A stretch of 64,000 nucleotides of DNA from Roseivirga sp. E12. Its GTDB lineage: Bacteria; Bacteroidota; Bacteroidia; Cytophagales; Cyclobacteriaceae. This document shows, piece by piece, positions 1 through 64,000 of this stretch (positions are counted from its first letter, which is position 1; every line of letters starts with the position of its first letter). The stretch spans positions 744,001-808,000 of the forward strand of contig NZ_JAGFMD010000001.1 of NCBI RefSeq assembly GCF_017592825.1, in the 5' to 3' direction. The notes beneath the pieces are model-generated. The model searched no databases. It was not told where the DNA came from and was given only the letters and a program-made list of their open reading frames with translations. Position numbers and translations under genes: made by a program.

Positions 1-813
1 ACTGGAAAGGAGTTAGTGGCGCGAGCCATTCATAGAAGCTCTCACAGAAGTCAGGAGGTATTTCTAAATGTAGATATGGGTGCTATCACTGAAACGCTTT
101 TTGAAAGCGAGCTCTTTGGTCATGTTAAAGGCTCTTTTACTGATGCCAAAACAGACAGAACCGGGAAATTTGAAGCCGCCAATGGGGGCTCTCTCTTTTT
201 AGATGAATTAGGTAATCTAGGCCTTCCTTTACAAGCCAAACTATTGAGGGTAATACAAGATCAGCAAGTCGTTCCTGTAGGTGCCAATGATGCCCGTGAC
301 TACAATGCCAGACTTATCTGTGCTACCAATGCTAATTTGAGTAAGATGGTTAACGAAGGAGGTTTTCGGCAAGACTTGCTTTTTAGAATTAACACCATAG
401 AAATCAAGCTCCCAGCCCTGAGAGAACGGCTAGAAGATATTCCACTTCTTGCAGACCACTTCCTTGCTCGTTTTAAGTCTAAGTATGGTAAGAAAGGACT
501 CTTCATACCTGACAATATTTTTAAAAGATTGATGAAGTATGATTGGCCCGGAAACATACGAGAGTTACAGCACACTTTAGAGCGAGCCGTAATTATGAGT
601 GACGGGAAGCAGTTACAAGTTGGAGATCTAGCCATTGGCAATACCAATCAAGCCGATAGTCCACAACTGGCTTCTCTTAACTTAGAGGAATTGGAAAAAT
701 GGGCAATTGAGTCCGCAGTCAAAAAGCATCAGGGTAATATCAGTAATGCAGCCGCAGAACTGGGTTTAAGTCGAGGAGCCATGTACCGCAGAATGGAAAA
801 ATATGAGCTTTAA
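1..813 (+). CDS. NtrC-family sigma-54-dependent response regulator, 3' part
   Basis: The 5' end lies outside the window; the frame is open from base 1, which falls inside the Walker A motif (TGKEL). The visible 270 codons hold most of the AAA+ sigma-54 activator domain (Walker B LFLDELGN; R-finger region FRQDLLFRINT) and a C-terminal Fis-type helix-turn-helix (NISNAAAELGLSRGAMYRR). The sigma-54 contact loop reads GSFTDA, not the classical GAFTGA. The stop overlaps the kinase start by 11 bases, so the pair is translationally coupled. It is closely related to the complete regulator at 37691-39070, so an N-terminal receiver domain is expected upstream of the window (inference). Confidence 0.93.
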   Translation, partial: TGKELVARAIHRSSHRSQEVFLNVDMGAITETLFESELFGHVKGSFTDAKTDRTGKFEAANGGSLFLDELGNLGLPLQAKLLRVIQDQQVVPVGANDARDYNARLICATNANLSKMVNEGGFRQDLLFRINTIEIKLPALRERLEDIPLLADHFLARFKSKYGKKGLFIPDNIFKRLMKYDWPGNIRELQHTLERAVIMSDGKQLQVGDLAIGNTNQADSPQLASLNLEELEKWAIESAVKKHQGNISNAAAELGLSRGAMYRRMEKYEL

Positions 814-2131
814 AAATTTCAGAGTGCAGTCTCTCATAAGACTGTTATTGATTTTTGTGAGCTTATTTGGGCTGGTCTATTATCTCTTTATAGAGGTCAA
901 TTATATACGCGTATTCTTTCTAGGGCTCTTTTCCTTGATCATATTGATGTCGCTCTTTGCATACATTAATAGAACCAACAGGGATACGCGTTACTTTCTT
1001 GAGGCCATATTAAATAATGATTTCACCATCAAGTACAATAGCTCTAATCAAGGCAAAACCTTTCAAGAACTGTACTCCACCTTCAATAAGGTGAATGATA
1101 AGTTTATGGAGAGTACACAGTCAGATGCCTCGCAGTACCAGTATATTCTCACCCTCATCAACCAATTGCAGGTTGGTATCTTGGCTTATGATGAGAAAGA
1201 GAGAATACATCTAGCCAATAATGCTTTTGAGGAGTTATTGGGACAGTCACACATTCTCAATTTGTCGAACATTAGGGCAAAAAATGAGATTCTCTTCGAG
1301 CAGTTACAATCAATTCAAAATGGAGAGAATGTGGTCCAAAAAATTACAATTAACAATCAGGTTAGGCGACTGTCCATTTCTGCTACCACATTTCGTTTGA
1401 GGGCCAAACATTATAAGCTTATATCCTTGCAAGACATTCATGCGGAGCTAGATCAGAATGAAATGGAGGCATGGCAAAAGCTAATTAGAGTTTTAACACA
1501 CGAGATCATGAACTCTGTAGCCCCAATCACATCACTTTCGTCTACAATGAAACAAGTTGTGCAACAAGGAGACCTTCAGGGTCAACGAAAAGCCACATTG
1601 GAAGAGGGCTTAGATGCCATCGAAGCTAGAAGTCAAGGACTGATGAACTTTACTCAGGCATATAGGGCTTTGACCAGAGTTCCTTTACCAAACATCAAGG
1701 AAGTTGATGGGCCAAATTTCTTCCAAAGAATTTCATCCCTCTTCGAGCCGACACTAGCTGATACTCAAATTGTCTGGAAGCTAAGCATACCTCAAGAAGA
1801 CTTTAAGCTTTTGATAGACCCTGACCTTATCGAACAAGTGATTATAAATCTATTGAAAAATGCAAAAGAGGCGGTGGATCAAAACAGTGGTAGCATCAGT
1901 TTATCTTACCAAGAAGGCCATGGCGCAAGTCAATCGACTATTAAAATTGTCGACAATGGAAGTGGAATCTCCGATGACATTTTAGAAAAGGTATTTATTC
2001 CATTCTACACAACCAAGACCGAAGGTTCTGGTATTGGACTGAGTCTCGCCAGACAAATAATTCAATCACATAAAGGCGAACTCTCACTTGAAACCTCCTC
2101 AAGTGGCACTTCATTTTACATCAAGCTCTAG
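803..2131 (+). CDS. Membrane sensor histidine kinase (NtrB-like partner)
   Basis: 442 residues. Two N-terminal membrane helices (about 10-54) are followed by a short linker, a PAS-like region (about 112-210) and a transmitter module. The H-box is HEIMNS with phospho-acceptor His near residue 233; the HATPase N-box is NLLKNAKEA (about 349), G1 is DNGSGI (about 385) and G2 is GSGIGLSLA (about 408). It should autophosphorylate and pass phosphate to the regulator encoded just upstream, with which it overlaps by 11 bases. No large periplasmic sensor domain is visible, so the signal is probably membrane-borne or cytoplasmic. It is paralogous to 39060-40403. Confidence 0.93.
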   Translation: MSFKNFRVQSLIRLLLIFVSLFGLVYYLFIEVNYIRVFFLGLFSLIILMSLFAYINRTNRDTRYFLEAILNNDFTIKYNSSNQGKTFQELYSTFNKVNDKFMESTQSDASQYQYILTLINQLQVGILAYDEKERIHLANNAFEELLGQSHILNLSNIRAKNEILFEQLQSIQNGENVVQKITINNQVRRLSISATTFRLRAKHYKLISLQDIHAELDQNEMEAWQKLIRVLTHEIMNSVAPITSLSSTMKQVVQQGDLQGQRKATLEEGLDAIEARSQGLMNFTQAYRALTRVPLPNIKEVDGPNFFQRISSLFEPTLADTQIVWKLSIPQEDFKLLIDPDLIEQVIINLLKNAKEAVDQNSGSISLSYQEGHGASQSTIKIVDNGSGISDDILEKVFIPFYTTKTEGSGIGLSLARQIIQSHKGELSLETSSSGTSFYIKL

Positions 2132-2150
2132 CATCTTTATTCGTTTTAAC

Positions 2151-2158
2151 TACTTTTG
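2151..2158 (+). promoter_or_regulatory. Bacteroidota -7 box upstream of lspA
   Basis: TACTTTTG matches the TAnnTTTG -7 consensus of the Bacteroidota primary sigma factor exactly and ends 17 bases before the lspA ATG. No clear -33 TTG was found at the usual spacing, so this is a motif match only. Confidence 0.4.
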
Positions 2159-2175
2159 AGGAAATTTCGAATTAT

Positions 2176-2691
2176 ATGAAGAGCATACCGAGAACCGCTT
2201 TAATCATCATCATCATTTTGGCCAATATTGCCGTTGATCAGGTGACTAAAAAGATGACTCGGGATCGTATTGAATACAATGAAACCATTGAGGTCATTGG
2301 TGAGTATTTGATTCTGACCAAGGTGGAAAATGAAGGAGCTTTTCTCGGAATGGGTTCTTCCCTATCTCCTACTATGAGAAAAGTATTACTCCTAATACTA
2401 CCTGCCGGTGTAATGATAGCCCTCTTCGTTTATCTGATCAGGAACAAAGAGATTACCTCTATGAGTATGGTTGCACTGTCCTTTATTGTAGGCGGGGGTA
2501 TCGGAAACGTCTATGATCGAATAGTCTATGGATCTGTCACAGATATGGTGTTTATAGACTTGCAATTTGCCCATACAGGTATTTTCAATTTGGCTGATGT
2601 TTCTGTAATGATTGGCACAGGCATCATTTTAGTTGAGCAATTCTTACCCAAAAAGAAAAACGAAGCTCCAGCCGTTCAAGAGGAAGGATAA
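2176..2691 (+). CDS. lspA: Lipoprotein signal peptidase (signal peptidase II)
   Basis: 171 residues, typical for the family. LspA is the inner-membrane aspartyl protease that cleaves the signal peptide of prolipoproteins after lipid attachment to the conserved Cys. Visible family motifs are DQVTKK near the N-terminus, NEGAFLG, NVYDRI and FNLADV; the likely catalytic aspartates are D114 and D141. Four hydrophobic segments are present. The C-terminal tail is short and charged. It lies 44 bases after the kinase gene and has its own -7 box, so it is probably transcribed independently. Several lipoproteins encoded in this window (for example at 40409 and 56470) would be its substrates. Confidence 0.97.
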   Translation: MKSIPRTALIIIIILANIAVDQVTKKMTRDRIEYNETIEVIGEYLILTKVENEGAFLGMGSSLSPTMRKVLLLILPAGVMIALFVYLIRNKEITSMSMVALSFIVGGGIGNVYDRIVYGSVTDMVFIDLQFAHTGIFNLADVSVMIGTGIILVEQFLPKKKNEAPAVQEEG

Positions 2692-2721
2692 TTAAGCTTT
2701 TACACTTGATAAGTATCATGG

Positions 2722-2747
2722 AGGGGAAGCCTTGTCCCCTTTCTGTA
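2722..2747 (+). terminator. Possible weak terminator after lspA
   Basis: The inverted repeat AGGGGA (2722-2727) / TCCCCT (2735-2740) has a 7-base loop and is followed by a short pyrimidine-rich run (ttctgt). The U-tract is poor, so intrinsic termination is uncertain. Confidence 0.35.
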
Positions 2748-2776
2748 CTTTGTCCGTCATTACCTAAATTAAGACA

Positions 2777-3274
2777 ATGAAGTACTTTTTAACCTCGATG
2801 CTCTTGGGCATCTTTTTCAATGCCTATTCCCAAAAAACCCTTCAATTAGGCAACTCTCTCTCTCCCAAAGCCAGTCTATCCGAAGTTGCCTGGATTACGG
2901 GCAGTTGGGAAGGTGAAGCCTTTGGCGGACAAGTTCAGGAAGTATGGACTCCCCCATTGGGCGACTCAATGATGTGTGCTTTCAAGCTTGTTGTTGATGG
3001 TAAAGTCCAGTTCTATGAGCTGTGTCAAATTAGAGAAGAAAACGGCAGTTTGGTACTACGTCTAAAACACTTTAATGGTGACCTTAAAGGCTGGGAAGAA
3101 AAGAATGACACGGTTGATTTCAAACTGGTGAAAGTCGAAAAAGACATTGTCTACTTTGAGGGCTTCACCATAGAAAAAGTTTCCCAAGACAAAATCAATA
3201 TGTACGTAATGATTGGTGAAGAAGGAAAGAAAAGTGAAGTAGCTTTTAATTATTCTAGAAGTATAGAAGACTAA
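2777..3274 (+). CDS. Secreted DUF6265-like protein
   Basis: 165 residues with an N-terminal signal peptide (hydrophobic stretch after MKYFLTSML, likely cleavage after AYSQ). The mature part starts with WITGSWEG, then EVWTPPLGDSMMC and a run of predicted beta strands, the pattern of the DUF6265 family of calycin-like exported proteins. No catalytic function is assigned to that family. It stands alone between lspA and a convergent small zinc-ribbon gene whose stop codon overlaps its own. Family assignment is from motif memory. Confidence 0.75.
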   Translation: MKYFLTSMLLGIFFNAYSQKTLQLGNSLSPKASLSEVAWITGSWEGEAFGGQVQEVWTPPLGDSMMCAFKLVVDGKVQFYELCQIREENGSLVLRLKHFNGDLKGWEEKNDTVDFKLVKVEKDIVYFEGFTIEKVSQDKINMYVMIGEEGKKSEVAFNYSRSIED

Positions 3275-3432
3275 AGAATCATCCACAGAAGAAAGGCCAC
3301 AATCAGTAGAATGGCAATCCAACTAGTCCCTTTCATTTGAGTTGGGAACTCATATTGACAAATGGGACAAGTCTTCTCATTCGAGTCGACCTGCATGGCA
3401 CAGGAAGGGCACTCTTTCTTAGTTTCTTTCAC
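3271..3432 (-). CDS. Small zinc-ribbon protein with one membrane helix
   Basis: A 53-codon frame starting at GTG (3430-3432). The protein begins KETKKECPSCAMQV and continues with a second pair KTCPICQYEF, giving two CxxC knuckles (Cys 8, 11, 22, 25) typical of a zinc ribbon. After a short linker it ends in one hydrophobic helix (TSWIAILLIVAFLLWMIL) at the C-terminus, so it is probably a tail-anchored membrane protein with a cytosolic zinc ribbon. No in-frame ATG exists between the upstream stop and the GTG. Its stop overlaps the convergent DUF6265 gene's stop. The partner or substrate is unknown. Confidence 0.7.
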   Translation of the reverse strand: MKETKKECPSCAMQVDSNEKTCPICQYEFPTQMKGTSWIAILLIVAFLLWMIL

Positions 3433-3463
3433 TCTAGGATACTTTTTTGATTAAATTAATGAA

Positions 3464-3832
3464 ATGGAGTCAAAAACAGGCATTAAAGGAATAGAACCCG
3501 TGCTACCCTCTCAAGATATTGAGCGTGATGTGGCTTGGCACAAACAACATACAGGTTTCGAATACGCATTTGGAGACAAGATGTATGCCGGTGTTAAACG
3601 AGAAGGTCAGTTCATCCACCTACAATGGCATGCCGATAATGAATCAGACCCATTGCTAGGTGGGTCTGTGATTAAAATATTTGTGCATGACATAGAACCC
3701 TATGCTAAAGAGTTCATTGACAGAGGCACAATAGAAACAGAGAAATATCAGCGAAACACCCCTTGGGGGACTCATGAGTTTGGCTTTCATGACCTGAATG
3801 GCAATGCCATATACTTTGTTCAGGATGCTTAA
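3464..3832 (+). CDS. VOC-superfamily (glyoxalase/bleomycin-resistance-like) protein
   Basis: 122 residues, the usual length of a single-chain VOC protein. Features are the N-terminal strand EPVLPSQDIERDVAWHK, the central HLQWHADNES, and the C-terminal GTHEFGFHDLNGNAIYFVQ, the characteristic closing strand of the fold (xxDPxGNxIxF type). His and Glu residues at the usual metal sites are present (HLQW, GNAIYF context), but the substrate cannot be read from sequence. It is convergent with the outer-membrane gene downstream, with a 2-base gap, and no terminator is seen between them. Confidence 0.85.
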   Translation: MESKTGIKGIEPVLPSQDIERDVAWHKQHTGFEYAFGDKMYAGVKREGQFIHLQWHADNESDPLLGGSVIKIFVHDIEPYAKEFIDRGTIETEKYQRNTPWGTHEFGFHDLNGNAIYFVQDA

Positions 3833-3834
3833 CC

Positions 3835-4509
3835 TTATTTTTTCTTTGTAAATGGAATTGTCCAGCCAATAGTCAATTGAGCGTCTAGTGACCAATTATT
3901 GTATGGCAAAGAGAGGTTGGATGATGTATTTCCATAATAAACCCCAACTCTACCTTCTAAAAAGAGACCTGACTTAAACTCTTTTCGATAACCATAGTAT
4001 AGCCCAATGTCTGGGCTAGAGTTAAATACTCTTTTGTCTTTTTTAAATATCGAAGGTCCCATGGTGCTGCTGCTCGCATCCACCGTATACTCTGACCTAT
4101 CTGTAAAAGTTAATGCATCCATTATCTGTAGGGATAAATAATGACCAGACTGGCTGTTTTTCTTGAAATAATAATTGAGTGCAAATGAGACATTGGCCAC
4201 CTGATTGTAATCGGTAAATGAGGTCAATCCTCCCAGGCTAAATGCTCTTCCTTCAACACTAGATGATTTCTTAAGCCGAAGGTTATGATATAGACTTGCC
4301 TTTATACCTAATCTTGGTGTTATAAAGCGTTCATAGTTTAACTCGAACCCTAATTCTTGGCCGTACCTGTCATAAGCACTTAAACCCAGCCGTAGCACAG
4401 ACTTTGGCTTTTCCAATGTGTTGGTTGTCGACAAATCTTGTCCAGTTGCAAACTGGGGCACCAAGCCGATTATCAATAAAGAGACGATGAGAGTACTGAT
4501 TTTTTTCAT
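3835..4509 (-). CDS. Probable outer-membrane beta-barrel protein
   Basis: 224 residues from the ATG at 4509, which gives a clean signal peptide (MKKISTLIVSLLIIGLVPQF, cleavage near ATGQ). A longer frame to 4554 exists but would place 15 extra residues before the signal peptide. The mature chain alternates polar and hydrophobic residues in short strands rich in Tyr, Phe and Gly (for example YYGYRKEF, LFLEGRVGVYYGN) and ends in a lysine tail after WTIPF, consistent with a small barrel. The exact family was not recognised. Confidence 0.75.
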   Translation of the reverse strand: MKKISTLIVSLLIIGLVPQFATGQDLSTTNTLEKPKSVLRLGLSAYDRYGQELGFELNYERFITPRLGIKASLYHNLRLKKSSSVEGRAFSLGGLTSFTDYNQVANVSFALNYYFKKNSQSGHYLSLQIMDALTFTDRSEYTVDASSSTMGPSIFKKDKRVFNSSPDIGLYYGYRKEFKSGLFLEGRVGVYYGNTSSNLSLPYNNWSLDAQLTIGWTIPFTKKK

Positions 4510-4634
4510 TGTGTCATATTTTGTGTTTAACCTTCTGATAAACCTAGACATCACAATTGTTAAGTTTTCCCAACGGCCTGTTAATGAATCTATAAATTGG
4601 TTAAGAATGGTTAAGCCACTATCTTAAACTCAAC

Positions 4635-5099
4635 ATGAAAGAGCTCATCGATAAATTCTACACTGCTTTTGCTAACCTAGATGCCGAAGTTATGGCCTCA
4701 TGCTATCACACAAACATTGTCTTCTATGACCCAGGGTTTGGAACGTTAAAAGGAAAAAGAGCCAGTAATATGTGGCGAATGCTTTGCTCTAACCAAAAAG
4801 GTAAAGGCCTTAAAGTAACTCATAGTAATGTGATGGCAGATGCTACAAAGGGTTCAGCCCACTGGGAAGCTCATTATACATTTAGCAAGACAGGTCGCAA
4901 GGTGCACAATATCATTGATGCGGAGTTTGAGTTCAAAGATGGACTTATCATAAAGCACACGGACACCTTCAACCTTCATCGTTGGTCAGGTCAAGCTTTA
5001 GGTTTCCAAGGCCAGTTGCTAGGTTGGACAGGCTTCTTCAAAAAGAAACTTCAGGCTCAAACCAATCGCCTACTGGATAAGTTCGAATCGCAGCGCTGA
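4635..5099 (+). CDS. SnoaL/NTF2-like nuclear transport factor 2 family protein
   Basis: 154 residues with the cone-shaped NTF2-like pattern: N-terminal helix (LIDKFYTAFANLDAEVMASCYHTNIVFYDP), the motif FGTLKGKRASNMWRM, then beta strands SAHWEAHYTF and HNIIDAEFEFKDGLIIKHTDTFN. The family includes small-molecule isomerases and binding proteins. The acidic IIDAEFEF strand and the His at HTD may line the pocket. It is a single gene with no obvious operon partner, and no function beyond the fold is claimed. Confidence 0.85.
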   Translation: MKELIDKFYTAFANLDAEVMASCYHTNIVFYDPGFGTLKGKRASNMWRMLCSNQKGKGLKVTHSNVMADATKGSAHWEAHYTFSKTGRKVHNIIDAEFEFKDGLIIKHTDTFNLHRWSGQALGFQGQLLGWTGFFKKKLQAQTNRLLDKFESQR

Positions 5100-5166
5100 T
5101 TATATAATCGGTTAGTGTGGCAAGTGCTTTCCTTCCTATCTTACGTCTAAATTTAAACCAACCAGA

Positions 5167-6711
5167 ATGAAAAGAATATTTACACTAATCACTGTGTTAA
5201 CATTTGTTCTTGCACCGCTTACTCAAGCACAAGATCAAAAGACAGTAATTGACAATATGATCAAGGAGGCTACAGAAAACTCAATGCTTGAAGAGTTAGC
5301 TTATGAGCTTCTTGATAAAAACGGGCCTCGATTGGTGGGGACACCTCAAATGAATTCAGCCAATGACTGGGCAGTTGCTAAGTATGGTACCTGGGGCATC
5401 TCTGCCAAAAATGAGAAATGGGGAGAATGGCGCGGCTGGGAACGCGGAATCACCCATGTCGATTTAATCGAACCACGTGTTAAAACACTTGAGGCTATGG
5501 CTTTGGCATGGAGTGCTGCTACCAACGGACCTGTAACGGCTGAGGTAACAATGATACCAGACGTAGCAGACAAAGCTGCATTTGATGCTTGGTTACCTTC
5601 TGTAAAAGGAAAGTTTGTAATGGTAGATGTGGCCCAACCTACGGGTCGTCCTGGCTACAACTGGGAAAAGTTCGGTACCGAAGAGTCTATCGAAAATATG
5701 AGAAAACTTCAGCGTGAAACCATTACGAACTGGAGACAGAGAATTAGAAATACCGGATATGGAAGAGGTCTTGATCAAGCCCTGGAAGATGCTGGTGCTT
5801 TAGGAATTTTAAAATCTAACTGGTCAAGAGGTTTTGGCGTCAACAAAATCTTCAGTGCACGATCAAAGAAAATCCCAGCCGTTGATATCGGATTGGAAGA
5901 TTATGGCACACTATTCAGAATGCTAGAGCATGGCGATACTCCAACCATCAAGGTAGAAGTAACCTCCAAAGAGTTAGGTCAGATGCCTACATACAACACT
6001 GTTGCCACAATTCCTGGTGGAGAGAAAGCAGATGAATATGTAATGCTTTCAGCTCACTTCGATTCTTGGGATGGTGGCACAGGTGCTACTGACAATGGTA
6101 CTGGTACGCTTGTTATGATGGAAGCCATGAGGCTCTTGAAGAAGTACTACCCTAACCCAAAGAGAACCATTATTGCCGGTCACTGGGGCAGTGAAGAGCA
6201 AGGGCTAAACGGTTCTAGTGCTTTTGTACAGGATAACCCGAAAGTTGTAGCGGGTCTTCAGGCGCTTTTCAATCAAGATAATGGTACAGGTAGAGTAGTT
6301 AATATCAGCGGGCAAGGTTTCTTGCATTCTTATGAGTTTATCAACCGTTGGTTATCAGCTGTTCCTAGAAAGTATAAAGCCGAGATTAATACAAACTTCC
6401 CTGGAGCTCCAGGAGGCGGTGGTTCTGACTATGCTTCTTTCGTAGCAGCAGGAGCACCAGGCTTTAGTTTGAGCTCTTTAAGCTGGGACTATGGTACTTA
6501 TACTTGGCACACCAACAGAGACACCTACGACAAAATCGTATTTGATGATGTTCGTAACAATGCTATTCTAACGGCAATCATGATATACATGGCTAGTGAA
6601 GATCCAAAGACCTTCCCTCGAGATAAGGCCGAGCTGGGTCTTAACCCAAGAAATGGACAGCCGAGAACATGGCCAAACCCAAGAAACCCTAACCGTAAGG
6701 GAGGGCAATAA
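5167..6711 (+). CDS. Secreted M28-family zinc aminopeptidase (carboxypeptidase Q-like)
   Basis: 514 residues with a signal peptide (MKRIFTLITVLTFVLAPLTQAQ). An inserted protease-associated region precedes the M28 catalytic domain. Zinc-ligand motifs in order are SAHFDSWDGG (His, Asp), ATDNGTG (bridging Asp), HWGSEEQGLNGS (catalytic Glu-Glu), FNQDNGTGR (Asp) and YTWHTNRDTYDKI (His). These are the expected co-catalytic two-zinc ligands, so the enzyme should be active on peptides in the periplasm or outside the cell. The C-terminal tail is rich in Pro, Arg and Asn. It is monocistronic and ends before a strong terminator. Confidence 0.93.
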   Translation: MKRIFTLITVLTFVLAPLTQAQDQKTVIDNMIKEATENSMLEELAYELLDKNGPRLVGTPQMNSANDWAVAKYGTWGISAKNEKWGEWRGWERGITHVDLIEPRVKTLEAMALAWSAATNGPVTAEVTMIPDVADKAAFDAWLPSVKGKFVMVDVAQPTGRPGYNWEKFGTEESIENMRKLQRETITNWRQRIRNTGYGRGLDQALEDAGALGILKSNWSRGFGVNKIFSARSKKIPAVDIGLEDYGTLFRMLEHGDTPTIKVEVTSKELGQMPTYNTVATIPGGEKADEYVMLSAHFDSWDGGTGATDNGTGTLVMMEAMRLLKKYYPNPKRTIIAGHWGSEEQGLNGSSAFVQDNPKVVAGLQALFNQDNGTGRVVNISGQGFLHSYEFINRWLSAVPRKYKAEINTNFPGAPGGGGSDYASFVAAGAPGFSLSSLSWDYGTYTWHTNRDTYDKIVFDDVRNNAILTAIMIYMASEDPKTFPRDKAELGLNPRNGQPRTWPNPRNPNRKGGQ

Positions 6712-6731
6712 TTAAATCAACCCCACAATTG

Positions 6732-6766
6732 GGCCAACACATTCAAATGTGTTGGCCTTATTTTTG
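6732..6766 (+). terminator. Rho-independent terminator after the M28 peptidase
   Basis: An 11-bp perfect stem GGCCAACACAT (6732-6742) / ATGTGTTGGCC (6747-6757) with a 4-base loop is followed by TTATTTTT. It lies 21 bases after the peptidase stop. Confidence 0.9.
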
Positions 6767-6829
6767 TCCCATGGCCTAGTAACTTTTTGTTAGTCAATCA
6801 AGTCTATTCACTGAACTCACTATCAAACC

Positions 6830-8245
6830 ATGAAGAATTTACTCACTCTCACCCTACTTTTTTTAGCATCATTCGGCTATGCACAGGATAAAGATCTCAA
6901 TGAAAGAATTAAGCGTATAGAAAACGGCCTGATGCCATCTCTTCAAATCAAGGGTGAGCCAACTCCCACCTTCAATGTAAACGAAAGATTAAAACAACTA
7001 GGAATTCCAGGGATTAGCATAGCCTTTGTCAATAATGGTAAGGTAGAATGGGCACGTGCCTATGGAATGGCTGATGTAGCCAGTAACAAACCTATGACCC
7101 CGGAGACCATGCTCTTGGCAGGATCGATCAGTAAGCCGATTGCTGCTCTTAGGGCCCATCAAATGGTTGAAAGTGGACAACTGAGCCTTGACGCCAATGT
7201 AAATGACTATCTCACCTCTTGGAAACTCCCAGACAATGAGTTCACTACCAAGGAGAAGGTAACATTAAGGAGAATTTTGAATCATACCGCAGGACTGACC
7301 GTGTGGGGCTTCCCAGGATACGATAAAGGAGATAATGTACCGTCCGTTCCTGAGGTTCTAGATGGTAAAGGAAATACTGATTCAGTGAGGGTGTACAAAG
7401 AACCAGGAAGAAGTTGGATGTACTCAGGTGGTGGCTATACCATTATGCAATTGATGATCACCGATGTGGAAGGCCGTAGCTTTCCAGAAACGATGCAAAA
7501 GAACGTACTAGACCGAATAGGAATGGAAAAGAGCACATTCCTCAACCCACTTCCAGGAAAGTACCATAGCATTGCTGCTACAGGTTATAGAGGCAATGGA
7601 CAAGAGGTAGAAGGCAAATGGCCTATCTACCCTGAAATGGCCGCAGCGGGCTTATGGACTACCCCAACACAGCTTATACAATACGCCATAGAAATACAGA
7701 AGATTAACAATAGTAAAGAAGATGGAATACTGAAGTATAGCTCTGTAGAGGCTATGCTCACACCAGGCATGAACGATCACGGTTTAGGTCCACAGACAGG
7801 TGAGGAAAGATTCGGTCATGGTGGTGCAGATGAAGGCTTTAGAGCAAATCTCATTGCCTGGAAAAATGAGCCCTATGCCCTAGTGGTAATGGTAAACTCT
7901 GACAATGGACAGATCATGCAAGAGTTTCAGCTAGCCGTAGCAAAAGAATATGGTTTATCAGGAATTGAAGCTGATGTTAAAGAGGTGATTGCCATGTCTG
8001 AAGAAACGCTAGAAAAGTACACTGGCAAGTTTCAGGTGGGTGACATTGGTGTTGTTGAAGTAGAAAGTACAGGCGGCACTCTCCTATTTAAAGCCCCTTT
8101 TATTCAGCAAAGAGTTGAGCTAGTGGCTCAAAGTGATACAAAGTTCTTTGACAAAGCCGATGGCACTCCTATTACGTTTGAGTTAAAAGATGGAAAAGTG
8201 ACAGGCTTTAAAGTGCAAGGCTTAACTGCGACAAGGACAAATTAA
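6830..8245 (+). CDS. Secreted beta-lactamase-family serine hydrolase
   Basis: 471 residues with a signal peptide (MKNLLTLTLLFLASFGYAQ). The class C beta-lactamase/esterase fold is shown by the SxxK motif SISK (nucleophile near S99, K102), the second motif YSG (near Y198, replacing YxN), the RRILNHTAGLT segment and the third motif HGGADEGF (near residue 331, in place of KTG). A C-terminal domain of about 90 residues (EKYTGKFQVG onward) resembles the DUF3471-type lid domain of this family. It is likely a D-aminopeptidase, esterase or D,D-peptidase-like enzyme; the substrate is unknown. Its stop overlaps the convergent arfB gene by 4 bases. Confidence 0.92.
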   Translation: MKNLLTLTLLFLASFGYAQDKDLNERIKRIENGLMPSLQIKGEPTPTFNVNERLKQLGIPGISIAFVNNGKVEWARAYGMADVASNKPMTPETMLLAGSISKPIAALRAHQMVESGQLSLDANVNDYLTSWKLPDNEFTTKEKVTLRRILNHTAGLTVWGFPGYDKGDNVPSVPEVLDGKGNTDSVRVYKEPGRSWMYSGGGYTIMQLMITDVEGRSFPETMQKNVLDRIGMEKSTFLNPLPGKYHSIAATGYRGNGQEVEGKWPIYPEMAAAGLWTTPTQLIQYAIEIQKINNSKEDGILKYSSVEAMLTPGMNDHGLGPQTGEERFGHGGADEGFRANLIAWKNEPYALVVMVNSDNGQIMQEFQLAVAKEYGLSGIEADVKEVIAMSEETLEKYTGKFQVGDIGVVEVESTGGTLLFKAPFIQQRVELVAQSDTKFFDKADGTPITFELKDGKVTGFKVQGLTATRTN

Positions 8246-8661
8246 TACTCAGGAGGCTTGCGGTTCGATTTCTTATCGGAAAGTTTCTTCTTCGCTTCCA
8301 AACGCTTACGAATAGCTGCCTTTGAAGGCTTTGACTTCTTTCGAGGTTTGGGGTCTGTAAAAGCAAGTTCAAGTAGGCGTTTGAAAGTTTTGATAGCCTC
8401 CTCTTTATTTCTCAGTTGGCTACGATGTTTTTCAACATGTATAGCCAAAACACCTTCCGAATTCAGCCTAGTTTTCCATTTAGTTAAAAGGCGTTCTTTT
8501 TCTTCAGGCCTTAACACGTATGACTTTGATATTGAGAATTTTAAACTGACTCTTGTCTCTACTTTATTGACGTTCTGTCCACCCGGACCTGAACTCCTTG
8601 AGGTTTGAAATTCTAGTTCAGGTGAATAATCTCTTTCCGCTATTGCCTTTGGGTTAAACAT
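8242..8661 (-). CDS. arfB: Alternative ribosome-rescue factor ArfB (peptidyl-tRNA hydrolase)
   Basis: 139 residues, the usual ArfB/YaeJ length. It carries the release-factor GGQ motif (SSGPGGQNVNKVETRVSL, Gly27-Gly28-Gln29) and no codon-recognition domains. The C-terminal tail is strongly basic (many Lys and Arg after DPKPRKKSKPSK), which in this family enters the empty mRNA channel of stalled ribosomes so that GGQ can hydrolyse the stuck peptidyl-tRNA. It is convergent with the serine hydrolase and probably monocistronic. Upstream lies a palindromic intergenic repeat. Confidence 0.95.
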   Translation of the reverse strand: MFNPKAIAERDYSPELEFQTSRSSGPGGQNVNKVETRVSLKFSISKSYVLRPEEKERLLTKWKTRLNSEGVLAIHVEKHRSQLRNKEEAIKTFKRLLELAFTDPKPRKKSKPSKAAIRKRLEAKKKLSDKKSNRKPPEY

Positions 8662-8670
8662 GTTCTATTT

Positions 8671-8816
8671 CGTCATCCTGAACGGAAGTGAAGAATCCTT
8701 AAGCTTTTATATTTTAAGACCAGTTTAGTACGTCAACTCGAAGTATGAGAGATCTTCTACACTAGTAAAATAGCCTCTTTACTTCTGGTCAAGATTCCTC
8801 CTATGCCCGAATGACT
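8671..8816. repeat. Intergenic inverted-end repeat element (Bacteroidota REP-like)
   Basis: The spacer between arfB and yaaA begins with CGTCATCCTGAACGGAAG... ending GAATC, and its far end holds GATTCCTCCTATGCCCGAATGAC, whose reverse complement again reads GTCAT...GAATC. Thus about 25-base imperfect inverted ends bracket a 146-base AT-rich block. The CGTCATnCTGAnC...GAATC word resembles interspersed non-coding repeats common in Bacteroidota genomes (from memory). Only one copy is visible here. Confidence 0.5.
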
Positions 8817-8834
8817 TACTTGGAAAGTACAAAC

Positions 8835-9605
8835 TTAGACTTCGTCTCTTTTAAAGACCAATTTCGTTTCGTGTGAACTTTCAGCATCAAACCAATAACC
8901 TTCATAATCGAATGCTTTCAGTGCTTCTGGCTCTTCAATTTTATTCTTGATAATAAACTGTGCCATAAGTCCCCTAGCCTTCTTGGCAAAGAATGAGATT
9001 ACCTTATACTTTCCGTTCTTCTGGTCAAGAAACTCCACATTAACCACTTTTGCTTTAAGGCTTGGTCTATCGATTGCTTTGAAATACTCTTGAGAAGCAA
9101 GATTAACTAAAACCTTATCTCCTTGACGTTTTAAATCCCTATTGACCTGAGCCACAATCCTGTCTGACCAATAATTATAAAGGGTGTTATAGTCATCAAA
9201 AGCCAGTCGAGTACCCATTTCTAATCGGTACGGCTGAATAAGGTCCAATGGTCTTAATAATCCATAGAGTCCTGAAAGAATTCTAAGATGACCTTGCGCA
9301 TATAGAATGTCATCATCAGACAACTCCTCGGCTTCAAGGCCCAGGTAAACATCACCTTTAAATGCATAAACCGCTTGTTTCGCACGTTTGGTATTCTTGC
9401 CTTTGGCAAACTTTTGATACCTACTCACATTAAGCTCTGCCAAGTTCTCGCTTAGACTCATCAATTCCTGAATCTCTTCAGGACTCTTCTGTCTTAAAAC
9501 ACCAATCAATTCAAGGGTTTCTTTTTGAAAACGAGGATATGATTTTTCCTTATCACAAGGGGTTTCAAAATCAAGGGTCTTAGCCGGGGAGATAACGTAT
9601 AGCAT
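8835..9605 (-). CDS. yaaA: Peroxide-stress protein YaaA (DUF328/UPF0246)
   Basis: 256 residues, full family length. It starts with the diagnostic MLYVISPAKTLDF and contains QKFAKGKNTKRAKQAVYAFKGDVYLGL, ILSGLYGLLRPLD, YRLEMGTR, LASQEYFKA and VISFFAKKARGLMA, all conserved YaaA blocks. In E. coli YaaA lowers free iron and limits Fenton damage during peroxide stress and binds DNA through a helix-hairpin-helix-like cleft. A good -33/-7 promoter lies just upstream, so it is probably a single-gene unit. Confidence 0.95.
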   Translation of the reverse strand: MLYVISPAKTLDFETPCDKEKSYPRFQKETLELIGVLRQKSPEEIQELMSLSENLAELNVSRYQKFAKGKNTKRAKQAVYAFKGDVYLGLEAEELSDDDILYAQGHLRILSGLYGLLRPLDLIQPYRLEMGTRLAFDDYNTLYNYWSDRIVAQVNRDLKRQGDKVLVNLASQEYFKAIDRPSLKAKVVNVEFLDQKNGKYKVISFFAKKARGLMAQFIIKNKIEEPEALKAFDYEGYWFDAESSHETKLVFKRDEV

Positions 9606-9624
9606 GGTTCAATTCTGTCTACAA

Positions 9625-9659
9625 CAAACATACAAATTGAACTAGTATTTTGTTCCAAA
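9625..9659 (-). promoter_or_regulatory. Promoter of yaaA
   Basis: On the minus strand TTTG (9656-9659) is followed after 23 bases by TATGTTTG (9625-9632), an exact TAnnTTTG -7 box that ends 20 bases before the yaaA ATG at 9605. This is consistent with the Bacteroidota primary sigma consensus. Confidence 0.5.
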
Positions 9660-9735
9660 TCCTTATTAGTAATCTCAATAATATATAGTCTGAAGGTTTA
9701 AAAAAATTGACTCATAGATTGAGCAGGAAACCACT

Positions 9736-9743
9736 TATCTTCG
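9736..9743 (+). promoter_or_regulatory. Probable -7 box at hrpB start
   Basis: TATCTTCG (7 of 8 to TAnnTTTG) sits 5 bases before the ATG at 9749. If used, the longer reading frame from 9707 would start upstream of the transcript, supporting 9749 as the true start. Confidence 0.35.
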
Positions 9744-9748
9744 CGTCA

Positions 9749-12238
9749 ATGGCATTCGATCCCCAATCCATAGACCTTCCGGTAGTAGAGATAATCTCAG
9801 ATGTGCAATCTCAATTGGCAGACAAGAACAGTCTGGTTGTAAACGCACCTCCTGGGGCTGGAAAAAGTACGCTTTTGCCATTGGCCTTACTGAATGAACC
9901 CTGGTTAGGGGGGAAAAAGATATTGATGCTGGAGCCAAGAAGACTGGCTGCCAGAACCATTGCTGAACGCATGGCTTATTTCTTAGGAGAGCCTGTGGGC
10001 CAAACGGTAGGCTATCGCATTCGCTTTGACAATAAGACCTCTGAAAACACCAAGATCGAAGTACTGACCGAGGGCATACTCACGCGCATGATTCAAAGCG
10101 ACAATGCACTTGAGAATGTTGCTATGGTCATTTTCGATGAATTCCATGAACGTAGCATCCATGCAGATGTGGCATTAGCTCTTTGTCGTGAGGCACAACA
10201 AGTATTGAGGCCTGACCTGCGGATTATGATCATGTCGGCAACGCTTAACATGCCTCAACTCACCTCACTCCTTAATGCACCAGCTGTTGTGAGTAAAGGA
10301 CGTCAATATCCAGTTGATGTCAATTATGCTGGAGACATTGATGAATTTCTGATGCCTGAGCTCTGCTCTAAAACCATCATTTCTGCAGCAAAGAAGCATG
10401 AAGGAGATATTTTAGTCTTTCTCCCTGGTCAAAGGGAGATCAGAAACACGGCTGAAATACTACGAAAAGAATTGCGTGGCTTCCAGATACACCAACTCTA
10501 TGGCGCACTGCCTCAAAGACAGCAGATTGCTGCGATAATGCCTGACAGAGAGGGTCGAAGAAAGGTGGTCTTAGCTACTTCAATTGCCGAGACAAGTTTG
10601 ACCATTGAAGGCATTAAAGTGGTTGTAGATAGTGGTTTTGGTCGTACCTCTAAGTTTGATCCAAATTCAGGGCTGTCTCGTCTTGAGACAGTCCGTATCT
10701 CTCGAGACTCAGCAGATCAACGAGCCGGCCGTGCGGGAAGACTCAGTGCAGGGCATTGCTATCGCATGTGGTCTAAAGTAACCCACCAGAGACTATCCGA
10801 TCATATTGTACCAGAAATCATGGAGGCCGACCTCGCCTCATTGGTTTTGGATATGGCCCAATGGGGAATTGTGGATATTAAGCAAATGACTTGGTTGACT
10901 CCCCCACCAAGAGGCCCACTCATGCAGGCAACTGACTTACTTCATCAACTTGAAGCATTAGAGAATGGTAGAATTACCGAACATGGTAAGAGAATGCTTA
11001 AGTTACCATGCCACCCACGTATTGCCCATATGCTCCTACTTGCAGATGAGGAAGATCAATTGGGGTTAGCCACAGATATTGCGGCACTACTCGAAGAGAG
11101 GGATCCCTTAGGCCGAGAGGCAGGCATAGACCTTAACACAAGGATTGATGCGCTTAGAGTGCACAGAAGAGAAGAAAGAGACGGCCGTAAACTGGGTAGA
11201 ATTGAAAAGATAGCCAGTCAATACCGAAAGCTGTTTGAACTCGAAGCAGACAACGACCACATTGACCCCTATGAAACAGGAGTACTGTTGACACATGCAT
11301 ACCCTGAGAGAATTGCTTTTGCGAGGCCTGGCAACAATGCCCAATTTCAGCTATCTAATGGCAGGTACGCCATGGCAGGACACCGAGAAGATTTAGCAGC
11401 AGAACCTTGGCTTGCCATTTGCCATGTAGATGCAAGGGATGGGATGGGCAAAATACACATGGCTTCCCCTCTAAATCCTAGAGATCTTGCACCCTTGGTA
11501 AAGGAGAAAGAAGTTATCACCTGGGATAGTGAAGACGGAGGGCTAATGGCCAACTTGAATTTGTGTATAGGCAGCATAGTCCTGAAAAGTACACCGCTAC
11601 CCGACCCAGACCCTTCGCACCTGGTAACCGCAATCATTGATGCTATCAAAAAGGAAGGTGAACGATTGCTAGATTTTAATGAAGAGGTAGCACAATGGCA
11701 GAATAGAGTGATTAGCCTTAGGAGGTGGAATCCAGAGGAAGGGTGGCCTGAAGTGAGCACTCCTAGCCTTTTGACTACTTCGGCTGAGTGGTTAAGTCCT
11801 TACCTTACCGATGTAAAAAGACCAGAAGACCTTAAGAAGATAAACCTCAAAGAAGTGCTTCAGCATAGCCTGAGCTTTGAACAACAGCAAGACTTAGATA
11901 AGTTGGCACCTTCAAAAATCGAAGTTCCTAGTGGCTCGAATATCAAACTAATGTATCGCGATAATGGAGAACCTCCTGTTCTGGCTGTTAGAATACAAGA
12001 AGTCTTCGGTCTCGGAGAAACACCTAAAATCAACCGTGATAAAAAGAGTGTATTGATGCATTTACTATCACCTGGATACAAACCTGTTCAGATTACCTCA
12101 GATTTAAAGAACTTCTGGGCTGACACCTACTTCGAGGTGAAAAAGGAATTAAAGAGGCGATACCCAAAACATGTCTGGCCCGATGACCCTACCCAAGAGC
12201 CTGCGACCAGGTTTGCTAAAAAAAGAAAGACTAACTGA
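9749..12238 (+). CDS. hrpB: ATP-dependent DEAH-family RNA helicase HrpB
   Basis: 829 residues from ATG 9749, chosen because family members begin shortly before LPVVEII and because a -7 box lies between this ATG and the alternative at 9707. Motifs in order are Walker A APPGAGKST, VLTEGILTR, the HrpB-type motif II FDEFHERS, SATLN, ILVFLPGQREI, SIAETSLTIEGIKVVVDSGF and QRAGRAGR, then the helicase-associated and HrpB C-terminal domain up to WPDDPTQEPATR. Its cellular role is poorly defined. It is convergent with the permease gene downstream. Confidence 0.95.
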   Translation: MAFDPQSIDLPVVEIISDVQSQLADKNSLVVNAPPGAGKSTLLPLALLNEPWLGGKKILMLEPRRLAARTIAERMAYFLGEPVGQTVGYRIRFDNKTSENTKIEVLTEGILTRMIQSDNALENVAMVIFDEFHERSIHADVALALCREAQQVLRPDLRIMIMSATLNMPQLTSLLNAPAVVSKGRQYPVDVNYAGDIDEFLMPELCSKTIISAAKKHEGDILVFLPGQREIRNTAEILRKELRGFQIHQLYGALPQRQQIAAIMPDREGRRKVVLATSIAETSLTIEGIKVVVDSGFGRTSKFDPNSGLSRLETVRISRDSADQRAGRAGRLSAGHCYRMWSKVTHQRLSDHIVPEIMEADLASLVLDMAQWGIVDIKQMTWLTPPPRGPLMQATDLLHQLEALENGRITEHGKRMLKLPCHPRIAHMLLLADEEDQLGLATDIAALLEERDPLGREAGIDLNTRIDALRVHRREERDGRKLGRIEKIASQYRKLFELEADNDHIDPYETGVLLTHAYPERIAFARPGNNAQFQLSNGRYAMAGHREDLAAEPWLAICHVDARDGMGKIHMASPLNPRDLAPLVKEKEVITWDSEDGGLMANLNLCIGSIVLKSTPLPDPDPSHLVTAIIDAIKKEGERLLDFNEEVAQWQNRVISLRRWNPEEGWPEVSTPSLLTTSAEWLSPYLTDVKRPEDLKKINLKEVLQHSLSFEQQQDLDKLAPSKIEVPSGSNIKLMYRDNGEPPVLAVRIQEVFGLGETPKINRDKKSVLMHLLSPGYKPVQITSDLKNFWADTYFEVKKELKRRYPKHVWPDDPTQEPATRFAKKRKTN

Positions 12239-12245
12239 AAGAGTT

Positions 12246-14678
12246 CTACTCATACTTAAGTGCCTCTATGGGGTTCGCAACAGCAGCCTTTACCGCATGA
12301 TAACTGACCGTTAAAATGGTTATAGTCAATTGTATGAGTCCTGCTATCAAAAACAAATCCCAAGTCATTTCAATACGGTAAGGAAATGTAGTAAGCCACT
12401 CATATCCTAGCCAATAAGCCAATGGGCCTGCGATAATCATTGATAATACAACGAGGAGAGAGAAGCCTCTTGCCAGGATATAAACAATAGTTGGTACTGG
12501 CGCTCCAAAAACCTTTCTTATTCCTATTTCCTTATTTCTTCTCTGTGTAGAAATAAACGCTAAGCCAAACAAGCCTAGGCATGAAATGGATATGGCAATA
12601 CATGAAGCAGTTAGGATGATACTCCTCCAACGCTTTTCTTTAGCAAATTGTGACGCATTTGATTCTTCCATCAGTCTAAAATCAAATGGATTGTTAGGGT
12701 TAAACTTTAACCATGCTGCTTCTATTGCCATTAGCGAACTTGATAGGGTACTTGGTTCAAACTTTACAAGCAGACGTTGTAAACCTCGTCTTTTATCAAG
12801 CTCAAAAACTGTTGGAACAATCTCTTGCGTTGCTGAAAATAAATTAAAGTCATTCACTATTCCGATTATTGTCTTTCCTCTGTATGTGGAATTTAAACCT
12901 CCATTCACTGAATCTCTCAAGTGCATGACCGATGCGAACCTCTCATTAACAATTATTTGGTTAAGTCCTTCAAGAGTGGATATTCTATCAAAATCTCGAC
13001 CCTCAAGAACTTCAATACCCATCGTTTCGAAGTAATCAAAATCGACAGACGTACTATAACCTATTAATTCTGTTTTCTCCCCCGTCTCAGGATTTACCTC
13101 CTCAAAAGCCAAATGAGAATAATTACTGGCATTTCCTGACACATTTAGAATTGAGGGCGTCTTTTGCAACTCCCTCCTCATCAGGTTTGCCAGGGCCTGT
13201 CCCCTAGACTTTGTCGAATCGAGTAGACTGGCTTTAGACAAATCCCCTGTCTTTATGGATATGAGATTGGTATCATCATAGCCACGGTCCATGTTGACAA
13301 GAAAATTTATTTGTCTGTTCATGGCCAAAACACCCACAATTAAAACCGCTGCAATAGAGAATTGTAAAACAATTAGAATCCCTTGTAGACCTCCTTTCCT
13401 ATTTGACCCATCGAAACGTCCTTCTAGGGCCGTCACGGTATTAAGACGAGAGATTATTAACGCAGGGTAAGAGCCTGCTATAAAAGCTGCAAAGGTCACT
13501 GCTATAAATGCAATCGATATATAAATGGGGTTTTCAATAATTGACTTACTAAATTCTTTTTCCGCAGCTAACTCAAAGTATGGCAAGACCAATTCAGCCA
13601 ATAACAGGCCTAAAAGAAATGACGTAGTGCTAATAATGAATGCCTCGCCTAAGAACTGAGCTACTAATTGATGCTTCTTCGCCCCTATTACCTTCCTGAC
13701 ACCAATTTCTTTAGCACGAGGCAAAGCCCGAGCAAGTGATAAATTCGTAAAATTGAAGCATGCTAACAACAGAATAAGCAAGGCAATTCCGCTTAAAAGA
13801 AAAGAATAAAACCTATCACCTGTCTCTTGCATACCCGCTTGTTTCCCCGAAGCCATAGACTTCTCAAAATGAAGGTTATAAATAGGTTGTAGGTTATACC
13901 TTCCCGCATATTGGGGAGAGTCTACCATCTTCCGCCTAGCTAGTTCATCAATTTGCTTTGTTAAATCAGCGATGTTTGTGTTCGGTAAAATTTGTACGAA
14001 TGTTTGAAAAGTTATTTCAGAAATATACCAGTCTTTCGCATCATTACTTTGTCGGTTATAAGCCATCAAATAATTCTGAAAAGGGATGAGGAATTCGAAG
14101 TCAAGAGAGGAATTACTTGGTAAATCTTTGAGTACAGCTCCTACGGTAAATGTTTTCCACTCTCCCCTTATATTTAAGTCTATCGACTCTCCAACAGCCA
14201 TGGACTTACCAAAAATGCGCTTGGCAGCTTTTTCCACCAGAGCAATTTGAGAAGTCCCATTTAACACTGATATCCCATCACCATATTTATTTAGAAAACT
14301 GAACATCTCAAGGAATTCAGGCTCTGCATAGAAAGCCTTACCTTGATTTTGAATATTATCCCCAGAACGAATGTCAAAAGCCGTGTTTACGTAACGACAC
14401 TGATTGATGACCAATGGCAATTCCTCCTTAAGTGTGGGGCCTACTGGCATTTTTACAAACTCCATGACCTGCTTCTCATCAAAGCTTGGCATGGTCCTAA
14501 CCCGATATATATGCTCACCATTTACATGAAACCGATCGAAAGTCATTTCATCTTTCACATAATGCATGATTAAAAGACAACAAGCTACTCCTAAGGCTAA
14601 ACCAGATATGTTAATAAAGGAATAACCTTTATACTTGATTAGATTTCTAAAAGCGGTTTTGAGATAATTCTTGAGCAT
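12246..14678 (-). CDS. FtsX/MacB-type ABC transporter permease, stand-alone copy
   Basis: 810 residues from ATG 14678 (MLKNYLKTAFRNL, the usual start of this family; a frame to 14699 adds 7 residues). It has the double FtsX layout: helix 1, periplasmic MacB-PCD domain, three helices, then a repeat of the same. Cytoplasmic coupling motifs are KEIGVRKVIGA (about 321) and KEIGIRKVFGA (about 711), and the C-terminus is NPIEALKYE. Its N-terminus (KYKGYSFINISGLA...YVKDE) and second half match the array member at 30325-32727 better than the others, suggesting a dispersed duplicate. No ATPase gene adjoins it. Confidence 0.9.
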   Translation of the reverse strand: MLKNYLKTAFRNLIKYKGYSFINISGLALGVACCLLIMHYVKDEMTFDRFHVNGEHIYRVRTMPSFDEKQVMEFVKMPVGPTLKEELPLVINQCRYVNTAFDIRSGDNIQNQGKAFYAEPEFLEMFSFLNKYGDGISVLNGTSQIALVEKAAKRIFGKSMAVGESIDLNIRGEWKTFTVGAVLKDLPSNSSLDFEFLIPFQNYLMAYNRQSNDAKDWYISEITFQTFVQILPNTNIADLTKQIDELARRKMVDSPQYAGRYNLQPIYNLHFEKSMASGKQAGMQETGDRFYSFLLSGIALLILLLACFNFTNLSLARALPRAKEIGVRKVIGAKKHQLVAQFLGEAFIISTTSFLLGLLLAELVLPYFELAAEKEFSKSIIENPIYISIAFIAVTFAAFIAGSYPALIISRLNTVTALEGRFDGSNRKGGLQGILIVLQFSIAAVLIVGVLAMNRQINFLVNMDRGYDDTNLISIKTGDLSKASLLDSTKSRGQALANLMRRELQKTPSILNVSGNASNYSHLAFEEVNPETGEKTELIGYSTSVDFDYFETMGIEVLEGRDFDRISTLEGLNQIIVNERFASVMHLRDSVNGGLNSTYRGKTIIGIVNDFNLFSATQEIVPTVFELDKRRGLQRLLVKFEPSTLSSSLMAIEAAWLKFNPNNPFDFRLMEESNASQFAKEKRWRSIILTASCIAISISCLGLFGLAFISTQRRNKEIGIRKVFGAPVPTIVYILARGFSLLVVLSMIIAGPLAYWLGYEWLTTFPYRIEMTWDLFLIAGLIQLTITILTVSYHAVKAAVANPIEALKYE

Positions 14679-14823
14679 AAGGATTAATGTAAAAAACATA
14701 ACTTATCGCTCCTATCTAAAAAGTGTTAACTGGTTCTCAATTCACATCTTTTAAGAAAACCACCTCTTGTAGGTTATTACCAAGCTTTTAAGGATCTTGT
14801 ACCCATTCATACTAAATAGACCA

Positions 14824-15615
14824 ATGCGACTTTTAACCACCCTTTTAATACTCACACTTATGTCTACTTTAAGTCTCGCACAAACTCCTAGAAAGTCCGA
14901 GCATGTATCGGTAAATGGAAAACAACTTTATTATGAAGTCTATGGCAATGGTAAGCCCTTGATCATGCTTCATGGCTACAGCCTCTCTTCTACACACTGG
15001 AAGCCTTATGTTGAAGACTTTAGTACCGACCATGAGGTATACCTTATTGACTTGACTGGACATGGAAAGTCGGAAGCCTTTAAAGAAGAGCTTTCCATCG
15101 CTTCGGTTGCTGATGACCTAAGTCAACTGATTAAGGAAATTGGCATCGAATCAATGGACGCGATTGGCTTTAGTTTTGGCGGTGACGTTCTTTATCAACT
15201 TGCCCTACTTGAACCAGAGCTAATAAATTCCATGATTACTATAGGTGCTATTGGCACATGGGATGTCAATGATTTTCCTCAATATCTAGATTCATATACT
15301 TTCGAAAACATTGACCAATTTGAGTGGATGAGGTCTTCACATTCGAGCGATGAGCAGATTAAAACCATCATGGAGCAATTCAAAAACTACACTGTTTTAG
15401 TGAGTGATGAACAACTAAAGACCATAAAACCCGAGGTGATGATTATGCTAGGTGATGATGATATCGGTATTGAACTAGAAGAGGTCGCTCGTGTGAGAAA
15501 GCATTTGCCCAAATCAGACCTATGGGTACTCCCAAATGTTCCTCATGGTGCCCATGAAGGAGAAAACAAACCGGATTTTATTAAAATTGCAAAGGCATTC
15601 TTATCCAAAGAGTAA
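14824..15615 (+). CDS. Secreted alpha/beta hydrolase
   Basis: 263 residues from ATG 14824 (MRLLTTLLILTLMSTLSLAQ, a clear signal peptide); the frame from 14797 would add 9 residues before it. Alpha/beta-hydrolase signatures are the oxyanion motif HGYSLSSTHW, DLTGHGKS, the nucleophile elbow GFSFGG (S117) and the C-terminal His at VPHGAHEG; the acid is probably the Asp in MLGDDDIGI. It is likely an esterase or lipase-like enzyme acting in the periplasm; the substrate is unknown. The thioesterase gene follows after 15 bases, so they may be co-transcribed. Confidence 0.9.
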   Translation: MRLLTTLLILTLMSTLSLAQTPRKSEHVSVNGKQLYYEVYGNGKPLIMLHGYSLSSTHWKPYVEDFSTDHEVYLIDLTGHGKSEAFKEELSIASVADDLSQLIKEIGIESMDAIGFSFGGDVLYQLALLEPELINSMITIGAIGTWDVNDFPQYLDSYTFENIDQFEWMRSSHSSDEQIKTIMEQFKNYTVLVSDEQLKTIKPEVMIMLGDDDIGIELEEVARVRKHLPKSDLWVLPNVPHGAHEGENKPDFIKIAKAFLSKE

Positions 15616-15630
15616 TAGTTAATAAAAGCT

Positions 15631-16176
15631 ATGAAGTACAAAAACATAGAATCCTCTCAAATCACAATGGTAGAACTCATGCTGCCCTCCCACTCAAATT
15701 TTAGTGGCAAAATTCATGGTGGCCATATCCTTAACCTGATGGATCAGGTGGCATTTGCCTGTGCTTCAAAGCACTCTGGTCAATATTGTGTCACAGCATC
15801 GGTCAATAGAGTTGACTTCTTACATCCCATTCAGGTTGGAGAACTCGTCAGTTTAAAGGCATCTGTTAATTACACGGGACGGACGTCAATGGTCGTTGGC
15901 CTAAGGGTGGAATCGGAGAACATTAAGACCGGTGACGTCAAGCACTGCAACTCTTCATACTTTACCATGGTCGCAAAAGATGATGATGGCAAGAGCGTAG
16001 CAGTGCCAGGACTCATCCTTGATTCTGAGGAATCCGTTAGACGATTTATGCGCAGTATCACAAGGCAAGCGCAGGCCAAAACCAGAAGCAAGGCTTTTGA
16101 ACCAAATCAATTTGTCATGTCTGACCATATGGAATTGCTCAAAAACCAAAACGCAAAGGTTAATTTTAAAAAGTAG
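15631..16176 (+). CDS. Hotdog-fold acyl-CoA thioesterase (YciA/BACH type)
   Basis: 181 residues. The hotdog central helix motif HGGHILNLMDQVAFACASKH follows the strand NFSGKI; the second conserved block VDFLHPIQVGELVSL and the long strand GRTSMVVGLRVESENIKTG are typical of cytosolic acyl-CoA thioester hydrolases. The catalytic Asp would be in NLMDQ. It cleaves acyl-CoA to free acid plus CoA. Chain-length preference cannot be read. It is followed 28 bases later by the ECF sigma factor gene on the same strand. Confidence 0.93.
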   Translation: MKYKNIESSQITMVELMLPSHSNFSGKIHGGHILNLMDQVAFACASKHSGQYCVTASVNRVDFLHPIQVGELVSLKASVNYTGRTSMVVGLRVESENIKTGDVKHCNSSYFTMVAKDDDGKSVAVPGLILDSEESVRRFMRSITRQAQAKTRSKAFEPNQFVMSDHMELLKNQNAKVNFKK

Positions 16177-16204
16177 TTACCTTCCAAAGCATATCAATAG
16201 CCCA

Positions 16205-17005
16205 TTGTCAAAGTCACTATTCGAAAAAGAGTTCATAGAATTTCAGGGCCAGCTTGAATCCTATATCTATCGACTTATTGGCCATAGAGAAGAAACCCAA
16301 GACTTAGTTCAGGACACTTATATAAAAGCTTTGGACAAACTATCCACTTTCAAGGGTAACTCGTCCATTAAGACTTGGGTATTTGCTATTGCCACAAACC
16401 TATCAAAGGATAGTCTAAGGGCTCGACAAAGATGGGGAGAAGACTGGATGGACCTGGTCCGCGATGCCCATGTTAATAATAAGGACCTCCTTGCTAAAAA
16501 ATTTCAGATTGCAGAAAGTTCTCCGCATGGTGCATATGTTATGAAAGAGCACCTTAATTACTGCTTTACGTGTGTTTCTAAAACCCTTTTGCTTAAGAAC
16601 CAAATCTGCCTATGGCTCAAAGAAGTCTATGATTTCAAGGTTTCTGAAATCATGATGATCACAGCGCTGTCTGAAGGAAAGGTAAAGCATGCCATAGCGG
16701 AAAGCCGAAAAGACCTTGTCAGAATATTTAAGGGAAAGTGTGCCCTTATTAACAAAAAAGGGGTTTGTAGTCAATGTACAGGACTTAACAACATCTTTAA
16801 CCCTGATCAGAACACGCAAATAGAGTCCAATAAACTGAAGCTCATTAAGGAGCAAAAGTCCAAGACTTACGATCAGTTGTTGGACCTTAGACTACAAATG
16901 GTCAAGTCCCTTAACCCCCTTGAAGGAGAAGGCAGAGATTTGCATAACTACCTTTTAGAAAACTCTCCGGATTGGGCCTTATCACAAATGCCGTCCGAAG
17001 ATTAA
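16205..17005 (+). CDS. ECF-type sigma-70 factor with Cys-containing C-terminal tail
   Basis: No ATG lies between the thioesterase stop and the start of homology, so the TTG at 16205 is the most plausible start, giving 266 residues beginning SKSLFEKEFIEFQ. Region 2 reads ESYIYRLIGHREETQDLVQDTYIKALDKL with SIKTWVFAIATNL; region 4 is ICLWLKEVYDFKVSEIMMITALSEGKVKHAIAESRK. A tail of about 90 residues follows with the cluster KCALINKKGVCSQC, three Cys that could bind metal, a feature absent from minimal ECF factors. No anti-sigma gene is adjacent. The target promoters are unknown. Confidence 0.8.
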   Translation: MSKSLFEKEFIEFQGQLESYIYRLIGHREETQDLVQDTYIKALDKLSTFKGNSSIKTWVFAIATNLSKDSLRARQRWGEDWMDLVRDAHVNNKDLLAKKFQIAESSPHGAYVMKEHLNYCFTCVSKTLLLKNQICLWLKEVYDFKVSEIMMITALSEGKVKHAIAESRKDLVRIFKGKCALINKKGVCSQCTGLNNIFNPDQNTQIESNKLKLIKEQKSKTYDQLLDLRLQMVKSLNPLEGEGRDLHNYLLENSPDWALSQMPSED

Positions 17006-17064
17006 TTCTCTTTTTCGTCCGTTTTTCTCAACTCATTCGTCTAAAGAAAAACAAACGATTAATT

Positions 17065-17514
17065 ATGGCTAATCCCATTTATTTAAAAGTCGTCAAGACC
17101 CTTGACCATCCTTTGGATGTGGTTTGGAATAAAGTAGCGTTGAACTTTGGTTATGTTTCAGAATACAACCCGGCCATTCAAGACTCCCGATACGACTCCG
17201 AGACCAAAACGGGTGTAGGAACCAAGCGTTATTGCAAGTTCGCTGGCAAAGGTGGTTTTATTAAGGAAGAAATCATCGACTGGCAGGATAATGAGTCCTT
17301 TATGTTAACCTTTACTGAAACATCGGCTCCCATGTCGGTTCTCAAAAGCAAGTTCCACTTTAAAGAAATAAATGGAAAGACAGAGTTAGTTCAAGAATTC
17401 TGGTTTAGAATGAAAGCTCCAATGGGTTGGATGAGCCGGATGATGAAAGGTAAAATGAGAGCCGTTCTTGTAGACGGACTTAATGGATTAGAATTGAGTT
17501 TAAATAGCAAATAG
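17065..17514 (+). CDS. SRPBCC (START-like/polyketide cyclase) family protein
   Basis: 149 residues from ATG 17065; a longer frame from 16972 overlaps the sigma gene and adds an unrelated basic leader. The SRPBCC pattern is clear: N-terminal strand PIYLKVVKTLDHPLDVVWNKV, helix-grip turn YVSEYNPAIQDS, paired strands GTKRYCKF, FIKEEIIDW, FMLTFTE, TELVQEFWF, and the long C-terminal helix MMKGKMRAVLVDGLNGLELSL. It would form a hydrophobic ligand pocket. It follows the sigma factor by 59 bases and precedes the TfoX-like gene by 1 base, suggesting one operon. Confidence 0.88.
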   Translation: MANPIYLKVVKTLDHPLDVVWNKVALNFGYVSEYNPAIQDSRYDSETKTGVGTKRYCKFAGKGGFIKEEIIDWQDNESFMLTFTETSAPMSVLKSKFHFKEINGKTELVQEFWFRMKAPMGWMSRMMKGKMRAVLVDGLNGLELSLNSK

Positions 17515-17515
17515 C

Positions 17516-17845
17516 ATGGCAGTAAACGAAGATTTCTTGCAGTACATAAAAGACCAATTAGTAGAATTTGGGGATTTTGAGGTCAAAAGAATGTTTGGAG
17601 GCATTGGCTTATTTAGTGATGGCAAAATGTTTGGCATGATCGGTGGTGACACCTTTAGACTGAAGGTTGATGAGTTTAATCAAGAAGAGTACGAATCTCG
17701 TGGCATGAAGCCTTATTTCTCCAAAGGGAAAAAGAAAGGCATGCCATATTGGGAGGTGCCGCCTGAGGTGGTTGAAGACAAAACACTTCTGGCAGATTGG
17801 GCTGTTAAGGCATTACAAGCAGCTAAGAGAGCATCAAAAAAATAG
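17516..17845 (+). CDS. TfoX/Sxy N-terminal domain protein
   Basis: 109 residues consisting of the TfoX N-terminal domain alone: VKRMFGGIGLFSDGKMFGMIGGDTFRLKVD followed by PYFSKGKKKGMPYWEVPPEVVED and a Lys/Ala-rich tail. Full-length TfoX (Sxy) regulates competence in gammaproteobacteria and also has a C-terminal domain that is missing here. Stand-alone N-domain proteins are widespread with no settled role. The ATG is 1 base after the SRPBCC stop, strongly suggesting co-translation. Confidence 0.9.
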   Translation: MAVNEDFLQYIKDQLVEFGDFEVKRMFGGIGLFSDGKMFGMIGGDTFRLKVDEFNQEEYESRGMKPYFSKGKKKGMPYWEVPPEVVEDKTLLADWAVKALQAAKRASKK

Positions 17846-17958
17846 TCATTAACTACATAAAAAGGTGCTAATGTGCTGCCATACATGACTTCTCACAATA
17901 GAAGGTATTGTCCCCCGTGGATTTTAAAATCGTCATAAGCTTTTTAGATTTGAGTAAT

Positions 17959-18297
17959 ATGGCTTACAACGATTTCTTAGCAGACAGAGTGCGTCAAAGA
18001 TTGGCGCATGCCGGCATTACGGAAGAAAAGAAGATGATGGGTGGCCTCATCTTTATGGTCAACCATAAAATGTGCATAGGAGTTGACATCGATAAGAAGA
18101 CCAATACCGATAGGTTAATGGTAAGAGTCGGTAAACTACCCTATGAGGAGCTACTCAATACCAAAGGCAGTAGAAAGATGGACTTCACTGGCACCGTGAT
18201 GCGCGGCTTTCTCTTTATCGATCCCGAAGGTTTTGATACCGATGAAGGCCTTGACTTTTGGGTAGAAAAGGCAGTTACTTTTAATCAACTGCTCTAA
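17959..18297 (+). CDS. Second TfoX N-terminal-like domain protein
   Basis: 112 residues from ATG 17959 (MAYNDFLADRVRQRL); the longer frame from 17908 adds 17 residues without similarity. The TfoX-N pattern is present but diverged: EEKKMMGGLIFMVNHKMCIGVD, then RLMVRVGKLPYEELL and DFTGTVMRGFLFIDPEG. Two different TfoX-N proteins thus lie in tandem behind an ECF sigma and an SRPBCC gene. It is convergent with the last gene of the permease array, 33 bases away. Confidence 0.85.
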   Translation: MAYNDFLADRVRQRLAHAGITEEKKMMGGLIFMVNHKMCIGVDIDKKTNTDRLMVRVGKLPYEELLNTKGSRKMDFTGTVMRGFLFIDPEGFDTDEGLDFWVEKAVTFNQLL

Positions 18298-18309
18298 GAC
18301 AATCAATGG

Positions 18310-18326
18310 AGTATAAGCGCTATACT
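18310..18326. terminator. Small hairpin between convergent genes
   Basis: A 6-bp stem AGTATA / TATACT with loop AGCGC lies between the TfoX-like gene and the end of the permease operon. There is no U-tract on either side, so a terminator role is weakly supported. Confidence 0.25.
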
Positions 18327-18330
18327 AACC

Positions 18331-20685
18331 TTACTCGTCTTTTAGAATTTCTACCGGATTGACAAAGAATGTCCTAATACTATGGAATGAAACCGTGACA
18401 ATCATCACGAAAGATGCTAATAGTACTGCTCCAACAATTAGTAAATAGGGCAACTCAATCCGGTAAGCAAAAGTGCTCAGCCAGTCCTCCATCCAATACA
18501 CAACCAATGGCATACTAATCATAATCGCCAACACCAAACGTCCTAAGCTTGATCTATTCAAAGAGACTTGAATGGCCATGAAACTTGCTCCCAACACCTT
18601 CCTAATGCCCATTTCCTTTAGCCTTCGCTTGGCTGAATACCCGGAAATACCAAACAAGCCAATAAATGCGACCAAGGCAGCAATTAGCACAAATGTGTTG
18701 ATCATTTTTATCATCACCGTCTCTTGCTTGTATTGAGAGTTGACCTGATCATTTAGGAAAAAGTAATTGGCTTCATCTCCGCCAGTAATGGAACTATAGG
18801 TTTCCTTAATTTCATCTACCGTTGCCGACAAATTCTGCTGGTTAAGTTTTAGTACCAAAACTGAAGAGTACTCGGTAATTGGCTCGAAGAGGGTTGCTTC
18901 AATGGGTTCCTTTTTAGACTGGAAATGGAAATCTTCCACTACCCCTACTATGCGTAAATGCTCTTTAGGGTTACGCTCTATAGATTTACCCACTGCGTCA
19001 CCTTCAAACCCAAGTTTTCTAGCGGCAGTTTCGTTAATGATAATTACTTTAGAAGAGTCTGTATCCTCAGGCAAAAAGCCTCTCCCAGCAACCAGACTCA
19101 TGCCTAGTGTTTCAAAGTAGTCCTCGTCTATATCAAAGTTGTTCCAACGAAAGTTGAACTCTCCAAAGGTACTTGTTCCCAAAGTTCGTGTAGGTATTGA
19201 TGTAGCATAGGTAGCGGACACAACTCCCGAGAGATTCTTCAGATCATTCTTGATGGCTACTTTCTTAGAAGTCGCAGTGCGAGAAAATCTGTTAAGTACC
19301 AATTGTGATTCACTGTCAAAGCCAAGGTTTTCTTCCCTCATAAATGACATCTGGCGGTCAGCTGTGAAAGCAACAGAGATCAGCACAACAAAAACAGTGA
19401 TTTGAAAAACACTTAAGCCTGCTATCAACCTCTTTTGAGAGAAGGTACCTGAGGCATTCCTGAATATTTTCACCAAGTGCATTCTCGTACTTAAATAAGC
19501 TGGATAGACTGAACAGAGGAGAGCGACTGCTATACTAAAGAGAAGTCCCTGTAGCAGTAGTCGTGGTTCTTTTAAAATGCTTACATCTAAAGCCCTGTCT
19601 AGTACTGCCTCTAGCTGTGGCATTAGTAATTCAACCAGCACCACGGCTAACACAAAACTCAAGAAAACTAGTGTTACGGACTCCGCCATAAATTGACCAT
19701 ACAATGATTTTCTACCAGCGCCTACAACGCGCCTTACTCCAATTTCCTTAGTACGCTCTACAGATTGAGAAAGCGCCAGACTGATGTAGTTAAACACCGA
19801 ACATATCAATATAAAGCCTGCAACAAGCGAAAAAATTAATATGTATTGCCTATCAGTTTTCTCACTAACAGGGCCACTGACATCAAGCGAAAAGTGAATA
19901 TCACTCAAGGCTTGCAATCCCAAAGATCTATTTTCGCTTATTGCATTCTTTTCGAAAAGAGTGTTGAGTTTCTCAAGCACTAGATCCGGATCAGCATTCT
20001 CTGCCAACAAAAAATAAGTTTGGTCAGAGTAACTGGCATTCCATTGGTTAAAACCATTTTCGCCCCTCCAGCTATTGATGGTAGTAATAGGCGATATAAC
20101 TTCTGCTTTAATTGAAGATGTATTGGGTATATCCTTAAATACGGCCTGGATGATTAGCTCCGCTCTTCCAATTTTGATTGGTTTTCCTATGGCACTATTT
20201 ATATCACCGAAGTACCTCACCGCTTTTGACTCAGCCATAAGGGTACTATTAGGTGTCTGAAAACTCTTCTCTTGGCTACCTGCAAGTATTTCAATATCAA
20301 AGAACTCCAAAAAACCAGCATCAACCGCAGCACTATTAACACGATCGACCGAATCAGCAATTCCCATTATAAGTACTGCTTTTGGAAAGTTCTCTAACCT
20401 ACTAAATGCTATAATTTCAGGTATTTCTAGCGCTGCTGCTGGGGCAAGTGCTGAAGTCAACCCTCCTAGCTTTTCTTCGCCAGTATCACGCGTATCTATC
20501 TGAAGCGCCCTAAATACTCTATCCCCTTTGGCATGAAATTGATCATAGGCCAATTCGTTTTGGATGAACAAATAGATTATGAAAAACGAACCTAAACCAA
20601 TGGCCAGTCCTAGAATATTTAGGCTAGCGTAAAGCTTATTTCTTCTAATGTTTCTTAAAGCAATAACTAAGTAATTTTTAAACAT
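18331..20685 (-). CDS. FtsX/MacB-type permease, array member 8 (last)
   Basis: 784 residues, last gene of the minus-strand array, 32 bases after member 7 (the widest gap within the operon). It starts MFKNYLVIALRNIRRNKLYASLNILGLAIG. The first coupling motif KEIGVRRVVGA (about 310) and the second KEMGIRKVLGA (about 686) follow the first helices of the two FtsX units, and the protein ends NPVEILKDE. Two MacB-PCD periplasmic domains (about 45-250 and 440-640) are predicted. The equivalent midpoint motif after helix 4 is HLVKIFRNA, more diverged than in its siblings. Confidence 0.92.
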   Translation of the reverse strand: MFKNYLVIALRNIRRNKLYASLNILGLAIGLGSFFIIYLFIQNELAYDQFHAKGDRVFRALQIDTRDTGEEKLGGLTSALAPAAALEIPEIIAFSRLENFPKAVLIMGIADSVDRVNSAAVDAGFLEFFDIEILAGSQEKSFQTPNSTLMAESKAVRYFGDINSAIGKPIKIGRAELIIQAVFKDIPNTSSIKAEVISPITTINSWRGENGFNQWNASYSDQTYFLLAENADPDLVLEKLNTLFEKNAISENRSLGLQALSDIHFSLDVSGPVSEKTDRQYILIFSLVAGFILICSVFNYISLALSQSVERTKEIGVRRVVGAGRKSLYGQFMAESVTLVFLSFVLAVVLVELLMPQLEAVLDRALDVSILKEPRLLLQGLLFSIAVALLCSVYPAYLSTRMHLVKIFRNASGTFSQKRLIAGLSVFQITVFVVLISVAFTADRQMSFMREENLGFDSESQLVLNRFSRTATSKKVAIKNDLKNLSGVVSATYATSIPTRTLGTSTFGEFNFRWNNFDIDEDYFETLGMSLVAGRGFLPEDTDSSKVIIINETAARKLGFEGDAVGKSIERNPKEHLRIVGVVEDFHFQSKKEPIEATLFEPITEYSSVLVLKLNQQNLSATVDEIKETYSSITGGDEANYFFLNDQVNSQYKQETVMIKMINTFVLIAALVAFIGLFGISGYSAKRRLKEMGIRKVLGASFMAIQVSLNRSSLGRLVLAIMISMPLVVYWMEDWLSTFAYRIELPYLLIVGAVLLASFVMIVTVSFHSIRTFFVNPVEILKDE

Positions 20686-20717
20686 TTGTATACTAGTTCA
20701 GGTATAAGTCAAATTAA

Positions 20718-23153
20718 TCATTCATAGCGTAGTGAGTCAACGGGATTAGACCTTGCCCCCTTGGCAACCTTAGACCCAACAGTTAATAGGGCGATCACCA
20801 TCACTACAAGGCCCGATGAAAGAAAGAAAGTCCAATCGAGGCCAATACTGTAGCTAAAATCGGCCAACCAAGACTTTAAATATATATATGCCAATGGCCA
20901 CGCGACTAGATTGGCAATGGCAAGCAGTTGAATGAAATCACTGGAAATCAGTAACACAATTCGCTCTACCGAAGCACCGAGAACTTTCCTAATACCGACC
21001 TCCTTTGTTCTGCGTTCCACCACGAATGACGCTAAACCAAATAGCCCAAGGCAGGCAATGAAAAGTGCAAAGCCCGTCAATACTGGCAAAATCTTCAATA
21101 AATTAGTTTGAGCAGCATATTGTTGGCGTATAGATTGGTCTAAAAAAGAAACATTAAAAGGTCGATTCGGATAAAATTCACTGAATACCTCTTTTAACTC
21201 CGTTGTTAGCTTCTGATAATCTTGTGTATTTGTCCTCAGGAACAAGTTCCATCTACCTGAAGCAAGTGTATTCGGGTAAATACCAATCACCAATGGAGAA
21301 ATAGGGTTGTATAGTGATTCGAAGTTAAAATCAGGTAGAATGCCCTGAACCAATCCGGCATAGTTGACACCGCTGCTGCTTGGTTTATCTATTTGTTTAC
21401 CAATAGCAGTAGTTTCATCCCAACCAAAAGCTTCAGCAGCACTTTGATTTATAAAATACCTAACAGGCGCTCCCTTTTGATACAATCCTACTTCACCCTC
21501 CAATAATTGAACATTGAAAGTCTCAAAGAATTCATCATCCACAAACATCAAGGGCATTATCAATTGATCATCCGCAGACATCCCTTCAGGTACAATGAAG
21601 GAGTTACTCACAAAAACTCCCGGTCGCTGCTCTGTAGATGTCACTTGTTCGATTCCAGTCAAATTCCTTAACCGATCTTGCATAAGGCCATACTTCTGGA
21701 GATTGGCTGTTGTCACTCCTGAAGGCATTTCCATATACATGATTTGATCTTGATCAAAGCCTAAATCCTTTTTAGCCACAAACATCAACTGCTTATAAAT
21801 CACCAATGAGCCTAGAACCAGTAGAATCGACACTGTAAACTGAAAAACCACTAATACTTTTCTCAATGAAAACTTACGCTTCGATTGGCTTTGTTCTCCT
21901 CTTAAGGCTACCAGGGGTTTGAAACCTGATAAGATGAATGCGGGATAAATACCTGCTAAAAGGCCTATTCCGATAGTAATTAAGGCAAGTTTGCCCAGGC
22001 TAGGAAAAGCCATCAAATCAAACGACAACGTCTTTCCAACAGCATTTTCAAAGAATGGCCCAAGCGATTCGACCAATACAATGGCCAATACCACAGAAAC
22101 GAATGTGAGTAGTATTGACTCGGTAATAAACTGTGTAAAGAGATGCACCCTCCTTGCACCCAACACTTTCTTTACTCCCACTTCTTTTGCATACAGCGAA
22201 GACCTTGCAGTAGTGAGGTTTATAAAATTGATACAAGCGATGATGAGAATAAAAAGTGCAATACCAGACAACACCTTAATTCCTGACGGATTGCCTATGG
22301 TCTCAAACCCATTTGCGATATCTGTCCTTAAGTAGACTTCGTCTAAAGGTGTTAAACTCAAATCCGATATATCTCGAATGGTTTCTGGGTATCTATTGAG
22401 TCGAAATTCATCCAGTCGTTTCTCAAAAGAAGCTTTTGACTCTTGATCGTTAAGTTCTATATAAACCATAAAAGCATTCCAGCCCCAGAACCAAATCGGT
22501 GTTTGGCCTTTTTGAAATCCGGTCAAAGACTCAAAAGCTTTCATTGGTGCTAGAAAGTCCAACTGAATATGAGAATTAGGCGGCAGGTTTTTTAGAATTC
22601 CAGATACCTCAAAATCGTTGGTCACATTCCAATACTGTTCGGTAACCGTAATGATCTCACCTATTGCATCTGTAGTTCCAAAGTATTTCAGAGCTGTTTC
22701 CTCAGTGATCAATATTTTGTCTAGTTGGCTTTGAAAACCCTCAATAGAACCCGAAAGCAATTCGAAATCAAAAACGTCTAGGATATTTTCATCAGCAAAG
22801 ATGAAATCGTTCTCCATAAAAACTTGTTCTCCACTTTTAGTAAGAGAATTATCAGATTTATAGAGCCTTAGGACTTGATTTACCTGTGGGAAGTCTTGCC
22901 CCAATAAGGGGCCCTCAGGATAGTTGACTTCACCTAATAAGCTTGTGCCACCTGAGCTTTTTAAAGCCTTGGTTAACAGATATATATTGTCTTTATTTTT
23001 ATGGAATGAATCAAAACTGGTCTCGAACTGAATGTACAAGCCAATCATAATAAACAGGGCAAGACTAATAGATAGGCCTGTTAAGTTAATCAGTGTGACA
23101 AACTTCCTCTTGACAAGGTTTCTGATGGCCGTTTTGAAGTATGTTCCTACCAT
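20718..23153 (-). CDS. FtsX/MacB-type permease, array member 7
   Basis: 811 residues, the longest of the array. It begins MVGTYFKTAIRNLVKRKFVTLINLTGLSI and follows member 6 after only 2 bases. Coupling motifs are KEVGVKKVLGA (about 319) and KEVGIRKVLGA (about 713); the midpoint repeat motif is KPLVALRGE and the C-terminus is NPVDSLRYE. The first periplasmic domain ends with an LTPLDEVYLRTD segment and the second contains FFETFNVQLLEGE, a block shared by all members. Predicted topology is 8 helices with both PCD domains in the periplasm. Confidence 0.92.
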   Translation of the reverse strand: MVGTYFKTAIRNLVKRKFVTLINLTGLSISLALFIMIGLYIQFETSFDSFHKNKDNIYLLTKALKSSGGTSLLGEVNYPEGPLLGQDFPQVNQVLRLYKSDNSLTKSGEQVFMENDFIFADENILDVFDFELLSGSIEGFQSQLDKILITEETALKYFGTTDAIGEIITVTEQYWNVTNDFEVSGILKNLPPNSHIQLDFLAPMKAFESLTGFQKGQTPIWFWGWNAFMVYIELNDQESKASFEKRLDEFRLNRYPETIRDISDLSLTPLDEVYLRTDIANGFETIGNPSGIKVLSGIALFILIIACINFINLTTARSSLYAKEVGVKKVLGARRVHLFTQFITESILLTFVSVVLAIVLVESLGPFFENAVGKTLSFDLMAFPSLGKLALITIGIGLLAGIYPAFILSGFKPLVALRGEQSQSKRKFSLRKVLVVFQFTVSILLVLGSLVIYKQLMFVAKKDLGFDQDQIMYMEMPSGVTTANLQKYGLMQDRLRNLTGIEQVTSTEQRPGVFVSNSFIVPEGMSADDQLIMPLMFVDDEFFETFNVQLLEGEVGLYQKGAPVRYFINQSAAEAFGWDETTAIGKQIDKPSSSGVNYAGLVQGILPDFNFESLYNPISPLVIGIYPNTLASGRWNLFLRTNTQDYQKLTTELKEVFSEFYPNRPFNVSFLDQSIRQQYAAQTNLLKILPVLTGFALFIACLGLFGLASFVVERRTKEVGIRKVLGASVERIVLLISSDFIQLLAIANLVAWPLAYIYLKSWLADFSYSIGLDWTFFLSSGLVVMVIALLTVGSKVAKGARSNPVDSLRYE

Positions 23154-23155
23154 CT

Positions 23156-25552
23156 TTATTGCTCCCTTAACGTTTGTACCGGGTTAATCCTTGTGAACTT
23201 TTGGGTGCAGAAATAAATGGTGATTAATCCAACCACTGCCATTCCTGAGACCACCAACAAAGGAATGCTGGTAGTGATATTGATCCGATGTGCGAACTCA
23301 TTCAACCATTGGTTGCCGAGGTACCAAGCCAATGGTACACCAATTACCAAGGCAATCAGCATGGTGTATTTAAATTGCCTCGAGACAGCAGAGAATATGT
23401 CCTTGTAATGCGCTCCTAAAATCTTACGAATCCCTAACTCTTTCATTCTTGATTGGATATTAAGGCTCGTCATACCGAAGAGTCCGAAGAATGAAATCGC
23501 AACACTCACTATCGTGAAGAAAAGTAAGGTGTTACCAGAAGCTTTATCCTTGGCTAGAATTCTTTCATACCCCTCATTAAGAGAGTTATATTCAAAAGGC
23601 TGGTCAGGAATCAATGAATTCCAGGCACTTCCAATTGACGCAATAGCGGAAGCAGTTTCAGTTTCAGACAATTTGATATAGGCTCTGAAAAGTCTTCTTG
23701 GATTTTGATACATCAGCATTGGCTTGTCTTTTTCTCTCAGCGTACCTGCCTGAAAGTTTTTGACAATCCCGATTACGTTCAGTTGTCTTTCATATTCTCC
23801 ACTTCCACTGGTCACTTTTGGCAAGGTCTCGAGCGATTCTATTCCCATTACCTTAGCCGCAGCTTCGTTCAATATCACCGCGCTCTTATCCGTGGTCAGC
23901 TCTAAATCAAAATTTCGGCCTTCTATTAGAGATATATTCATAGAGGCTATGAAGTTCTCATCTATACTCATATGGTAAATTCGAATATCCTCTTCTTTGG
24001 GTTTGCCTAGCCAAGAATAACCAGTACTAGAGTTAAAAACTTGAATCACATTACTATCCGTAAACGTAACTGACTCAATCAATGGGTTTTGATTTAACTC
24101 TTCTACAAAAGGCCCTTTGACCTTATTGTCAAATATGTCTACAGAAACTACAGCGTCTCGTTGGAAACCTGGATCTTTTGTTTGCATGTAGTTCACTTGG
24201 CTATAAATAACCACGGCAACCACACCTATTGTCAAGGTTATAGTGAACTGTAAAATCAGTAGCACTTTACTGAGACTGACGCTCGATCTGCCGACATTGA
24301 CTTTGCCTTTCAAGGAGTCTACGGGTTTGAACTTGGATATAATCAGAGCTGGGTAAAAACCTGAACCCACAACCAGAATCGCCCAAAGTGAGACTATGAA
24401 AAGAGAGAAATTTAAATAGCCCAGTGATTCAACCATTGTACCAATATTGAAGCTGAGACCAGTAAAGCTTGCTAGTAAATCTCCGAGCACCTCAAAGAGG
24501 ATAATACTTAAAACCATACCTACCGTAACCTGCAATGCTGATTCAGTCATAAACTGAGTCATTACATTACCCCTGCTGGCACCAATGGACTTTCTGACAC
24601 CTATTTCTTTTGCGCGCTCCAAAGAACGGGCTGTAGACATATTAAAAAAGTTGATGCATACTAGCAGAACAATCAGTAGACCTATGCCAGCCAGAATAAA
24701 CATATTCTGCTTGCTCACCTTACCAGGAATGTCTCCGAAGGTTACAAAATTCTGCATATGAATATCTCTGAGAGGTTGTAAGTGTAGAACGCTACCTGTC
24801 ATGTCATACTCGCTATTTTCAACCACGATATTGGCGATCTGACTGTTGATTTGATCAGCACTCACTCCATCAATTAGTTTGACATAAGTAAAGCAGTTAG
24901 AATTGCCCCATTCTTGATCTATTGGCCTATTTTGAAAACCACCCAAAATGTCTATGCTCATCAAATAGTCCGGACGAAGATGTCTGTTTGCAGGAACATC
25001 CTTGAATACACCTCCGACAAGTAACTTCATAGGTTGGCCATCAACGTACTCATCGATTTGAATTTCCTTTCCAAGAGGGTTTTGGCCTGCGAAATACTTC
25101 TCGCTCAAGGATTCAGAGATTAGAATACTCTGCTTTTGCTTTAATGCATTATTAACTGAACCGAGCTTCAAGTCAAAGGATAAAATATCCAGAATCGCTG
25201 GATCAGCATAGTACCCGTTTCTTTCTCTTATAAGGAGATCACCGACTTTGAAAACAATGGGTCCCGTGCGCTGCACTCTCGTTGCCAATTCAACTTGGTC
25301 TACCTGTGCATCTAAATAGGGCTTAATGGCGGTCTGAACAATGACACTTATTTGGCTACCCTTGTATACATTATTAACCCTGAAAACCCTTTCAACATCA
25401 TCAATGTCTTGATCATAGCTAAACTCATAAATCACATATGTACCGATGAACAAAGCACATACTAAACCAAAGGTTAGACTTGTGATATTTACAAAAGAGA
25501 ATAGTCTCTTCTTGATCAAATTGCGATAGGCACTCTTTAGATACTTATTCAT
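23156..25552 (-). CDS. FtsX/MacB-type permease, array member 6
   Basis: 798 residues starting MNKYLKSAYRNLIKKRLFSFVNI. The ATG lies within the end of member 5 (8-base overlap), evidence of translational coupling. The first coupling motif is KEIGVRKSIGA (about 311), the second KELGIRKILGA (about 700); the midpoint motif is KPVDSLKGK and the C-terminus NPVQTLREQ, the only array member ending in Gln. The second PCD contains MNISLIEGRNFD and VILNEAAAKVMG, the conserved strand-helix pair of the family. Confidence 0.92.
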   Translation of the reverse strand: MNKYLKSAYRNLIKKRLFSFVNITSLTFGLVCALFIGTYVIYEFSYDQDIDDVERVFRVNNVYKGSQISVIVQTAIKPYLDAQVDQVELATRVQRTGPIVFKVGDLLIRERNGYYADPAILDILSFDLKLGSVNNALKQKQSILISESLSEKYFAGQNPLGKEIQIDEYVDGQPMKLLVGGVFKDVPANRHLRPDYLMSIDILGGFQNRPIDQEWGNSNCFTYVKLIDGVSADQINSQIANIVVENSEYDMTGSVLHLQPLRDIHMQNFVTFGDIPGKVSKQNMFILAGIGLLIVLLVCINFFNMSTARSLERAKEIGVRKSIGASRGNVMTQFMTESALQVTVGMVLSIILFEVLGDLLASFTGLSFNIGTMVESLGYLNFSLFIVSLWAILVVGSGFYPALIISKFKPVDSLKGKVNVGRSSVSLSKVLLILQFTITLTIGVVAVVIYSQVNYMQTKDPGFQRDAVVSVDIFDNKVKGPFVEELNQNPLIESVTFTDSNVIQVFNSSTGYSWLGKPKEEDIRIYHMSIDENFIASMNISLIEGRNFDLELTTDKSAVILNEAAAKVMGIESLETLPKVTSGSGEYERQLNVIGIVKNFQAGTLREKDKPMLMYQNPRRLFRAYIKLSETETASAIASIGSAWNSLIPDQPFEYNSLNEGYERILAKDKASGNTLLFFTIVSVAISFFGLFGMTSLNIQSRMKELGIRKILGAHYKDIFSAVSRQFKYTMLIALVIGVPLAWYLGNQWLNEFAHRINITTSIPLLVVSGMAVVGLITIYFCTQKFTRINPVQTLREQ

Positions 25553-27911
25553 TTCTTAGAGAGTTTATGGGGTTAGTTCGTGAAGCCCTAAAGGCAATGA
25601 CTGAGACTGTCAGCCATGCAATCACCAAGGATATTGTTACTACACCAAAAAGACCCCTAAGTGATAGATTCACATGGTATTCAAAGTCTTGCAGCCAAGA
25701 ATCCATCGTATAGTAAGCCAGTGGAGTCATGATAGTCAATGCCAACGCTGGCAAGACAAGCGACCTTCGCGAAAAATTAACTAGTATCTGACTGATGCTT
25801 GCACCTAGCACCTTTCTGATTCCAATTTCTTTGATACCTCGTTGTGCATTTATTGAGGTTAATCCATAAAGCCCTAAGCACGATATAAGGACAGCAATAA
25901 GGCCGAATATTTTTGCCAAGTCTTTAATGAGTAGCTCATTTTGATACATAGCCGCATGCTCTTCCGACAGGAACTTGTAGTCGAAAAGGTAGCCTGGCAT
26001 AAACTCAGCATACTTTTCCTCCAATACCTCTATTGCTCTTTTCTCTTCACCAGAAGCTGCCCTAATAGTAACATGATCCCCATTTTCTGCATAGTTGAGT
26101 ATAATGAGTGGTTGTATCTCTTCATAGACAGAACCAATATGAAAGTCTTCTACCACGCCAAGAATCTTCATGTCATTCCCCCAAAACTTCACCGCCTTGC
26201 CAATAGGGTCTTCAATGTTCATTCCTCTAACTGCAGCTTCATTCACGATAACATTCGACCAATCTGAAAGCAAGTCTTTGGAGTAGTCTCGGCCATCGAC
26301 CATTTTGAGTTTCATGGTGCTGATAAATGCAGACTCTGTAAAGAGTACTTTGAAGCTCGTCTTGTCAACTCTAGGGTCTTTACCTTCCCAAGAAAAGTCC
26401 CCCGTAGAGGCTCCAATATTGACAGGGGCATCACCTACAAGCGTTACTGCTTCAATACTTGGGTCTTGCAACAGTTCTGCCTTAAAGCTGTCGAATTTCT
26501 TAAGTAGAGCATCATCATTCTGAAGTAAGATTACCCCCTCCTTATCTACATTTCTCTGATTCTCAAAAATGTACTCAACTTGATTGTTAATGATTAAGGT
26601 GGCGTAGATCAAGAAACCGGCAATCACAAATTGAAAGACCACCAAACCCTTTCTAAAAACTCCGCCTGTCTTAGTAGTACCCTTGGTATCAACTTTGCCT
26701 TTTAAAGCCTTAACTACATTGAATCCTGATAAAACAAGCGCTGGGTACAGACCTGAGACAAGAATAGTGAATAGCCCTACTCCACCAATCAGCAACAAGA
26801 GGTTAAGGTCTAACAAGTCAAGGGCCACACTCTTGCCTGTCAAATTGTTGAATGGAACTAGTAGTACTTCTATGAGGATGACAGCAATCACTACAGAGAG
26901 CGCCACAATCAGCCCAGACTCAACCAGGAATTGCTTTATCAAGGTGAGTCTAGAGGCGCCACTGACTTTTCTAACGCCCACTTCTTTGGCTCGCTTGAAT
27001 GCATCGGCTACAGACAGGTTAATGAAGTTGATACAGGCGATGAACATTATAAATATGCCAATTAAGGCGAAAAGGTTCACATACTCTATTCTTCCTCCAG
27101 CAGACTGGCCACCTTCATAACTACCTCTAAGGTAGATATCGGTAAAAGGTTTAAGGAAGAGTGACTTCTTATTCCCTTCTTGATTTTTACGGATTAGATC
27201 CTCCATCTTTGCCTCTAGTTCCTCCCTAGAACTATTTTCAGCCAACTGTAAGAAGGTATAGATTCCAGCATTTCCCCAGCGCATAATCCATGAGTTCCTT
27301 TTTACCCAGTTCTCCATGGACAACACAAAGCCGAACTGGAATTGTCCATTCTTTGGAGGGTCTTGTACGACAGCTCTCACGATTGCGTCACGCGTATGAT
27401 CAATTTTCACCAACTCGCCTACAACTGAAGTCTTATCAAACAGCTTCAAGGCCATACTTTCGGTGAGTACCACATCACCATAGGTTGATAGACTATTTTC
27501 TTCTAACTCGCCTGCAATAATTGGGAAATTGAAAATCTGAAAAAACTCCACATCAGCTATCAAACCAATTTGTTTGAACTTTCGATCTCCCACAGCCAAT
27601 TGGTGCTCTCTATCATCTACCCTTGCCGAAAGCCCTACTTCTGGAAAATCACTATCAAGCACTCCCTTTATAATGCCGTTTTGCCTGCTGTCTGTAGCGA
27701 CCTCTCCATTGTCATAATAATCATGAGACCAAACACCGAAGGTTCTTTCAGCATTCAGGTGAAACTTGTCGTAGTTAACCTCATCACTGACCCATAGAAA
27801 AATCAATAGACTCGTAGTTAGACCCACCGCCAGACCAAATACATTGATTAACGTGAACTCTCTTTTATTTAGGAGTTTTCTAGCGGCTATTTTAAGGTTG
27901 GTCCTAAGCAT
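25545..27911 (-). CDS. FtsX/MacB-type permease, array member 5
   Basis: 788 residues starting MLRTNLKIAARKLLNKREFTLINVFGLAVG, 13 bases after member 4. Coupling motifs are KEVGVRKVSGA (about 305) and KEIGIRKVLGA (about 691), midpoint motif NVVKALKGK, C-terminus NPINSLRNE. The second PCD has LKMVDGRDYSKDL and VIVNEAAVRGMNIEDPIGK. Overlapping by 8 bases with member 6 indicates reading through as one message. Nothing suggests a pseudogene: the frame is intact and all eight expected hydrophobic segments are present. Confidence 0.92.
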   Translation of the reverse strand: MLRTNLKIAARKLLNKREFTLINVFGLAVGLTTSLLIFLWVSDEVNYDKFHLNAERTFGVWSHDYYDNGEVATDSRQNGIIKGVLDSDFPEVGLSARVDDREHQLAVGDRKFKQIGLIADVEFFQIFNFPIIAGELEENSLSTYGDVVLTESMALKLFDKTSVVGELVKIDHTRDAIVRAVVQDPPKNGQFQFGFVLSMENWVKRNSWIMRWGNAGIYTFLQLAENSSREELEAKMEDLIRKNQEGNKKSLFLKPFTDIYLRGSYEGGQSAGGRIEYVNLFALIGIFIMFIACINFINLSVADAFKRAKEVGVRKVSGASRLTLIKQFLVESGLIVALSVVIAVILIEVLLVPFNNLTGKSVALDLLDLNLLLLIGGVGLFTILVSGLYPALVLSGFNVVKALKGKVDTKGTTKTGGVFRKGLVVFQFVIAGFLIYATLIINNQVEYIFENQRNVDKEGVILLQNDDALLKKFDSFKAELLQDPSIEAVTLVGDAPVNIGASTGDFSWEGKDPRVDKTSFKVLFTESAFISTMKLKMVDGRDYSKDLLSDWSNVIVNEAAVRGMNIEDPIGKAVKFWGNDMKILGVVEDFHIGSVYEEIQPLIILNYAENGDHVTIRAASGEEKRAIEVLEEKYAEFMPGYLFDYKFLSEEHAAMYQNELLIKDLAKIFGLIAVLISCLGLYGLTSINAQRGIKEIGIRKVLGASISQILVNFSRRSLVLPALALTIMTPLAYYTMDSWLQDFEYHVNLSLRGLFGVVTISLVIAWLTVSVIAFRASRTNPINSLRNE

Positions 27912-27924
27912 AACAGTCAGCTTA

Positions 27925-30321
27925 TTATTCGTAGCGAATAGAGTTTACAGGGTTCATGCTCGCTGTTTTAATAGCGTGATATGCGACCGATATAAAGGCA
28001 ATCACCATTGCTCCCAAGCCAGTCCAGAAAAACACCTTCCACGAAATTCCGTTGGAATAGGCAAAATTCTGTAACCACTTATCCATTAGGTAGTAAGCCA
28101 GTGGCCATCCCAACACATTCGCTACCAAAACAAGTTTTAAGAAGTCTTTCGATAACGTATTCACCAATCCAAACACTTCTGCACCGAGGACTTTTCTTAT
28201 ACCGATTTCCTTTGTCCTACGCTTCATCATAAAGGCAGTTAACCCGAACAACCCAAGACATCCGATTGCAATTGAAAGGAAGGAAAAACTAGCAAAGACT
28301 TTCAAAAATTGATCTTCTGCCTGATAATGGTCGTTTACATCTTCGTCAAGAAAACTAAAGTCAAATGGTACACCTGCGGCAATTTGATTCCATTCATTTT
28401 CGAGCGACTGGAGTGTCTCACTGATACCCTCTGGTGAGACTCTGATACTCATAAAGTTCAGTCGGGTTGTCGCTCTTGAGCTTAAGGAAAATACTGTTGG
28501 GCGTATTTCATTATGCAGCGAGGCAAAATGAAAGTCTTTTACCACTCCTATTACTCTAGCGTCTTTGGTTGACCATTCTGATCCAGTAAATGCCATACCA
28601 CTCAGTTTCTTCCCTACAGGGTCTTCTAGTTTAAAGAAATCGACAGCAGCTTCATTCAAAACATAAGCCTCCATATAGTCCGTTTCAAAATCCCTGTCGA
28701 AGGCGCGTCCTTCAATGATTTCAGCACCAAGCGTCTCGAAAAAATCATGAGAGATGACCACGGTCGGTGCGGAAGTAGAGCTTTCCGCACCATCTGTTCT
28801 ATATCCTCTCCAATTCCCCACTCTAACAGCGGGGTGATTGTTACTTGCTGTAACATTCATGATGGAAGGATTACGAAGTAGTTCTTCTCTTAACAGGTCG
28901 TAATTCTCTGCCACGCTGCCAGCAAGAGGCACAACGACAACCTGTTCAGTATCTATTCCTAAATCGGCATTCCTCAAGAATTTGATTTGATTGAGAATAA
29001 TCAGCGTTGAAGCAATTAGAACAACGGCAATAAAGAATTGAAAGACCACCAGGCTATTTCGAAGGTTGAACCTTCCTCCTCCTCCAGTGAGTGCACTATT
29101 CCTAAGTACAGTGACTGTCTTCATTCTCAACAAAAAGAGGGCTGGAAAACTACCTGCAACTGCCCCAATGGTGACTGCGACAGCAAAAATAGAAAGCCCT
29201 AAAACCAAGTCATCCTGAATCCTAAAATCAAATTCACCACCTGTCAAGTTGTTAAATTGTGGAAGAGCCATTTCTACCAAAATCACAGCGCATATGCATG
29301 AAAGCAATGCGATAATGATCGACTCTGCTTGAAACTGTAGTACTTGGGCAAGTGGCCTCGCACCAAAAACCTTTTTCAAGCCTACTTCCATCCCTCGTTG
29401 AAAGGATGCAGCAATAGAGAGATTGATGTAATTAATACAAGCCAATAAGAGTATTACTACAGCGGTGGCAATAAAAATCAGCACCGTTATACGGTTGCCA
29501 TTCACACCTATCTCACCTGTCAAGTCGGAATCCAAATGAATACTCTTTAATGACTGGATGTAATATTCATAAGGAGTATTAGATTCATAAGTATCGTTCA
29601 GAAAAGTGTTTATTCGAGCCTCTAGGTCACTTGGATCCACCCCTCTCTCTAATTTGAAATAACTATAGTGGCTTGTTCCTGTAAATAATTCTGAAACCCA
29701 TGCTCCATACCAATTGATAGCGGTGGCATTGGGTATAAACATCTCTGCTTCAAAGTGTGTGTTACTCGGCAGATCTTTTACAACAGCCGCGACTTTAAAA
29801 TCAACATCAAGAATGCTCAGCAGTTGATTCATAGGGTCCTCATCACCAAAGTGTCTCTCGGCAGCAGCTTGGGACAAAACAATTGACTGTGGATCATTAA
29901 GGACTCCTTCTAAGCGACCAGCGACTAATTCAAAACTAAAGAGATCGAAGAATGTCGAATCCACTAGCATAATATCTTCCTGAAAAATGCTTTGATCACC
30001 TCTTTCAACACTAGTCGACATATTATCGAATCGTGTCGCCACTTTCATTTCAGGAAAGTTGCTCGCCAAAATAGGCAATAAGGGATAGGTAGTAGTTACC
30101 GAGTAGGTCTTAGCATCACCTCCCTGATTGTAGGCACCCGTAAGTCTATATATAGAGTCAGCATCTTCAAAATGCTCGTCATAACTCAGTTCATGTCTGA
30201 CAAAGAGGACAATCAGCACGCATGCGGCTAAACCCACTGATAGGCCAGCAATGTTGATTGAAGAATAGAGCTTATTCTTCAATAGGTTTCTAAAGGCAAT
30301 TTTAAAGTAGTTTCTGAGCAT
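27925..30321 (-). CDS. FtsX/MacB-type permease, array member 4
   Basis: 798 residues starting MLRNYFKIAFRNLLKNKLYSSINIAGLSVG, 3 bases after member 3. The first coupling motif is unusual, MEVGLKKVFGA (about 307), with Lys-Lys in place of Arg-Lys; the second is canonical, KEIGIRKVLGA (about 699). The midpoint motif is KTVTVLRNS and the C-terminus NPVNSIRYE. The second periplasmic domain contains EIIEGRAFDRDFE and YVLNEAAVDFFKLEDPVGK. The changed first motif may alter contact with an ATPase (inference). Confidence 0.92.
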   Translation of the reverse strand: MLRNYFKIAFRNLLKNKLYSSINIAGLSVGLAACVLIVLFVRHELSYDEHFEDADSIYRLTGAYNQGGDAKTYSVTTTYPLLPILASNFPEMKVATRFDNMSTSVERGDQSIFQEDIMLVDSTFFDLFSFELVAGRLEGVLNDPQSIVLSQAAAERHFGDEDPMNQLLSILDVDFKVAAVVKDLPSNTHFEAEMFIPNATAINWYGAWVSELFTGTSHYSYFKLERGVDPSDLEARINTFLNDTYESNTPYEYYIQSLKSIHLDSDLTGEIGVNGNRITVLIFIATAVVILLLACINYINLSIAASFQRGMEVGLKKVFGARPLAQVLQFQAESIIIALLSCICAVILVEMALPQFNNLTGGEFDFRIQDDLVLGLSIFAVAVTIGAVAGSFPALFLLRMKTVTVLRNSALTGGGGRFNLRNSLVVFQFFIAVVLIASTLIILNQIKFLRNADLGIDTEQVVVVPLAGSVAENYDLLREELLRNPSIMNVTASNNHPAVRVGNWRGYRTDGAESSTSAPTVVISHDFFETLGAEIIEGRAFDRDFETDYMEAYVLNEAAVDFFKLEDPVGKKLSGMAFTGSEWSTKDARVIGVVKDFHFASLHNEIRPTVFSLSSRATTRLNFMSIRVSPEGISETLQSLENEWNQIAAGVPFDFSFLDEDVNDHYQAEDQFLKVFASFSFLSIAIGCLGLFGLTAFMMKRRTKEIGIRKVLGAEVFGLVNTLSKDFLKLVLVANVLGWPLAYYLMDKWLQNFAYSNGISWKVFFWTGLGAMVIAFISVAYHAIKTASMNPVNSIRYE

Positions 30322-30324
30322 GGC

Positions 30325-32727
30325 TTATTCGTTTCTTAATGAGTCTACTGGGTTAGAATTCGCAGCCTTATAGGACTGAATGGAAATAGTGAGCACAGCA
30401 ATGCCAAAGGTGACTATAGCTGGTACCAAGAAAAGGAAAACACCTAAGGATATCTTATTGGCAAAGTTCTCTAGCCAACTGTCGATAAAATAGTATGACA
30501 CCGGTATGGCTACTATGAAGGACAAGACCACCAGCTTCGCAAAGTTCATGTTCAGCATAAGTACAAGGTTGCGAACGGATGCTCCTAATACTTTTCGTAC
30601 ACCGACCTCCTTCATACGCTGCTGGGCAGATAAGTGTGCAAGTCCAAATAGGCCAAGGCACGATATGATAATGGCTATGAGAGACGAGTTGGTAATGATG
30701 GTTTTCCATCTCACCTCCTCTTTATAGTAATCCTGATTGCTCTCTTGCTGGTAGAAGAAGTCTACAGGTTGGTAAGGCTCTATACCTCTCCAAACATTAG
30801 TTATCTCTGCACCTATCTCAGTTGAATAACTCTCCGAATACTTTACCAAAACTTGACTAAACCCTGTATTGCTAATTGCCCCGCTTTCAAGCATAACCGG
30901 CCCCACGCCAGACTTAGCAGATGAGTAAATGAAATCCTGCATTACGCCAACAATTCTATATGCCTTGGTGCCTTCATCACCTCCATCAGTTAAAAGCTCA
31001 CCAATAGGTTCGCCCTCGATTCCAATAGAGCTAAGAAATTTTTCGTTTACTACTACGTTTTGGAGTGTGTCATCACCTCGGACAAACTGATCTGGATGTG
31101 CCTTTAACTTTCGTCCCTTAAGCAGCGGAACATTCATAATGGATAGGAAGGCTGTGTCAATTTCTGAGACTACCACAAACATGTCTTTATCCTCATAGCC
31201 CACGCTTGTTGCAGAACCAAAACCATCGGTAAGTGATACTGAAGTAATATTGGGGTTTTTCAGCAATCCATTAGAAATAATACCTGCGGATGTTTGATTG
31301 TCTCTTAGGTTAATGATTGCTAGGTTCTCATCGTCATACCCTAGATCAGTATCCAAGAGCATTGAAATCTGTTGGTTCATGGCCATAGTACCTATGACCA
31401 AGATTGCAGCAACTGCAAACTGTATGAGTACGAGTCCTTTGGTTACATATTGCTTTCCCTTCAGCTTTACCCTACCTGAAAGGCTCTTAAGAATTGAAAA
31501 TCTACTGATGAAGAATGCCGGATATGTACCCGCCAATGCGGACGATACTAATACCAGCACTAGACAACCAAGTAATAGCATGGGGTCTTGAGTAATGCCA
31601 GAGGAAAAATCCTTATTTGTTAGTCTACCAAAGAAGGGTAGCAATAGTTCGGCAAGAATAAGCCCTACAATAAAAGCGATAAAGGAGGTATAGAAAGCTT
31701 CACCAAGAAACTGCCATGCAAGTTGCTTTCTCCTTGCACCTAAAACTTTTCTGACACCTATTTCCTTAGCACGAGGAATTGATCGAGCAACCGATAGATT
31801 GGCAAAATTGATACATGCCAAAATCAGAATGAAGATTCCAATGCCTGATAAAATGTAAGAGTATGTTGCACTACTACTGTTGATAATACCATCACCTCCG
31901 CTGGCATTTTCACTTAGATGTATAGCTGTTAATGGCTGTAAAATACTCTCAACGCTTCGGACAAACTCTTGGCTCTCATCTGGATTGAGAGCAAGCCTCA
32001 CTTCTGTCAGCTTTTCTTTTACATCTAAAGGGTCAGCACCTTCCTTCAGCAATAGTATGGAGGTATAACCTATGTTATTCCAGGTCCTGCTTGTGTAAAG
32101 ATCATTTTTGATTTCATATTTCTTCCAAGAGAAATAGATTTTACTTGTTAATGAAGAATTGGATGGGAAGTCCTCAACAACCGCATCGATGTAAAACTCT
32201 TCAATTTTTCCTTCGAGCTTAATTGTAAGAGCCTCTCCTGCTACATCGACTCTATTGAAATACTTAATGGCTATTTCCTCAGTGATTACAATAGAATTCA
32301 AGTCTTGAAGTACATTGTTAAGTGTACCGGAGAGCACTTCGTAATCGAAAATTTTAAAGTTCTGTGGATCCGTGAAGATGGCCTTGTATTGGTTGATAAA
32401 CTCATCTCCTTTTTTAATAATCAAAGAAGTGTTTTGATATCGGGTAAAAGTCTCAACTTCAGGAATACGATCGGCATATTCTTTTGCCTCAATGGCATTT
32501 GTAGCCGTCATTTCTTGGACACTTCCGAACCAGTCAATCTTCGAATTGACTCGATAGATTCTGTCTGCCTTTGATTGAAAACTATCGAATGTCAACTCGT
32601 CTTTCACGTAAAGGAAAATGAGCATACAACATCCAATACCCACGGCTAGGCCAGTGATATTAATAAAGGAGTAACCTTTATGCCTTGCTAGGTTTCTAAG
32701 TGCTATGGTTATATAGTTCTTTATCAT
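30325..32727 (-). CDS. FtsX/MacB-type permease, array member 3
   Basis: 800 residues from ATG 32727 (MIKNYITIALRNLARHKGYSFIN); an extension to 32796 would run into the end of member 2 and has no family similarity. It is 10 bases after member 2. Coupling motifs are KEIGVRKVLGA (about 317) and KEVGVRKVLGA (about 702), midpoint motif SILKSLSGR, C-terminus NPVDSLRNE. The N-terminal block RHKGYSFINITGLA with YVKDELTFDSF links it to the solitary permease at 12246-14678, its closest relative in the window. Confidence 0.92.
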   Translation of the reverse strand: MIKNYITIALRNLARHKGYSFINITGLAVGIGCCMLIFLYVKDELTFDSFQSKADRIYRVNSKIDWFGSVQEMTATNAIEAKEYADRIPEVETFTRYQNTSLIIKKGDEFINQYKAIFTDPQNFKIFDYEVLSGTLNNVLQDLNSIVITEEIAIKYFNRVDVAGEALTIKLEGKIEEFYIDAVVEDFPSNSSLTSKIYFSWKKYEIKNDLYTSRTWNNIGYTSILLLKEGADPLDVKEKLTEVRLALNPDESQEFVRSVESILQPLTAIHLSENASGGDGIINSSSATYSYILSGIGIFILILACINFANLSVARSIPRAKEIGVRKVLGARRKQLAWQFLGEAFYTSFIAFIVGLILAELLLPFFGRLTNKDFSSGITQDPMLLLGCLVLVLVSSALAGTYPAFFISRFSILKSLSGRVKLKGKQYVTKGLVLIQFAVAAILVIGTMAMNQQISMLLDTDLGYDDENLAIINLRDNQTSAGIISNGLLKNPNITSVSLTDGFGSATSVGYEDKDMFVVVSEIDTAFLSIMNVPLLKGRKLKAHPDQFVRGDDTLQNVVVNEKFLSSIGIEGEPIGELLTDGGDEGTKAYRIVGVMQDFIYSSAKSGVGPVMLESGAISNTGFSQVLVKYSESYSTEIGAEITNVWRGIEPYQPVDFFYQQESNQDYYKEEVRWKTIITNSSLIAIIISCLGLFGLAHLSAQQRMKEVGVRKVLGASVRNLVLMLNMNFAKLVVLSFIVAIPVSYYFIDSWLENFANKISLGVFLFLVPAIVTFGIAVLTISIQSYKAANSNPVDSLRNE

Positions 32728-32737
32728 AGTGACAGAC

Positions 32738-35104
32738 TTATTCGTTGCGAAGTACGTTAGCAGGATTCTTTTGTGTATTGAAGTAGCTATGCACACCCAA
32801 AATCACCACAGAAAGAAGTAGAACTGAGCCTACCGCTATGGCGAAATATGGCACCACGCTATCAATTCTATAAGGAAAGGATACCAACCACTTATTAATC
32901 AATAAATAGGATGTAGGAACCGAAATGAGGAGAGCCAACACAATCAACAAAGTGAACTTCTTATTCAATACCCTGATCAGATTGAGGTAACTAGCACCGA
33001 GCACCTTACGGATACTCATTTCTTTCTCTCTTAATTGATTCTCGAATGTAGATAGTGCGAATAGACCTAGGAATGCGACAACCATTAGCAAGCCTGTAAG
33101 AAGATCGAAAATGTTAACTAAGCTTTCCTCGCGACCATAAGAGTCAGCGAAGTAATCCTCCACTTCTTCCAACTCGAAATCACCATTAGTGGCAAAGCTC
33201 TCCCAGACATTCTGCAGTTGAAGCTCCACCGCAGCTCTATCGCCTTCTCTGAACTTTACCTGTAGGTTTCTAATTTGGTCCATTTGATTATCTATCAGGA
33301 TTGGGCCAATCTCAGATTTACCAGACATATAGTGAAAGTCCTTCGCAACACCCTGAACAATTTTACCGTCAATTAGCTCTCGCCCAACTGGGTTCCCCTC
33401 CCAACCTAGGAGTTTTAATGCTGCTTCATTGATAATTACAGCAGTTGAGAGTTGAGAATCTGTCAAGCCATCAAAGCCTGATCCATAGACAAACTCTAGT
33501 CCGAAAAGATCGTTGAAATCACGATCAGCAGCGCCATAGAAACAGGTTAAATTGAGCTTTTCTTCTCCCTCTCCAATCTCAAAATTTATGATTGAATTTA
33601 GTCTTGGTAATGGAGATCCGCTGACACCCTCTATTTGGGGAATCCGTCCAACCTCAGTCTTAAACTCAAGGTACTTTTCAAACATACCTGCCTTTGTCAG
33701 GTCAATGCCAATGATGTTTTCTTCGTTATAGCCTAAATCCATATTGACCAGGTATTGAGCTTGTCCCCTGATAATTAGAGCACTTGATAACAAACCTGCA
33801 CATATTAAAAACTGAAGAACAATCAGCGCTTTGCGAAATATTGCCTTCGAAGACTTAGGACTAGAACCTCTTAATACTGATGACAGGCTAAATGCAGAAA
33901 CAGTCAATGCTGGATACAAACCTGAAATCAAAACTACTAGAGACAATAGTGCTATTGGAATCCACAACACTTGAATGTTATTCACAAAATCCAATGCAAG
34001 AGACTTGTCTAGAATACTGTTGATACCTGGAAGGGTGACTTCTACAGATACAATGGCAATAATTAAGGCTAAGAGTGCCAAGAACAGGGTTTCTCCCATC
34101 TGGAAGAGGACCAACCTAGTTTTAGTAGCTCCGATAATCTTTCTTACAGCTACATCTTTAGAACGTGCAAATGACCTTGCTGTAGTAAGGTTAATGTAAT
34201 TGAAACAGGCAACTAGAAGTAACAGTCCTCCGATAAGTGAGAAGATATAAACATACTTCATCTGACCGCCAAACATTGCATTCGATGAACTCCTCATGGT
34301 TTCATTGTCCATGTAGAGATCAGTGAATTTCGTGTAATTATACTCGCCTGGGGAATCAGTGCTATCTTTGGTCGCTAAGACACGTTTTGTATCATCTAAG
34401 AGCTTGGCTGCCGTATAGTCAGATCTTGTAAGTATATAATTCAGACCCGTACCAGTACTCCATTTGTCAACATAAAAATCATAAGGCGCCACCTTCATAT
34501 TAATTAAGGCTAAAAACTCGAATTGCAGATGCGAGTTAGATGGAATTGGCTTTAGAACTCCTGAGATTCTGAAAGTCCCCATGTTTATGATTTCAATAAA
34601 CTCACCTACCGGATTTAACCCTGGAAAGTGTTTCTGGGCAATCTCCGATGAAATGATCAAATCATCTGGCGTAGCCAGAGCAGTTTCAACGTTACCATAC
34701 TTCAATTCGAAGTCAAAAACATTGAAAAGGTTGGGTTGTGTGTAATAAAAACCATCAGACTTAAAGTCTTCGTCCTTGAATTTATAGTTGATGGTTTGAG
34801 CCAGACTGATGTTGACCGCATCGATGACACCCGGAAGATCTTCCGTCATGGCCTCTCCCAACTTTACAGGAGGAAAAAGATTGAAACTATTAGACTCACC
34901 AAAGCTCATTGTAATCTTTGGCATGTAAATGTTCTCCGCATTGGTGTGCCATTTGTCATGCGTCAGCTCATCGTGGACATAAAGAGAAGTGACCAGAAAA
35001 CAGTACATACCAAGTGAAAGACCAATGATATTAACCACTGCAAAAAAGCGCTCTCTTTTGAGGCTTTTCATTCCTGACTTTAAGAATCGGATAATGTTGT
35101 TCAT
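32738..35104 (-). CDS. FtsX/MacB-type permease, array member 2 (most divergent)
   Basis: 788 residues starting MNNIIRFLKSGMKSLKRERFFAVVNI, 20 bases after member 1. Both coupling motifs differ from the siblings: KDVAVRKIIGA (about 313) and KEMSIRKVLGA (about 691), losing the usual Gly before Val/Ile-Arg-Lys. The midpoint motif is SLSSVLRGS and the C-terminus NPANVLRNE. The first periplasmic domain lacks the usual LxSIHL segment, having FTDLYMDNETM. It is intact and, like the others, has no nucleotide-binding domain. Confidence 0.92.
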   Translation of the reverse strand: MNNIIRFLKSGMKSLKRERFFAVVNIIGLSLGMYCFLVTSLYVHDELTHDKWHTNAENIYMPKITMSFGESNSFNLFPPVKLGEAMTEDLPGVIDAVNISLAQTINYKFKDEDFKSDGFYYTQPNLFNVFDFELKYGNVETALATPDDLIISSEIAQKHFPGLNPVGEFIEIINMGTFRISGVLKPIPSNSHLQFEFLALINMKVAPYDFYVDKWSTGTGLNYILTRSDYTAAKLLDDTKRVLATKDSTDSPGEYNYTKFTDLYMDNETMRSSSNAMFGGQMKYVYIFSLIGGLLLLVACFNYINLTTARSFARSKDVAVRKIIGATKTRLVLFQMGETLFLALLALIIAIVSVEVTLPGINSILDKSLALDFVNNIQVLWIPIALLSLVVLISGLYPALTVSAFSLSSVLRGSSPKSSKAIFRKALIVLQFLICAGLLSSALIIRGQAQYLVNMDLGYNEENIIGIDLTKAGMFEKYLEFKTEVGRIPQIEGVSGSPLPRLNSIINFEIGEGEEKLNLTCFYGAADRDFNDLFGLEFVYGSGFDGLTDSQLSTAVIINEAALKLLGWEGNPVGRELIDGKIVQGVAKDFHYMSGKSEIGPILIDNQMDQIRNLQVKFREGDRAAVELQLQNVWESFATNGDFELEEVEDYFADSYGREESLVNIFDLLTGLLMVVAFLGLFALSTFENQLREKEMSIRKVLGASYLNLIRVLNKKFTLLIVLALLISVPTSYLLINKWLVSFPYRIDSVVPYFAIAVGSVLLLSVVILGVHSYFNTQKNPANVLRNE

Positions 35105-35124
35105 GATATTTTGGGTTATTGGAC

Positions 35125-37494
35125 TTATTCTGTCCTAAGTGAGTTGATTGGATTTGATTTAGCAGACTTGTAAGATTGGAACATCAAAATACCCCATACC
35201 ACAACCATTAGGGCTATTAATGGCACAATCAAAAGCGCTGCATCAATAGTAATATGATAGGCAAAATCAGAAAGCCATTCAGACATAAACTGATATACTG
35301 CCGGAATTACTAACAAGGCAACAAGTGCAATTAACTTAGTCACTCCACTGTTGAGCACCCATACAATTTGAGAGATACTAGCTCCCAAAACTTTGCGAAT
35401 TCCAATTTCTTTCACCCTTTGCTCTGCCAAAAAGATCGACAAACCGAATATACCTAGACCGGCAACGAATATGGCCAGCATGCTGAATGCTGAAAATACA
35501 TCCGATAGCTTTTTCTCTTTTGAGTATTTCTCAGCGAATTGATCATCCAAGAACTCATACTCAAAAGGATAATCAGTCGAGAATCTCTCAAATACTGATT
35601 CAATATGTTCTAAGGCAGGTTTGATCCCCTGGCCACTTAATTTCACATATGCATATTCGAAACCATCCAATTGAGCTCTGAGCATAAGAGGTTTGATCTC
35701 ATCTTTAGCTGAACCGTAGATAAAGTCTTTAGCAACACCGGTCACCTTACGCGACATTAGACTGTGCTCCATCGGGTTATCCCAACCAAATTGATCTACA
35801 GCGGTTTGATTGATGATTTGTGACTTACCACGTGCAGACTCCTCCACTTGATTAAAGGAAAGCCCTTGCGCCATCTTTATACCTAATGTTTCAACAAAAT
35901 TTGGCTCAACAGACATGTAAGAGACTGCTTGATCGTCTTCAAAACCATCAACATCGAGAAAGAAAGTAGATACACCTTCGAAGACCGAAAATGAAACTCC
36001 TGAAACAGAATTAATGGAAGCATTCTTTAATAAGTCGTCTTTGAATACTTTGTAACTCTTTTGAATGCCTTGCCCCTTCAGTGGTATACCAACTACTTGG
36101 TCTTTCGTTAAACCAAAATTAATGTTTTGCATATAGTTAAACTGGGAGTATACTATAGTGGTAACACCTAATAGCCCAAGACAGATGAATATCTGAAAGC
36201 CCACCAATACCTTTCTAAAAAAGCCTCCCTGTCTACCTTGGGTAACATTTCCACTAAGAATTTGAATTGGGTTAAACTTTGAAAGATATAGCGCTGGATA
36301 GATGCCTGCCATGAAACCAACTAGCACAATAAAGCCCACTAGCAATAGATAAGTATTCGGAGAATCATAAGCTATGAACAGCTCCTTGTCTACAAATGAG
36401 TTTAATGTTGGCAATGACAATTCGGCAAGACAGATAGCCAATACAAGTGAAATAGTTGTAACAACCATCGACTCCACAAAGAATTGTCTCGCAATCTGAA
36501 AGCGATGCCCACCAACGGTTTTTCTAATACCAACTTCTTTCGCTCTTTTTGAATGCCTGGCTGTCGCCATGTTCATATAATTGATAATGGCAATACCTAA
36601 AATGACTAAGGCGATGATCATATACATCTGAGCATTTGACTTCTCACCCTTCTTGCCGAAGTATCCTCCAAAAAGCTCAGACAGGTATATATCCGTTATT
36701 GGAATAAGTTTGATTCTGTCATTAGGTCTATGTGGGTTTATGGCAATCTCCATTTTGGAGATAGCAGCATCCAAATCAGTCGAGGAATCCAACTTGATGT
36801 ATAATGGGAAAGCGGATACTGTTCCCCAATTCATAACCGTCTTAGAGGAGCTATACTTCAAAAGGTCTTTCATGTCTTTATCAGCATTTTCAAATCTCGT
36901 CAGGTAGTCAAAGTCGAAGTGTGTATTATCAGGCAAGTCTTCAAACACAGCGGTGATTGACATTTTACCAAAGTCTATGATATCAAGCTCTTTGGCAACA
37001 GCTCCCTGAACTGATCCAAACAAGCGAATCGCTTCAGACTCAGAGATGATTATATCACTAATGTCTGACATCGGCTCATTAGCATCCCCAGCAATTATCG
37101 AAACTGAAAATAGATCGATGGAAGAAGCATCGGTGTAGTAGAACTTCGAAATATTGTACTTCCCTCCGTTCGCAAGCTTAACAACGCAATCTCCCATTTG
37201 ACCAAAGCGAGAGAAATCAACTACTTCTGGCACGGACTCTTTCAACAAGGGTCCCATCGGAGCCATAGTCTGAGGCGAGTACCCTCGATTAGAACTAACA
37301 GTGTCGTCTATATATACCTGGTAGATTAATTCCTTGTCCTGATGATATTCATCATGGCTAAATTCTTTTTGAACGAATAGTGTCAACATGATAAAGCAGC
37401 ACATCCCGATTGATAACCCAAGGATGTTGATAGCGCTATAAGCCCTATTCTTCAGCAGAAACCGGTAAGCTATTTTCAAGTAGTTCTTAATCAT
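35125..37494 (-). CDS. FtsX/MacB-type permease, array member 1 (first)
   Basis: 789 residues, the promoter-proximal gene. The family is the FtsX/MacB permease superfamily: each protein has two fused units, each made of one helix, a periplasmic MacB-PCD domain and three helices. Members elsewhere work as mechanotransmission machines driven by a separate cytosolic ATPase. Here the first coupling motif is KEVGIRKTVGG (about 316) and the second KEIGIRKVLGA (about 694); midpoint motif NPIQILSGN, C-terminus NPINSLRTE. The ATG is about 14 bases downstream of the start predicted from the sigma-54 promoter at 37520-37534. Substrate and ATPase are unknown. Confidence 0.93.
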   Translation of the reverse strand: MIKNYLKIAYRFLLKNRAYSAINILGLSIGMCCFIMLTLFVQKEFSHDEYHQDKELIYQVYIDDTVSSNRGYSPQTMAPMGPLLKESVPEVVDFSRFGQMGDCVVKLANGGKYNISKFYYTDASSIDLFSVSIIAGDANEPMSDISDIIISESEAIRLFGSVQGAVAKELDIIDFGKMSITAVFEDLPDNTHFDFDYLTRFENADKDMKDLLKYSSSKTVMNWGTVSAFPLYIKLDSSTDLDAAISKMEIAINPHRPNDRIKLIPITDIYLSELFGGYFGKKGEKSNAQMYMIIALVILGIAIINYMNMATARHSKRAKEVGIRKTVGGHRFQIARQFFVESMVVTTISLVLAICLAELSLPTLNSFVDKELFIAYDSPNTYLLLVGFIVLVGFMAGIYPALYLSKFNPIQILSGNVTQGRQGGFFRKVLVGFQIFICLGLLGVTTIVYSQFNYMQNINFGLTKDQVVGIPLKGQGIQKSYKVFKDDLLKNASINSVSGVSFSVFEGVSTFFLDVDGFEDDQAVSYMSVEPNFVETLGIKMAQGLSFNQVEESARGKSQIINQTAVDQFGWDNPMEHSLMSRKVTGVAKDFIYGSAKDEIKPLMLRAQLDGFEYAYVKLSGQGIKPALEHIESVFERFSTDYPFEYEFLDDQFAEKYSKEKKLSDVFSAFSMLAIFVAGLGIFGLSIFLAEQRVKEIGIRKVLGASISQIVWVLNSGVTKLIALVALLVIPAVYQFMSEWLSDFAYHITIDAALLIVPLIALMVVVWGILMFQSYKSAKSNPINSLRTE

Positions 37495-37519
37495 TGCGAT
37501 TTATTTTGGCAATTCTATC

Positions 37520-37534
37520 CCAAGCACCGTACCA
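37520..37534 (-). promoter_or_regulatory. Sigma-54 (-24/-12) promoter of the permease operon
   Basis: On the minus strand TGGTAC-GGTGC-TTGG has the exact spacing of the sigma-54 consensus TGGCAC-N5-TTGC, with the T at the permitted Y position and one mismatch (final G for C). The predicted start is near 37508, about 14 bases before the ATG of member 1. The adjacent divergent gene encodes an NtrC-type activator, which fits. Confidence 0.65.
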
Positions 37535-37545
37535 AAGTTTACTTG

Positions 37546-37574
37546 TTGATTATCAGTTATTTAGTGATAATCAA
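37546..37574. promoter_or_regulatory. Perfect 10-bp inverted repeat, candidate activator-binding site
   Basis: TTGATTATCA (37546-37555) and TGATAATCAA (37565-37574) form perfect inverted arms separated by 9 bases, centred about 52 bases upstream of the predicted sigma-54 start and in the intergenic region shared with the NtrC-type regulator. Likely an enhancer-type or autoregulatory site (inference). Confidence 0.5.
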
Positions 37575-37606
37575 TATTACAATACTATCCGCTCACGAAC
37601 TTTGAT

Positions 37607-37620
37607 GTCCGCTGGCGGAC
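37607..37620. promoter_or_regulatory. GTCCGC-TG-GCGGAC palindrome
   Basis: A perfect 6-bp inverted repeat with a 2-base centre, GC-rich in an AT-rich spacer, centred about 105 bases upstream of the predicted sigma-54 start, a distance typical of NtrC-family upstream activating sites. It could alternatively serve the divergent regulator gene. Confidence 0.4.
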
Positions 37621-37690
37621 GGCTGGATTTGTTTGTATATTATCAACGGATTTCCTTTGTTAGAAACCTTAGGTCAAATACTCAAACCAT

Positions 37691-39070
37691 ATGAATTCTG
37701 GACGCATACTTATAGTCGATGATAACGAAGACTTGCTCAAAGCAGCAAGGATGTTTCTCAAAAGGCACTTCGGTCAGATAGATTTAGAAAAGGATCCCAC
37801 ACTCCTTCCCGACTTATTAAAAAATGAGTCATACGATGTAATCATGTTGGATATGAACTTCACCCAGGATGTAAATTCTGGACAAGAGGGTTTCCACTGG
37901 CTAGATCAGATATTGGAGATAGACCCTTCCGCTGTGGTATTATTAATTACAGCATTTGGTTCGGTTGATTTAGCCGTTAAGGCGATCAAGGCAGGAGCCT
38001 CAGACTTTGTAATGAAGCCTTGGGAGAATGAAAAACTGCTTGCCACACTCCTTTCGGCCATGAAACTCAAATCTTCCAAAACTGAGATTCAACAGCTAAA
38101 AGACCAACAAGCAGTACTAAAGGCTGATCTAGACGAGAAATTCAAAGACATCATTGGACAGTCGCCCAATATGATGCAGGTATTTGATACCATTGACCGT
38201 GTGGCCGAAACAGATGCCAATGTGTTAGTCTTAGGCGAAAATGGTACTGGAAAGGAGCTTATTGCACGATCCTTACACCGTAACTCCAATAGAGCCGATA
38301 ATCCCTTTGTGAGTGTCGACCTAGGAGCAATCACTGAGAGCCTATTCGAATCGGAACTCTTTGGTCATGTCAAAGGATCATTCACTGATGCCAAGACCGA
38401 TCGACCTGGAAGATTCGAAGTTGCCAATAGAGGAACGCTTTTCTTGGATGAAATTGGTAACCTATCACTCCCTTTGCAGGCTAAGCTCTTGACAGCCCTT
38501 CAGAATAAGAAAATTACTCGTGTTGGTTCAAACCGGATAATAGACGTTGACATCCGTCTGGTCTGTGCTACTAATATGCCTTTGTATGACATGGTTCAGA
38601 AAGGTGAGTTCAGGCAAGATTTACTCTACAGAATCAACACCATAGAACTGCGCTTACCTTCTCTTAAAGAAAGAGGAGATGATATCCCTCTACTCGCTGA
38701 ACATTATTTAGGCCAGTACGCTAAAAAATACAACAAGGACATTTATAAATTCAGCGAAGCGGCTTTAACTCGACTTGGCAAGTACCATTGGCCTGGCAAT
38801 GTTCGTGAGCTTCAGCATGCGGTTGAAAGAGCCGTGATCATGAGTAGAGATAACATCCTTCAACCTGAAGATTTCTTTTTTAATGCTGCACAGCAACCTA
38901 AAGAAAACAGTGGAGACATTAGCTTAGAACAGTATAACTTAGAGGATGTAGAGCGTATTCTCATTCGCAAGGTTTTGGCTAAGCATAATGGAAATGTCAC
39001 TCATGCCGCTCAGGAATTAGGCTTAACACGATCATCACTTTACCGAAGATTAGAGAAGTATGGGCTTTAA
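37691..39070 (+). CDS. NtrC-family sigma-54-dependent response regulator
   Basis: 459 residues. Receiver domain (about 4-125) with phospho-acceptor Asp54 in VIMLDMNF and the Lys in FVMKPW; AAA+ domain with Walker A GENGTGKE (about 182), the sigma-54 loop GSFTDA (about 230, classical GAFTGA), Walker B LFLDEIGN (about 251), and a Fis-type helix-turn-helix in the last 25 residues (THAAQELGLTRSSLYRRL). The divergent permease operon has a sigma-54 promoter, the probable target. The stop overlaps the kinase start by 11 bases, exactly as in the paralogous pair at the left edge. Confidence 0.95.
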   Translation: MNSGRILIVDDNEDLLKAARMFLKRHFGQIDLEKDPTLLPDLLKNESYDVIMLDMNFTQDVNSGQEGFHWLDQILEIDPSAVVLLITAFGSVDLAVKAIKAGASDFVMKPWENEKLLATLLSAMKLKSSKTEIQQLKDQQAVLKADLDEKFKDIIGQSPNMMQVFDTIDRVAETDANVLVLGENGTGKELIARSLHRNSNRADNPFVSVDLGAITESLFESELFGHVKGSFTDAKTDRPGRFEVANRGTLFLDEIGNLSLPLQAKLLTALQNKKITRVGSNRIIDVDIRLVCATNMPLYDMVQKGEFRQDLLYRINTIELRLPSLKERGDDIPLLAEHYLGQYAKKYNKDIYKFSEAALTRLGKYHWPGNVRELQHAVERAVIMSRDNILQPEDFFFNAAQQPKENSGDISLEQYNLEDVERILIRKVLAKHNGNVTHAAQELGLTRSSLYRRLEKYGL

Positions 39071-40403
39071 TAGATTTAGGCTTTTTGTACTCATAAGGGT
39101 TATAATATTGTTCCTGACAGTAGCTGCTTTTGTGTACCTGATATTCTTTGATCAGAAGTATGTAACCACGGTAGTAACAGGTTTCTTGATTGTTTTCGAG
39201 GTATTCGAGCTCTTCAATTACATTGAAAGCACTAATAAAAAGCTCAGGCGTTTCTTCGATGCCATCAAGTATAATGACTTCAACATGAGTTTCACTCATG
39301 ACAACAAGCTCGGTAAGACATTCAAGGAGTTGAACATCGCTTTTAAAGAAGTAATTGATGCCATTCTATTGGAGCGTCAAAAGCGGGAAGAATTCTTTCA
39401 AGAGCTTCAAGTGGTAGTAGAAAATATTGCGTCAGGCATCATCTCCATTGACAATGAAGGACAAATAAAACTGATCAATCAATCTGCACTCAATCTCCTT
39501 GGCATCACAAAGCACAGGCATTCAAATCGTTTGAATATCAAAACCAAAGAAATTGCGAGTCTAATCAATCAGCTTGATGGAAGTAATCGGGCGACTTATA
39601 AGACGGGCGATGGACGCGAATTAGCAGTCTTTGAAAGTAGGTATAAGCTGGGAAAAGGTTCCTACCGCTTGTTTGCCATTCAAGACATTAAAGCTGAATT
39701 ACAAGCAAGAGAGCTGGAAGCATGGCAAAACTTAACCAAGGTACTACGGCATGAAATCATGAATTCGATAGCACCTATCTCTTCTTTAACCTCCACCCTA
39801 ACACAGATTATTGGCGAGGACATCAAGAAAGAGCCTGATCATAATATTCTATCTCACGAAAGCCTTGAAGACATTGAGGAAGGTTTAAGAACCATTTCTG
39901 GAAGATCTGATGGTCTAATCAATTTTATCAACGCTTATCGTGATTATACAAACCTTCCAGACCCTAACAAGGAGGACACTTCGATCAACCAAGTAGTTCA
40001 AAACACTGTCAACTTACTTAAAAGCGATTTTGCTGATGGGCAGCTGATCGTTAAGATGCCAAAGACTTCTCAACGACTTCAGCTAGATGAGCAATTGATT
40101 GAGCAGGTACTGATTAACTTGATTAAGAACGCTCGAGAGGCTATCGGGAATGCTGATAATGGTTGGGTAAAGGTCGAAATCAAAGTCTTCAACCAATCTA
40201 CCTCGGTGGTTATCCAAGACAATGGGCCGGGTATAGTTAAAGAAGCCCAACAAAAGATCTTTATGCCTTTCTATTCTACCAAGAATAGAGGTTCGGGTAT
40301 AGGTCTAAGCCTCTCAAAACAGATCATGCAGCTCCATGACGGTGATATTTTGCTCGAGAGCGAATTAGGAAAGGGGGCCAATTTTACCTTGATATTTGGC
40401 TAA
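39060..40403 (+). CDS. Membrane sensor histidine kinase paired with the NtrC-type regulator
   Basis: 447 residues. Two N-terminal helices (about 8-52) with almost no periplasmic part, a linker containing FFDAIKYNDFNMSF, a PAS-like domain (about 115-210) and a transmitter with H-box HEIMNS (His near 231), N-box NLIKNAREA (about 352), G1 DNGPGI (about 388) and G2 GSGIGLSLS (about 411). It is a close paralogue of 803-2131. It should phosphorylate the regulator encoded upstream. It is convergent with the amidohydrolase gene, 5 bases apart, with no terminator visible. Confidence 0.94.
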   Translation: MGFNRFRLFVLIRVIILFLTVAAFVYLIFFDQKYVTTVVTGFLIVFEVFELFNYIESTNKKLRRFFDAIKYNDFNMSFTHDNKLGKTFKELNIAFKEVIDAILLERQKREEFFQELQVVVENIASGIISIDNEGQIKLINQSALNLLGITKHRHSNRLNIKTKEIASLINQLDGSNRATYKTGDGRELAVFESRYKLGKGSYRLFAIQDIKAELQARELEAWQNLTKVLRHEIMNSIAPISSLTSTLTQIIGEDIKKEPDHNILSHESLEDIEEGLRTISGRSDGLINFINAYRDYTNLPDPNKEDTSINQVVQNTVNLLKSDFADGQLIVKMPKTSQRLQLDEQLIEQVLINLIKNAREAIGNADNGWVKVEIKVFNQSTSVVIQDNGPGIVKEAQQKIFMPFYSTKNRGSGIGLSLSKQIMQLHDGDILLESELGKGANFTLIFG

Positions 40404-40408
40404 GCAAA

Positions 40409-41788
40409 TCAGTTATTCAGCTCATCTCTCAACGCTTTTTCTGAAATCCATTTACCCTTTAAAACGACACCAGCACGGTCTTTAGTTGCCTCAATATTTT
40501 CTAGTGGATTACTTTCCAGCATTACTAGGTTCGCCTTTTTTCCTACTTCAACTGTCCCTACTTCTTCTGCAATTTTAAGATAGGTGGCTGGGTTTATGGT
40601 AGCCATTTTCAAGGCTTCGTAATTACTCAAACCAGCTTCTACAAAAGCAGCCAATTCGTCATGAATGCTAAAGCCAGGAATGATAAAACCAAATCCAGCA
40701 TCTGTGCCTAACATAATATTACCACCCTTATTCAAAATTGTGGTCAACACGATTTTGTGGTTCTCTTCTGACTGCCTATAATCTGCATTCCCTTTAGCAA
40801 ATCCAGTCTCAAACGTATTGCGAAGCTCGTCTGAAATTAATTCATATTCATCGCTAACCTTGATTCGGGCTACTTGAGCAAATGACAATGCATCAACTGA
40901 AATCGTTGGAACGTGCCATAACTCATTGTTACTCACAGATAGATCTGCTAACTGATTTACCTTATCAACCTCCAATGATCCTCGTGAAATAGAGTTTCTT
41001 GAAGAGGCAAACAGGCCGAAACCAATCAAATGTTCAGTTGAAGTCTGACCCGATTGAAACACTCTTTCTGGCCCAACATTAAAGGGAACATGTCCTATGA
41101 CAGGAATACCTTCCGATGCAGCTTCAGCGATAATAGCTTCATAAATTTCGCTTGACAGTCGATTATAAACTTTTATAAAATCATAACCATCTCGTTTGTA
41201 TTTTCTCACCAGCCTCACTGCATCAGCAACTGTTGTTACCGGAGGTGTAAATGCCTCAAAAGGTCCTCCAGATCCATTCATACCTGGACTGGCCGCAAAT
41301 ATTCTAGGTAGGTCTAAATCATTATCAATTATGCTGTTACGAATGTTTAATGATCCGGGTGAACCCCACATTTCTCTCACCGTTAATACCCCATTGGCCA
41401 CAAACAAAAACAGATCACTTATTGTACTCCTGTGATAATGCATATCCATCAAACCAGGAATAATGTACCCAATACCTTTCGCATCAATAACCTGAAGACC
41501 GGTTGGTATGGTCACAGAACCCAGGTTTCCCAACGCAGTAATTATGCCGTCTTCGACTATCAAAACCTGATCTTCCAATACTTCATTACTTATCATAGTG
41601 ATAACATTAGTATTGATTATTGCGAAAGAACGTTCATCAATTGTCTCAGGAGAGTTGATTAAAATAGGTGTCGTAGAGATAATAGGGTCCATTGGGTCAG
41701 AGTCAGGTGTAGGATCAGACGCTGACTTGGAATCTGAGCAACTAAAAAAAAGGAGCGTAATAAGACTTAGAAGGAGGAAATTTCTCAC
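40409..41788 (-). CDS. Amidohydrolase-family lipoprotein (imidazolonepropionase-like)
   Basis: 459 residues. The signal peptide ends in a lipobox (LLFFSC), followed by a Ser/Asp/Pro-rich spacer, so the enzyme is membrane-anchored outside the cytoplasm. Metal-dependent amidohydrolase motifs are MDMHYH (HxH), DFIKVYN (carboxylated Lys candidate), VIGHVPF and TSTEHLIG (metal His) and LGTDAGFG (catalytic Asp). The C-terminus carries the composite-domain return VGKKANLVMLESNPLENI. Substrate unknown; dipeptidase or prolidase-like activity is common in this secreted group. Confidence 0.92.
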   Translation of the reverse strand: MRNFLLLSLITLLFFSCSDSKSASDPTPDSDPMDPIISTTPILINSPETIDERSFAIINTNVITMISNEVLEDQVLIVEDGIITALGNLGSVTIPTGLQVIDAKGIGYIIPGLMDMHYHRSTISDLFLFVANGVLTVREMWGSPGSLNIRNSIIDNDLDLPRIFAASPGMNGSGGPFEAFTPPVTTVADAVRLVRKYKRDGYDFIKVYNRLSSEIYEAIIAEAASEGIPVIGHVPFNVGPERVFQSGQTSTEHLIGFGLFASSRNSISRGSLEVDKVNQLADLSVSNNELWHVPTISVDALSFAQVARIKVSDEYELISDELRNTFETGFAKGNADYRQSEENHKIVLTTILNKGGNIMLGTDAGFGFIIPGFSIHDELAAFVEAGLSNYEALKMATINPATYLKIAEEVGTVEVGKKANLVMLESNPLENIEATKDRAGVVLKGKWISEKALRDELNN

Positions 41789-41968
41789 GAGAATAATTTA
41801 TTGGTTAGGAATGGTCATGATAGTGTAAATAGAATGAAGCCAAAAGGAACTCATCTGAGTTGTTTGAAACCCAAATTCCACATATTTATGGGATATGAAA
41901 TTGGTAGAAATGATAATTTCCGCTCAAGCAATGTGCGACATCTCCCAATATGAAGTAATTTGCTGCCC

Positions 41969-44887
41969 ATGGATTTGTTGCTGCTGAAAAATCAGCTTGA
42001 AGGAGGTCTTTTTACAGACAGTACAACTAGGAAGCTCTATGCCACTGATGCATCAGCATACCGCGAATTACCACTTGCTGTAGCCATCCCCAAAAACAAG
42101 GATGATCTCATCACATTAGTCAATTATGCTCGCGAAAATGGGACCTCACTGATACCTAGAACTGCGGGTACCAGCCTTGCTGGTCAAGTGGTTGGTAATG
42201 GCATTATCCTAGACATGTCTAAGCATTTCAATCAAGTGATTGAGGTGAACGAAAAAGAGACTTATGCATGGGTGGAGCCTGGTATTATTCGAGACGATCT
42301 CAATAGGCATCTAGAGCCTTATGGCTACTTCTTTGCTCCGGAGACTTCCACGGCCAATCGAGCCATGATTGGTGGCATGATTGGTAATAATTCATGTGGT
42401 TCTAATTCAGTAGTTTATGGAAGTACAAGAGAACATTTACTTGAAGTAAATACTGTGCTTGGAGATGGTACTGAATCTTGGTTTGGGGAAGTCGATAAAG
42501 GGGCTTTTCTAGATAGATGTAACGGCCTGTCTGTAAGTGGAGGATTACAGAATAGTATCTACTTCGAAACTCGAGAAATTCTCAAGAATGAAGTCAACCA
42601 AAAAGAGATAATAGAGGGCTTTCCTAAGGAAGATATTCCAAGAAGAAACACGGGGTACGCATTAGACATGCTTCTTCGCCATCAGCCTTTTAATGAACAA
42701 GGCAATGACTTCAATTTCTGTAGTCTAATTGCGGGTTCTGAAGGGACATTATGCATAGTTACCTCGGCAAAAGTAAAACTCACCCCTCTTCCGCCTAGCA
42801 ATAAGAGGTTAGTTTGTGTTCATTCAGAAACCATTGATGACAGCCTAAGGGCAAACCTCGTAGCCCTCAAGTACCAGCCTTCTGCCTGTGAGCTGATGGA
42901 TCACTACATTTTGGAAGCCACTAAGCGTAATCCAATGTACAATGCGTTGCGTTTCTTTGTAGAGGGAGATCCACAAGCAATACTCGTGGTAGAATTGAAC
43001 GCGGAAAGTCCTGAAGAAGCCGATCAAAAGGTTGCTGACTTAATTTCTGACCTCAAAGAACAAGGACATGGCTATGCCTATCCAATCATCAAAGGAAAAA
43101 AGATTAAAGCCGTTTGGAACCTGAGAAAAGCAGGTTTAGGCTTACTTTCAAATGTTCCGGGTGATGCCAAGCCCGCACCTGTTATAGAAGACACCGCTGT
43201 TGATGTAAAAGATCTACCTGCCTACATCGCAGAATTCAATGAAATTCTTGATAAACACGGTCTATACTCAGTTCACTATGCCCATGCGGGTTCAGGCGAA
43301 TTACATCTGCGTCCCATCATTAATCTAAAGACTGCTGAAGGTCAGCGGCAATTCCGGACAATAGCGGAAGAGATTGCCTTGCTAGTTAAGAAGTATAAAG
43401 GATCACTTTCTGGAGAGCATGGTGATGGTCGACTCAGAGGGGAATTCCTACCCCAAATGATTGGTGAGCACAATTACGAGCTAGTCAAGAGAGTAAAACA
43501 GATTTGGGACCCACAAAACATCTTCAATCCAAATAAAATTGTGGACACCCCTCCTATGGATACCTCTTTGAGGTACAAGAAGGACCAAAAGACCCCCGAT
43601 TTTGAAACGCAATTCGACTTCTCCTCCACTGACGGCATTCTGCGAACTGCAGAGCTCTGCAACGGTTCGGGTGATTGTCGAAAGTCTGAGTTAAGTGGTG
43701 GTACTATGTGCCCAAGCTATATGGCCACGAGAGATGAAAAAGACACAACCAGAGCTCGTGCCAACATTCTAAGAGAGATACTAACCAACTCGACCGACAA
43801 GAATCCATTTGCCAATGAGGAGATCAAAGAGGTGATGGATTTGTGCCTATCCTGCAAAGGCTGTAGCTCAGAATGTCCTTCTAATGTTGATATGGCCAAA
43901 CTCAAAGGTGAATGGCAGTATCAGTATTACAAAGAGAATGGCATTCCATGGAGAACAAAACAGATTGCTGCCTTTTCTAAAAACATGAAACTAGCAAGTC
44001 TGGCTCCTTGGGCTTATGATTTTGCCTTTGGCAACAAAATCACCGGCAACCTTCTGAAATCATTCGTAGGTTTTGCACGAGAACGTAGCGTACCAAGTCT
44101 TTCTAGGCAACCACTGAATACATGGCTGCGCAAAGAATTCAAACCGACAGTAACCGATAAGAAAGTCTACTTCTTTTGTGATGAGTTCACCAATTATAAC
44201 GATGCCGAAATTGGTAAAAAGGCAGTCTTACTCTTGGATAAACTTGGCTATCAGGTCATCTATGTACCGCATGCAGACTCAGGTAGACCTCAACTCTCTA
44301 AGGGCCTCTTGGATGAAGCTAAGACCCTTGCCGAATCCAACATCGATACATTCAAAGAGTTGGCTACGGCTGCCACACCTGTTATTGGTATTGAGCCATC
44401 TGCTATTCTAACTTTCAGAGACGAATACATCAGTCTGACCAGAGGCAAATATCAGGAGCAGGCGAAACGAATTGCGCATCATGTCTTTACCATTGAGGAG
44501 TTTATGGCCAATGAAATCGATGCAGGCCGTATTAAATCGGAACAGTTTGTTAAGGACCCCAAAGTGATCAAAGTACATGGGCATTGTCATCAGAAGTCTC
44601 TTTCTTCAATGGTCCCGACCAAGAAGCTATTGTCTTTACCGGAAAACTTTAAAGTACAAATGATTCCTTCTGGGTGCTGTGGTATGGCAGGATCGTTTGG
44701 TTACGAAAAAGAGCATTATGATGTATCAATGAAGATTGGGGAGTTAGTGCTGTTTCCGACTGTACGTAAGCTACCAGAAGATGTCATTGTTGCAGCCGCA
44801 GGTACCAGTTGCAGGCATCAAATTAAGGATGGCACTAGTAGAAGGTCATATCATCCGGTGGAAATACTATATCAACACATCCAATAA
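41969..44887 (+). CDS. FAD-linked dehydrogenase fused to Fe-S/CCG domain (YdiJ/GlcD-GlpC type)
   Basis: 972 residues from ATG 41969 (a TTG at 41960 adds 3 residues). N-terminal FAD-binding domain of the vanillyl-alcohol oxidase type (VAIPKNKDDL...RTAGTSLAGQ...GGMIGNNSCGSNSVVYG), FAD-oxidase C-domain (HYAHAGSGELHLRP; LSGEHGDGRLRGEF), then Fe-S motifs CNGSGDC...CPSY (about 561) and CLSCKGCSSECPS (about 625), and CCG-type motifs GHCHQKS (about 870) and GCCGMAGSFG (about 901). The architecture matches E. coli YdiJ, a D-2-hydroxyacid (D-2-hydroxyglutarate) dehydrogenase. The exact substrate here is inferred. The FRG gene follows after 2 bases. Confidence 0.93.
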   Translation: MDLLLLKNQLEGGLFTDSTTRKLYATDASAYRELPLAVAIPKNKDDLITLVNYARENGTSLIPRTAGTSLAGQVVGNGIILDMSKHFNQVIEVNEKETYAWVEPGIIRDDLNRHLEPYGYFFAPETSTANRAMIGGMIGNNSCGSNSVVYGSTREHLLEVNTVLGDGTESWFGEVDKGAFLDRCNGLSVSGGLQNSIYFETREILKNEVNQKEIIEGFPKEDIPRRNTGYALDMLLRHQPFNEQGNDFNFCSLIAGSEGTLCIVTSAKVKLTPLPPSNKRLVCVHSETIDDSLRANLVALKYQPSACELMDHYILEATKRNPMYNALRFFVEGDPQAILVVELNAESPEEADQKVADLISDLKEQGHGYAYPIIKGKKIKAVWNLRKAGLGLLSNVPGDAKPAPVIEDTAVDVKDLPAYIAEFNEILDKHGLYSVHYAHAGSGELHLRPIINLKTAEGQRQFRTIAEEIALLVKKYKGSLSGEHGDGRLRGEFLPQMIGEHNYELVKRVKQIWDPQNIFNPNKIVDTPPMDTSLRYKKDQKTPDFETQFDFSSTDGILRTAELCNGSGDCRKSELSGGTMCPSYMATRDEKDTTRARANILREILTNSTDKNPFANEEIKEVMDLCLSCKGCSSECPSNVDMAKLKGEWQYQYYKENGIPWRTKQIAAFSKNMKLASLAPWAYDFAFGNKITGNLLKSFVGFARERSVPSLSRQPLNTWLRKEFKPTVTDKKVYFFCDEFTNYNDAEIGKKAVLLLDKLGYQVIYVPHADSGRPQLSKGLLDEAKTLAESNIDTFKELATAATPVIGIEPSAILTFRDEYISLTRGKYQEQAKRIAHHVFTIEEFMANEIDAGRIKSEQFVKDPKVIKVHGHCHQKSLSSMVPTKKLLSLPENFKVQMIPSGCCGMAGSFGYEKEHYDVSMKIGELVLFPTVRKLPEDVIVAAAGTSCRHQIKDGTSRRSYHPVEILYQHIQ

Positions 44888-44889
44888 TT

Positions 44890-45696
44890 ATGAAAAAGTA
44901 TGCGAGTAATCTCTACGGAGAATTAGACATGCCTGAAGATTTTATTGAATTGACCCAACTCATGCTGAGAAAAGATCTTCATAGAAAAAGTGGCTCAGAA
45001 ACCTTGAGAGTACGGTACTGGAGAGGACAATCGAATGTGAATTGGAGGCTAGACAGTGGTGCTTACCGAAGAGTGCAAAGAGATTTAAGGCCAGGACAGG
45101 ATGTAAACGATGAAATCAGAAATTATGAGACAAGATTACTCGATTATGCCACCCATCAAGGCTACCGATACCATGAAGGAAGAGATCTAAGCGATTTCGA
45201 ATTACTAGCCAAATTACAACATCATGGTGCCGCTACTCGACTAATTGACTTCTCATGCAGCGCTTTGACAGCCCTCTGGTTTTGTGTTTCATCACTCCCT
45301 GATGATATGGGACTACTAATTGGCCTTAACACTAGGTATATTGGAGGTGGCGAAAAGCAAGTACATAATCTTACTTATGAAGAAATCATCAGTGCTTGTG
45401 ATAAATACACCAACCCATCACTTTGGGATTCTCCATCAACTACATCCAGGATCTCTGCTCAAAATGCCCAATTTATATACAGTAAAATAGGAGAACACAA
45501 AGCTGGTAGTTTAATGACTTTTTATGAAGGTGATGTGAATTCCTTTATCCCAATTTCTCCCAAATTAAAAGTCGAATGTTCTGAGATTCTGAGCAATGTA
45601 TATAATATTCGGAAAAGCACCCTTTTCCCTGATATTGACGGATTTGGTGCAGCTAATGCAGCTGACCAAGATCAATGGAACATGACAAGATGGTAA
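44890..45696 (+). CDS. FRG-domain protein
   Basis: 268 residues. The FRG domain is shown by VRYWRGQSNVNWRLDSGAYRR followed by FELLAKLQHHGAATRLIDFSCSALTALWF. The domain is named after a conserved F/Y-RG motif, and its biochemical function is unsettled; it occurs in many accessory and defence-associated proteins. The central and C-terminal parts (GLLIGLNTRY; IRKSTLFPDIDGF) are also typical. The start is 2 bases after the dehydrogenase stop and its own end overlaps modA, so it seems co-transcribed with both. The reason for this placement is unclear. Confidence 0.85.
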   Translation: MKKYASNLYGELDMPEDFIELTQLMLRKDLHRKSGSETLRVRYWRGQSNVNWRLDSGAYRRVQRDLRPGQDVNDEIRNYETRLLDYATHQGYRYHEGRDLSDFELLAKLQHHGAATRLIDFSCSALTALWFCVSSLPDDMGLLIGLNTRYIGGGEKQVHNLTYEEIISACDKYTNPSLWDSPSTTSRISAQNAQFIYSKIGEHKAGSLMTFYEGDVNSFIPISPKLKVECSEILSNVYNIRKSTLFPDIDGFGAANAADQDQWNMTRW

Positions 45697-46469
45697 ATCG
45701 CTTACCTGCACTTTTTTTTAAGACACTAATTGTGATATCTGCTTTGACATTCACGACTTCTTGTGATAAAACAGAAGTTAAGAAAGTTATGGTAGCTACC
45801 TCTGCCAATATGCAGTTTGCAATTGTGGAATTGGAAAGGGCATTTGAGGCATTGGAAGGCGCTGACATAGAAATAATTCTAGGCTCTTCTGGTAAGCTTA
45901 CCAATCAAATCATTGCTGGAGCTCCATATGATCTATTTCTTTCAGCAGATAGTAAATTCCCAGAAACCCTAGTTGACAAAGGCTTAGTTTCTGGAAGACC
46001 AAAGACCTACGCTTTTGGAAAACTAGTGATCTGGACATCAATGGATCTAAATTCAATGGAGGGCCTTACAAAAATCGCCTTAGGAGGGATAAAAATTGCA
46101 ATTGCAAATCCAAAAACGGCTCCTTACGGTGTGGCTGCCTTAGAGAACCTGAAGTCAAATGGAGATTGGGAAGAGATAAAAGATCAAGTAGTATTTGGCG
46201 AAAGCATCTCCCAAGTCAATCAATTCCTTCTCAGCGGAGCTGCGAAAGTTGGACTGACTTCCATGTCAAGTATTAAGTCAGAAGCCTTCAATGATAAAGG
46301 CTCTTGGATCGATGTCCCGGTAAATACATATACCCCGATCGCACAGCAGATGGTAATACTTAATGCCAGACCGGAAATGTATGATCAAGCAAAGGCCTTC
46401 TTTGATTTTGTTCTTTCGGCCAGAGGTCAAGAGATATTGAGTGCCCATGGTTATGAACCTACATATTAG
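45690..46469 (+). CDS. modA: Molybdate ABC transporter substrate-binding lipoprotein ModA
   Basis: 259 residues from ATG 45690, which gives a basic n-region and signal peptide ending in a lipobox (LTFTTSC); an ATG at 45675 adds the acidic leader MEHDK. ModA motifs are VATSANMQFAIVELERAFE, ILGSSGKLTNQIIAGAPYDLFLSAD, IAIANPKTAPYGVAALE, FGESISQVNQFLLSGAAKVG and VLSARGQEILSAHGYE. It captures molybdate or tungstate in the periplasm for ModBC. The start overlaps the end of the FRG gene. The rest of the transporter lies 0.9 kb downstream beyond a REP/RAYT block. Confidence 0.93.
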   Translation: MVNRLPALFFKTLIVISALTFTTSCDKTEVKKVMVATSANMQFAIVELERAFEALEGADIEIILGSSGKLTNQIIAGAPYDLFLSADSKFPETLVDKGLVSGRPKTYAFGKLVIWTSMDLNSMEGLTKIALGGIKIAIANPKTAPYGVAALENLKSNGDWEEIKDQVVFGESISQVNQFLLSGAAKVGLTSMSSIKSEAFNDKGSWIDVPVNTYTPIAQQMVILNARPEMYDQAKAFFDFVLSARGQEILSAHGYEPTY

Positions 46470-46470
46470 T

Positions 46471-46850
46471 TTCACTCCTACGGAGTTGAGTTTTTCTAAT
46501 ACTAACAATCTTTCAACATATGACTCCTATGGAGTCATGCTCATATCAAGAGTTTAAATTTCATAGACACCAAATAATGTCACTACCTCACTAGTAAAAG
46601 CCACACAGAAGAGTACTGAATAGGTGCATTATTATTCATCCAATTTTGATTCCATAGAATTAGCTCTTAGCGGGCTCTTTTGAACATACAACTCCAAAGG
46701 ATTCATTTTCTTTTTGGATTAGATAAGCTCTGCACAAATATTTATTACCAAAATGGCACGATCAGCCAAGCAATCCACACATATCAGACCTCGGAGAGGT
46801 CATATGTCCTTAGCTATGATTAAATTAATTAGCAAAAGCTCCAGAGGAGC
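46471..46850. repeat. Field of REP-like hairpins upstream of the RAYT gene
   Basis: The 387-base spacer after modA has no gene and carries at least four short hairpins with the core CTCC-N3-GGAG: 46475-46485 (loop TAC), 46520-46538 (ATGACTCC-TAT-GGAGTCAT, perfect 8-bp stem), 46692-46702 (loop AAA, last pair mismatched) and 46838-46850 (GCTCC-AGA-GGAGC). A fifth, larger palindrome lies at 46779-46807 (ACATAT(ca)GACCTC-GGA-GAGGTCATATGT). The association with the adjacent Y1 transposase identifies these as REP elements. The last copy ends 6 bases before the transposase ATG. Confidence 0.75.
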
Positions 46851-46856
46851 GAGACT

Positions 46857-47318
46857 ATGCCCAATACATATACACAACTTTACGTTCAGCTCGTATTCGC
46901 AGTTAAACATCGGGAAAGCCTGATTGGTGAAAACATACGTGTTGATATTCAAAAATATATCACTGGTATTGTCTCAAATCGTAAACATAAGATGATGGCA
47001 ATCTACATTATGCCAGACCATTGTCACATCCTTGTTGGGTTGAACCCTATGCAGTCGGTATCGGACTTGGTAAGAACTATTAAATCGAATTCCTCTAAGT
47101 GGATCAATGAGACCAAACTCCTCAAAAAAAGATTCCAATGGCAAGAAGGGTATGGTGCTTTCACCTACAGTGAAGGCCAAACCCCTTCTGTTATTAAGTA
47201 TGTATTGAACCAAAAAGAGCATCACAGAAAAGTGAGGTTCAAGGAAGAATACTTAGACTTTCTAGAAAAATTCAACATTGATCACGATGAGAAATACCTG
47301 TTTGACTGGATAAGTTGA
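46857..47318 (+). CDS. REP-associated tyrosine transposase (RAYT, IS200-like Y1 family)
   Basis: 153 residues, the usual size. Y1/HUH nuclease features: N-terminal TYTQLYVQLVFAVKHR, the HUH-type motif MPDHCHILVG (His55, His57) and the catalytic Tyr in SVIKYVLNQKEHH (Y115), followed by the family ending FLEKFNIDHDEKYLFDW. Such enzymes nick single-stranded REP hairpins and are thought to spread them; they normally stay as single chromosomal copies. It sits inside the molybdate transport locus, between modA and the Mop/modB/modC genes, and is preceded by its hairpins. Confidence 0.9.
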   Translation: MPNTYTQLYVQLVFAVKHRESLIGENIRVDIQKYITGIVSNRKHKMMAIYIMPDHCHILVGLNPMQSVSDLVRTIKSNSSKWINETKLLKKRFQWQEGYGAFTYSEGQTPSVIKYVLNQKEHHRKVRFKEEYLDFLEKFNIDHDEKYLFDWIS

Positions 47319-47375
47319 ATAGAGTCATTCAGATAATTCCCTAAAGACCATTAGATTTAGCTCAATTTCGATCTA

Positions 47376-47774
47376 TTGAATTCCATCCAAGGTAAAATAT
47401 CAGCAATTCAAACTTCTGGCAGCTTGTCGTTGGTCAGTATAGAAGCGGGACCCAATAAGCTTACCACAATTGTTATTGACACCCCAGAAACGCTCCCTCT
47501 TTTAAAGGTTGGAAATACAGTCAAAGCCATATTCAAAGAAACTGAAGTAGCAATCGGTACCGAGGAAAAGCACAACATCAGTATGCAAAATCAGCTTTTA
47601 GGACTCATTAAAGGTATTGAAGTGTCCGAATTGCTGACCAAGGTGGTGATTCAAATTGGAACAACTGAGGTCTCTTCGATTATTACTACAAAGGCCGCCA
47701 ACGCTATGAACCTAATTCAGGGAATGCCAGTTACAGCCTTGATAAAGACCAATGAAATAATGCTTTCTGAGTGA
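47376..47774 (+). CDS. Tandem Mop (TOBE) molybdate-binding protein
   Basis: 132 residues from TTG 47376; an in-frame stop lies just upstream and no ATG is available. It is made of two Mop repeats: NSIQGKISAIQTSGSLSLVSIEAG...LKVGNTVKAIFKETEVAI and NQLLGLIKGIEVSELLTKVVIQIG...IQGMPVTALIKTNEIML. Di-Mop proteins bind molybdate oligomerically as stores or sensors, like the C-terminal half of ModE but without a DNA-binding domain. Its stop overlaps the modB ATG (TGATG), so translation is coupled. Confidence 0.88.
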   Translation: MNSIQGKISAIQTSGSLSLVSIEAGPNKLTTIVIDTPETLPLLKVGNTVKAIFKETEVAIGTEEKHNISMQNQLLGLIKGIEVSELLTKVVIQIGTTEVSSIITTKAANAMNLIQGMPVTALIKTNEIMLSE

Positions 47775-48445
47775 TGGATTGGGCACCGATCATATTGACC
47801 CTCAAGTTGGCTACTGTTACTACCATTTTGTTGGTTCTGATTGCTGTTCCTTTGGCCAATTGGCTTGCAAACACTAAGGTTAAGTTTAAACCTGCCTTAG
47901 AGGCGCTGATCAGTATGCCATTAGTCTTACCTCCTACTGTTTTGGGCTTCTACCTATTGGTTGCGTTCAGCCCGAACAATGCATTTGGAGAATGGCTAGA
48001 CCAATGGCTTGGATTACGACTGATATTCTCCTTTGAGGGATTAGTCTTTGCCTCTATCATCTATAGCCTCCCGTTTATGGTTCACCCTATTCAGTCTGGT
48101 TTGACTAACCTTCCTCATTCTCTTACTGAAGCCTCATATGTGTTGGGTAAATCGAAATTTCAAACCCTGATAAGGGTATTATTGCCCAATATCAAACCTG
48201 CGCTACTAACAGGTATTGTTTTATCTTTTGCACATACTATGGGCGAGTTTGGGGTAGTATTGATGATTGGAGGTAATATACCTGGGCAAACCAAGGTGGC
48301 TTCCATTGCCATTTATGATGAAGTAGAGTCTCTTAATTATGGGCTTGCCAATAACTATTCACTCCTTTTGCTTGGCATAACATTTTTTATCCTGCTCACC
48401 GTCTATTCGTTCAACCGCACTGGAATTAAAAGTTTCTGGAAATGA
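47774..48445 (+). CDS. modB: Molybdate ABC transporter permease ModB
   Basis: 223 residues from ATG 47774, sharing a base with the stop of the Mop gene; a GTG 3 bases earlier is possible. Five to six membrane helices. The ModB family is indicated by PLANWLANTKVKFKPALEALISMPLVLPPTVLGFYLL, and the EAA-type ATPase-contact loop is EASYVLGKSKFQTLIRVLLPNIKPAL. The GEFGVVLMIGGNIPGQTKVASIAIYDEVE block is a ModB hallmark. It forms the inner-membrane channel for molybdate with ModC. It overlaps modC by 4 bases (ATGA). Confidence 0.95.
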   Translation: MDWAPIILTLKLATVTTILLVLIAVPLANWLANTKVKFKPALEALISMPLVLPPTVLGFYLLVAFSPNNAFGEWLDQWLGLRLIFSFEGLVFASIIYSLPFMVHPIQSGLTNLPHSLTEASYVLGKSKFQTLIRVLLPNIKPALLTGIVLSFAHTMGEFGVVLMIGGNIPGQTKVASIAIYDEVESLNYGLANNYSLLLLGITFFILLTVYSFNRTGIKSFWK

Positions 48446-49317
48446 TAAGGCTGAAACTACATAAGAAACTTCATGCCAATCAAGGTCTTATGCACCTCGA
48501 TGTTGATCTGAACATCCCAGATGGAAATTTTACAGCCATCCAAGGTAAATCGGGTGCTGGTAAAACATCTCTTTTAAGAATGATTGCGGGCTTAATGAAG
48601 CCAGAAAAAGGCCATATTGAGGTGAATGAAAACACATGGTTTTCGAGCGACACAAAGGTTGATCTACCTATTCAAAAGCGTGGTATTGGTTACGTCTTTC
48701 AAGACTATGCGCTTTTTCCCAATATGACCGTATATGAAAACCTTGCATTTGCCTTGCTTAAAGGTGATAACCCAAAGGTCATTGATGACTTGGTTGACAT
48801 CATGGAACTAGGCGATTTAAAAGCCTTGAAGCCTAATATCCTTTCTGGCGGACAGCAACAAAGAGTGGCACTAGCAAGAGCATTAGTGCAGAAGCCCAAG
48901 CTCCTATTGCTGGACGAGCCACTTTCCGCACTGGACAATGAGATAAGAGCTAAGCTTCAGTCCCATATCCTAGAGCTTCACAAGGCATTTAATCTTACAA
49001 CCATCATGGTCAGTCATGATAATGCAGAAGTTTTGAGGCTAGCAGATGACTTATTGATCATGGAAAATGGTTGTATTATAAATCAAGGGAAGCCCACAGA
49101 ACTACTAAGTGGTCGTTCGCTCAGTGGGAAATTTCAATTTACCGGCCAAGTAGTAGACCTCAAAGTCGAAGGTGTAGTCACAATAATCTCGGTAATGGTT
49201 GGTAAAGAGCTTGTGAAGGTAGCCTCAGAAAAACAAGAGGTATCATCACTCAAAGTTGGCGATACAGTGCTTGTAGCCTCCAAGGCTTTTAATCCTGTAA
49301 TACAAAGACTCTCCTAG
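48442..49317 (+). CDS. modC: Molybdate ABC transporter ATP-binding protein ModC
   Basis: 291 residues, somewhat shorter than the classical 350 because only one TOBE/Mop-like repeat is present at the C-terminus (FTGQVVDLKVEGVVTIISVMVG). Walker A GKSGAGKTS, Q-loop GYVFQDYALFPNM, signature LSGGQQQRVALARAL, Walker B LLLLDEPLSALD and H-loop TIMVSHD are all intact. It powers molybdate uptake through ModB. It is the only ABC ATPase in this window; sequence and operon tie it to molybdate and not to the FtsX-type permeases. Its stop overlaps the convergent lipoprotein gene by 3 bases. Confidence 0.95.
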   Translation: MIRLKLHKKLHANQGLMHLDVDLNIPDGNFTAIQGKSGAGKTSLLRMIAGLMKPEKGHIEVNENTWFSSDTKVDLPIQKRGIGYVFQDYALFPNMTVYENLAFALLKGDNPKVIDDLVDIMELGDLKALKPNILSGGQQQRVALARALVQKPKLLLLDEPLSALDNEIRAKLQSHILELHKAFNLTTIMVSHDNAEVLRLADDLLIMENGCIINQGKPTELLSGRSLSGKFQFTGQVVDLKVEGVVTIISVMVGKELVKVASEKQEVSSLKVGDTVLVASKAFNPVIQRLS

Positions 49318-49703
49318 TCTATTTGACTAGTACGGCAACCCACAACAACTTTCACGTTATAATTCTGATCCGGCATGTTAGCCAAGAGTGCCAAGCAAAC
49401 AATACAGTTAGTATTCTCTCTGGAATCAGCAATAGTTACAAAAAATGGCTGACTAGTGTCTTCTGGGTAGTTTTGTTGACATGGGTCGAGAAATGTACCG
49501 AAGGTATTTTCGTAAACAACTCCATCATGGTCGGTCCATGTTTCCAATGAAAGACCAGTATCATTACCAACGACTTGAAGCACAGCATTGCCACAAACTT
49601 CAGCAACTACCCTCACTTCAATACAATTTGGAACTACGTCTTTTTCACATGAGGAAATGGAAATTGCAAGTATGGTTAGGAATGCCAAAGAGAGTCGTTT
49701 CAT
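49314..49703 (-). CDS. Small lipoprotein of unknown function
   Basis: 129 residues from ATG 49703 (MKRLSLAFLTILAISISSC, a clear lipobox); the longer frame to 49802 runs through a transcription terminator. The mature part has several Cys residues (VPNCIEV, AEVCGNAV, DPCQQN, NCIVCL, VGCRTS), suggesting disulphides in the periplasm, and reads mostly as beta strands. No known family recognised. It lies downstream of the membrane protein gene but separated by a strong terminator. Confidence 0.75.
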   Translation of the reverse strand: MKRLSLAFLTILAISISSCEKDVVPNCIEVRVVAEVCGNAVLQVVGNDTGLSLETWTDHDGVVYENTFGTFLDPCQQNYPEDTSQPFFVTIADSRENTNCIVCLALLANMPDQNYNVKVVVGCRTSQID

Positions 49704-49757
49704 GGTTCTTCTTGTTAATTTATATCTCTTTGACAGTACACATTCAAAAATGGTTGT

Positions 49758-49790
49758 AAAAGAAAAGGCCGAAGAAATCAATCTTCGGCC
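49758..49790 (-). terminator. Rho-independent terminator of the 49812-50168 gene
   Basis: A perfect 9-bp stem GGCCGAAGA (49767-49775) / TCTTCGGCC (49782-49790) with a 6-base loop; on the minus strand it is followed by TTTTCTTT. It ends transcription of the membrane protein gene, 21 bases after its stop. Confidence 0.88.
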
Positions 49791-49811
49791 TCTTATCTTC
49801 AATTCGAGATT

Positions 49812-50168
49812 TTATGCATCCTTGCCTATTTCCTTTTTCATAAACATGAAGTAAATCAAAAAGCCTAACGAAGCGGCCGTAATCACAATGCCATAAGCAG
49901 CCGTAGAGTCATAATAGAGATCCATCGTGTTTATGATGACCAGACCTATTCCACTGAAGAACAGGATGAGTCCCCATTTCAAAGAACTATAATAATTGTC
50001 TTTAGCCCCATCCTTTAACAGTTCCATTGCCTCTTCATTGATCAAACCGGCCTCAATCATCTTTCTTCTTAATCTATAACTAGTAATACCTTTGATCACA
50101 CCTATTGTGGTAAATCCAGTAAAGGCAAATGTGATGAAGACGGTGAGTACTATATCAAATCCTTCCAT
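49812..50168 (-). CDS. Small membrane protein (DUF6249-like)
   Basis: 118 residues with three predicted helices: VLTVFITFAFTGFTTIGVI near the N-terminus, then after a cytosolic helix-rich stretch (RLRRKMIEAGLINEEAMELL) a second hydrophobic segment LKWGLILFFSGIGLVIINTM and a third AAYGIVITAASLGFLIYFMF. The layout and the IxAGLINEE segment recall DUF6249 proteins, often found next to ECF sigma factors in Bacteroidota (from memory). It is divergent from the sigma/partner pair at 50319-51274, with an 18-bp palindrome between. Confidence 0.75.
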   Translation of the reverse strand: MEGFDIVLTVFITFAFTGFTTIGVIKGITSYRLRRKMIEAGLINEEAMELLKDGAKDNYYSSLKWGLILFFSGIGLVIINTMDLYYDSTAAYGIVITAASLGFLIYFMFMKKEIGKDA

Positions 50169-50261
50169 TGTTTCGAGTTTTTAAATTCCATTTGCCCAAT
50201 CAGACAGCGATGTGCTTTTCAATGTTGCAGTTTAAGAAAAAAAATATCGAACTTATTCTTT

Positions 50262-50279
50262 TACAGTCTTAAGACTGTA
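50262..50279. promoter_or_regulatory. 18-bp perfect palindrome in the divergent sigma-factor promoter region
   Basis: TACAGTCTTAAGACTGTA is fully self-complementary with no loop. It lies 39 bases before the ATG of the ECF sigma factor and 93 bases before the divergent membrane protein ATG. This is the form of a dimeric repressor operator; the cognate protein is unknown. Confidence 0.5.
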
Positions 50280-50318
50280 GTGCAACATCTCGACAATCAA
50301 AATTGTCTAACGTTTCAT

Positions 50319-50879
50319 ATGGATGATCAGTCGCTTGTAAAAAGCGTATTAGGCGGAAACCAACAGGCCTTCGAATTTCTAATTCGCAAGTATGAAAAGC
50401 TGGTTTTCCACATGATCCACAAGTTGACCAGGGAGGAAGTAATGGTCGAAGAGTTGGCGCAGGATGTTTTCATGAAGGTATATGAAAAGTTACCTGGCTT
50501 TCGGTTCGACAGTAAACTATCCACATGGATAGGCACGATTGCTTATAGGCATACGATCAATGTGCTCAAAAAAACCAGTAAAATGACTTATAAATCATTA
50601 GAGGAAGCCAATGAAGAACAGTTCTTCAAGGAAAAGACTACTCCCGCGGACATACTGGAGGCAAGTAGCGTATCCCAATTTGTTCAGAAGAACATTGATA
50701 AACTACCTGCCCACTATCGAAATGTGTTGTACTTATATCACATTGAAGAGATGAGCTATCCTGAGATTGTTGAAATAACTGGAATGCCAGAGGGCACGGT
50801 AAAAAACTACTTATTCAGAGCCAGAAAGCTGCTTAAGGAAGAGCTATCTAAATACATGCAAAAGGAGGAATTGTTATGA
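50319..50879 (+). CDS. ECF-type RNA polymerase sigma factor
   Basis: 186 residues from ATG 50319 (MDDQSLVKSVLGGNQQAFEFL, the standard ECF start); a GTG at 50280 would begin inside the spacer next to the palindrome. Region 2 is FLIRKYEKLVFHMIHKLTREEVMVEELAQDVFMKVYEKL with FDSKLSTWIGTIAYRHTINVLK; region 4 is LPAHYRNVLYLYHIEEMSYPEIVEITGMPEGTVKNYLFRARKLLKEEL. Its stop overlaps the next gene by 4 bases. The next gene probably encodes its membrane regulator. Confidence 0.95.
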   Translation: MDDQSLVKSVLGGNQQAFEFLIRKYEKLVFHMIHKLTREEVMVEELAQDVFMKVYEKLPGFRFDSKLSTWIGTIAYRHTINVLKKTSKMTYKSLEEANEEQFFKEKTTPADILEASSVSQFVQKNIDKLPAHYRNVLYLYHIEEMSYPEIVEITGMPEGTVKNYLFRARKLLKEELSKYMQKEELL

Positions 50880-51274
50880 AACAACATAAAGGAATTCGAG
50901 AGCAAATAGATTTTGATGCTTCACGAGACAAGCAGGATGAAGAACTATACGAGCTGTTATTTGAGCAATTAGAGAAAGAAAAAGAGATCACAATTCATCC
51001 AAGTTTCTCTAGTACAGTAATGGACAAGTTAAAGGCCAAGCATAAGAAAGAGGCGCGAAAAGATACTATAATGTTCGCGCTAGCAATTACTGGAGTTTTA
51101 TTCTTCAGTTTTATGACTTTGCAGGTGATTTCATCATTCGGAAAATCGGAGTCTTTTGTCTCTATTGGCATGTTTATGCCTGTATTTGCACTGGCAGCAT
51201 TGCTTGTAACATTTCAATTGCTAGACCATAACCTGATAAGAAAAAAACGAATCAAACAGCATTTAGGCATTTAA
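50876..51274 (+). CDS. Putative membrane regulator (anti-sigma candidate) of the ECF factor
   Basis: 132 residues. An N-terminal cytosolic part is charged and helical (QDEELYELLFEQLEKEKEI), followed by two hydrophobic segments (IMFALAITGVLFFSFMTLQV about 65-84; FMPVFALAALLVTFQLL about 99-116). There is no Cys, so it is not a zinc-type anti-sigma. The 4-base overlap with the sigma gene and the membrane topology make anti-sigma function plausible, but there is no recognised domain to prove it. Confidence 0.75.
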   Translation: MKQHKGIREQIDFDASRDKQDEELYELLFEQLEKEKEITIHPSFSSTVMDKLKAKHKKEARKDTIMFALAITGVLFFSFMTLQVISSFGKSESFVSIGMFMPVFALAALLVTFQLLDHNLIRKKRIKQHLGI

Positions 51275-51277
51275 AGG

Positions 51278-52318
51278 TTATGTCTCGTCTAAACTGTTTT
51301 CTTTAAAGCGTGCATATGCCTTCGCATAAGAATCTTGCGTGTCAAAAAAGTAATTCCTGAAATTCAGAAACAATTGATAAGGCTTAAAAACAAGCCTATC
51401 ATAGTTGCTCACCTCCAAACCAAGTTGCCTCGCCACCTTGTCTCCTAACAAGTGAATCATAAATGGTTTTGTTAAACCCTCCAATGGAGAGTCAATCACA
51501 GCTTTTTCGTAATACCTATACAAAGAGTCTGTAAGCAATACTCCTGCCTCAGAGGTCCTGAAATGTCTAGTTCGAATGTCCTTTTCCAGCTGGAATGCGT
51601 CTTTATTGGAATCTGGAAGCAGTCTTGGGTCTAAACCCAATAGTAATCCAATTTTATTCCAATAGTTGATATAGTCATAGGCCAAACGAGGTTCTATAAA
51701 CCTGCCTAATTTGCGTAAGCCTCTAATGGCAATCAGCGAAAAAGACAGGTTAGTGCCTGCCATATCCTCTTGATTGATTGGCTTACCTTTCTCCGAATCA
51801 TTCCAGTCACCGGATTGACTAATGTACCATCGTGTAACTGAATGTAACAGTCTTACGTTTAGAATGCTGATTAAGGCGTTCCCTTCTGGTTTAAAGGCTT
51901 TCTTATTTGTCACATCGAAAACAAACCCTGCAGTATCCATCAAACGCCTAGCTGGATCATCTAGAATACGTTTTGACTTCACGAGCACCTCGGCTCCATA
52001 AGCCGCAGTATAGCAATAGGGTAAGCTAAGGAAACCCAACAGTAGCATAATATCTGAAGCATATACATTAAAAAAATCCTGCCCCTTCAACAGCTCTTCC
52101 TCATCAAACTTACTTGCTGTAGAAGTGATGTTTAAATAAAGTGCATGGAGTTCATCAAATGCTCCCTCAGGTAAGGCATCTTCATTATGACCTAGAGAAG
52201 CTAGGTGAGATTGGAGTAAGTCTTTGTGTGCTGGAAAGTACTTCGCAATCACTCGATCAGCCAAAGGATCTTGGAGTTCACGAAAAGCATCCAGCCAGGT
52301 GCCTGTGTGTAATTCCAT
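51278..52318 (-). CDS. MpaB/DUF2236-family oxygenase-like protein
   Basis: 346 residues. The DUF2236 pattern is seen in NVYASDIMLLLGFLSLPYCYTAAYGAEVL, the RLLDTAGF-like RLMDTAGFVFDV, LLHSVTRWYIS (conserved His and Arg), INQEDMAGTNLSFSLIAIRGLRKLG and YINYWNKIGLLLGLDPRLLP. Family members include the haem-containing latex-clearing protein Lcp and fungal MpaB; the His and Arg residues would contact haem (knowledge of the family). The substrate here is unknown. Monocistronic, divergent from the TolB-like gene. Confidence 0.85.
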   Translation of the reverse strand: MELHTGTWLDAFRELQDPLADRVIAKYFPAHKDLLQSHLASLGHNEDALPEGAFDELHALYLNITSTASKFDEEELLKGQDFFNVYASDIMLLLGFLSLPYCYTAAYGAEVLVKSKRILDDPARRLMDTAGFVFDVTNKKAFKPEGNALISILNVRLLHSVTRWYISQSGDWNDSEKGKPINQEDMAGTNLSFSLIAIRGLRKLGRFIEPRLAYDYINYWNKIGLLLGLDPRLLPDSNKDAFQLEKDIRTRHFRTSEAGVLLTDSLYRYYEKAVIDSPLEGLTKPFMIHLLGDKVARQLGLEVSNYDRLVFKPYQLFLNFRNYFFDTQDSYAKAYARFKENSLDET

Positions 52319-52393
52319 TTTGTATAGTGTGTGTTAACTCAATCTATATAACAAAGTTTTATCTAAAAGTGCTGTTAAGTTCTATCAAATTAC

Positions 52394-52414
52394 TGTGCTC
52401 ATAAAATGAGCACA
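52394..52414. promoter_or_regulatory. Perfect inverted repeat in the mpaB/tolB-like divergent spacer
   Basis: TGTGCTCAT (52394-52402) / ATGAGCACA (52406-52414), 9-bp arms with a 3-base centre, 76 bases before the MpaB-like ATG. It lies in a divergent promoter region of about 250 bases and could be an operator. Confidence 0.4.
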
Positions 52415-52537
52415 ACAGTCCGATTGACATATATACATTTATTAATCAGATAGATAGAGCATAAATTGTGAACTTATACTTTCATAATTTTATTGACCAC
52501 TCATACAATGGGTTGATTCCGTTTTCAGACATTTATT

Positions 52538-52545
52538 TATCTTGT
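52538..52545 (+). promoter_or_regulatory. Possible -7 box of the TolB-like gene
   Basis: TATCTTGT resembles TAnnTTTG with a TTG 22 bases upstream (52513-52515); it lies 20 bases before the ATG at 52566. Weak match. Confidence 0.3.
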
Positions 52546-52565
52546 GAAGACAACAAGACCAACTT

Positions 52566-53438
52566 ATGAAGACCATATTCTCGCTCATTGCCCTCGTACT
52601 GACCACATGTTTTGCCTTGGCTCAGGCAGCTCCACCAGATACCGACATTTTCCTTTTTGACCTTAAGGAGAAGAAAGGAAAAGTAAGCCTCTCTAAGGGT
52701 AAGAACATCACAAACCGGAAAGGTTATGACAACCAGCCTGCTTTTTTCAATAATGACTATATCGTTTACTCAGCTCATGAGAATGGACAGAACGATATTA
52801 TGATTATGGATCTATATGATAACAAAGTAACCAACCTAACAAATACTAAGACAAGCGAGTACTCCCCTTTTCCAATGGAGCGCTACAATAGCTTTGCTAC
52901 CGTCCGGGTTGAAGAAGATGGAACTCAAAGGCTCTGGATGTTTCCCATGGAAGGAAAAGAGTCACCACGGGTGATTTTCGAAAAGATTGCTCCTGTGGGG
53001 TACTTTGCATGGAACAAGGATGAAATTCTAATGTTTGTCCTAGGCCAACCGGCAAGCCTTGTTATGGCCAATCCAAATGAAGTGGATGATAAAATCATTA
53101 CAAGCAACATAGGAAGAACAATTAAGGTAGTTCCAGACAGCCCAGATTTCACTTTCGAGCGAAGAGAAGAAAACGGAGAAGTAATGATTTACCGTTTAAA
53201 TAGTGTCAACAAAGAAACGATTCCCATCATCAAAAAGCCAGAGAGCTCAAGAGATTGGGCCATTACTCAAGAAGGCACTTATATTACCAGTGTCGGTTCT
53301 AAACTATTGTCTTACAACCCTAAACGTAACCAAGAGTGGGTAGAAGTAATGGATTTAGGGGAAACTGGTGCCAAAGGGATTACTCGGATGGCAGTCAGTG
53401 CGAATAATAAACGATTGGCTTTGGTGATCAATCAATAA
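52566..53438 (+). CDS. Exported TolB/WD40-like beta-propeller protein
   Basis: 290 residues with a signal peptide (MKTIFSLIALVLTTCFALAQ). Repeats of the type DIMIMDLYDNKVTNLTNT, RLWMFPMEG and IYRLNSVN have the TolB-like propeller rhythm (strand-turn, DG/DN then hydrophobic strand, about 45-residue period). The chain is shorter than full TolB proteins, probably five to six blades. Presumably a periplasmic or secreted binding protein; function unknown. The next gene begins 139 bases downstream. Confidence 0.78.
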   Translation: MKTIFSLIALVLTTCFALAQAAPPDTDIFLFDLKEKKGKVSLSKGKNITNRKGYDNQPAFFNNDYIVYSAHENGQNDIMIMDLYDNKVTNLTNTKTSEYSPFPMERYNSFATVRVEEDGTQRLWMFPMEGKESPRVIFEKIAPVGYFAWNKDEILMFVLGQPASLVMANPNEVDDKIITSNIGRTIKVVPDSPDFTFERREENGEVMIYRLNSVNKETIPIIKKPESSRDWAITQEGTYITSVGSKLLSYNPKRNQEWVEVMDLGETGAKGITRMAVSANNKRLALVINQ

Positions 53439-53577
53439 GCCATTTACAATTTTATATATCGAAAGTATTTCGGAACTTCAACCGGATTTTTTTAATGGAA
53501 ATGATCCGTCAATATTCTTTTAATCGTAATATTGCCGATCATTTAGTTGGCTATTTCACTAGAACAAAACTCAAAAC

Positions 53578-54633
53578 ATGTTCAAGACATATACATTCCC
53601 TAGTGTTTTCGAGGGAAATAATACAGACTTAAGAAACGTTTCTCCAGACCTTATTAACGGTCTTAAACTATATCATAATGGCGATGGTTACGTGGTTGGT
53701 AACCTCGCGCTAACAGAAGGAGTTTCTCCTCACAGAAATATCAATAGCGCACCTGACGAGCTTGATTACCACCTCCTATTGAAGTCTGGTATGCTGATTG
53801 CCAACCAGAAGCTTGGTAATCCTTTGACCCTTTCTACCGGCTTTCCTTTCTCTACATTTCAACTTTATAAAGAAATGGCGAGCAACCTCATAAATGCTCA
53901 GCATGTAATCGAATATGATGCAGCTACTTATGGAGGCGGTACTAGAAAAAACGTCCAGGTAGAAATTGACAATGTTCAGGTAATCCCAGAGGTTATTAGC
54001 TGTGCCATTGCATTGCGTAAAGGCCTTCAACAAGCCACTGGCAACTTCTTTGTAATGTCACTTGGTTATGGAACACTAGAGGGCCTTTTGAGTACTGAAG
54101 GTGGTATTGTTCAGAGAACATCACTCTCGACTTATGGCCTACGTTATGCTGTGAACTTGCTGGAAAAAGAATTAGCTAAAACATACTATCTGGAATTGAA
54201 AACAGAGCATCAAATTGATGCTGCTTTCCAAAAGGGAGTTATTTTCTTAAACAGAAAACGTATTGATATTAAGGAGATTAGAGACAAAGTATTAAAGCAA
54301 TACTATGAAGACGTAATCTCTCCTGCAATGAGAAAAGCCTTCAACGATAATGACTTTACTATCTCACACGAGATGTTCTTAGCCGGGGGTGGTGCAATGT
54401 ACCCTATCCTAGTTGACTGCTTCAAAAAGGAATTCCAGGATGTACTTGACCTCCAAGTAGCAAACGAACCACAAACCCTTGCAAGCCGAGGCTACTGCAT
54501 TAACTCTGCCCAATTGAATGGTGGTGTAAAAAGCAATGCGGTTGGATTGGATATTGGTAATGCCACCACTATCCTTTCTGTTTTTGACGAAAATGGCGTG
54601 ACTTCAAATTCACCTGGTCCATCTGATTACTAA
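53578..54633 (+). CDS. Actin-like (ALP/ParM-type) protein with apparently circularly permuted phosphate-1 motif
   Basis: 351 residues. The body follows the bacterial/archaeal actin-like order: YTFPSVFEG (residues 5-13), DGYVVGNLAL, LTLSTGFPFSTF, a phosphate-2 segment FFVMSLGYGTLEG (157-169), the adenosine motif AGGGAM (269-274) and the closing EPQTLASRGYC (297-307). The phosphate-1 hairpin, normally the very N-terminus (hhGhDhGNxxTK), is absent there. It instead appears at the C-terminus as AVGLDIGNATTILSVFDENG (321-340). An in-frame stop just before the ATG excludes a missed N-terminal extension. The phosphate-2 Asp is replaced by Ser161, so hydrolysis may be altered. The stop overlaps the bactofilin start (TAATG). 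Confidence 0.85.
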   Translation: MFKTYTFPSVFEGNNTDLRNVSPDLINGLKLYHNGDGYVVGNLALTEGVSPHRNINSAPDELDYHLLLKSGMLIANQKLGNPLTLSTGFPFSTFQLYKEMASNLINAQHVIEYDAATYGGGTRKNVQVEIDNVQVIPEVISCAIALRKGLQQATGNFFVMSLGYGTLEGLLSTEGGIVQRTSLSTYGLRYAVNLLEKELAKTYYLELKTEHQIDAAFQKGVIFLNRKRIDIKEIRDKVLKQYYEDVISPAMRKAFNDNDFTISHEMFLAGGGAMYPILVDCFKKEFQDVLDLQVANEPQTLASRGYCINSAQLNGGVKSNAVGLDIGNATTILSVFDENGVTSNSPGPSDY

Positions 54634-55106
54634 TGAGTAAGAAAGAATCAGCGGCAATCAATCCTTCTACCTACATTACGCAGGTTAGAAATGGCTCTGT
54701 GATTTCGGGTAACATGAAATCTGAACACAGCATTCGTGTGGATGGCTTTGTAACAGGTGATTTAATCTCAAGTGAGAAAATCATTATTGGTAGTCACGGT
54801 GAAATTGGCGGTAACCTCAGTGGCACTGACATTACCATCGATGGTTATGTAAACGGAGACGTTTTGGCTAATGGTTTGCTTCATATCTCAAAAACAGCCA
54901 AAATCTACGGCAAAATCTATTCAAAGCGTATTTCTGTAGAGAATGGAGCCGAGATGAATGGAAAAGTTAACGTGGGTGATGAGGTAGAGTTGCCAGAGTT
55001 GAACACTAGTTCACCGTCTCGATCGACACAAAAAGTTACATTTACGACTACCACTTCTCAAGAAGATGAAGATCGTAAGGACAATTACGGAGGAGTAGCC
55101 TGGTAG
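54633..55106 (+). CDS. Bactofilin
   Basis: 157 residues. The central bactofilin (DUF583) domain, about residues 15-110, shows the right-handed beta-helix pattern with repeating hydrophobic-Gly rungs: [78 protein letters not shown] disordered Ser/Thr-rich tail follows (TSSPSRSTQ...). Bactofilins polymerise without nucleotide and act as scaffolds for cell shape, adhesion or polar structures. The ATG shares a base with the stop of the actin-like gene, so the two are made together. An intrinsic terminator overlaps its stop codon. Confidence 0.96.
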
Positions 55107-55119
55107 AACCGGGCTTTTT
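55097..55119 (+). terminator. Terminator overlapping the bactofilin stop
   Basis: Stem AGCCTGG (55097-55103) / CCGGGCT (55109-55115), one G-U-type pair, 5-base loop containing the TAG stop, followed by TTTTT. It should end the actin/bactofilin transcript. Confidence 0.75.
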
Positions 55120-55144
55120 CCTTTTCCTCTCCCCTTTCATATTC

Positions 55145-55152
55145 TATATTTG
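55145..55152 (+). promoter_or_regulatory. -7 box of tyrS
   Basis: TATATTTG matches TAnnTTTG exactly, 21 bases before the ATG at 55174. It supports 55174 and not the in-frame TTG at 55150 as the start. Confidence 0.5.
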
Positions 55153-55173
55153 CCCTCCAAATCTAGTTCCCTA

Positions 55174-56460
55174 ATGAGTAATCCACTGGTTGAAGAATTG
55201 AGATGGCGTGGAATGATCCACGACATGATGCCTGGCACAGAAGAGCAACTTTCTAAAGAAATGACCGCTGGCTATATTGGGTTTGACCCAACAGCGGATT
55301 CTTTACATATCGGTAACCTTGTCCCAGTTATGCTTTTAGTGCATCTGCAGCGAGCAGGTCATAAGCCAGTAGCGCTTGTTGGTGGTGCCACGGGGATGGT
55401 GGGCGATCCATCAGGGAAATCAGCTGAGCGCCAATTATTGGCAGAAGATGTGCTTAATCACAACCTGGCAGGTCAAAAGGCCCAATTAGAAAAGTTTCTT
55501 GATTTCGATTGCGGAGATAATTCTGCTGAGATCGTAAACAACTACGATTGGTTTAAGGATATGGGTTTTCTCGAGTTTATTCGTGATGTAGGAAAGCACA
55601 TTACCGTAAACTACATGATGTCTAAGGACTCGGTTAAGAATCGCTTAGAGAGTGGTATGTCTTTTACTGAATTCACTTACCAATTGGTTCAGGGTTACGA
55701 TTTCTACCACCTTTATCAAAACAACAATTGCAAGATTCAGATGGGTGGTTCTGATCAATGGGGTAATATCGTTACTGGAACCGAGTTGATTAGACGAAAA
55801 GCCCAAGGCGAAGCCTTTGCTTTAACAGCTCCTTTGATCAAAAAAGCAGATGGTTCTAAGTTTGGTAAATCCGAAGGGGGAAACATTTGGTTAGATAAAG
55901 AAAGGACCTCTCCCTACAAATTTTATCAATACTGGCTGAACACTTCAGATGAGGATGCAAGTAGCTTCATTCGCATCTTTACATTATTAGACAAAGAGAA
56001 AATCGAAGCTTTGGAAGCAACACATGCCGAAGCTCCTCATATGCGTACTTTACAGAAAGCTTTAGCAGAAGATGTCACAAGACGCATTCATTCTGAAGAA
56101 GACCTTCAAATGGCCATTAAAGCCTCTGGTATTCTATTTGGCAAGTCTACCACGGAAGACTTGGCATCGTTGGATGAAAGCACCTTACTTTCGGTTTTCG
56201 AAGGGGTTCCACAAGTGACCGTTAGTCCAAGTGACCTTAGCAATGCCGCTAACTATATTGACTTGCTTTCGGAAGTCACTCAAGGAGTTATCTTCTCTTC
56301 AAAAGGAGAAGCAAGAAGAATGCTCCAAGGAGGTGGTGTTTCTATCAATAAAGCCAAAATAGAAGACATGAATGCAAAGCCAGAATTGACTTTGCTTCAA
56401 GACAAATACTTTTTGGCTCAAAAAGGAAAGAAGAACTACTACTTAATCACCATCAACTAA
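55174..56460 (+). CDS. tyrS: Tyrosyl-tRNA synthetase
   Basis: 428 residues from ATG 55174 ([17 protein letters not shown], the conserved N-terminus). Class I signatures are the HIGH-type motif LHIGNL and the KMSKS-type motif KFGKSEGGN; the tyrosine-specificity block [26 protein letters not shown] is complete. A C-terminal S4 RNA-binding domain ([21 protein letters not shown]) is present. It charges tRNA-Tyr in the cytosol. Single-gene unit with its own -7 box. Confidence 0.98.
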
Positions 56461-56469
56461 GTTCAACGC

Positions 56470-57327
56470 TTAACTTCCTGGAGGTACAATCGTAATGGAC
56501 TCACTGTCCAATGCGCTCACCTGAAAGTACCCTAGCGCTCCGTTGCTCAAGTTGGTTCTTGGGTTGGCAGGTGGTGGACTAAACATACCTCCATCGTTAT
56601 TGAGTAGGTTAAAAAGGTCAGAATAGAAAATAAAGGCTTCCTGAGTTAGACTGTACATTTCAACCATTACCTCCTCTCCTTCAGCATAATAACCTGCTAT
56701 TTCTAGGTCATCAATCTTTTCACCAAGAAGTATATCATCAGAGAAATAGATATCAGTGTGAGAATCCTTCACTATCTCGCCATTCCTATAGAATTTAAAC
56801 AAATACTGGTCTTTTCTGTCTTGTGGCTCTGATGCGTAAAACAAGACTTCATAAAATCTACCCTCCTCTTCAGGGTCCTCAAATTCCTCTTCATTCACAA
56901 TGATTGTTAATGAATCAATAGCCGTTACAGGTAGCAATTCTTCCTGCGCATTGTACTGCTGCCCATCCACTTGAACATCCAGGGAATAGACACTCCCAAT
57001 TTGCCCCTGAAAACTATTCATTGGATAGTAAAAACCGTTTTGGGTCGGATCATCCGTTGGGTTATGAACAAACTGAAAAGTATTTCCATTATTGTCGGAA
57101 ACACTCACAAGTGCATTCTCTATTGCATCAGCCGGACCTGTAGCATAGAACGAACGTGTCCGTGTTAATTTCACATAGTGGTTCTGTTGATTGGTAATCA
57201 AACCTTCAATCACAACGCGTTCATCAAGTTCATTGGTATCAATAGTTACTGTCTCTTCACAAGCCATTAAAATCATCAAGAGCGAAGCTGTCAATATTAG
57301 GTTGATGTTTTTCTTTAGGTTAATCAT
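56470..57327 (-). CDS. DUF4249 outer-membrane-associated lipoprotein
   Basis: 285 residues with a lipobox signal (LLMILMAC) followed by EETVTIDTNELDERVVIEGLITNQQNHYVKLTRTRSF, the diagnostic DUF4249 start. The rest is beta-rich with LPVTAIDSLTIIVNE and the C-terminal NPRTNLSNGALGYFQVSALD. DUF4249 proteins are regularly encoded next to TonB-dependent receptors of the kind found just upstream (3-base gap) and are thought to be their surface lipoprotein partners. Ligand unknown. Convergent with tyrS. Confidence 0.9.
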   Translation of the reverse strand: MINLKKNINLILTASLLMILMACEETVTIDTNELDERVVIEGLITNQQNHYVKLTRTRSFYATGPADAIENALVSVSDNNGNTFQFVHNPTDDPTQNGFYYPMNSFQGQIGSVYSLDVQVDGQQYNAQEELLPVTAIDSLTIIVNEEEFEDPEEEGRFYEVLFYASEPQDRKDQYLFKFYRNGEIVKDSHTDIYFSDDILLGEKIDDLEIAGYYAEGEEVMVEMYSLTQEAFIFYSDLFNLLNNDGGMFSPPPANPRTNLSNGALGYFQVSALDSESITIVPPGS

Positions 57328-57330
57328 GAC

Positions 57331-59682
57331 TTAAAAATTAATATTGAAGGTTACTGAAGGTAAAATTGGGAATAGGTAAATGAGACGTGCTTCTTTTTCA
57401 GTACCATCCCCGATGATATTATCATCTTCATCCACTTTCACTCTAGTATATATTGAAAATGGATTCTTGCGACTATAGACATTATAGAGCGAGAATACCC
57501 ATGAAGTCTCATACTTCTTATCCTTGTTCTTTCTTGGTACCAGCGTAGCACTCAAGTCCACTCTGTGAAAATCCGGAAGCTTAAACCCATTCCTCTCAGT
57601 GATTATATCAGCAATCTGACCGTCACCAAACTCATATGAGCCGGAGGGTAAGGTTGTAGGGCGACCAGTACCATAAGTAAAGCTTCCACCGAAGGTCCAT
57701 TTATCATTATAATCATAAGTACCCACAACGTTCAGGTTATGACGTCTATCGTAGTTGGCTAGGAAAGATCTTCCCTGATTCACTCCAGGCACCGTTCTAT
57801 TCACTCGAGACAGCGTGTAAGCTATAAAGCCTGTGAGCGCTCCTTTTTTCTTCTGCAGCATTAATTCTAAGCCATAGGCCTCTGACTTCCCTTGTCTGAA
57901 CTCTGTAGACAAATCTTGATTAAAGAAGATTCGAGCATTGTCTGCAAAATCAGTCACATTACTGATGTCTTTGTAGAAGGCCTCCATGGAAAACTCGAAT
58001 CGGTTGTCATTGAAGTTTCTGAAATAACCAAGAGCGAATTGGTCAGCAATTTGCGGTTTTAAGTAAGTGGAGCTTGGTGCCCAGGTATTGAATGGTAGTG
58101 GCACTGTACCACTTGAAATCAAGTGCGTATTCTGTACCATACGGTTATAACTCGCCTTCAGACTACTCTCATTATTCAGTATGTATCTAGCTGAGAATCG
58201 TGGTTCGAAATTGACATAGGTCTTGATATTTTCGAAGCTCCCATAGTGAGTAGAGTCTGTCCTGATAGGATTGGTATTATCAAGCTTATCTAAGTAGGTA
58301 TAGACTGTATTCTCTCCAATGTTCTGGAAAACCGAAAGCCTTGCTCCATACTCAAAAGTAAGTTTATCACTGACCTGATGTTGTAAACTCAAGTAAAGCG
58401 CATGATCTAAAGCGTATTCATTTTGTAGTTCTACTGTCTTAAAAATAGATTCTTCGCTTGGGACAATTTTACCTGGGGCAAACTTTCGGTAAGTCAGGTG
58501 ATAGCCAAAATCCATTGTCAACCTAGGGTTGAAAAAGTAGTTTAGGTCTTGCTTGAAACTGTATTCCTCAAGGTTTGAATCCCATTGAAAGCCATCCGAT
58601 TGTTCCTGAGACCCAAGTCCGTAATCAAAAGAACTTGCGATTAACGAGGTGTTCGAGAACAGCTTATCATTGAACAAGTGATTCCAACGAAAAGTGGCTG
58701 TCCTATTCCCCCAGTCAAAACCAAAGTTACCATCAAAGTTAAAGTCGTCTCTACCAGTATAGAGCGCCAGAAAGAACCTGTTCTTGTTGTTTGCACGCCA
58801 GTTTACTTTAGCGTTGATGTCATAGAAATAGACAAGGTTCTTTTGATTTGCAAGGCGTAAGAAAAGATCAACATAAGATCTCCTTGCTGAGATGATAAAA
58901 GAACTCTCATCTTTCTTTATTGGCCCTTCTAGCATAACGCTACTGGCTAAAAGTCCTATTCCGGCTTCTCCCCTAAGTTCCTTATTGTTGCCATCTTTAG
59001 TCCGTACCTCCAAAATAGACGAGAGTCTTCCTCCAAATCGTGATGGAATTCCTCCTTTATACAATTCAGAATCTTTGATGACATCCGCATTAAAAACCGA
59101 GAATAGACCGAACAAGTGTGATGGATCATAAACCGGAGCCTCATCAATTAGAATGAGGTTCTGATCTGCACTACCACCTCTTACAAAGAAGCTTGACGTT
59201 CCCTCCCCCGCAGAAACAACTCCTGGAAGCATCTGAATTGTCTTAATGATATCTGGCTCTCCAAAGAGTGCCGGCAACTTCTTAATTTGTTGGATATCAA
59301 GTTCATTCTTACTCATTTGAATACTGGTGACGTTGGCATCTTGACGCTCGGCAGTTACCACCACCTCGCTCAGTTCTACCGTCTCTTCTTCCAAATTGAT
59401 ATTCAAGGATAGGTCTTTGTTCAAGACTACTTTTTCGACCTTAGTCTTAAAACCTACATACCTGAATTGAATGTTGTATTCACCTTCGGGTAAGGTCAAA
59501 GAGTAAAATCCATAAGGGTTCGTATTAACTCCGCCTCCACTTTCTTCTATTAAAATGGTGACTCCTATAAGTTCTTCTCCTGATTTTGCATCACGGACAT
59601 ATCCGTTCAGCGTGAATTTGTCTTGTGCCCAGACCGTATTAAAAAATAACAAGGCACATACTGTAAAAAGTAGTGTTCGCAT
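57331..59682 (-). CDS. TonB-dependent outer-membrane receptor with carboxypeptidase-like N-domain
   Basis: 783 residues from ATG 59682 (MRTLLFTVCALLFFNTVWAQ, a clear signal peptide); the frame to 59712 adds 10 residues. The order is a CarboxypepD_reg-like domain (FTLNGYVRDAKSGEELIGVTI; YGFYSLTLPEGEYNIQFRYVGF), a plug (IIKTIQMLPGVVS; SSFFVRGGSADQNLILIDEAPVYDPSHLFGLF) and a 22-strand-type barrel to the C-terminal VTFNINF with terminal Phe. It imports an unknown ligand using TonB energy. It forms an operon with the DUF4249 lipoprotein gene downstream. Confidence 0.95.
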   Translation of the reverse strand: MRTLLFTVCALLFFNTVWAQDKFTLNGYVRDAKSGEELIGVTILIEESGGGVNTNPYGFYSLTLPEGEYNIQFRYVGFKTKVEKVVLNKDLSLNINLEEETVELSEVVVTAERQDANVTSIQMSKNELDIQQIKKLPALFGEPDIIKTIQMLPGVVSAGEGTSSFFVRGGSADQNLILIDEAPVYDPSHLFGLFSVFNADVIKDSELYKGGIPSRFGGRLSSILEVRTKDGNNKELRGEAGIGLLASSVMLEGPIKKDESSFIISARRSYVDLFLRLANQKNLVYFYDINAKVNWRANNKNRFFLALYTGRDDFNFDGNFGFDWGNRTATFRWNHLFNDKLFSNTSLIASSFDYGLGSQEQSDGFQWDSNLEEYSFKQDLNYFFNPRLTMDFGYHLTYRKFAPGKIVPSEESIFKTVELQNEYALDHALYLSLQHQVSDKLTFEYGARLSVFQNIGENTVYTYLDKLDNTNPIRTDSTHYGSFENIKTYVNFEPRFSARYILNNESSLKASYNRMVQNTHLISSGTVPLPFNTWAPSSTYLKPQIADQFALGYFRNFNDNRFEFSMEAFYKDISNVTDFADNARIFFNQDLSTEFRQGKSEAYGLELMLQKKKGALTGFIAYTLSRVNRTVPGVNQGRSFLANYDRRHNLNVVGTYDYNDKWTFGGSFTYGTGRPTTLPSGSYEFGDGQIADIITERNGFKLPDFHRVDLSATLVPRKNKDKKYETSWVFSLYNVYSRKNPFSIYTRVKVDEDDNIIGDGTEKEARLIYLFPILPSVTFNINF

Positions 59683-59865
59683 AGCGTGTTTTTGATTGAG
59701 TTTTACCAACACTTGTTGGCGACCTTTGTTGTTTGACGTACCCGACAGAAACTACACGTATCTGTTTCTGAAATAATTCTTTCTATTAGTCGATTCTAAT
59801 TAAAAAAGGTTGACGTAAAACCACTTTTTTTTGATCAATCGGCATGCCAAAGCCAAAAAAAACGC

Positions 59866-60642
59866 TTAGACCAAGAGCTTTTGAACCACTTCAAGTTTTT
59901 GTTCTGTCTCAAAAATATGATGCGCGGCTTGATAACCTATGTCATAAATCTCATCAGAACGTTTAAGGTCAAATGTGCCATATTCTCTTAGGGACTTCGG
60001 TTCAATCACTAAATCACACTTCAACTTGCTTTTAGCCACATTCGCATTGATGCTCACCATAGAAATTCGCTCAATCATCTTTTTGGTACCACTGAGTGTT
60101 TCTTCCTTTAAAACCGGTGAGACATTGACTCCAATAACTACATCACATTGGTCGCGTATTGCTTCGGCAGGTAAGTTGTTCACCAAGCCTCCATCTATGT
60201 AAACATTCTGACCTATTTTAACAGGATCAAATATGAATGGAATACAACATGAAGCCATCATTGGTTTGATAATAGCACCCTCTTTAAAGATCTCTGGCTG
60301 TCCAGTATTGAGGTTAGTTGCTACGATATGTAGTGGGATTTGAGCTGCTGAAAAGTCGTCCTTCGGAAAATGCTTTTTAAAAATATCCTCACTTCTGCTC
60401 ATGCTGAAAACTCCCTTCCAGCTAAAGGCAGGCCAAACCACCTTAAAGAGGTTTGTTTTCGAAACTAGGATCTTGGCTTCATCTACATCATAGCCGTATG
60501 CATGGAAGGCTCCAACCACCGACCCAGCACTGGTGCCTGAGATCACATCTACCTTAATTCCCAACTCCTCCAATGCCTTCAGAACGCCAAAATGGGCAAA
60601 CCCACGCGCTCCTCCACCAGATAATGCCAATCCGACTTTCAT
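59866..60642 (-). CDS. Patatin-like phospholipase (RssA type)
   Basis: 258 residues. Patatin hallmarks: oxyanion motif LALSGGGARGFAH, nucleophile elbow GTSAG (S38) and DGG motif VYIDGGLVNNLP (Asp150), a Ser-Asp dyad lipid hydrolase. It resembles bacterial RssA-like cytosolic patatins. It is the last gene of a minus-strand operon after the MBL hydrolase (2-base gap). Lipid acyl hydrolase activity is expected; the natural substrate is unknown. Confidence 0.94.
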   Translation of the reverse strand: MKVGLALSGGGARGFAHFGVLKALEELGIKVDVISGTSAGSVVGAFHAYGYDVDEAKILVSKTNLFKVVWPAFSWKGVFSMSRSEDIFKKHFPKDDFSAAQIPLHIVATNLNTGQPEIFKEGAIIKPMMASCCIPFIFDPVKIGQNVYIDGGLVNNLPAEAIRDQCDVVIGVNVSPVLKEETLSGTKKMIERISMVSINANVAKSKLKCDLVIEPKSLREYGTFDLKRSDEIYDIGYQAAHHIFETEQKLEVVQKLLV

Positions 60643-60644
60643 AT

Positions 60645-61493
60645 TTATAGAATCTCGTTTAGAGAGAATGTTCTGTCAAGTTTGACCCCTCTCTCCGTTC
60701 TTTTGACCGTACAACACTCATTGACCGAGTCATGTTCGAGGAAAAGCACATACTGATTGTCAGCCGCCTCTTCTAGAAATTCTTTCTTCTCTTGAAGTGT
60801 AATTAGAGGTCTGGTATCATAACCCATAACATAAGGCAAAGGAATGTGTCCTACGGATGGAAGAAGATCAGCCATAAAGACAATCGTACGGTCTTTATAC
60901 TTGATTTTGGGCAACATTTGCTTGTCTGTATGACCATCCACTGCATGAATGTCAAACTGAGAAAAAGGGGAATTGCCTTCCAAGTCTATAAATTCCAAAT
61001 GTCCACTTTCCTGAATAGGCAATATATTCTCCTTCAAAAAGGAGGCCTTTTCTCTTGCATTCGGTTCAGTTGCCCATTTCCAGTGATCTTTATTAGACCA
61101 ATACTTAGCATTGGGGAAATGAAGTTCTAAGCGATCTCTATCATCTCCAACATAATCCACCCCACCCCCGCAGTGGTCAAAATGTAAATGAGTGAGAAAC
61201 ATATCAGTCACATCAGACCTATCAAAACCAGCTTGACGCAATGATTGATCTAATGAGTAATCACCATGGAGGTAATAATGGCTAAAGAACTTGGCGTCTT
61301 GTTTGTTGCCTATACCATTATCGATAAGAATAAGTCGATCACCATCTTCAATCAACAGGCACCGCATAGACCAAGTGCACATATTCTTTTCATCTGCAGG
61401 GTTTGTTCTCTCCCAAAGTGATTTGGGTACAACACCAAACATGGCCCCTCCATCCAACTTGAAATTGCCTGTATTGATTACGTGAAGATTCAT
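60645..61493 (-). CDS. Metallo-beta-lactamase-fold hydrolase
   Basis: 282 residues. The MBL zinc motif is THLHFDHCGG (His102, His104, Asp106, His107), with later ligands at DGHTDKQMLPK, FMADLLPSVGH and LEHDSVNE. It starts MNLHVINTGNFKLDGGAMFGVVPK, typical of the lactonase/MBL-hydrolase subgroup in Bacteroidota. It could hydrolyse lactones or phosphodiesters; the signature does not decide. It lies 9 bases after a DUF6090 gene and 2 bases before patatin. Confidence 0.93.
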   Translation of the reverse strand: MNLHVINTGNFKLDGGAMFGVVPKSLWERTNPADEKNMCTWSMRCLLIEDGDRLILIDNGIGNKQDAKFFSHYYLHGDYSLDQSLRQAGFDRSDVTDMFLTHLHFDHCGGGVDYVGDDRDRLELHFPNAKYWSNKDHWKWATEPNAREKASFLKENILPIQESGHLEFIDLEGNSPFSQFDIHAVDGHTDKQMLPKIKYKDRTIVFMADLLPSVGHIPLPYVMGYDTRPLITLQEKKEFLEEAADNQYVLFLEHDSVNECCTVKRTERGVKLDRTFSLNEIL

Positions 61494-61502
61494 TTTTGAC
61501 TC

Positions 61503-62165
61503 CTATTCTAAGTAGGCCTCTAATTTAGGAATTAGGCTATTGATATCATCAAGTGTGCTTTGATAGATATCAAGTTTCTCCTGTTTGAGATCGCGCCAGC
61601 GACCTAAAAGGTTTTGAAACACGACATCCTGAATAAATCTATGATCAGGAACATCATTGATAAAAAAGTCAGAGTGTTTGGTTAGGTATGGGTTCATTTG
61701 ACTTTGTACAAAACCCTGAGTTAGCTCTAGAATCACATCTGTTTGGTAGGTTCTGATGCGATAAAAGAAACTTATATCACTTCTTAAGTCGAAATCAGTA
61801 ATGATATCGAGTTTACCCCCACTCTTTAGTATTTCATAAGTATTGGAGTTAATGAGCCAATTGTTCCTGTTCATAAAAGCACCTACATACCACTGTACAG
61901 AGTCCTCTTGAAACCCCTTTCGTCTACACAAAGCCATTAATGATTCTACAGTAGAAATATTTTCCTCAATATTGGCGATTTGGTAAACAAAGGCTGCACT
62001 ATCAGATTTGAGATCGTCAACCATGGTTTTCACGAATTCATCGCCCATATGCACTTCCTTGCGCCTCTCTCCCCAATTGCTTAAGCCGAAGGCGATGGAA
62101 ATCCCGATGATTACAATCACAATTTCTAGTAAAACTGCTCCGAATGTAAATCGTCTACTCTTCAT
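61503..62165 (-). CDS. DUF6090 membrane-anchored protein, second copy
   Basis: 220 residues. One N-terminal helix in the DUF6090 signature LLEIVIVIIGISIAFGLSNWGE, followed by a soluble helical domain (VKTMVDDLKSDSAAF; NTYEILKSGGKLDIITDFDLRSDISFFY). The family has no known function and often occurs in tandem. Its start overlaps the end of the upstream paralogue by 11 bases. The operon position before an MBL hydrolase and a patatin may hint at a membrane-lipid context (inference only). Confidence 0.85.
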   Translation of the reverse strand: MKSRRFTFGAVLLEIVIVIIGISIAFGLSNWGERRKEVHMGDEFVKTMVDDLKSDSAAFVYQIANIEENISTVESLMALCRRKGFQEDSVQWYVGAFMNRNNWLINSNTYEILKSGGKLDIITDFDLRSDISFFYRIRTYQTDVILELTQGFVQSQMNPYLTKHSDFFINDVPDHRFIQDVVFQNLLGRWRDLKQEKLDIYQSTLDDINSLIPKLEAYLE

Positions 62166-62832
62166 TGCTTTTCAGGTTACTGATCATTGTCTTTATTGAC
62201 TCACATTTTTCAATCATTGCAGCGTACGCAGTTTGACGATCGCCCAACAGGTTGAAGAAGCTCCCTAAAAGGTTGAAGGCCCTATTGGAAGCCAATGGTT
62301 TGAAATCTTCAATACCATCGCGATCAAATGAAAAACGAATATTATCAATCATGTATGGTTGAATCCTATTGTCGGCCAAGTTCTTAATTACCTGATCCAT
62401 CCTTTCCAATTCCTTATACTTTACATTGTAAAGGTCTGATAAGGCTGCTTTTAGCTCAAAATCTTTTATGACATTGATGTCACCTGAATTCATCAATGAC
62501 AAGTAAGTACCGTTCTGTGGATAGAAATAAGAAGCCAAGTAACTGCTGGTTACATGATGTCTTTTAAAGCTTTCTAGGGGAGCTCTTTGAAGGGTATATT
62601 GGAATACCTCAGATACGTGTTGAAGAATTACTTTGGTGGAATCGACAATCTTCTTCAGATCATCAATGTCCTTGTCAATATCGACCTGAATGGAACTGAG
62701 GTAATTCTGTTCAAGGTCCTTTCGTTTGTTTGACTCGGACCATCCTTCCAGAGCAAAGGCAATACTGATACCTATGATTACTACAACAAGTTCTATAAGG
62801 TGTAGTCCCCAAGAAATTTTTTGTTTGGCCAT
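62155..62832 (-). CDS. DUF6090 membrane-anchored protein, first copy
   Basis: 225 residues, starting MAKQKISWGLHLIELVVVIIGISIAFALEGWSE, with the single signature helix near residues 10-30. The helical soluble part includes YLSSIQVDIDKDIDDLKKIVDS and YLSLMNSGDINVIKDFELKAALSDLYN, the equivalent of the sibling's LKSGGKLDIITDFDLR segment. First gene of a four-gene operon (two DUF6090, MBL hydrolase, patatin); separated from accA by a strong terminator. Confidence 0.85.
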   Translation of the reverse strand: MAKQKISWGLHLIELVVVIIGISIAFALEGWSESNKRKDLEQNYLSSIQVDIDKDIDDLKKIVDSTKVILQHVSEVFQYTLQRAPLESFKRHHVTSSYLASYFYPQNGTYLSLMNSGDINVIKDFELKAALSDLYNVKYKELERMDQVIKNLADNRIQPYMIDNIRFSFDRDGIEDFKPLASNRAFNLLGSFFNLLGDRQTAYAAMIEKCESIKTMISNLKSNEE

Positions 62833-62858
62833 GCTTACTTGTTCTGTCTGAAATTAGT

Positions 62859-62893
62859 CAAAAAAAAGACCACGAAGCAACGCCACGTGGTCT
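62859..62893 (-). terminator. Rho-independent terminator of accA
   Basis: Stem AGACCACG (62867-62874) / CGTGGTCT (62886-62893) with an 11-base loop; on the minus strand it is followed by a run of eight T (62859-62866). It lies 22 bases after the accA stop. Confidence 0.85.
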
Positions 62894-62914
62894 CAAATTT
62901 GAAATTCTTACTCC

Positions 62915-63862
62915 TTACTCAACAACTTCCCCCATATCAGAGAATTTGTCTATTCGAGTTTTGATTCTTTCTTCAGGAGTTTTGGCCATAAGATCTTTAA
63001 GCTCTGACTTGATTCTATCTTTTAGCGTCTGATACATCTGATCGGTATCCCTATGAGCACCTCCCAGTGGCTCTCCTATGATTCCATCAACCAATCCGAA
63101 ACCTTTCATATCCTCGGCAGTCAATTTTAGTGCTTCTGCTGCTTGCTCTTTAAAGTCCCAGCTTCTCCATAGAATAGATGAACAGGATTCAGGTGAAATC
63201 ACCGAGTACCATGTGTTCTCCATCATTAAGACCTTGTCTCCGATAGCAATACCTAAAGCACCTCCTGAAGCTCCCTCACCTATAATGATACAAATGACCG
63301 GAACCTTCAACATAAACATTTCCTGTATGTTCTTAGCAATAGCCTCTCCCTGGCCTCTTTCTTCCGCCTCAAAACCAGGATAGGCACCTGGAGTATCAAT
63401 TAGCGTAACGATTGGCTTACCGAACTTCTCTGCCATTTTGAAGAGCCTTAAGGCTTTTCTATAACCCTCTGGGTTGGCCATACCGAAATTCCGCATTTGA
63501 CGCTGCTTCGTGTTTCTTCCCTTCTGCTGCCCCACAAACATTACAGTTTGACCATCAACCGTTCCAAAGCCACCTACCATGGCCTTGTCATCTTTGACGT
63601 TACGGTCGCCATGTATCTCTACAAAGTCGTCTGTAATATTATATAGATAATCTAGTGTGTAAGGCCTGTCAGGATGCCTCGAGAGCTGAACCCTCTGCCA
63701 ACGCGTCAAGTTCTTGTAAGTATCTTCCTTTAAGCTTTGTATTTTCTTTTCGAGCGAAGCCACTGCATCAGAAACATCTACTTGGCTGCTTTCCGCCAAT
63801 TGCTTCATCTCTGCTAGTTTTCCTTCAAGCTCAGTAATGGGTTGTTCAAATTCCAATGACAT
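62915..63862 (-). CDS. accA: Acetyl-CoA carboxylase carboxyltransferase subunit alpha
   Basis: 315 residues from ATG 63862 (a TTG one codon earlier is in frame). With AccD (not in this window) it transfers the carboxyl group from biotin to acetyl-CoA to give malonyl-CoA for fatty acid synthesis. Family blocks are [104 protein letters not shown] and [18 protein letters not shown]. Monocistronic, with its own -7 box and terminator. Confidence 0.98.
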
Positions 63863-63885
63863 CAAGTAGTTGATTGATCAAGCTA

Positions 63886-63893
63886 CAAAACTA
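63886..63893 (-). promoter_or_regulatory. -7 box of accA
   Basis: On the minus strand TAGTTTTG matches TAnnTTTG exactly, 23 bases before the accA ATG. No clear -33 element was found. Confidence 0.45.
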
Positions 63894-63990
63894 AATATTA
63901 AACTGCTTTCTGACTTAATTTTTTAACATAAATGCCAATACATCTTTTTTTGGTTATTTTCAGCTTTCAAGTCACATCAAACACCTTTTT

Positions 63991-64000
63991 ATGGCGCAAG
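63991..64000 (+). CDS. Possible start of a gene cut by the window edge
   Basis: An ATG followed by GCG CAA lies at the right edge, on the strand opposite to accA, 128 bases from the accA start. Only three codons are visible. Gene identity cannot be judged; it is listed only because position and spacing fit a divergent gene. Confidence 0.25.

Follow-up and report, generated by a model that had tools for sequence, protein, structure and literature searches.

Does a gene of Roseivirga sp. E12 encode an actin whose chain is circularly permuted, or a normal actin-like protein (ALP) that has lost its true N-terminus? The gene lies in the window analysed here, a stretch of 64,000 nucleotides, and its product has actin strand 3 as its first strand, with the phosphate-1 hairpin AVGLDIGNATT (residues 321-331) at the C-terminal end (Table 1). 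The first-pass annotation had described this order, and the translation bears out the positions it gave for TFPSV (6-10), SLGYGTLE (161-168), GGG (270-272) and AVGLDIGNATT. It had also claimed that no N-terminal extension is hidden, which agrees with our frame checks: an in-frame TAG lies five codons 5' of the ATG, and the phosphate-1 motif is absent from all three upstream frames, translated from position 53440 on.

Table 1. Features of the permuted ALP gene and of its linked bactofilin gene (positions are those of the window)
Feature	Position	Strand	Basis or remark
Circularly permuted ALP, 351 aa	53578..54633	+	ATG start; ORF, Pfam, model
TAG, in-frame stop 5' of the ALP ATG	53560..53562	+	Excludes a hidden N-terminal extension in that frame
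Strand at the new N-terminus, residues 2-8 (strand 3 in a normal ALP)	53581..53601	+	ALP_N match starts at 17; model strand
E138 of ALP	53989..53991	+	Identical in 79/79 members
Phosphate-2 loop SLGYGTLE, residues 161-168, Ser for Asp	54058..54081	+	Conservation; weak DnaK/FtsA alignment
GGG adenosine motif, residues 270-272	54385..54393	+	Identical in 79/79 members
Relocated phosphate-1 hairpin, formed by strands 1 and 2 (residues 321-336)	54538..54585	+	Rotation test, conservation, model
Bactofilin, 157 aa	54633..55106	+	Pfam Bactofilin 80.6 bits (residues 18-112), above cut-off; tree
Bactofilin core	54684..54968	+	Core scan
TGG codon of the bactofilin C-terminal Trp (...DNYGGVAW)	55101..55103	+	Sequence
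Terminator-like hairpin overlapping the bactofilin gene end	55097..55115	+	Consensus match only

The permuted order is a property of the whole family. We collected 82 distinct matching ORFs, of which 79 are full-length, including the window's own (the partial ORFs L084, L118 and L121 were left out of the order count). All 79 carry the phosphate-1 motif near the C-terminal end, and D325, G327 and N328 of this motif are identical in every one of them. A normal N-terminal phosphate-1 motif in homologues, which the annotation had named as evidence against a permutation, was looked for and found in none (0/79). The reading in which the ALP is not permuted, its true N-terminus being lost through a frameshift or a wrong start and its C-terminal motif belonging to an unrelated tail, is very improbable: nothing was found in its favour, and the stop before the ATG, the empty upstream frames, the order seen in 79/79 members and the rotation test described below all speak against it. 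A frameshift or wrong start was ruled out by the first three of these observations, chance or assembly error by the 79/79 full-length members that share the order, and an unrelated C-terminal tail by the comparison of rotated with scrambled tails (one scramble per member).

The circular permutation is further supported by this rotation test, which relies on the Pfam profile ALP_N (PF17989). The native protein matches the profile with 38.6 bits, above the curated cut-off of 26.3 bits, its residues 3-138 covering profile positions 17-145 of 148; the first 16 positions, left unmatched, correspond to the phosphate-1 hairpin. With the tail moved to the front, the score is 46.6 bits over positions 1-145, against 39.7 bits over positions 16-145 when a scrambled tail is placed there. 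For five diverged homologues, the rotated and scrambled scores are 56.6 and 46.7, 44.8 and 35.8, 56.0 and 50.0, 52.4 and 45.8, and 50.6 and 45.8 bits, respectively. In all six members tried (the window ALP as a whole protein, the five others as N-domain pieces, with one scrambled-tail control each), rotated sequences start at profile position 1 and scrambled ones at 16 or 17, and rotation gains 4.8 to 9.9 bits over the scrambled tail. Across the family, ALP_N matches 64/79 members (E <= 0.01). The C-terminal domain profile MreB-like_C (PF21522) matches 75/79 members at E up to 0.01; on the window ALP it covers residues 181-274 with 23.7 bits, below its curated cut-off of 27.8.

Other remote searches were also run. 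The duplicated and concatenated ALP, compared with Pfam, gave many spurious families and no ALP_N entry, and NCBIfam gave no match near a cut-off. Against PDB sequences, phmmer returned nothing at E up to 1 with the native protein as query and only unrelated matches with the rotated one. The family profile retrieved three weak matches from the same sequences, to a ribosomal protein (E 0.018), to Hsp70 (E 0.63, its pieces in permuted order) and to another protein (E 0.91). Swapped order was also seen, with very weak scores, when this profile was aligned with the DnaK (three pieces) and FtsA (two pieces) of the same genome as the window.

Consistent with these results, an AlphaFold2 model of the window ALP predicts an actin fold. 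Built from 79 sequences, it has a pLDDT of 92.1 and a pTM of 0.90 (five models, pLDDT 91.0 to 92.1); with 11 sequences, the pLDDT is 75. The tail forms two predicted strands, 321-326 and 330-336, behind a short linker at about residues 314-320, and the ten-residue mean pLDDT is 94 for residues 321-330 and 86 for 331-340, with low confidence from 340 on. Since strands 1 and 2 and the phosphate-1 loop stand at the C-terminus, it would be the end of the chain that closes the nucleotide pocket. Foldseek ranks the pCBH ParM first (6ixw, E 7.2e-15, TM 0.70), then Ta0583 (2fsj/2fsk), a chromosomal ParM (8x1i) and CorM (9rmi), with Alp7A (5ec0) at rank 12; Hsp70-type folds stand lower in the list, and neither FtsA nor PilM folds are among the best 50 rows. 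Foldseek aligns in sequence order, and these matches do not place the hairpin itself. The annotation had also counted against a permutation a tail that neither pairs beside the N-terminal strand nor sits at the nucleotide phosphates; the evidence on this point is indirect, namely the first 16 ALP_N positions, which the relocated tail fills, and the good confidence of both predicted tail strands.

At the active site, the place that the first-pass annotation gave to the phosphate-2 loop (161-168) stands, and the Asp usual for this motif is missing from it: residue 161 is Ser in 74, Gly in 4 and Asn in 1 of the 79 members, and never Asp. In weak alignments, this residue stands opposite an Asp of the DnaK and FtsA of the same genome. 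In ParM and actin, the phosphate-2 Asp is one of the residues that keep the metal and the attacking water in place; E138 presumably corresponds to the catalytic Glu found in ParM-type proteins. The absence of the Asp therefore suggests slow or absent hydrolysis, and its loss could even mean that the nucleotide site is inactive.

Homologues of the window ALP were found in 11/98 genomes of its family, in 9/291 genomes drawn from the order, in 24/395 drawn from the phylum, and in 19/117 and 31/244 genomes of draws around two distant members. In a species-wide genome collection, two peptide patterns typical of close relatives retrieved 42 loci with titles that all belong to Bacteroidota. All these samples overlap. 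The members come from at least nine family groups, and the nearest homologue, from Roseivirga, shares 93% identity. A search of 247 genomes with ALP_N gave 9 matches, spread over 8 genomes, and every match begins between profile positions 16 and 21. No relative of normal order was found among the 79 members or by this 247-genome search, which does not exclude one since it missed the window's own genome. In plasmid and phage collections, tblastn with the window ALP gave no match, and none of the 80 stretches of viral contigs that matched a pattern encodes a relative; a plasmid or phage origin was ruled out on the lack of relatives in plasmid, phage and viral collections. Three genomes of one group contain two permuted ALPs each (L073/L086, L075/L085 and L109/L107), and the two copies belong to distinct clades of the tree, a pattern that suggests an ancient duplication.

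Function is hinted at above all by a gene absent from the first-pass annotation, the bactofilin gene 3' of the ALP. In the window, the two genes share one base, the last of the ALP stop codon being the first of the bactofilin gene. Of 80 distinct loci, 64 have a bactofilin gene directly downstream of the ALP, and five others have one on the same strand at a distance of 0.4-1.25 kb downstream. The remaining 11 have none in the DNA examined, some flanks being only 1.5 kb long; nine genomes of these loci encode a bactofilin elsewhere, always M23-adjacent and never with an aromatic end, so the ALP can occur without a linked partner. Other genes flanking the ALP change between lineages, as seen in a survey that lost one locus, L127, to its overlap filter. 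An M23 gene is present at only 7/80 loci. At L123, Pfam gives the gene order M23 peptidase, ALP, TPR protein, bactofilin, the latter without an aromatic end; L144 and L067 share this spacing (the TPR and M23 scans cover L123 alone). The genome of the window also encodes MreB and a second bactofilin, which adjoins an M23 gene and ends in Ala. In a tree of bactofilin cores, one change separates 61 linked from 41 other sequences, a count that omits seven rows with an ALP 0.5-1.3 kb away; this tree has few columns and many long branches, and the support for the group of other bactofilins is modest (73). Near the ALP locus, positions 51278-52318 (- strand) of the window encode a protein with an MPAB/Lcp-type oxygenase domain.

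The linked bactofilins, defined by an ORF start less than 500 bases from the ALP stop, share an aromatic C-terminal end. Trp is the last residue in 59 of 67 and lies within the last three residues in 64, and the other three end in Phe. Bactofilins located 0.5-1.3 kb from the ALP were counted apart (Trp end 0/3, Phe end 1/3). Among 92 bactofilins not directly beside an ALP, 66 of which adjoin an M23 gene, one ends in Trp (L237) and two in Phe (L212 and L239); the contrast of 59/67 with 1/92 is one among related sequences, and Fisher values computed on it are no real probabilities. This control was gathered from 93 loci with one ORF dropped (31 + 13 + 48); it omits the ALP-adjacent bactofilins and four weak matches in longer frames, and includes three bactofilins separated from the ALP by a gene. 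A narrower and biased control, made of the best-scoring bactofilin loci and the one of the window's genome, has 0/31 aromatic ends. All end counts are restricted to ORFs that reach a stop within the locus and are no longer than 320 aa. Finally, 13 of 14 genomes with no bactofilin by the ALP, or with a more distant one, hold 14 bactofilins in total, and an aromatic end occurs only in the one near the ALP of genome G487.

Two other Trp-ended proteins were noted. The L237 bactofilin (L237:1508-2050) ends in ...NLNLW and is encoded, behind an ORF that we take to be aconitase-like, in G038, a genome of 88% completeness in which the searches gave no permuted ALP. At L047 (6001-7296), a permuted ALP has 110 residues from the motif to the end, compared with 15-32 in most members, and ends in ...LISGTW; no bactofilin was found in this 13-kb locus.

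The reading that we favour is that the ALP of the window is a putatively nucleotide-binding, permuted actin of the ParM/Ta0583 type, from a family that is chromosomal in Bacteroidota and usually works with a dedicated second bactofilin encoded directly 3' (probability about 0.6). With ParM/Alp-type proteins (ALP_N; 6ixw, 5ec0, 8x1i) it shares the predicted actin fold, the N-domain profile, the GGG motif and a conserved Glu after Pro. Unlike them, it has strands 1-2 and phosphate-1 at the C-terminus and Ser for Asp in phosphate-2, so that their motif order (phosphate-1, phosphate-2, adenosine) is replaced in 79/79 members by one in which phosphate-1 comes last. Plasmid ParM goes with a ParR-type adaptor; the ALP, unlike ParM, usually adjoins a bactofilin. 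The archaeal actin homologue Ta0583 resembles the ALP in its C-terminal domain profile (MreB-like_C) and is among the top folds; its motif order is normal. To our knowledge, no natural permutation of a polymerising actin has been described. No open-access paper on a permuted actin, ParM, MreB or FtsA was found, subscription papers and most preprints being outside the scope of this search; in the excerpts of PMC6695626, which combines ParM and circular permutation, the permuted protein is the fluorescent one. Likewise, among the open-access matches listed for bactofilin with actin-like proteins, Bacteroidetes, Salinibacter or tryptophan, the titles and the openings of the abstracts show no such pairing.

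Two described systems offer partial parallels. Bactofilins and M23 peptidases form a shape-determining module, according to the excerpts of PMC10945521. This module resembles the ALP locus in that a bactofilin belongs to a tight gene pair, and M23 genes are present at 7/80 ALP loci; it differs, as far as those excerpts go, in that the partner is actin-like at the ALP locus, where the linked bactofilins form their own part of the tree and have an aromatic end. In McdB, an invariant C-terminal Trp, partly replaceable by other aromatic residues, docks a positioning adaptor to its cargo (PMC11321042, in the sections consulted). The linked bactofilins have a similarly conserved C-terminal Trp; McdB is unrelated to bactofilin, on which the Trp sits here.

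The usual presence of the ALP beside its own aromatic-ended bactofilin suggests an undescribed two-part cell skeleton. By analogy with the two systems above, we propose that the ALP would give nucleotide control to the bactofilin scaffold, with the aromatic tail as the point of contact. The permuted ALP would bind ATP and, because Ser replaces the phosphate-2 Asp, would hydrolyse it slowly or not at all; in its ATP-bound form it may build a filament or an adaptor coupled to the nucleotide-free bactofilin scaffold, the simplest coupling being through the aromatic peptide that terminates the bactofilin tail. Like bactofilin-M23 modules, the pair may then determine where envelope or cell-wall activities take place. 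Computation supports the permutation and its conservation, the gene pair, the distinctness of the linked bactofilins and their terminal aromatic residue, whereas ATP binding, polymerisation, docking of the tail and the role in the cell are our inferences. In its strongest version, in which the ALP itself forms filaments, the pair would be the first actin filament system with a natural circular permutation, a composite cytoskeleton of actin and bactofilin where the bactofilin C-terminal peptide docks on a slow- or non-hydrolysing ALP and brings the nucleotide-free scaffold under nucleotide control; we put this version forward tentatively, as one that has the odds against it. The proposal as a whole has to be weighed against a permuted ALP that does not polymerise and serves as a nucleotide-gated adaptor, similar to FtsA, PilM or Hsp70, to regulate or place the bactofilin polymer. 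Such an adaptor is a real possibility, if clearly short of even odds: it would suit the loss of the phosphate-2 Asp in 79/79 members, the neighbouring bactofilin does belong to a polymer-forming family, and Hsp70-type folds appear lower in the Foldseek list, whereas the top folds (ParM, Ta0583, CorM and Alp7A), the lack of FtsA and PilM in the best 50 rows and the ALP_N matches of 64/79 members argue for the ParM side. A domain swap, in which the C-terminal hairpin completes the neighbouring subunit and produces a strand-exchanged filament, is improbable; such an exchange is conceivable for a hairpin that follows a short linker at the free end of a chain, and the monomer model is compatible with it, but the single chain is already predicted to hold the hairpin with good confidence.

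The role of the bactofilin Trp can be read in other ways that are compatible with the two-part skeleton proposed above. As an anchor at the membrane interface, as a dock for a third protein rather than for the ALP, or as a by-product of an overlapping terminator, it has a chance that we place not far below even. The L047 ALP, with its own Trp-ended tail and no adjacent bactofilin, implies that such a Trp may bind something other than the ALP and, together with the Trp-ended bactofilin L237 from a genome without a detected ALP, leaves room for a third partner or the membrane as the target. The terminator version draws on the hairpin that overlaps the Trp codon in the window; an overlap with the last bactofilin codons is seen in only 11/67 linked loci, of which the Roseivirga group accounts for nine, and therefore does not explain the terminal residue in general.

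Few folds are as old or as thoroughly studied as that of actin, whose chain order has been taken as fixed. A conserved permuted family shows that this fold tolerates re-wiring and is retained by selection afterwards, and the ALP offers a natural way to test which termini are needed for filaments. The association with an aromatic-ended bactofilin would link the nucleotide-driven and nucleotide-free cytoskeletons of bacteria, and offers a testable candidate docking peptide.

Elsewhere in the window, a long tandem array occupies positions 18331-37494 (- strand), with eight ORFs in a row, each 784-823 aa long and all in one direction. Scans of four of these identified MacB/FtsX-type permeases in every case.
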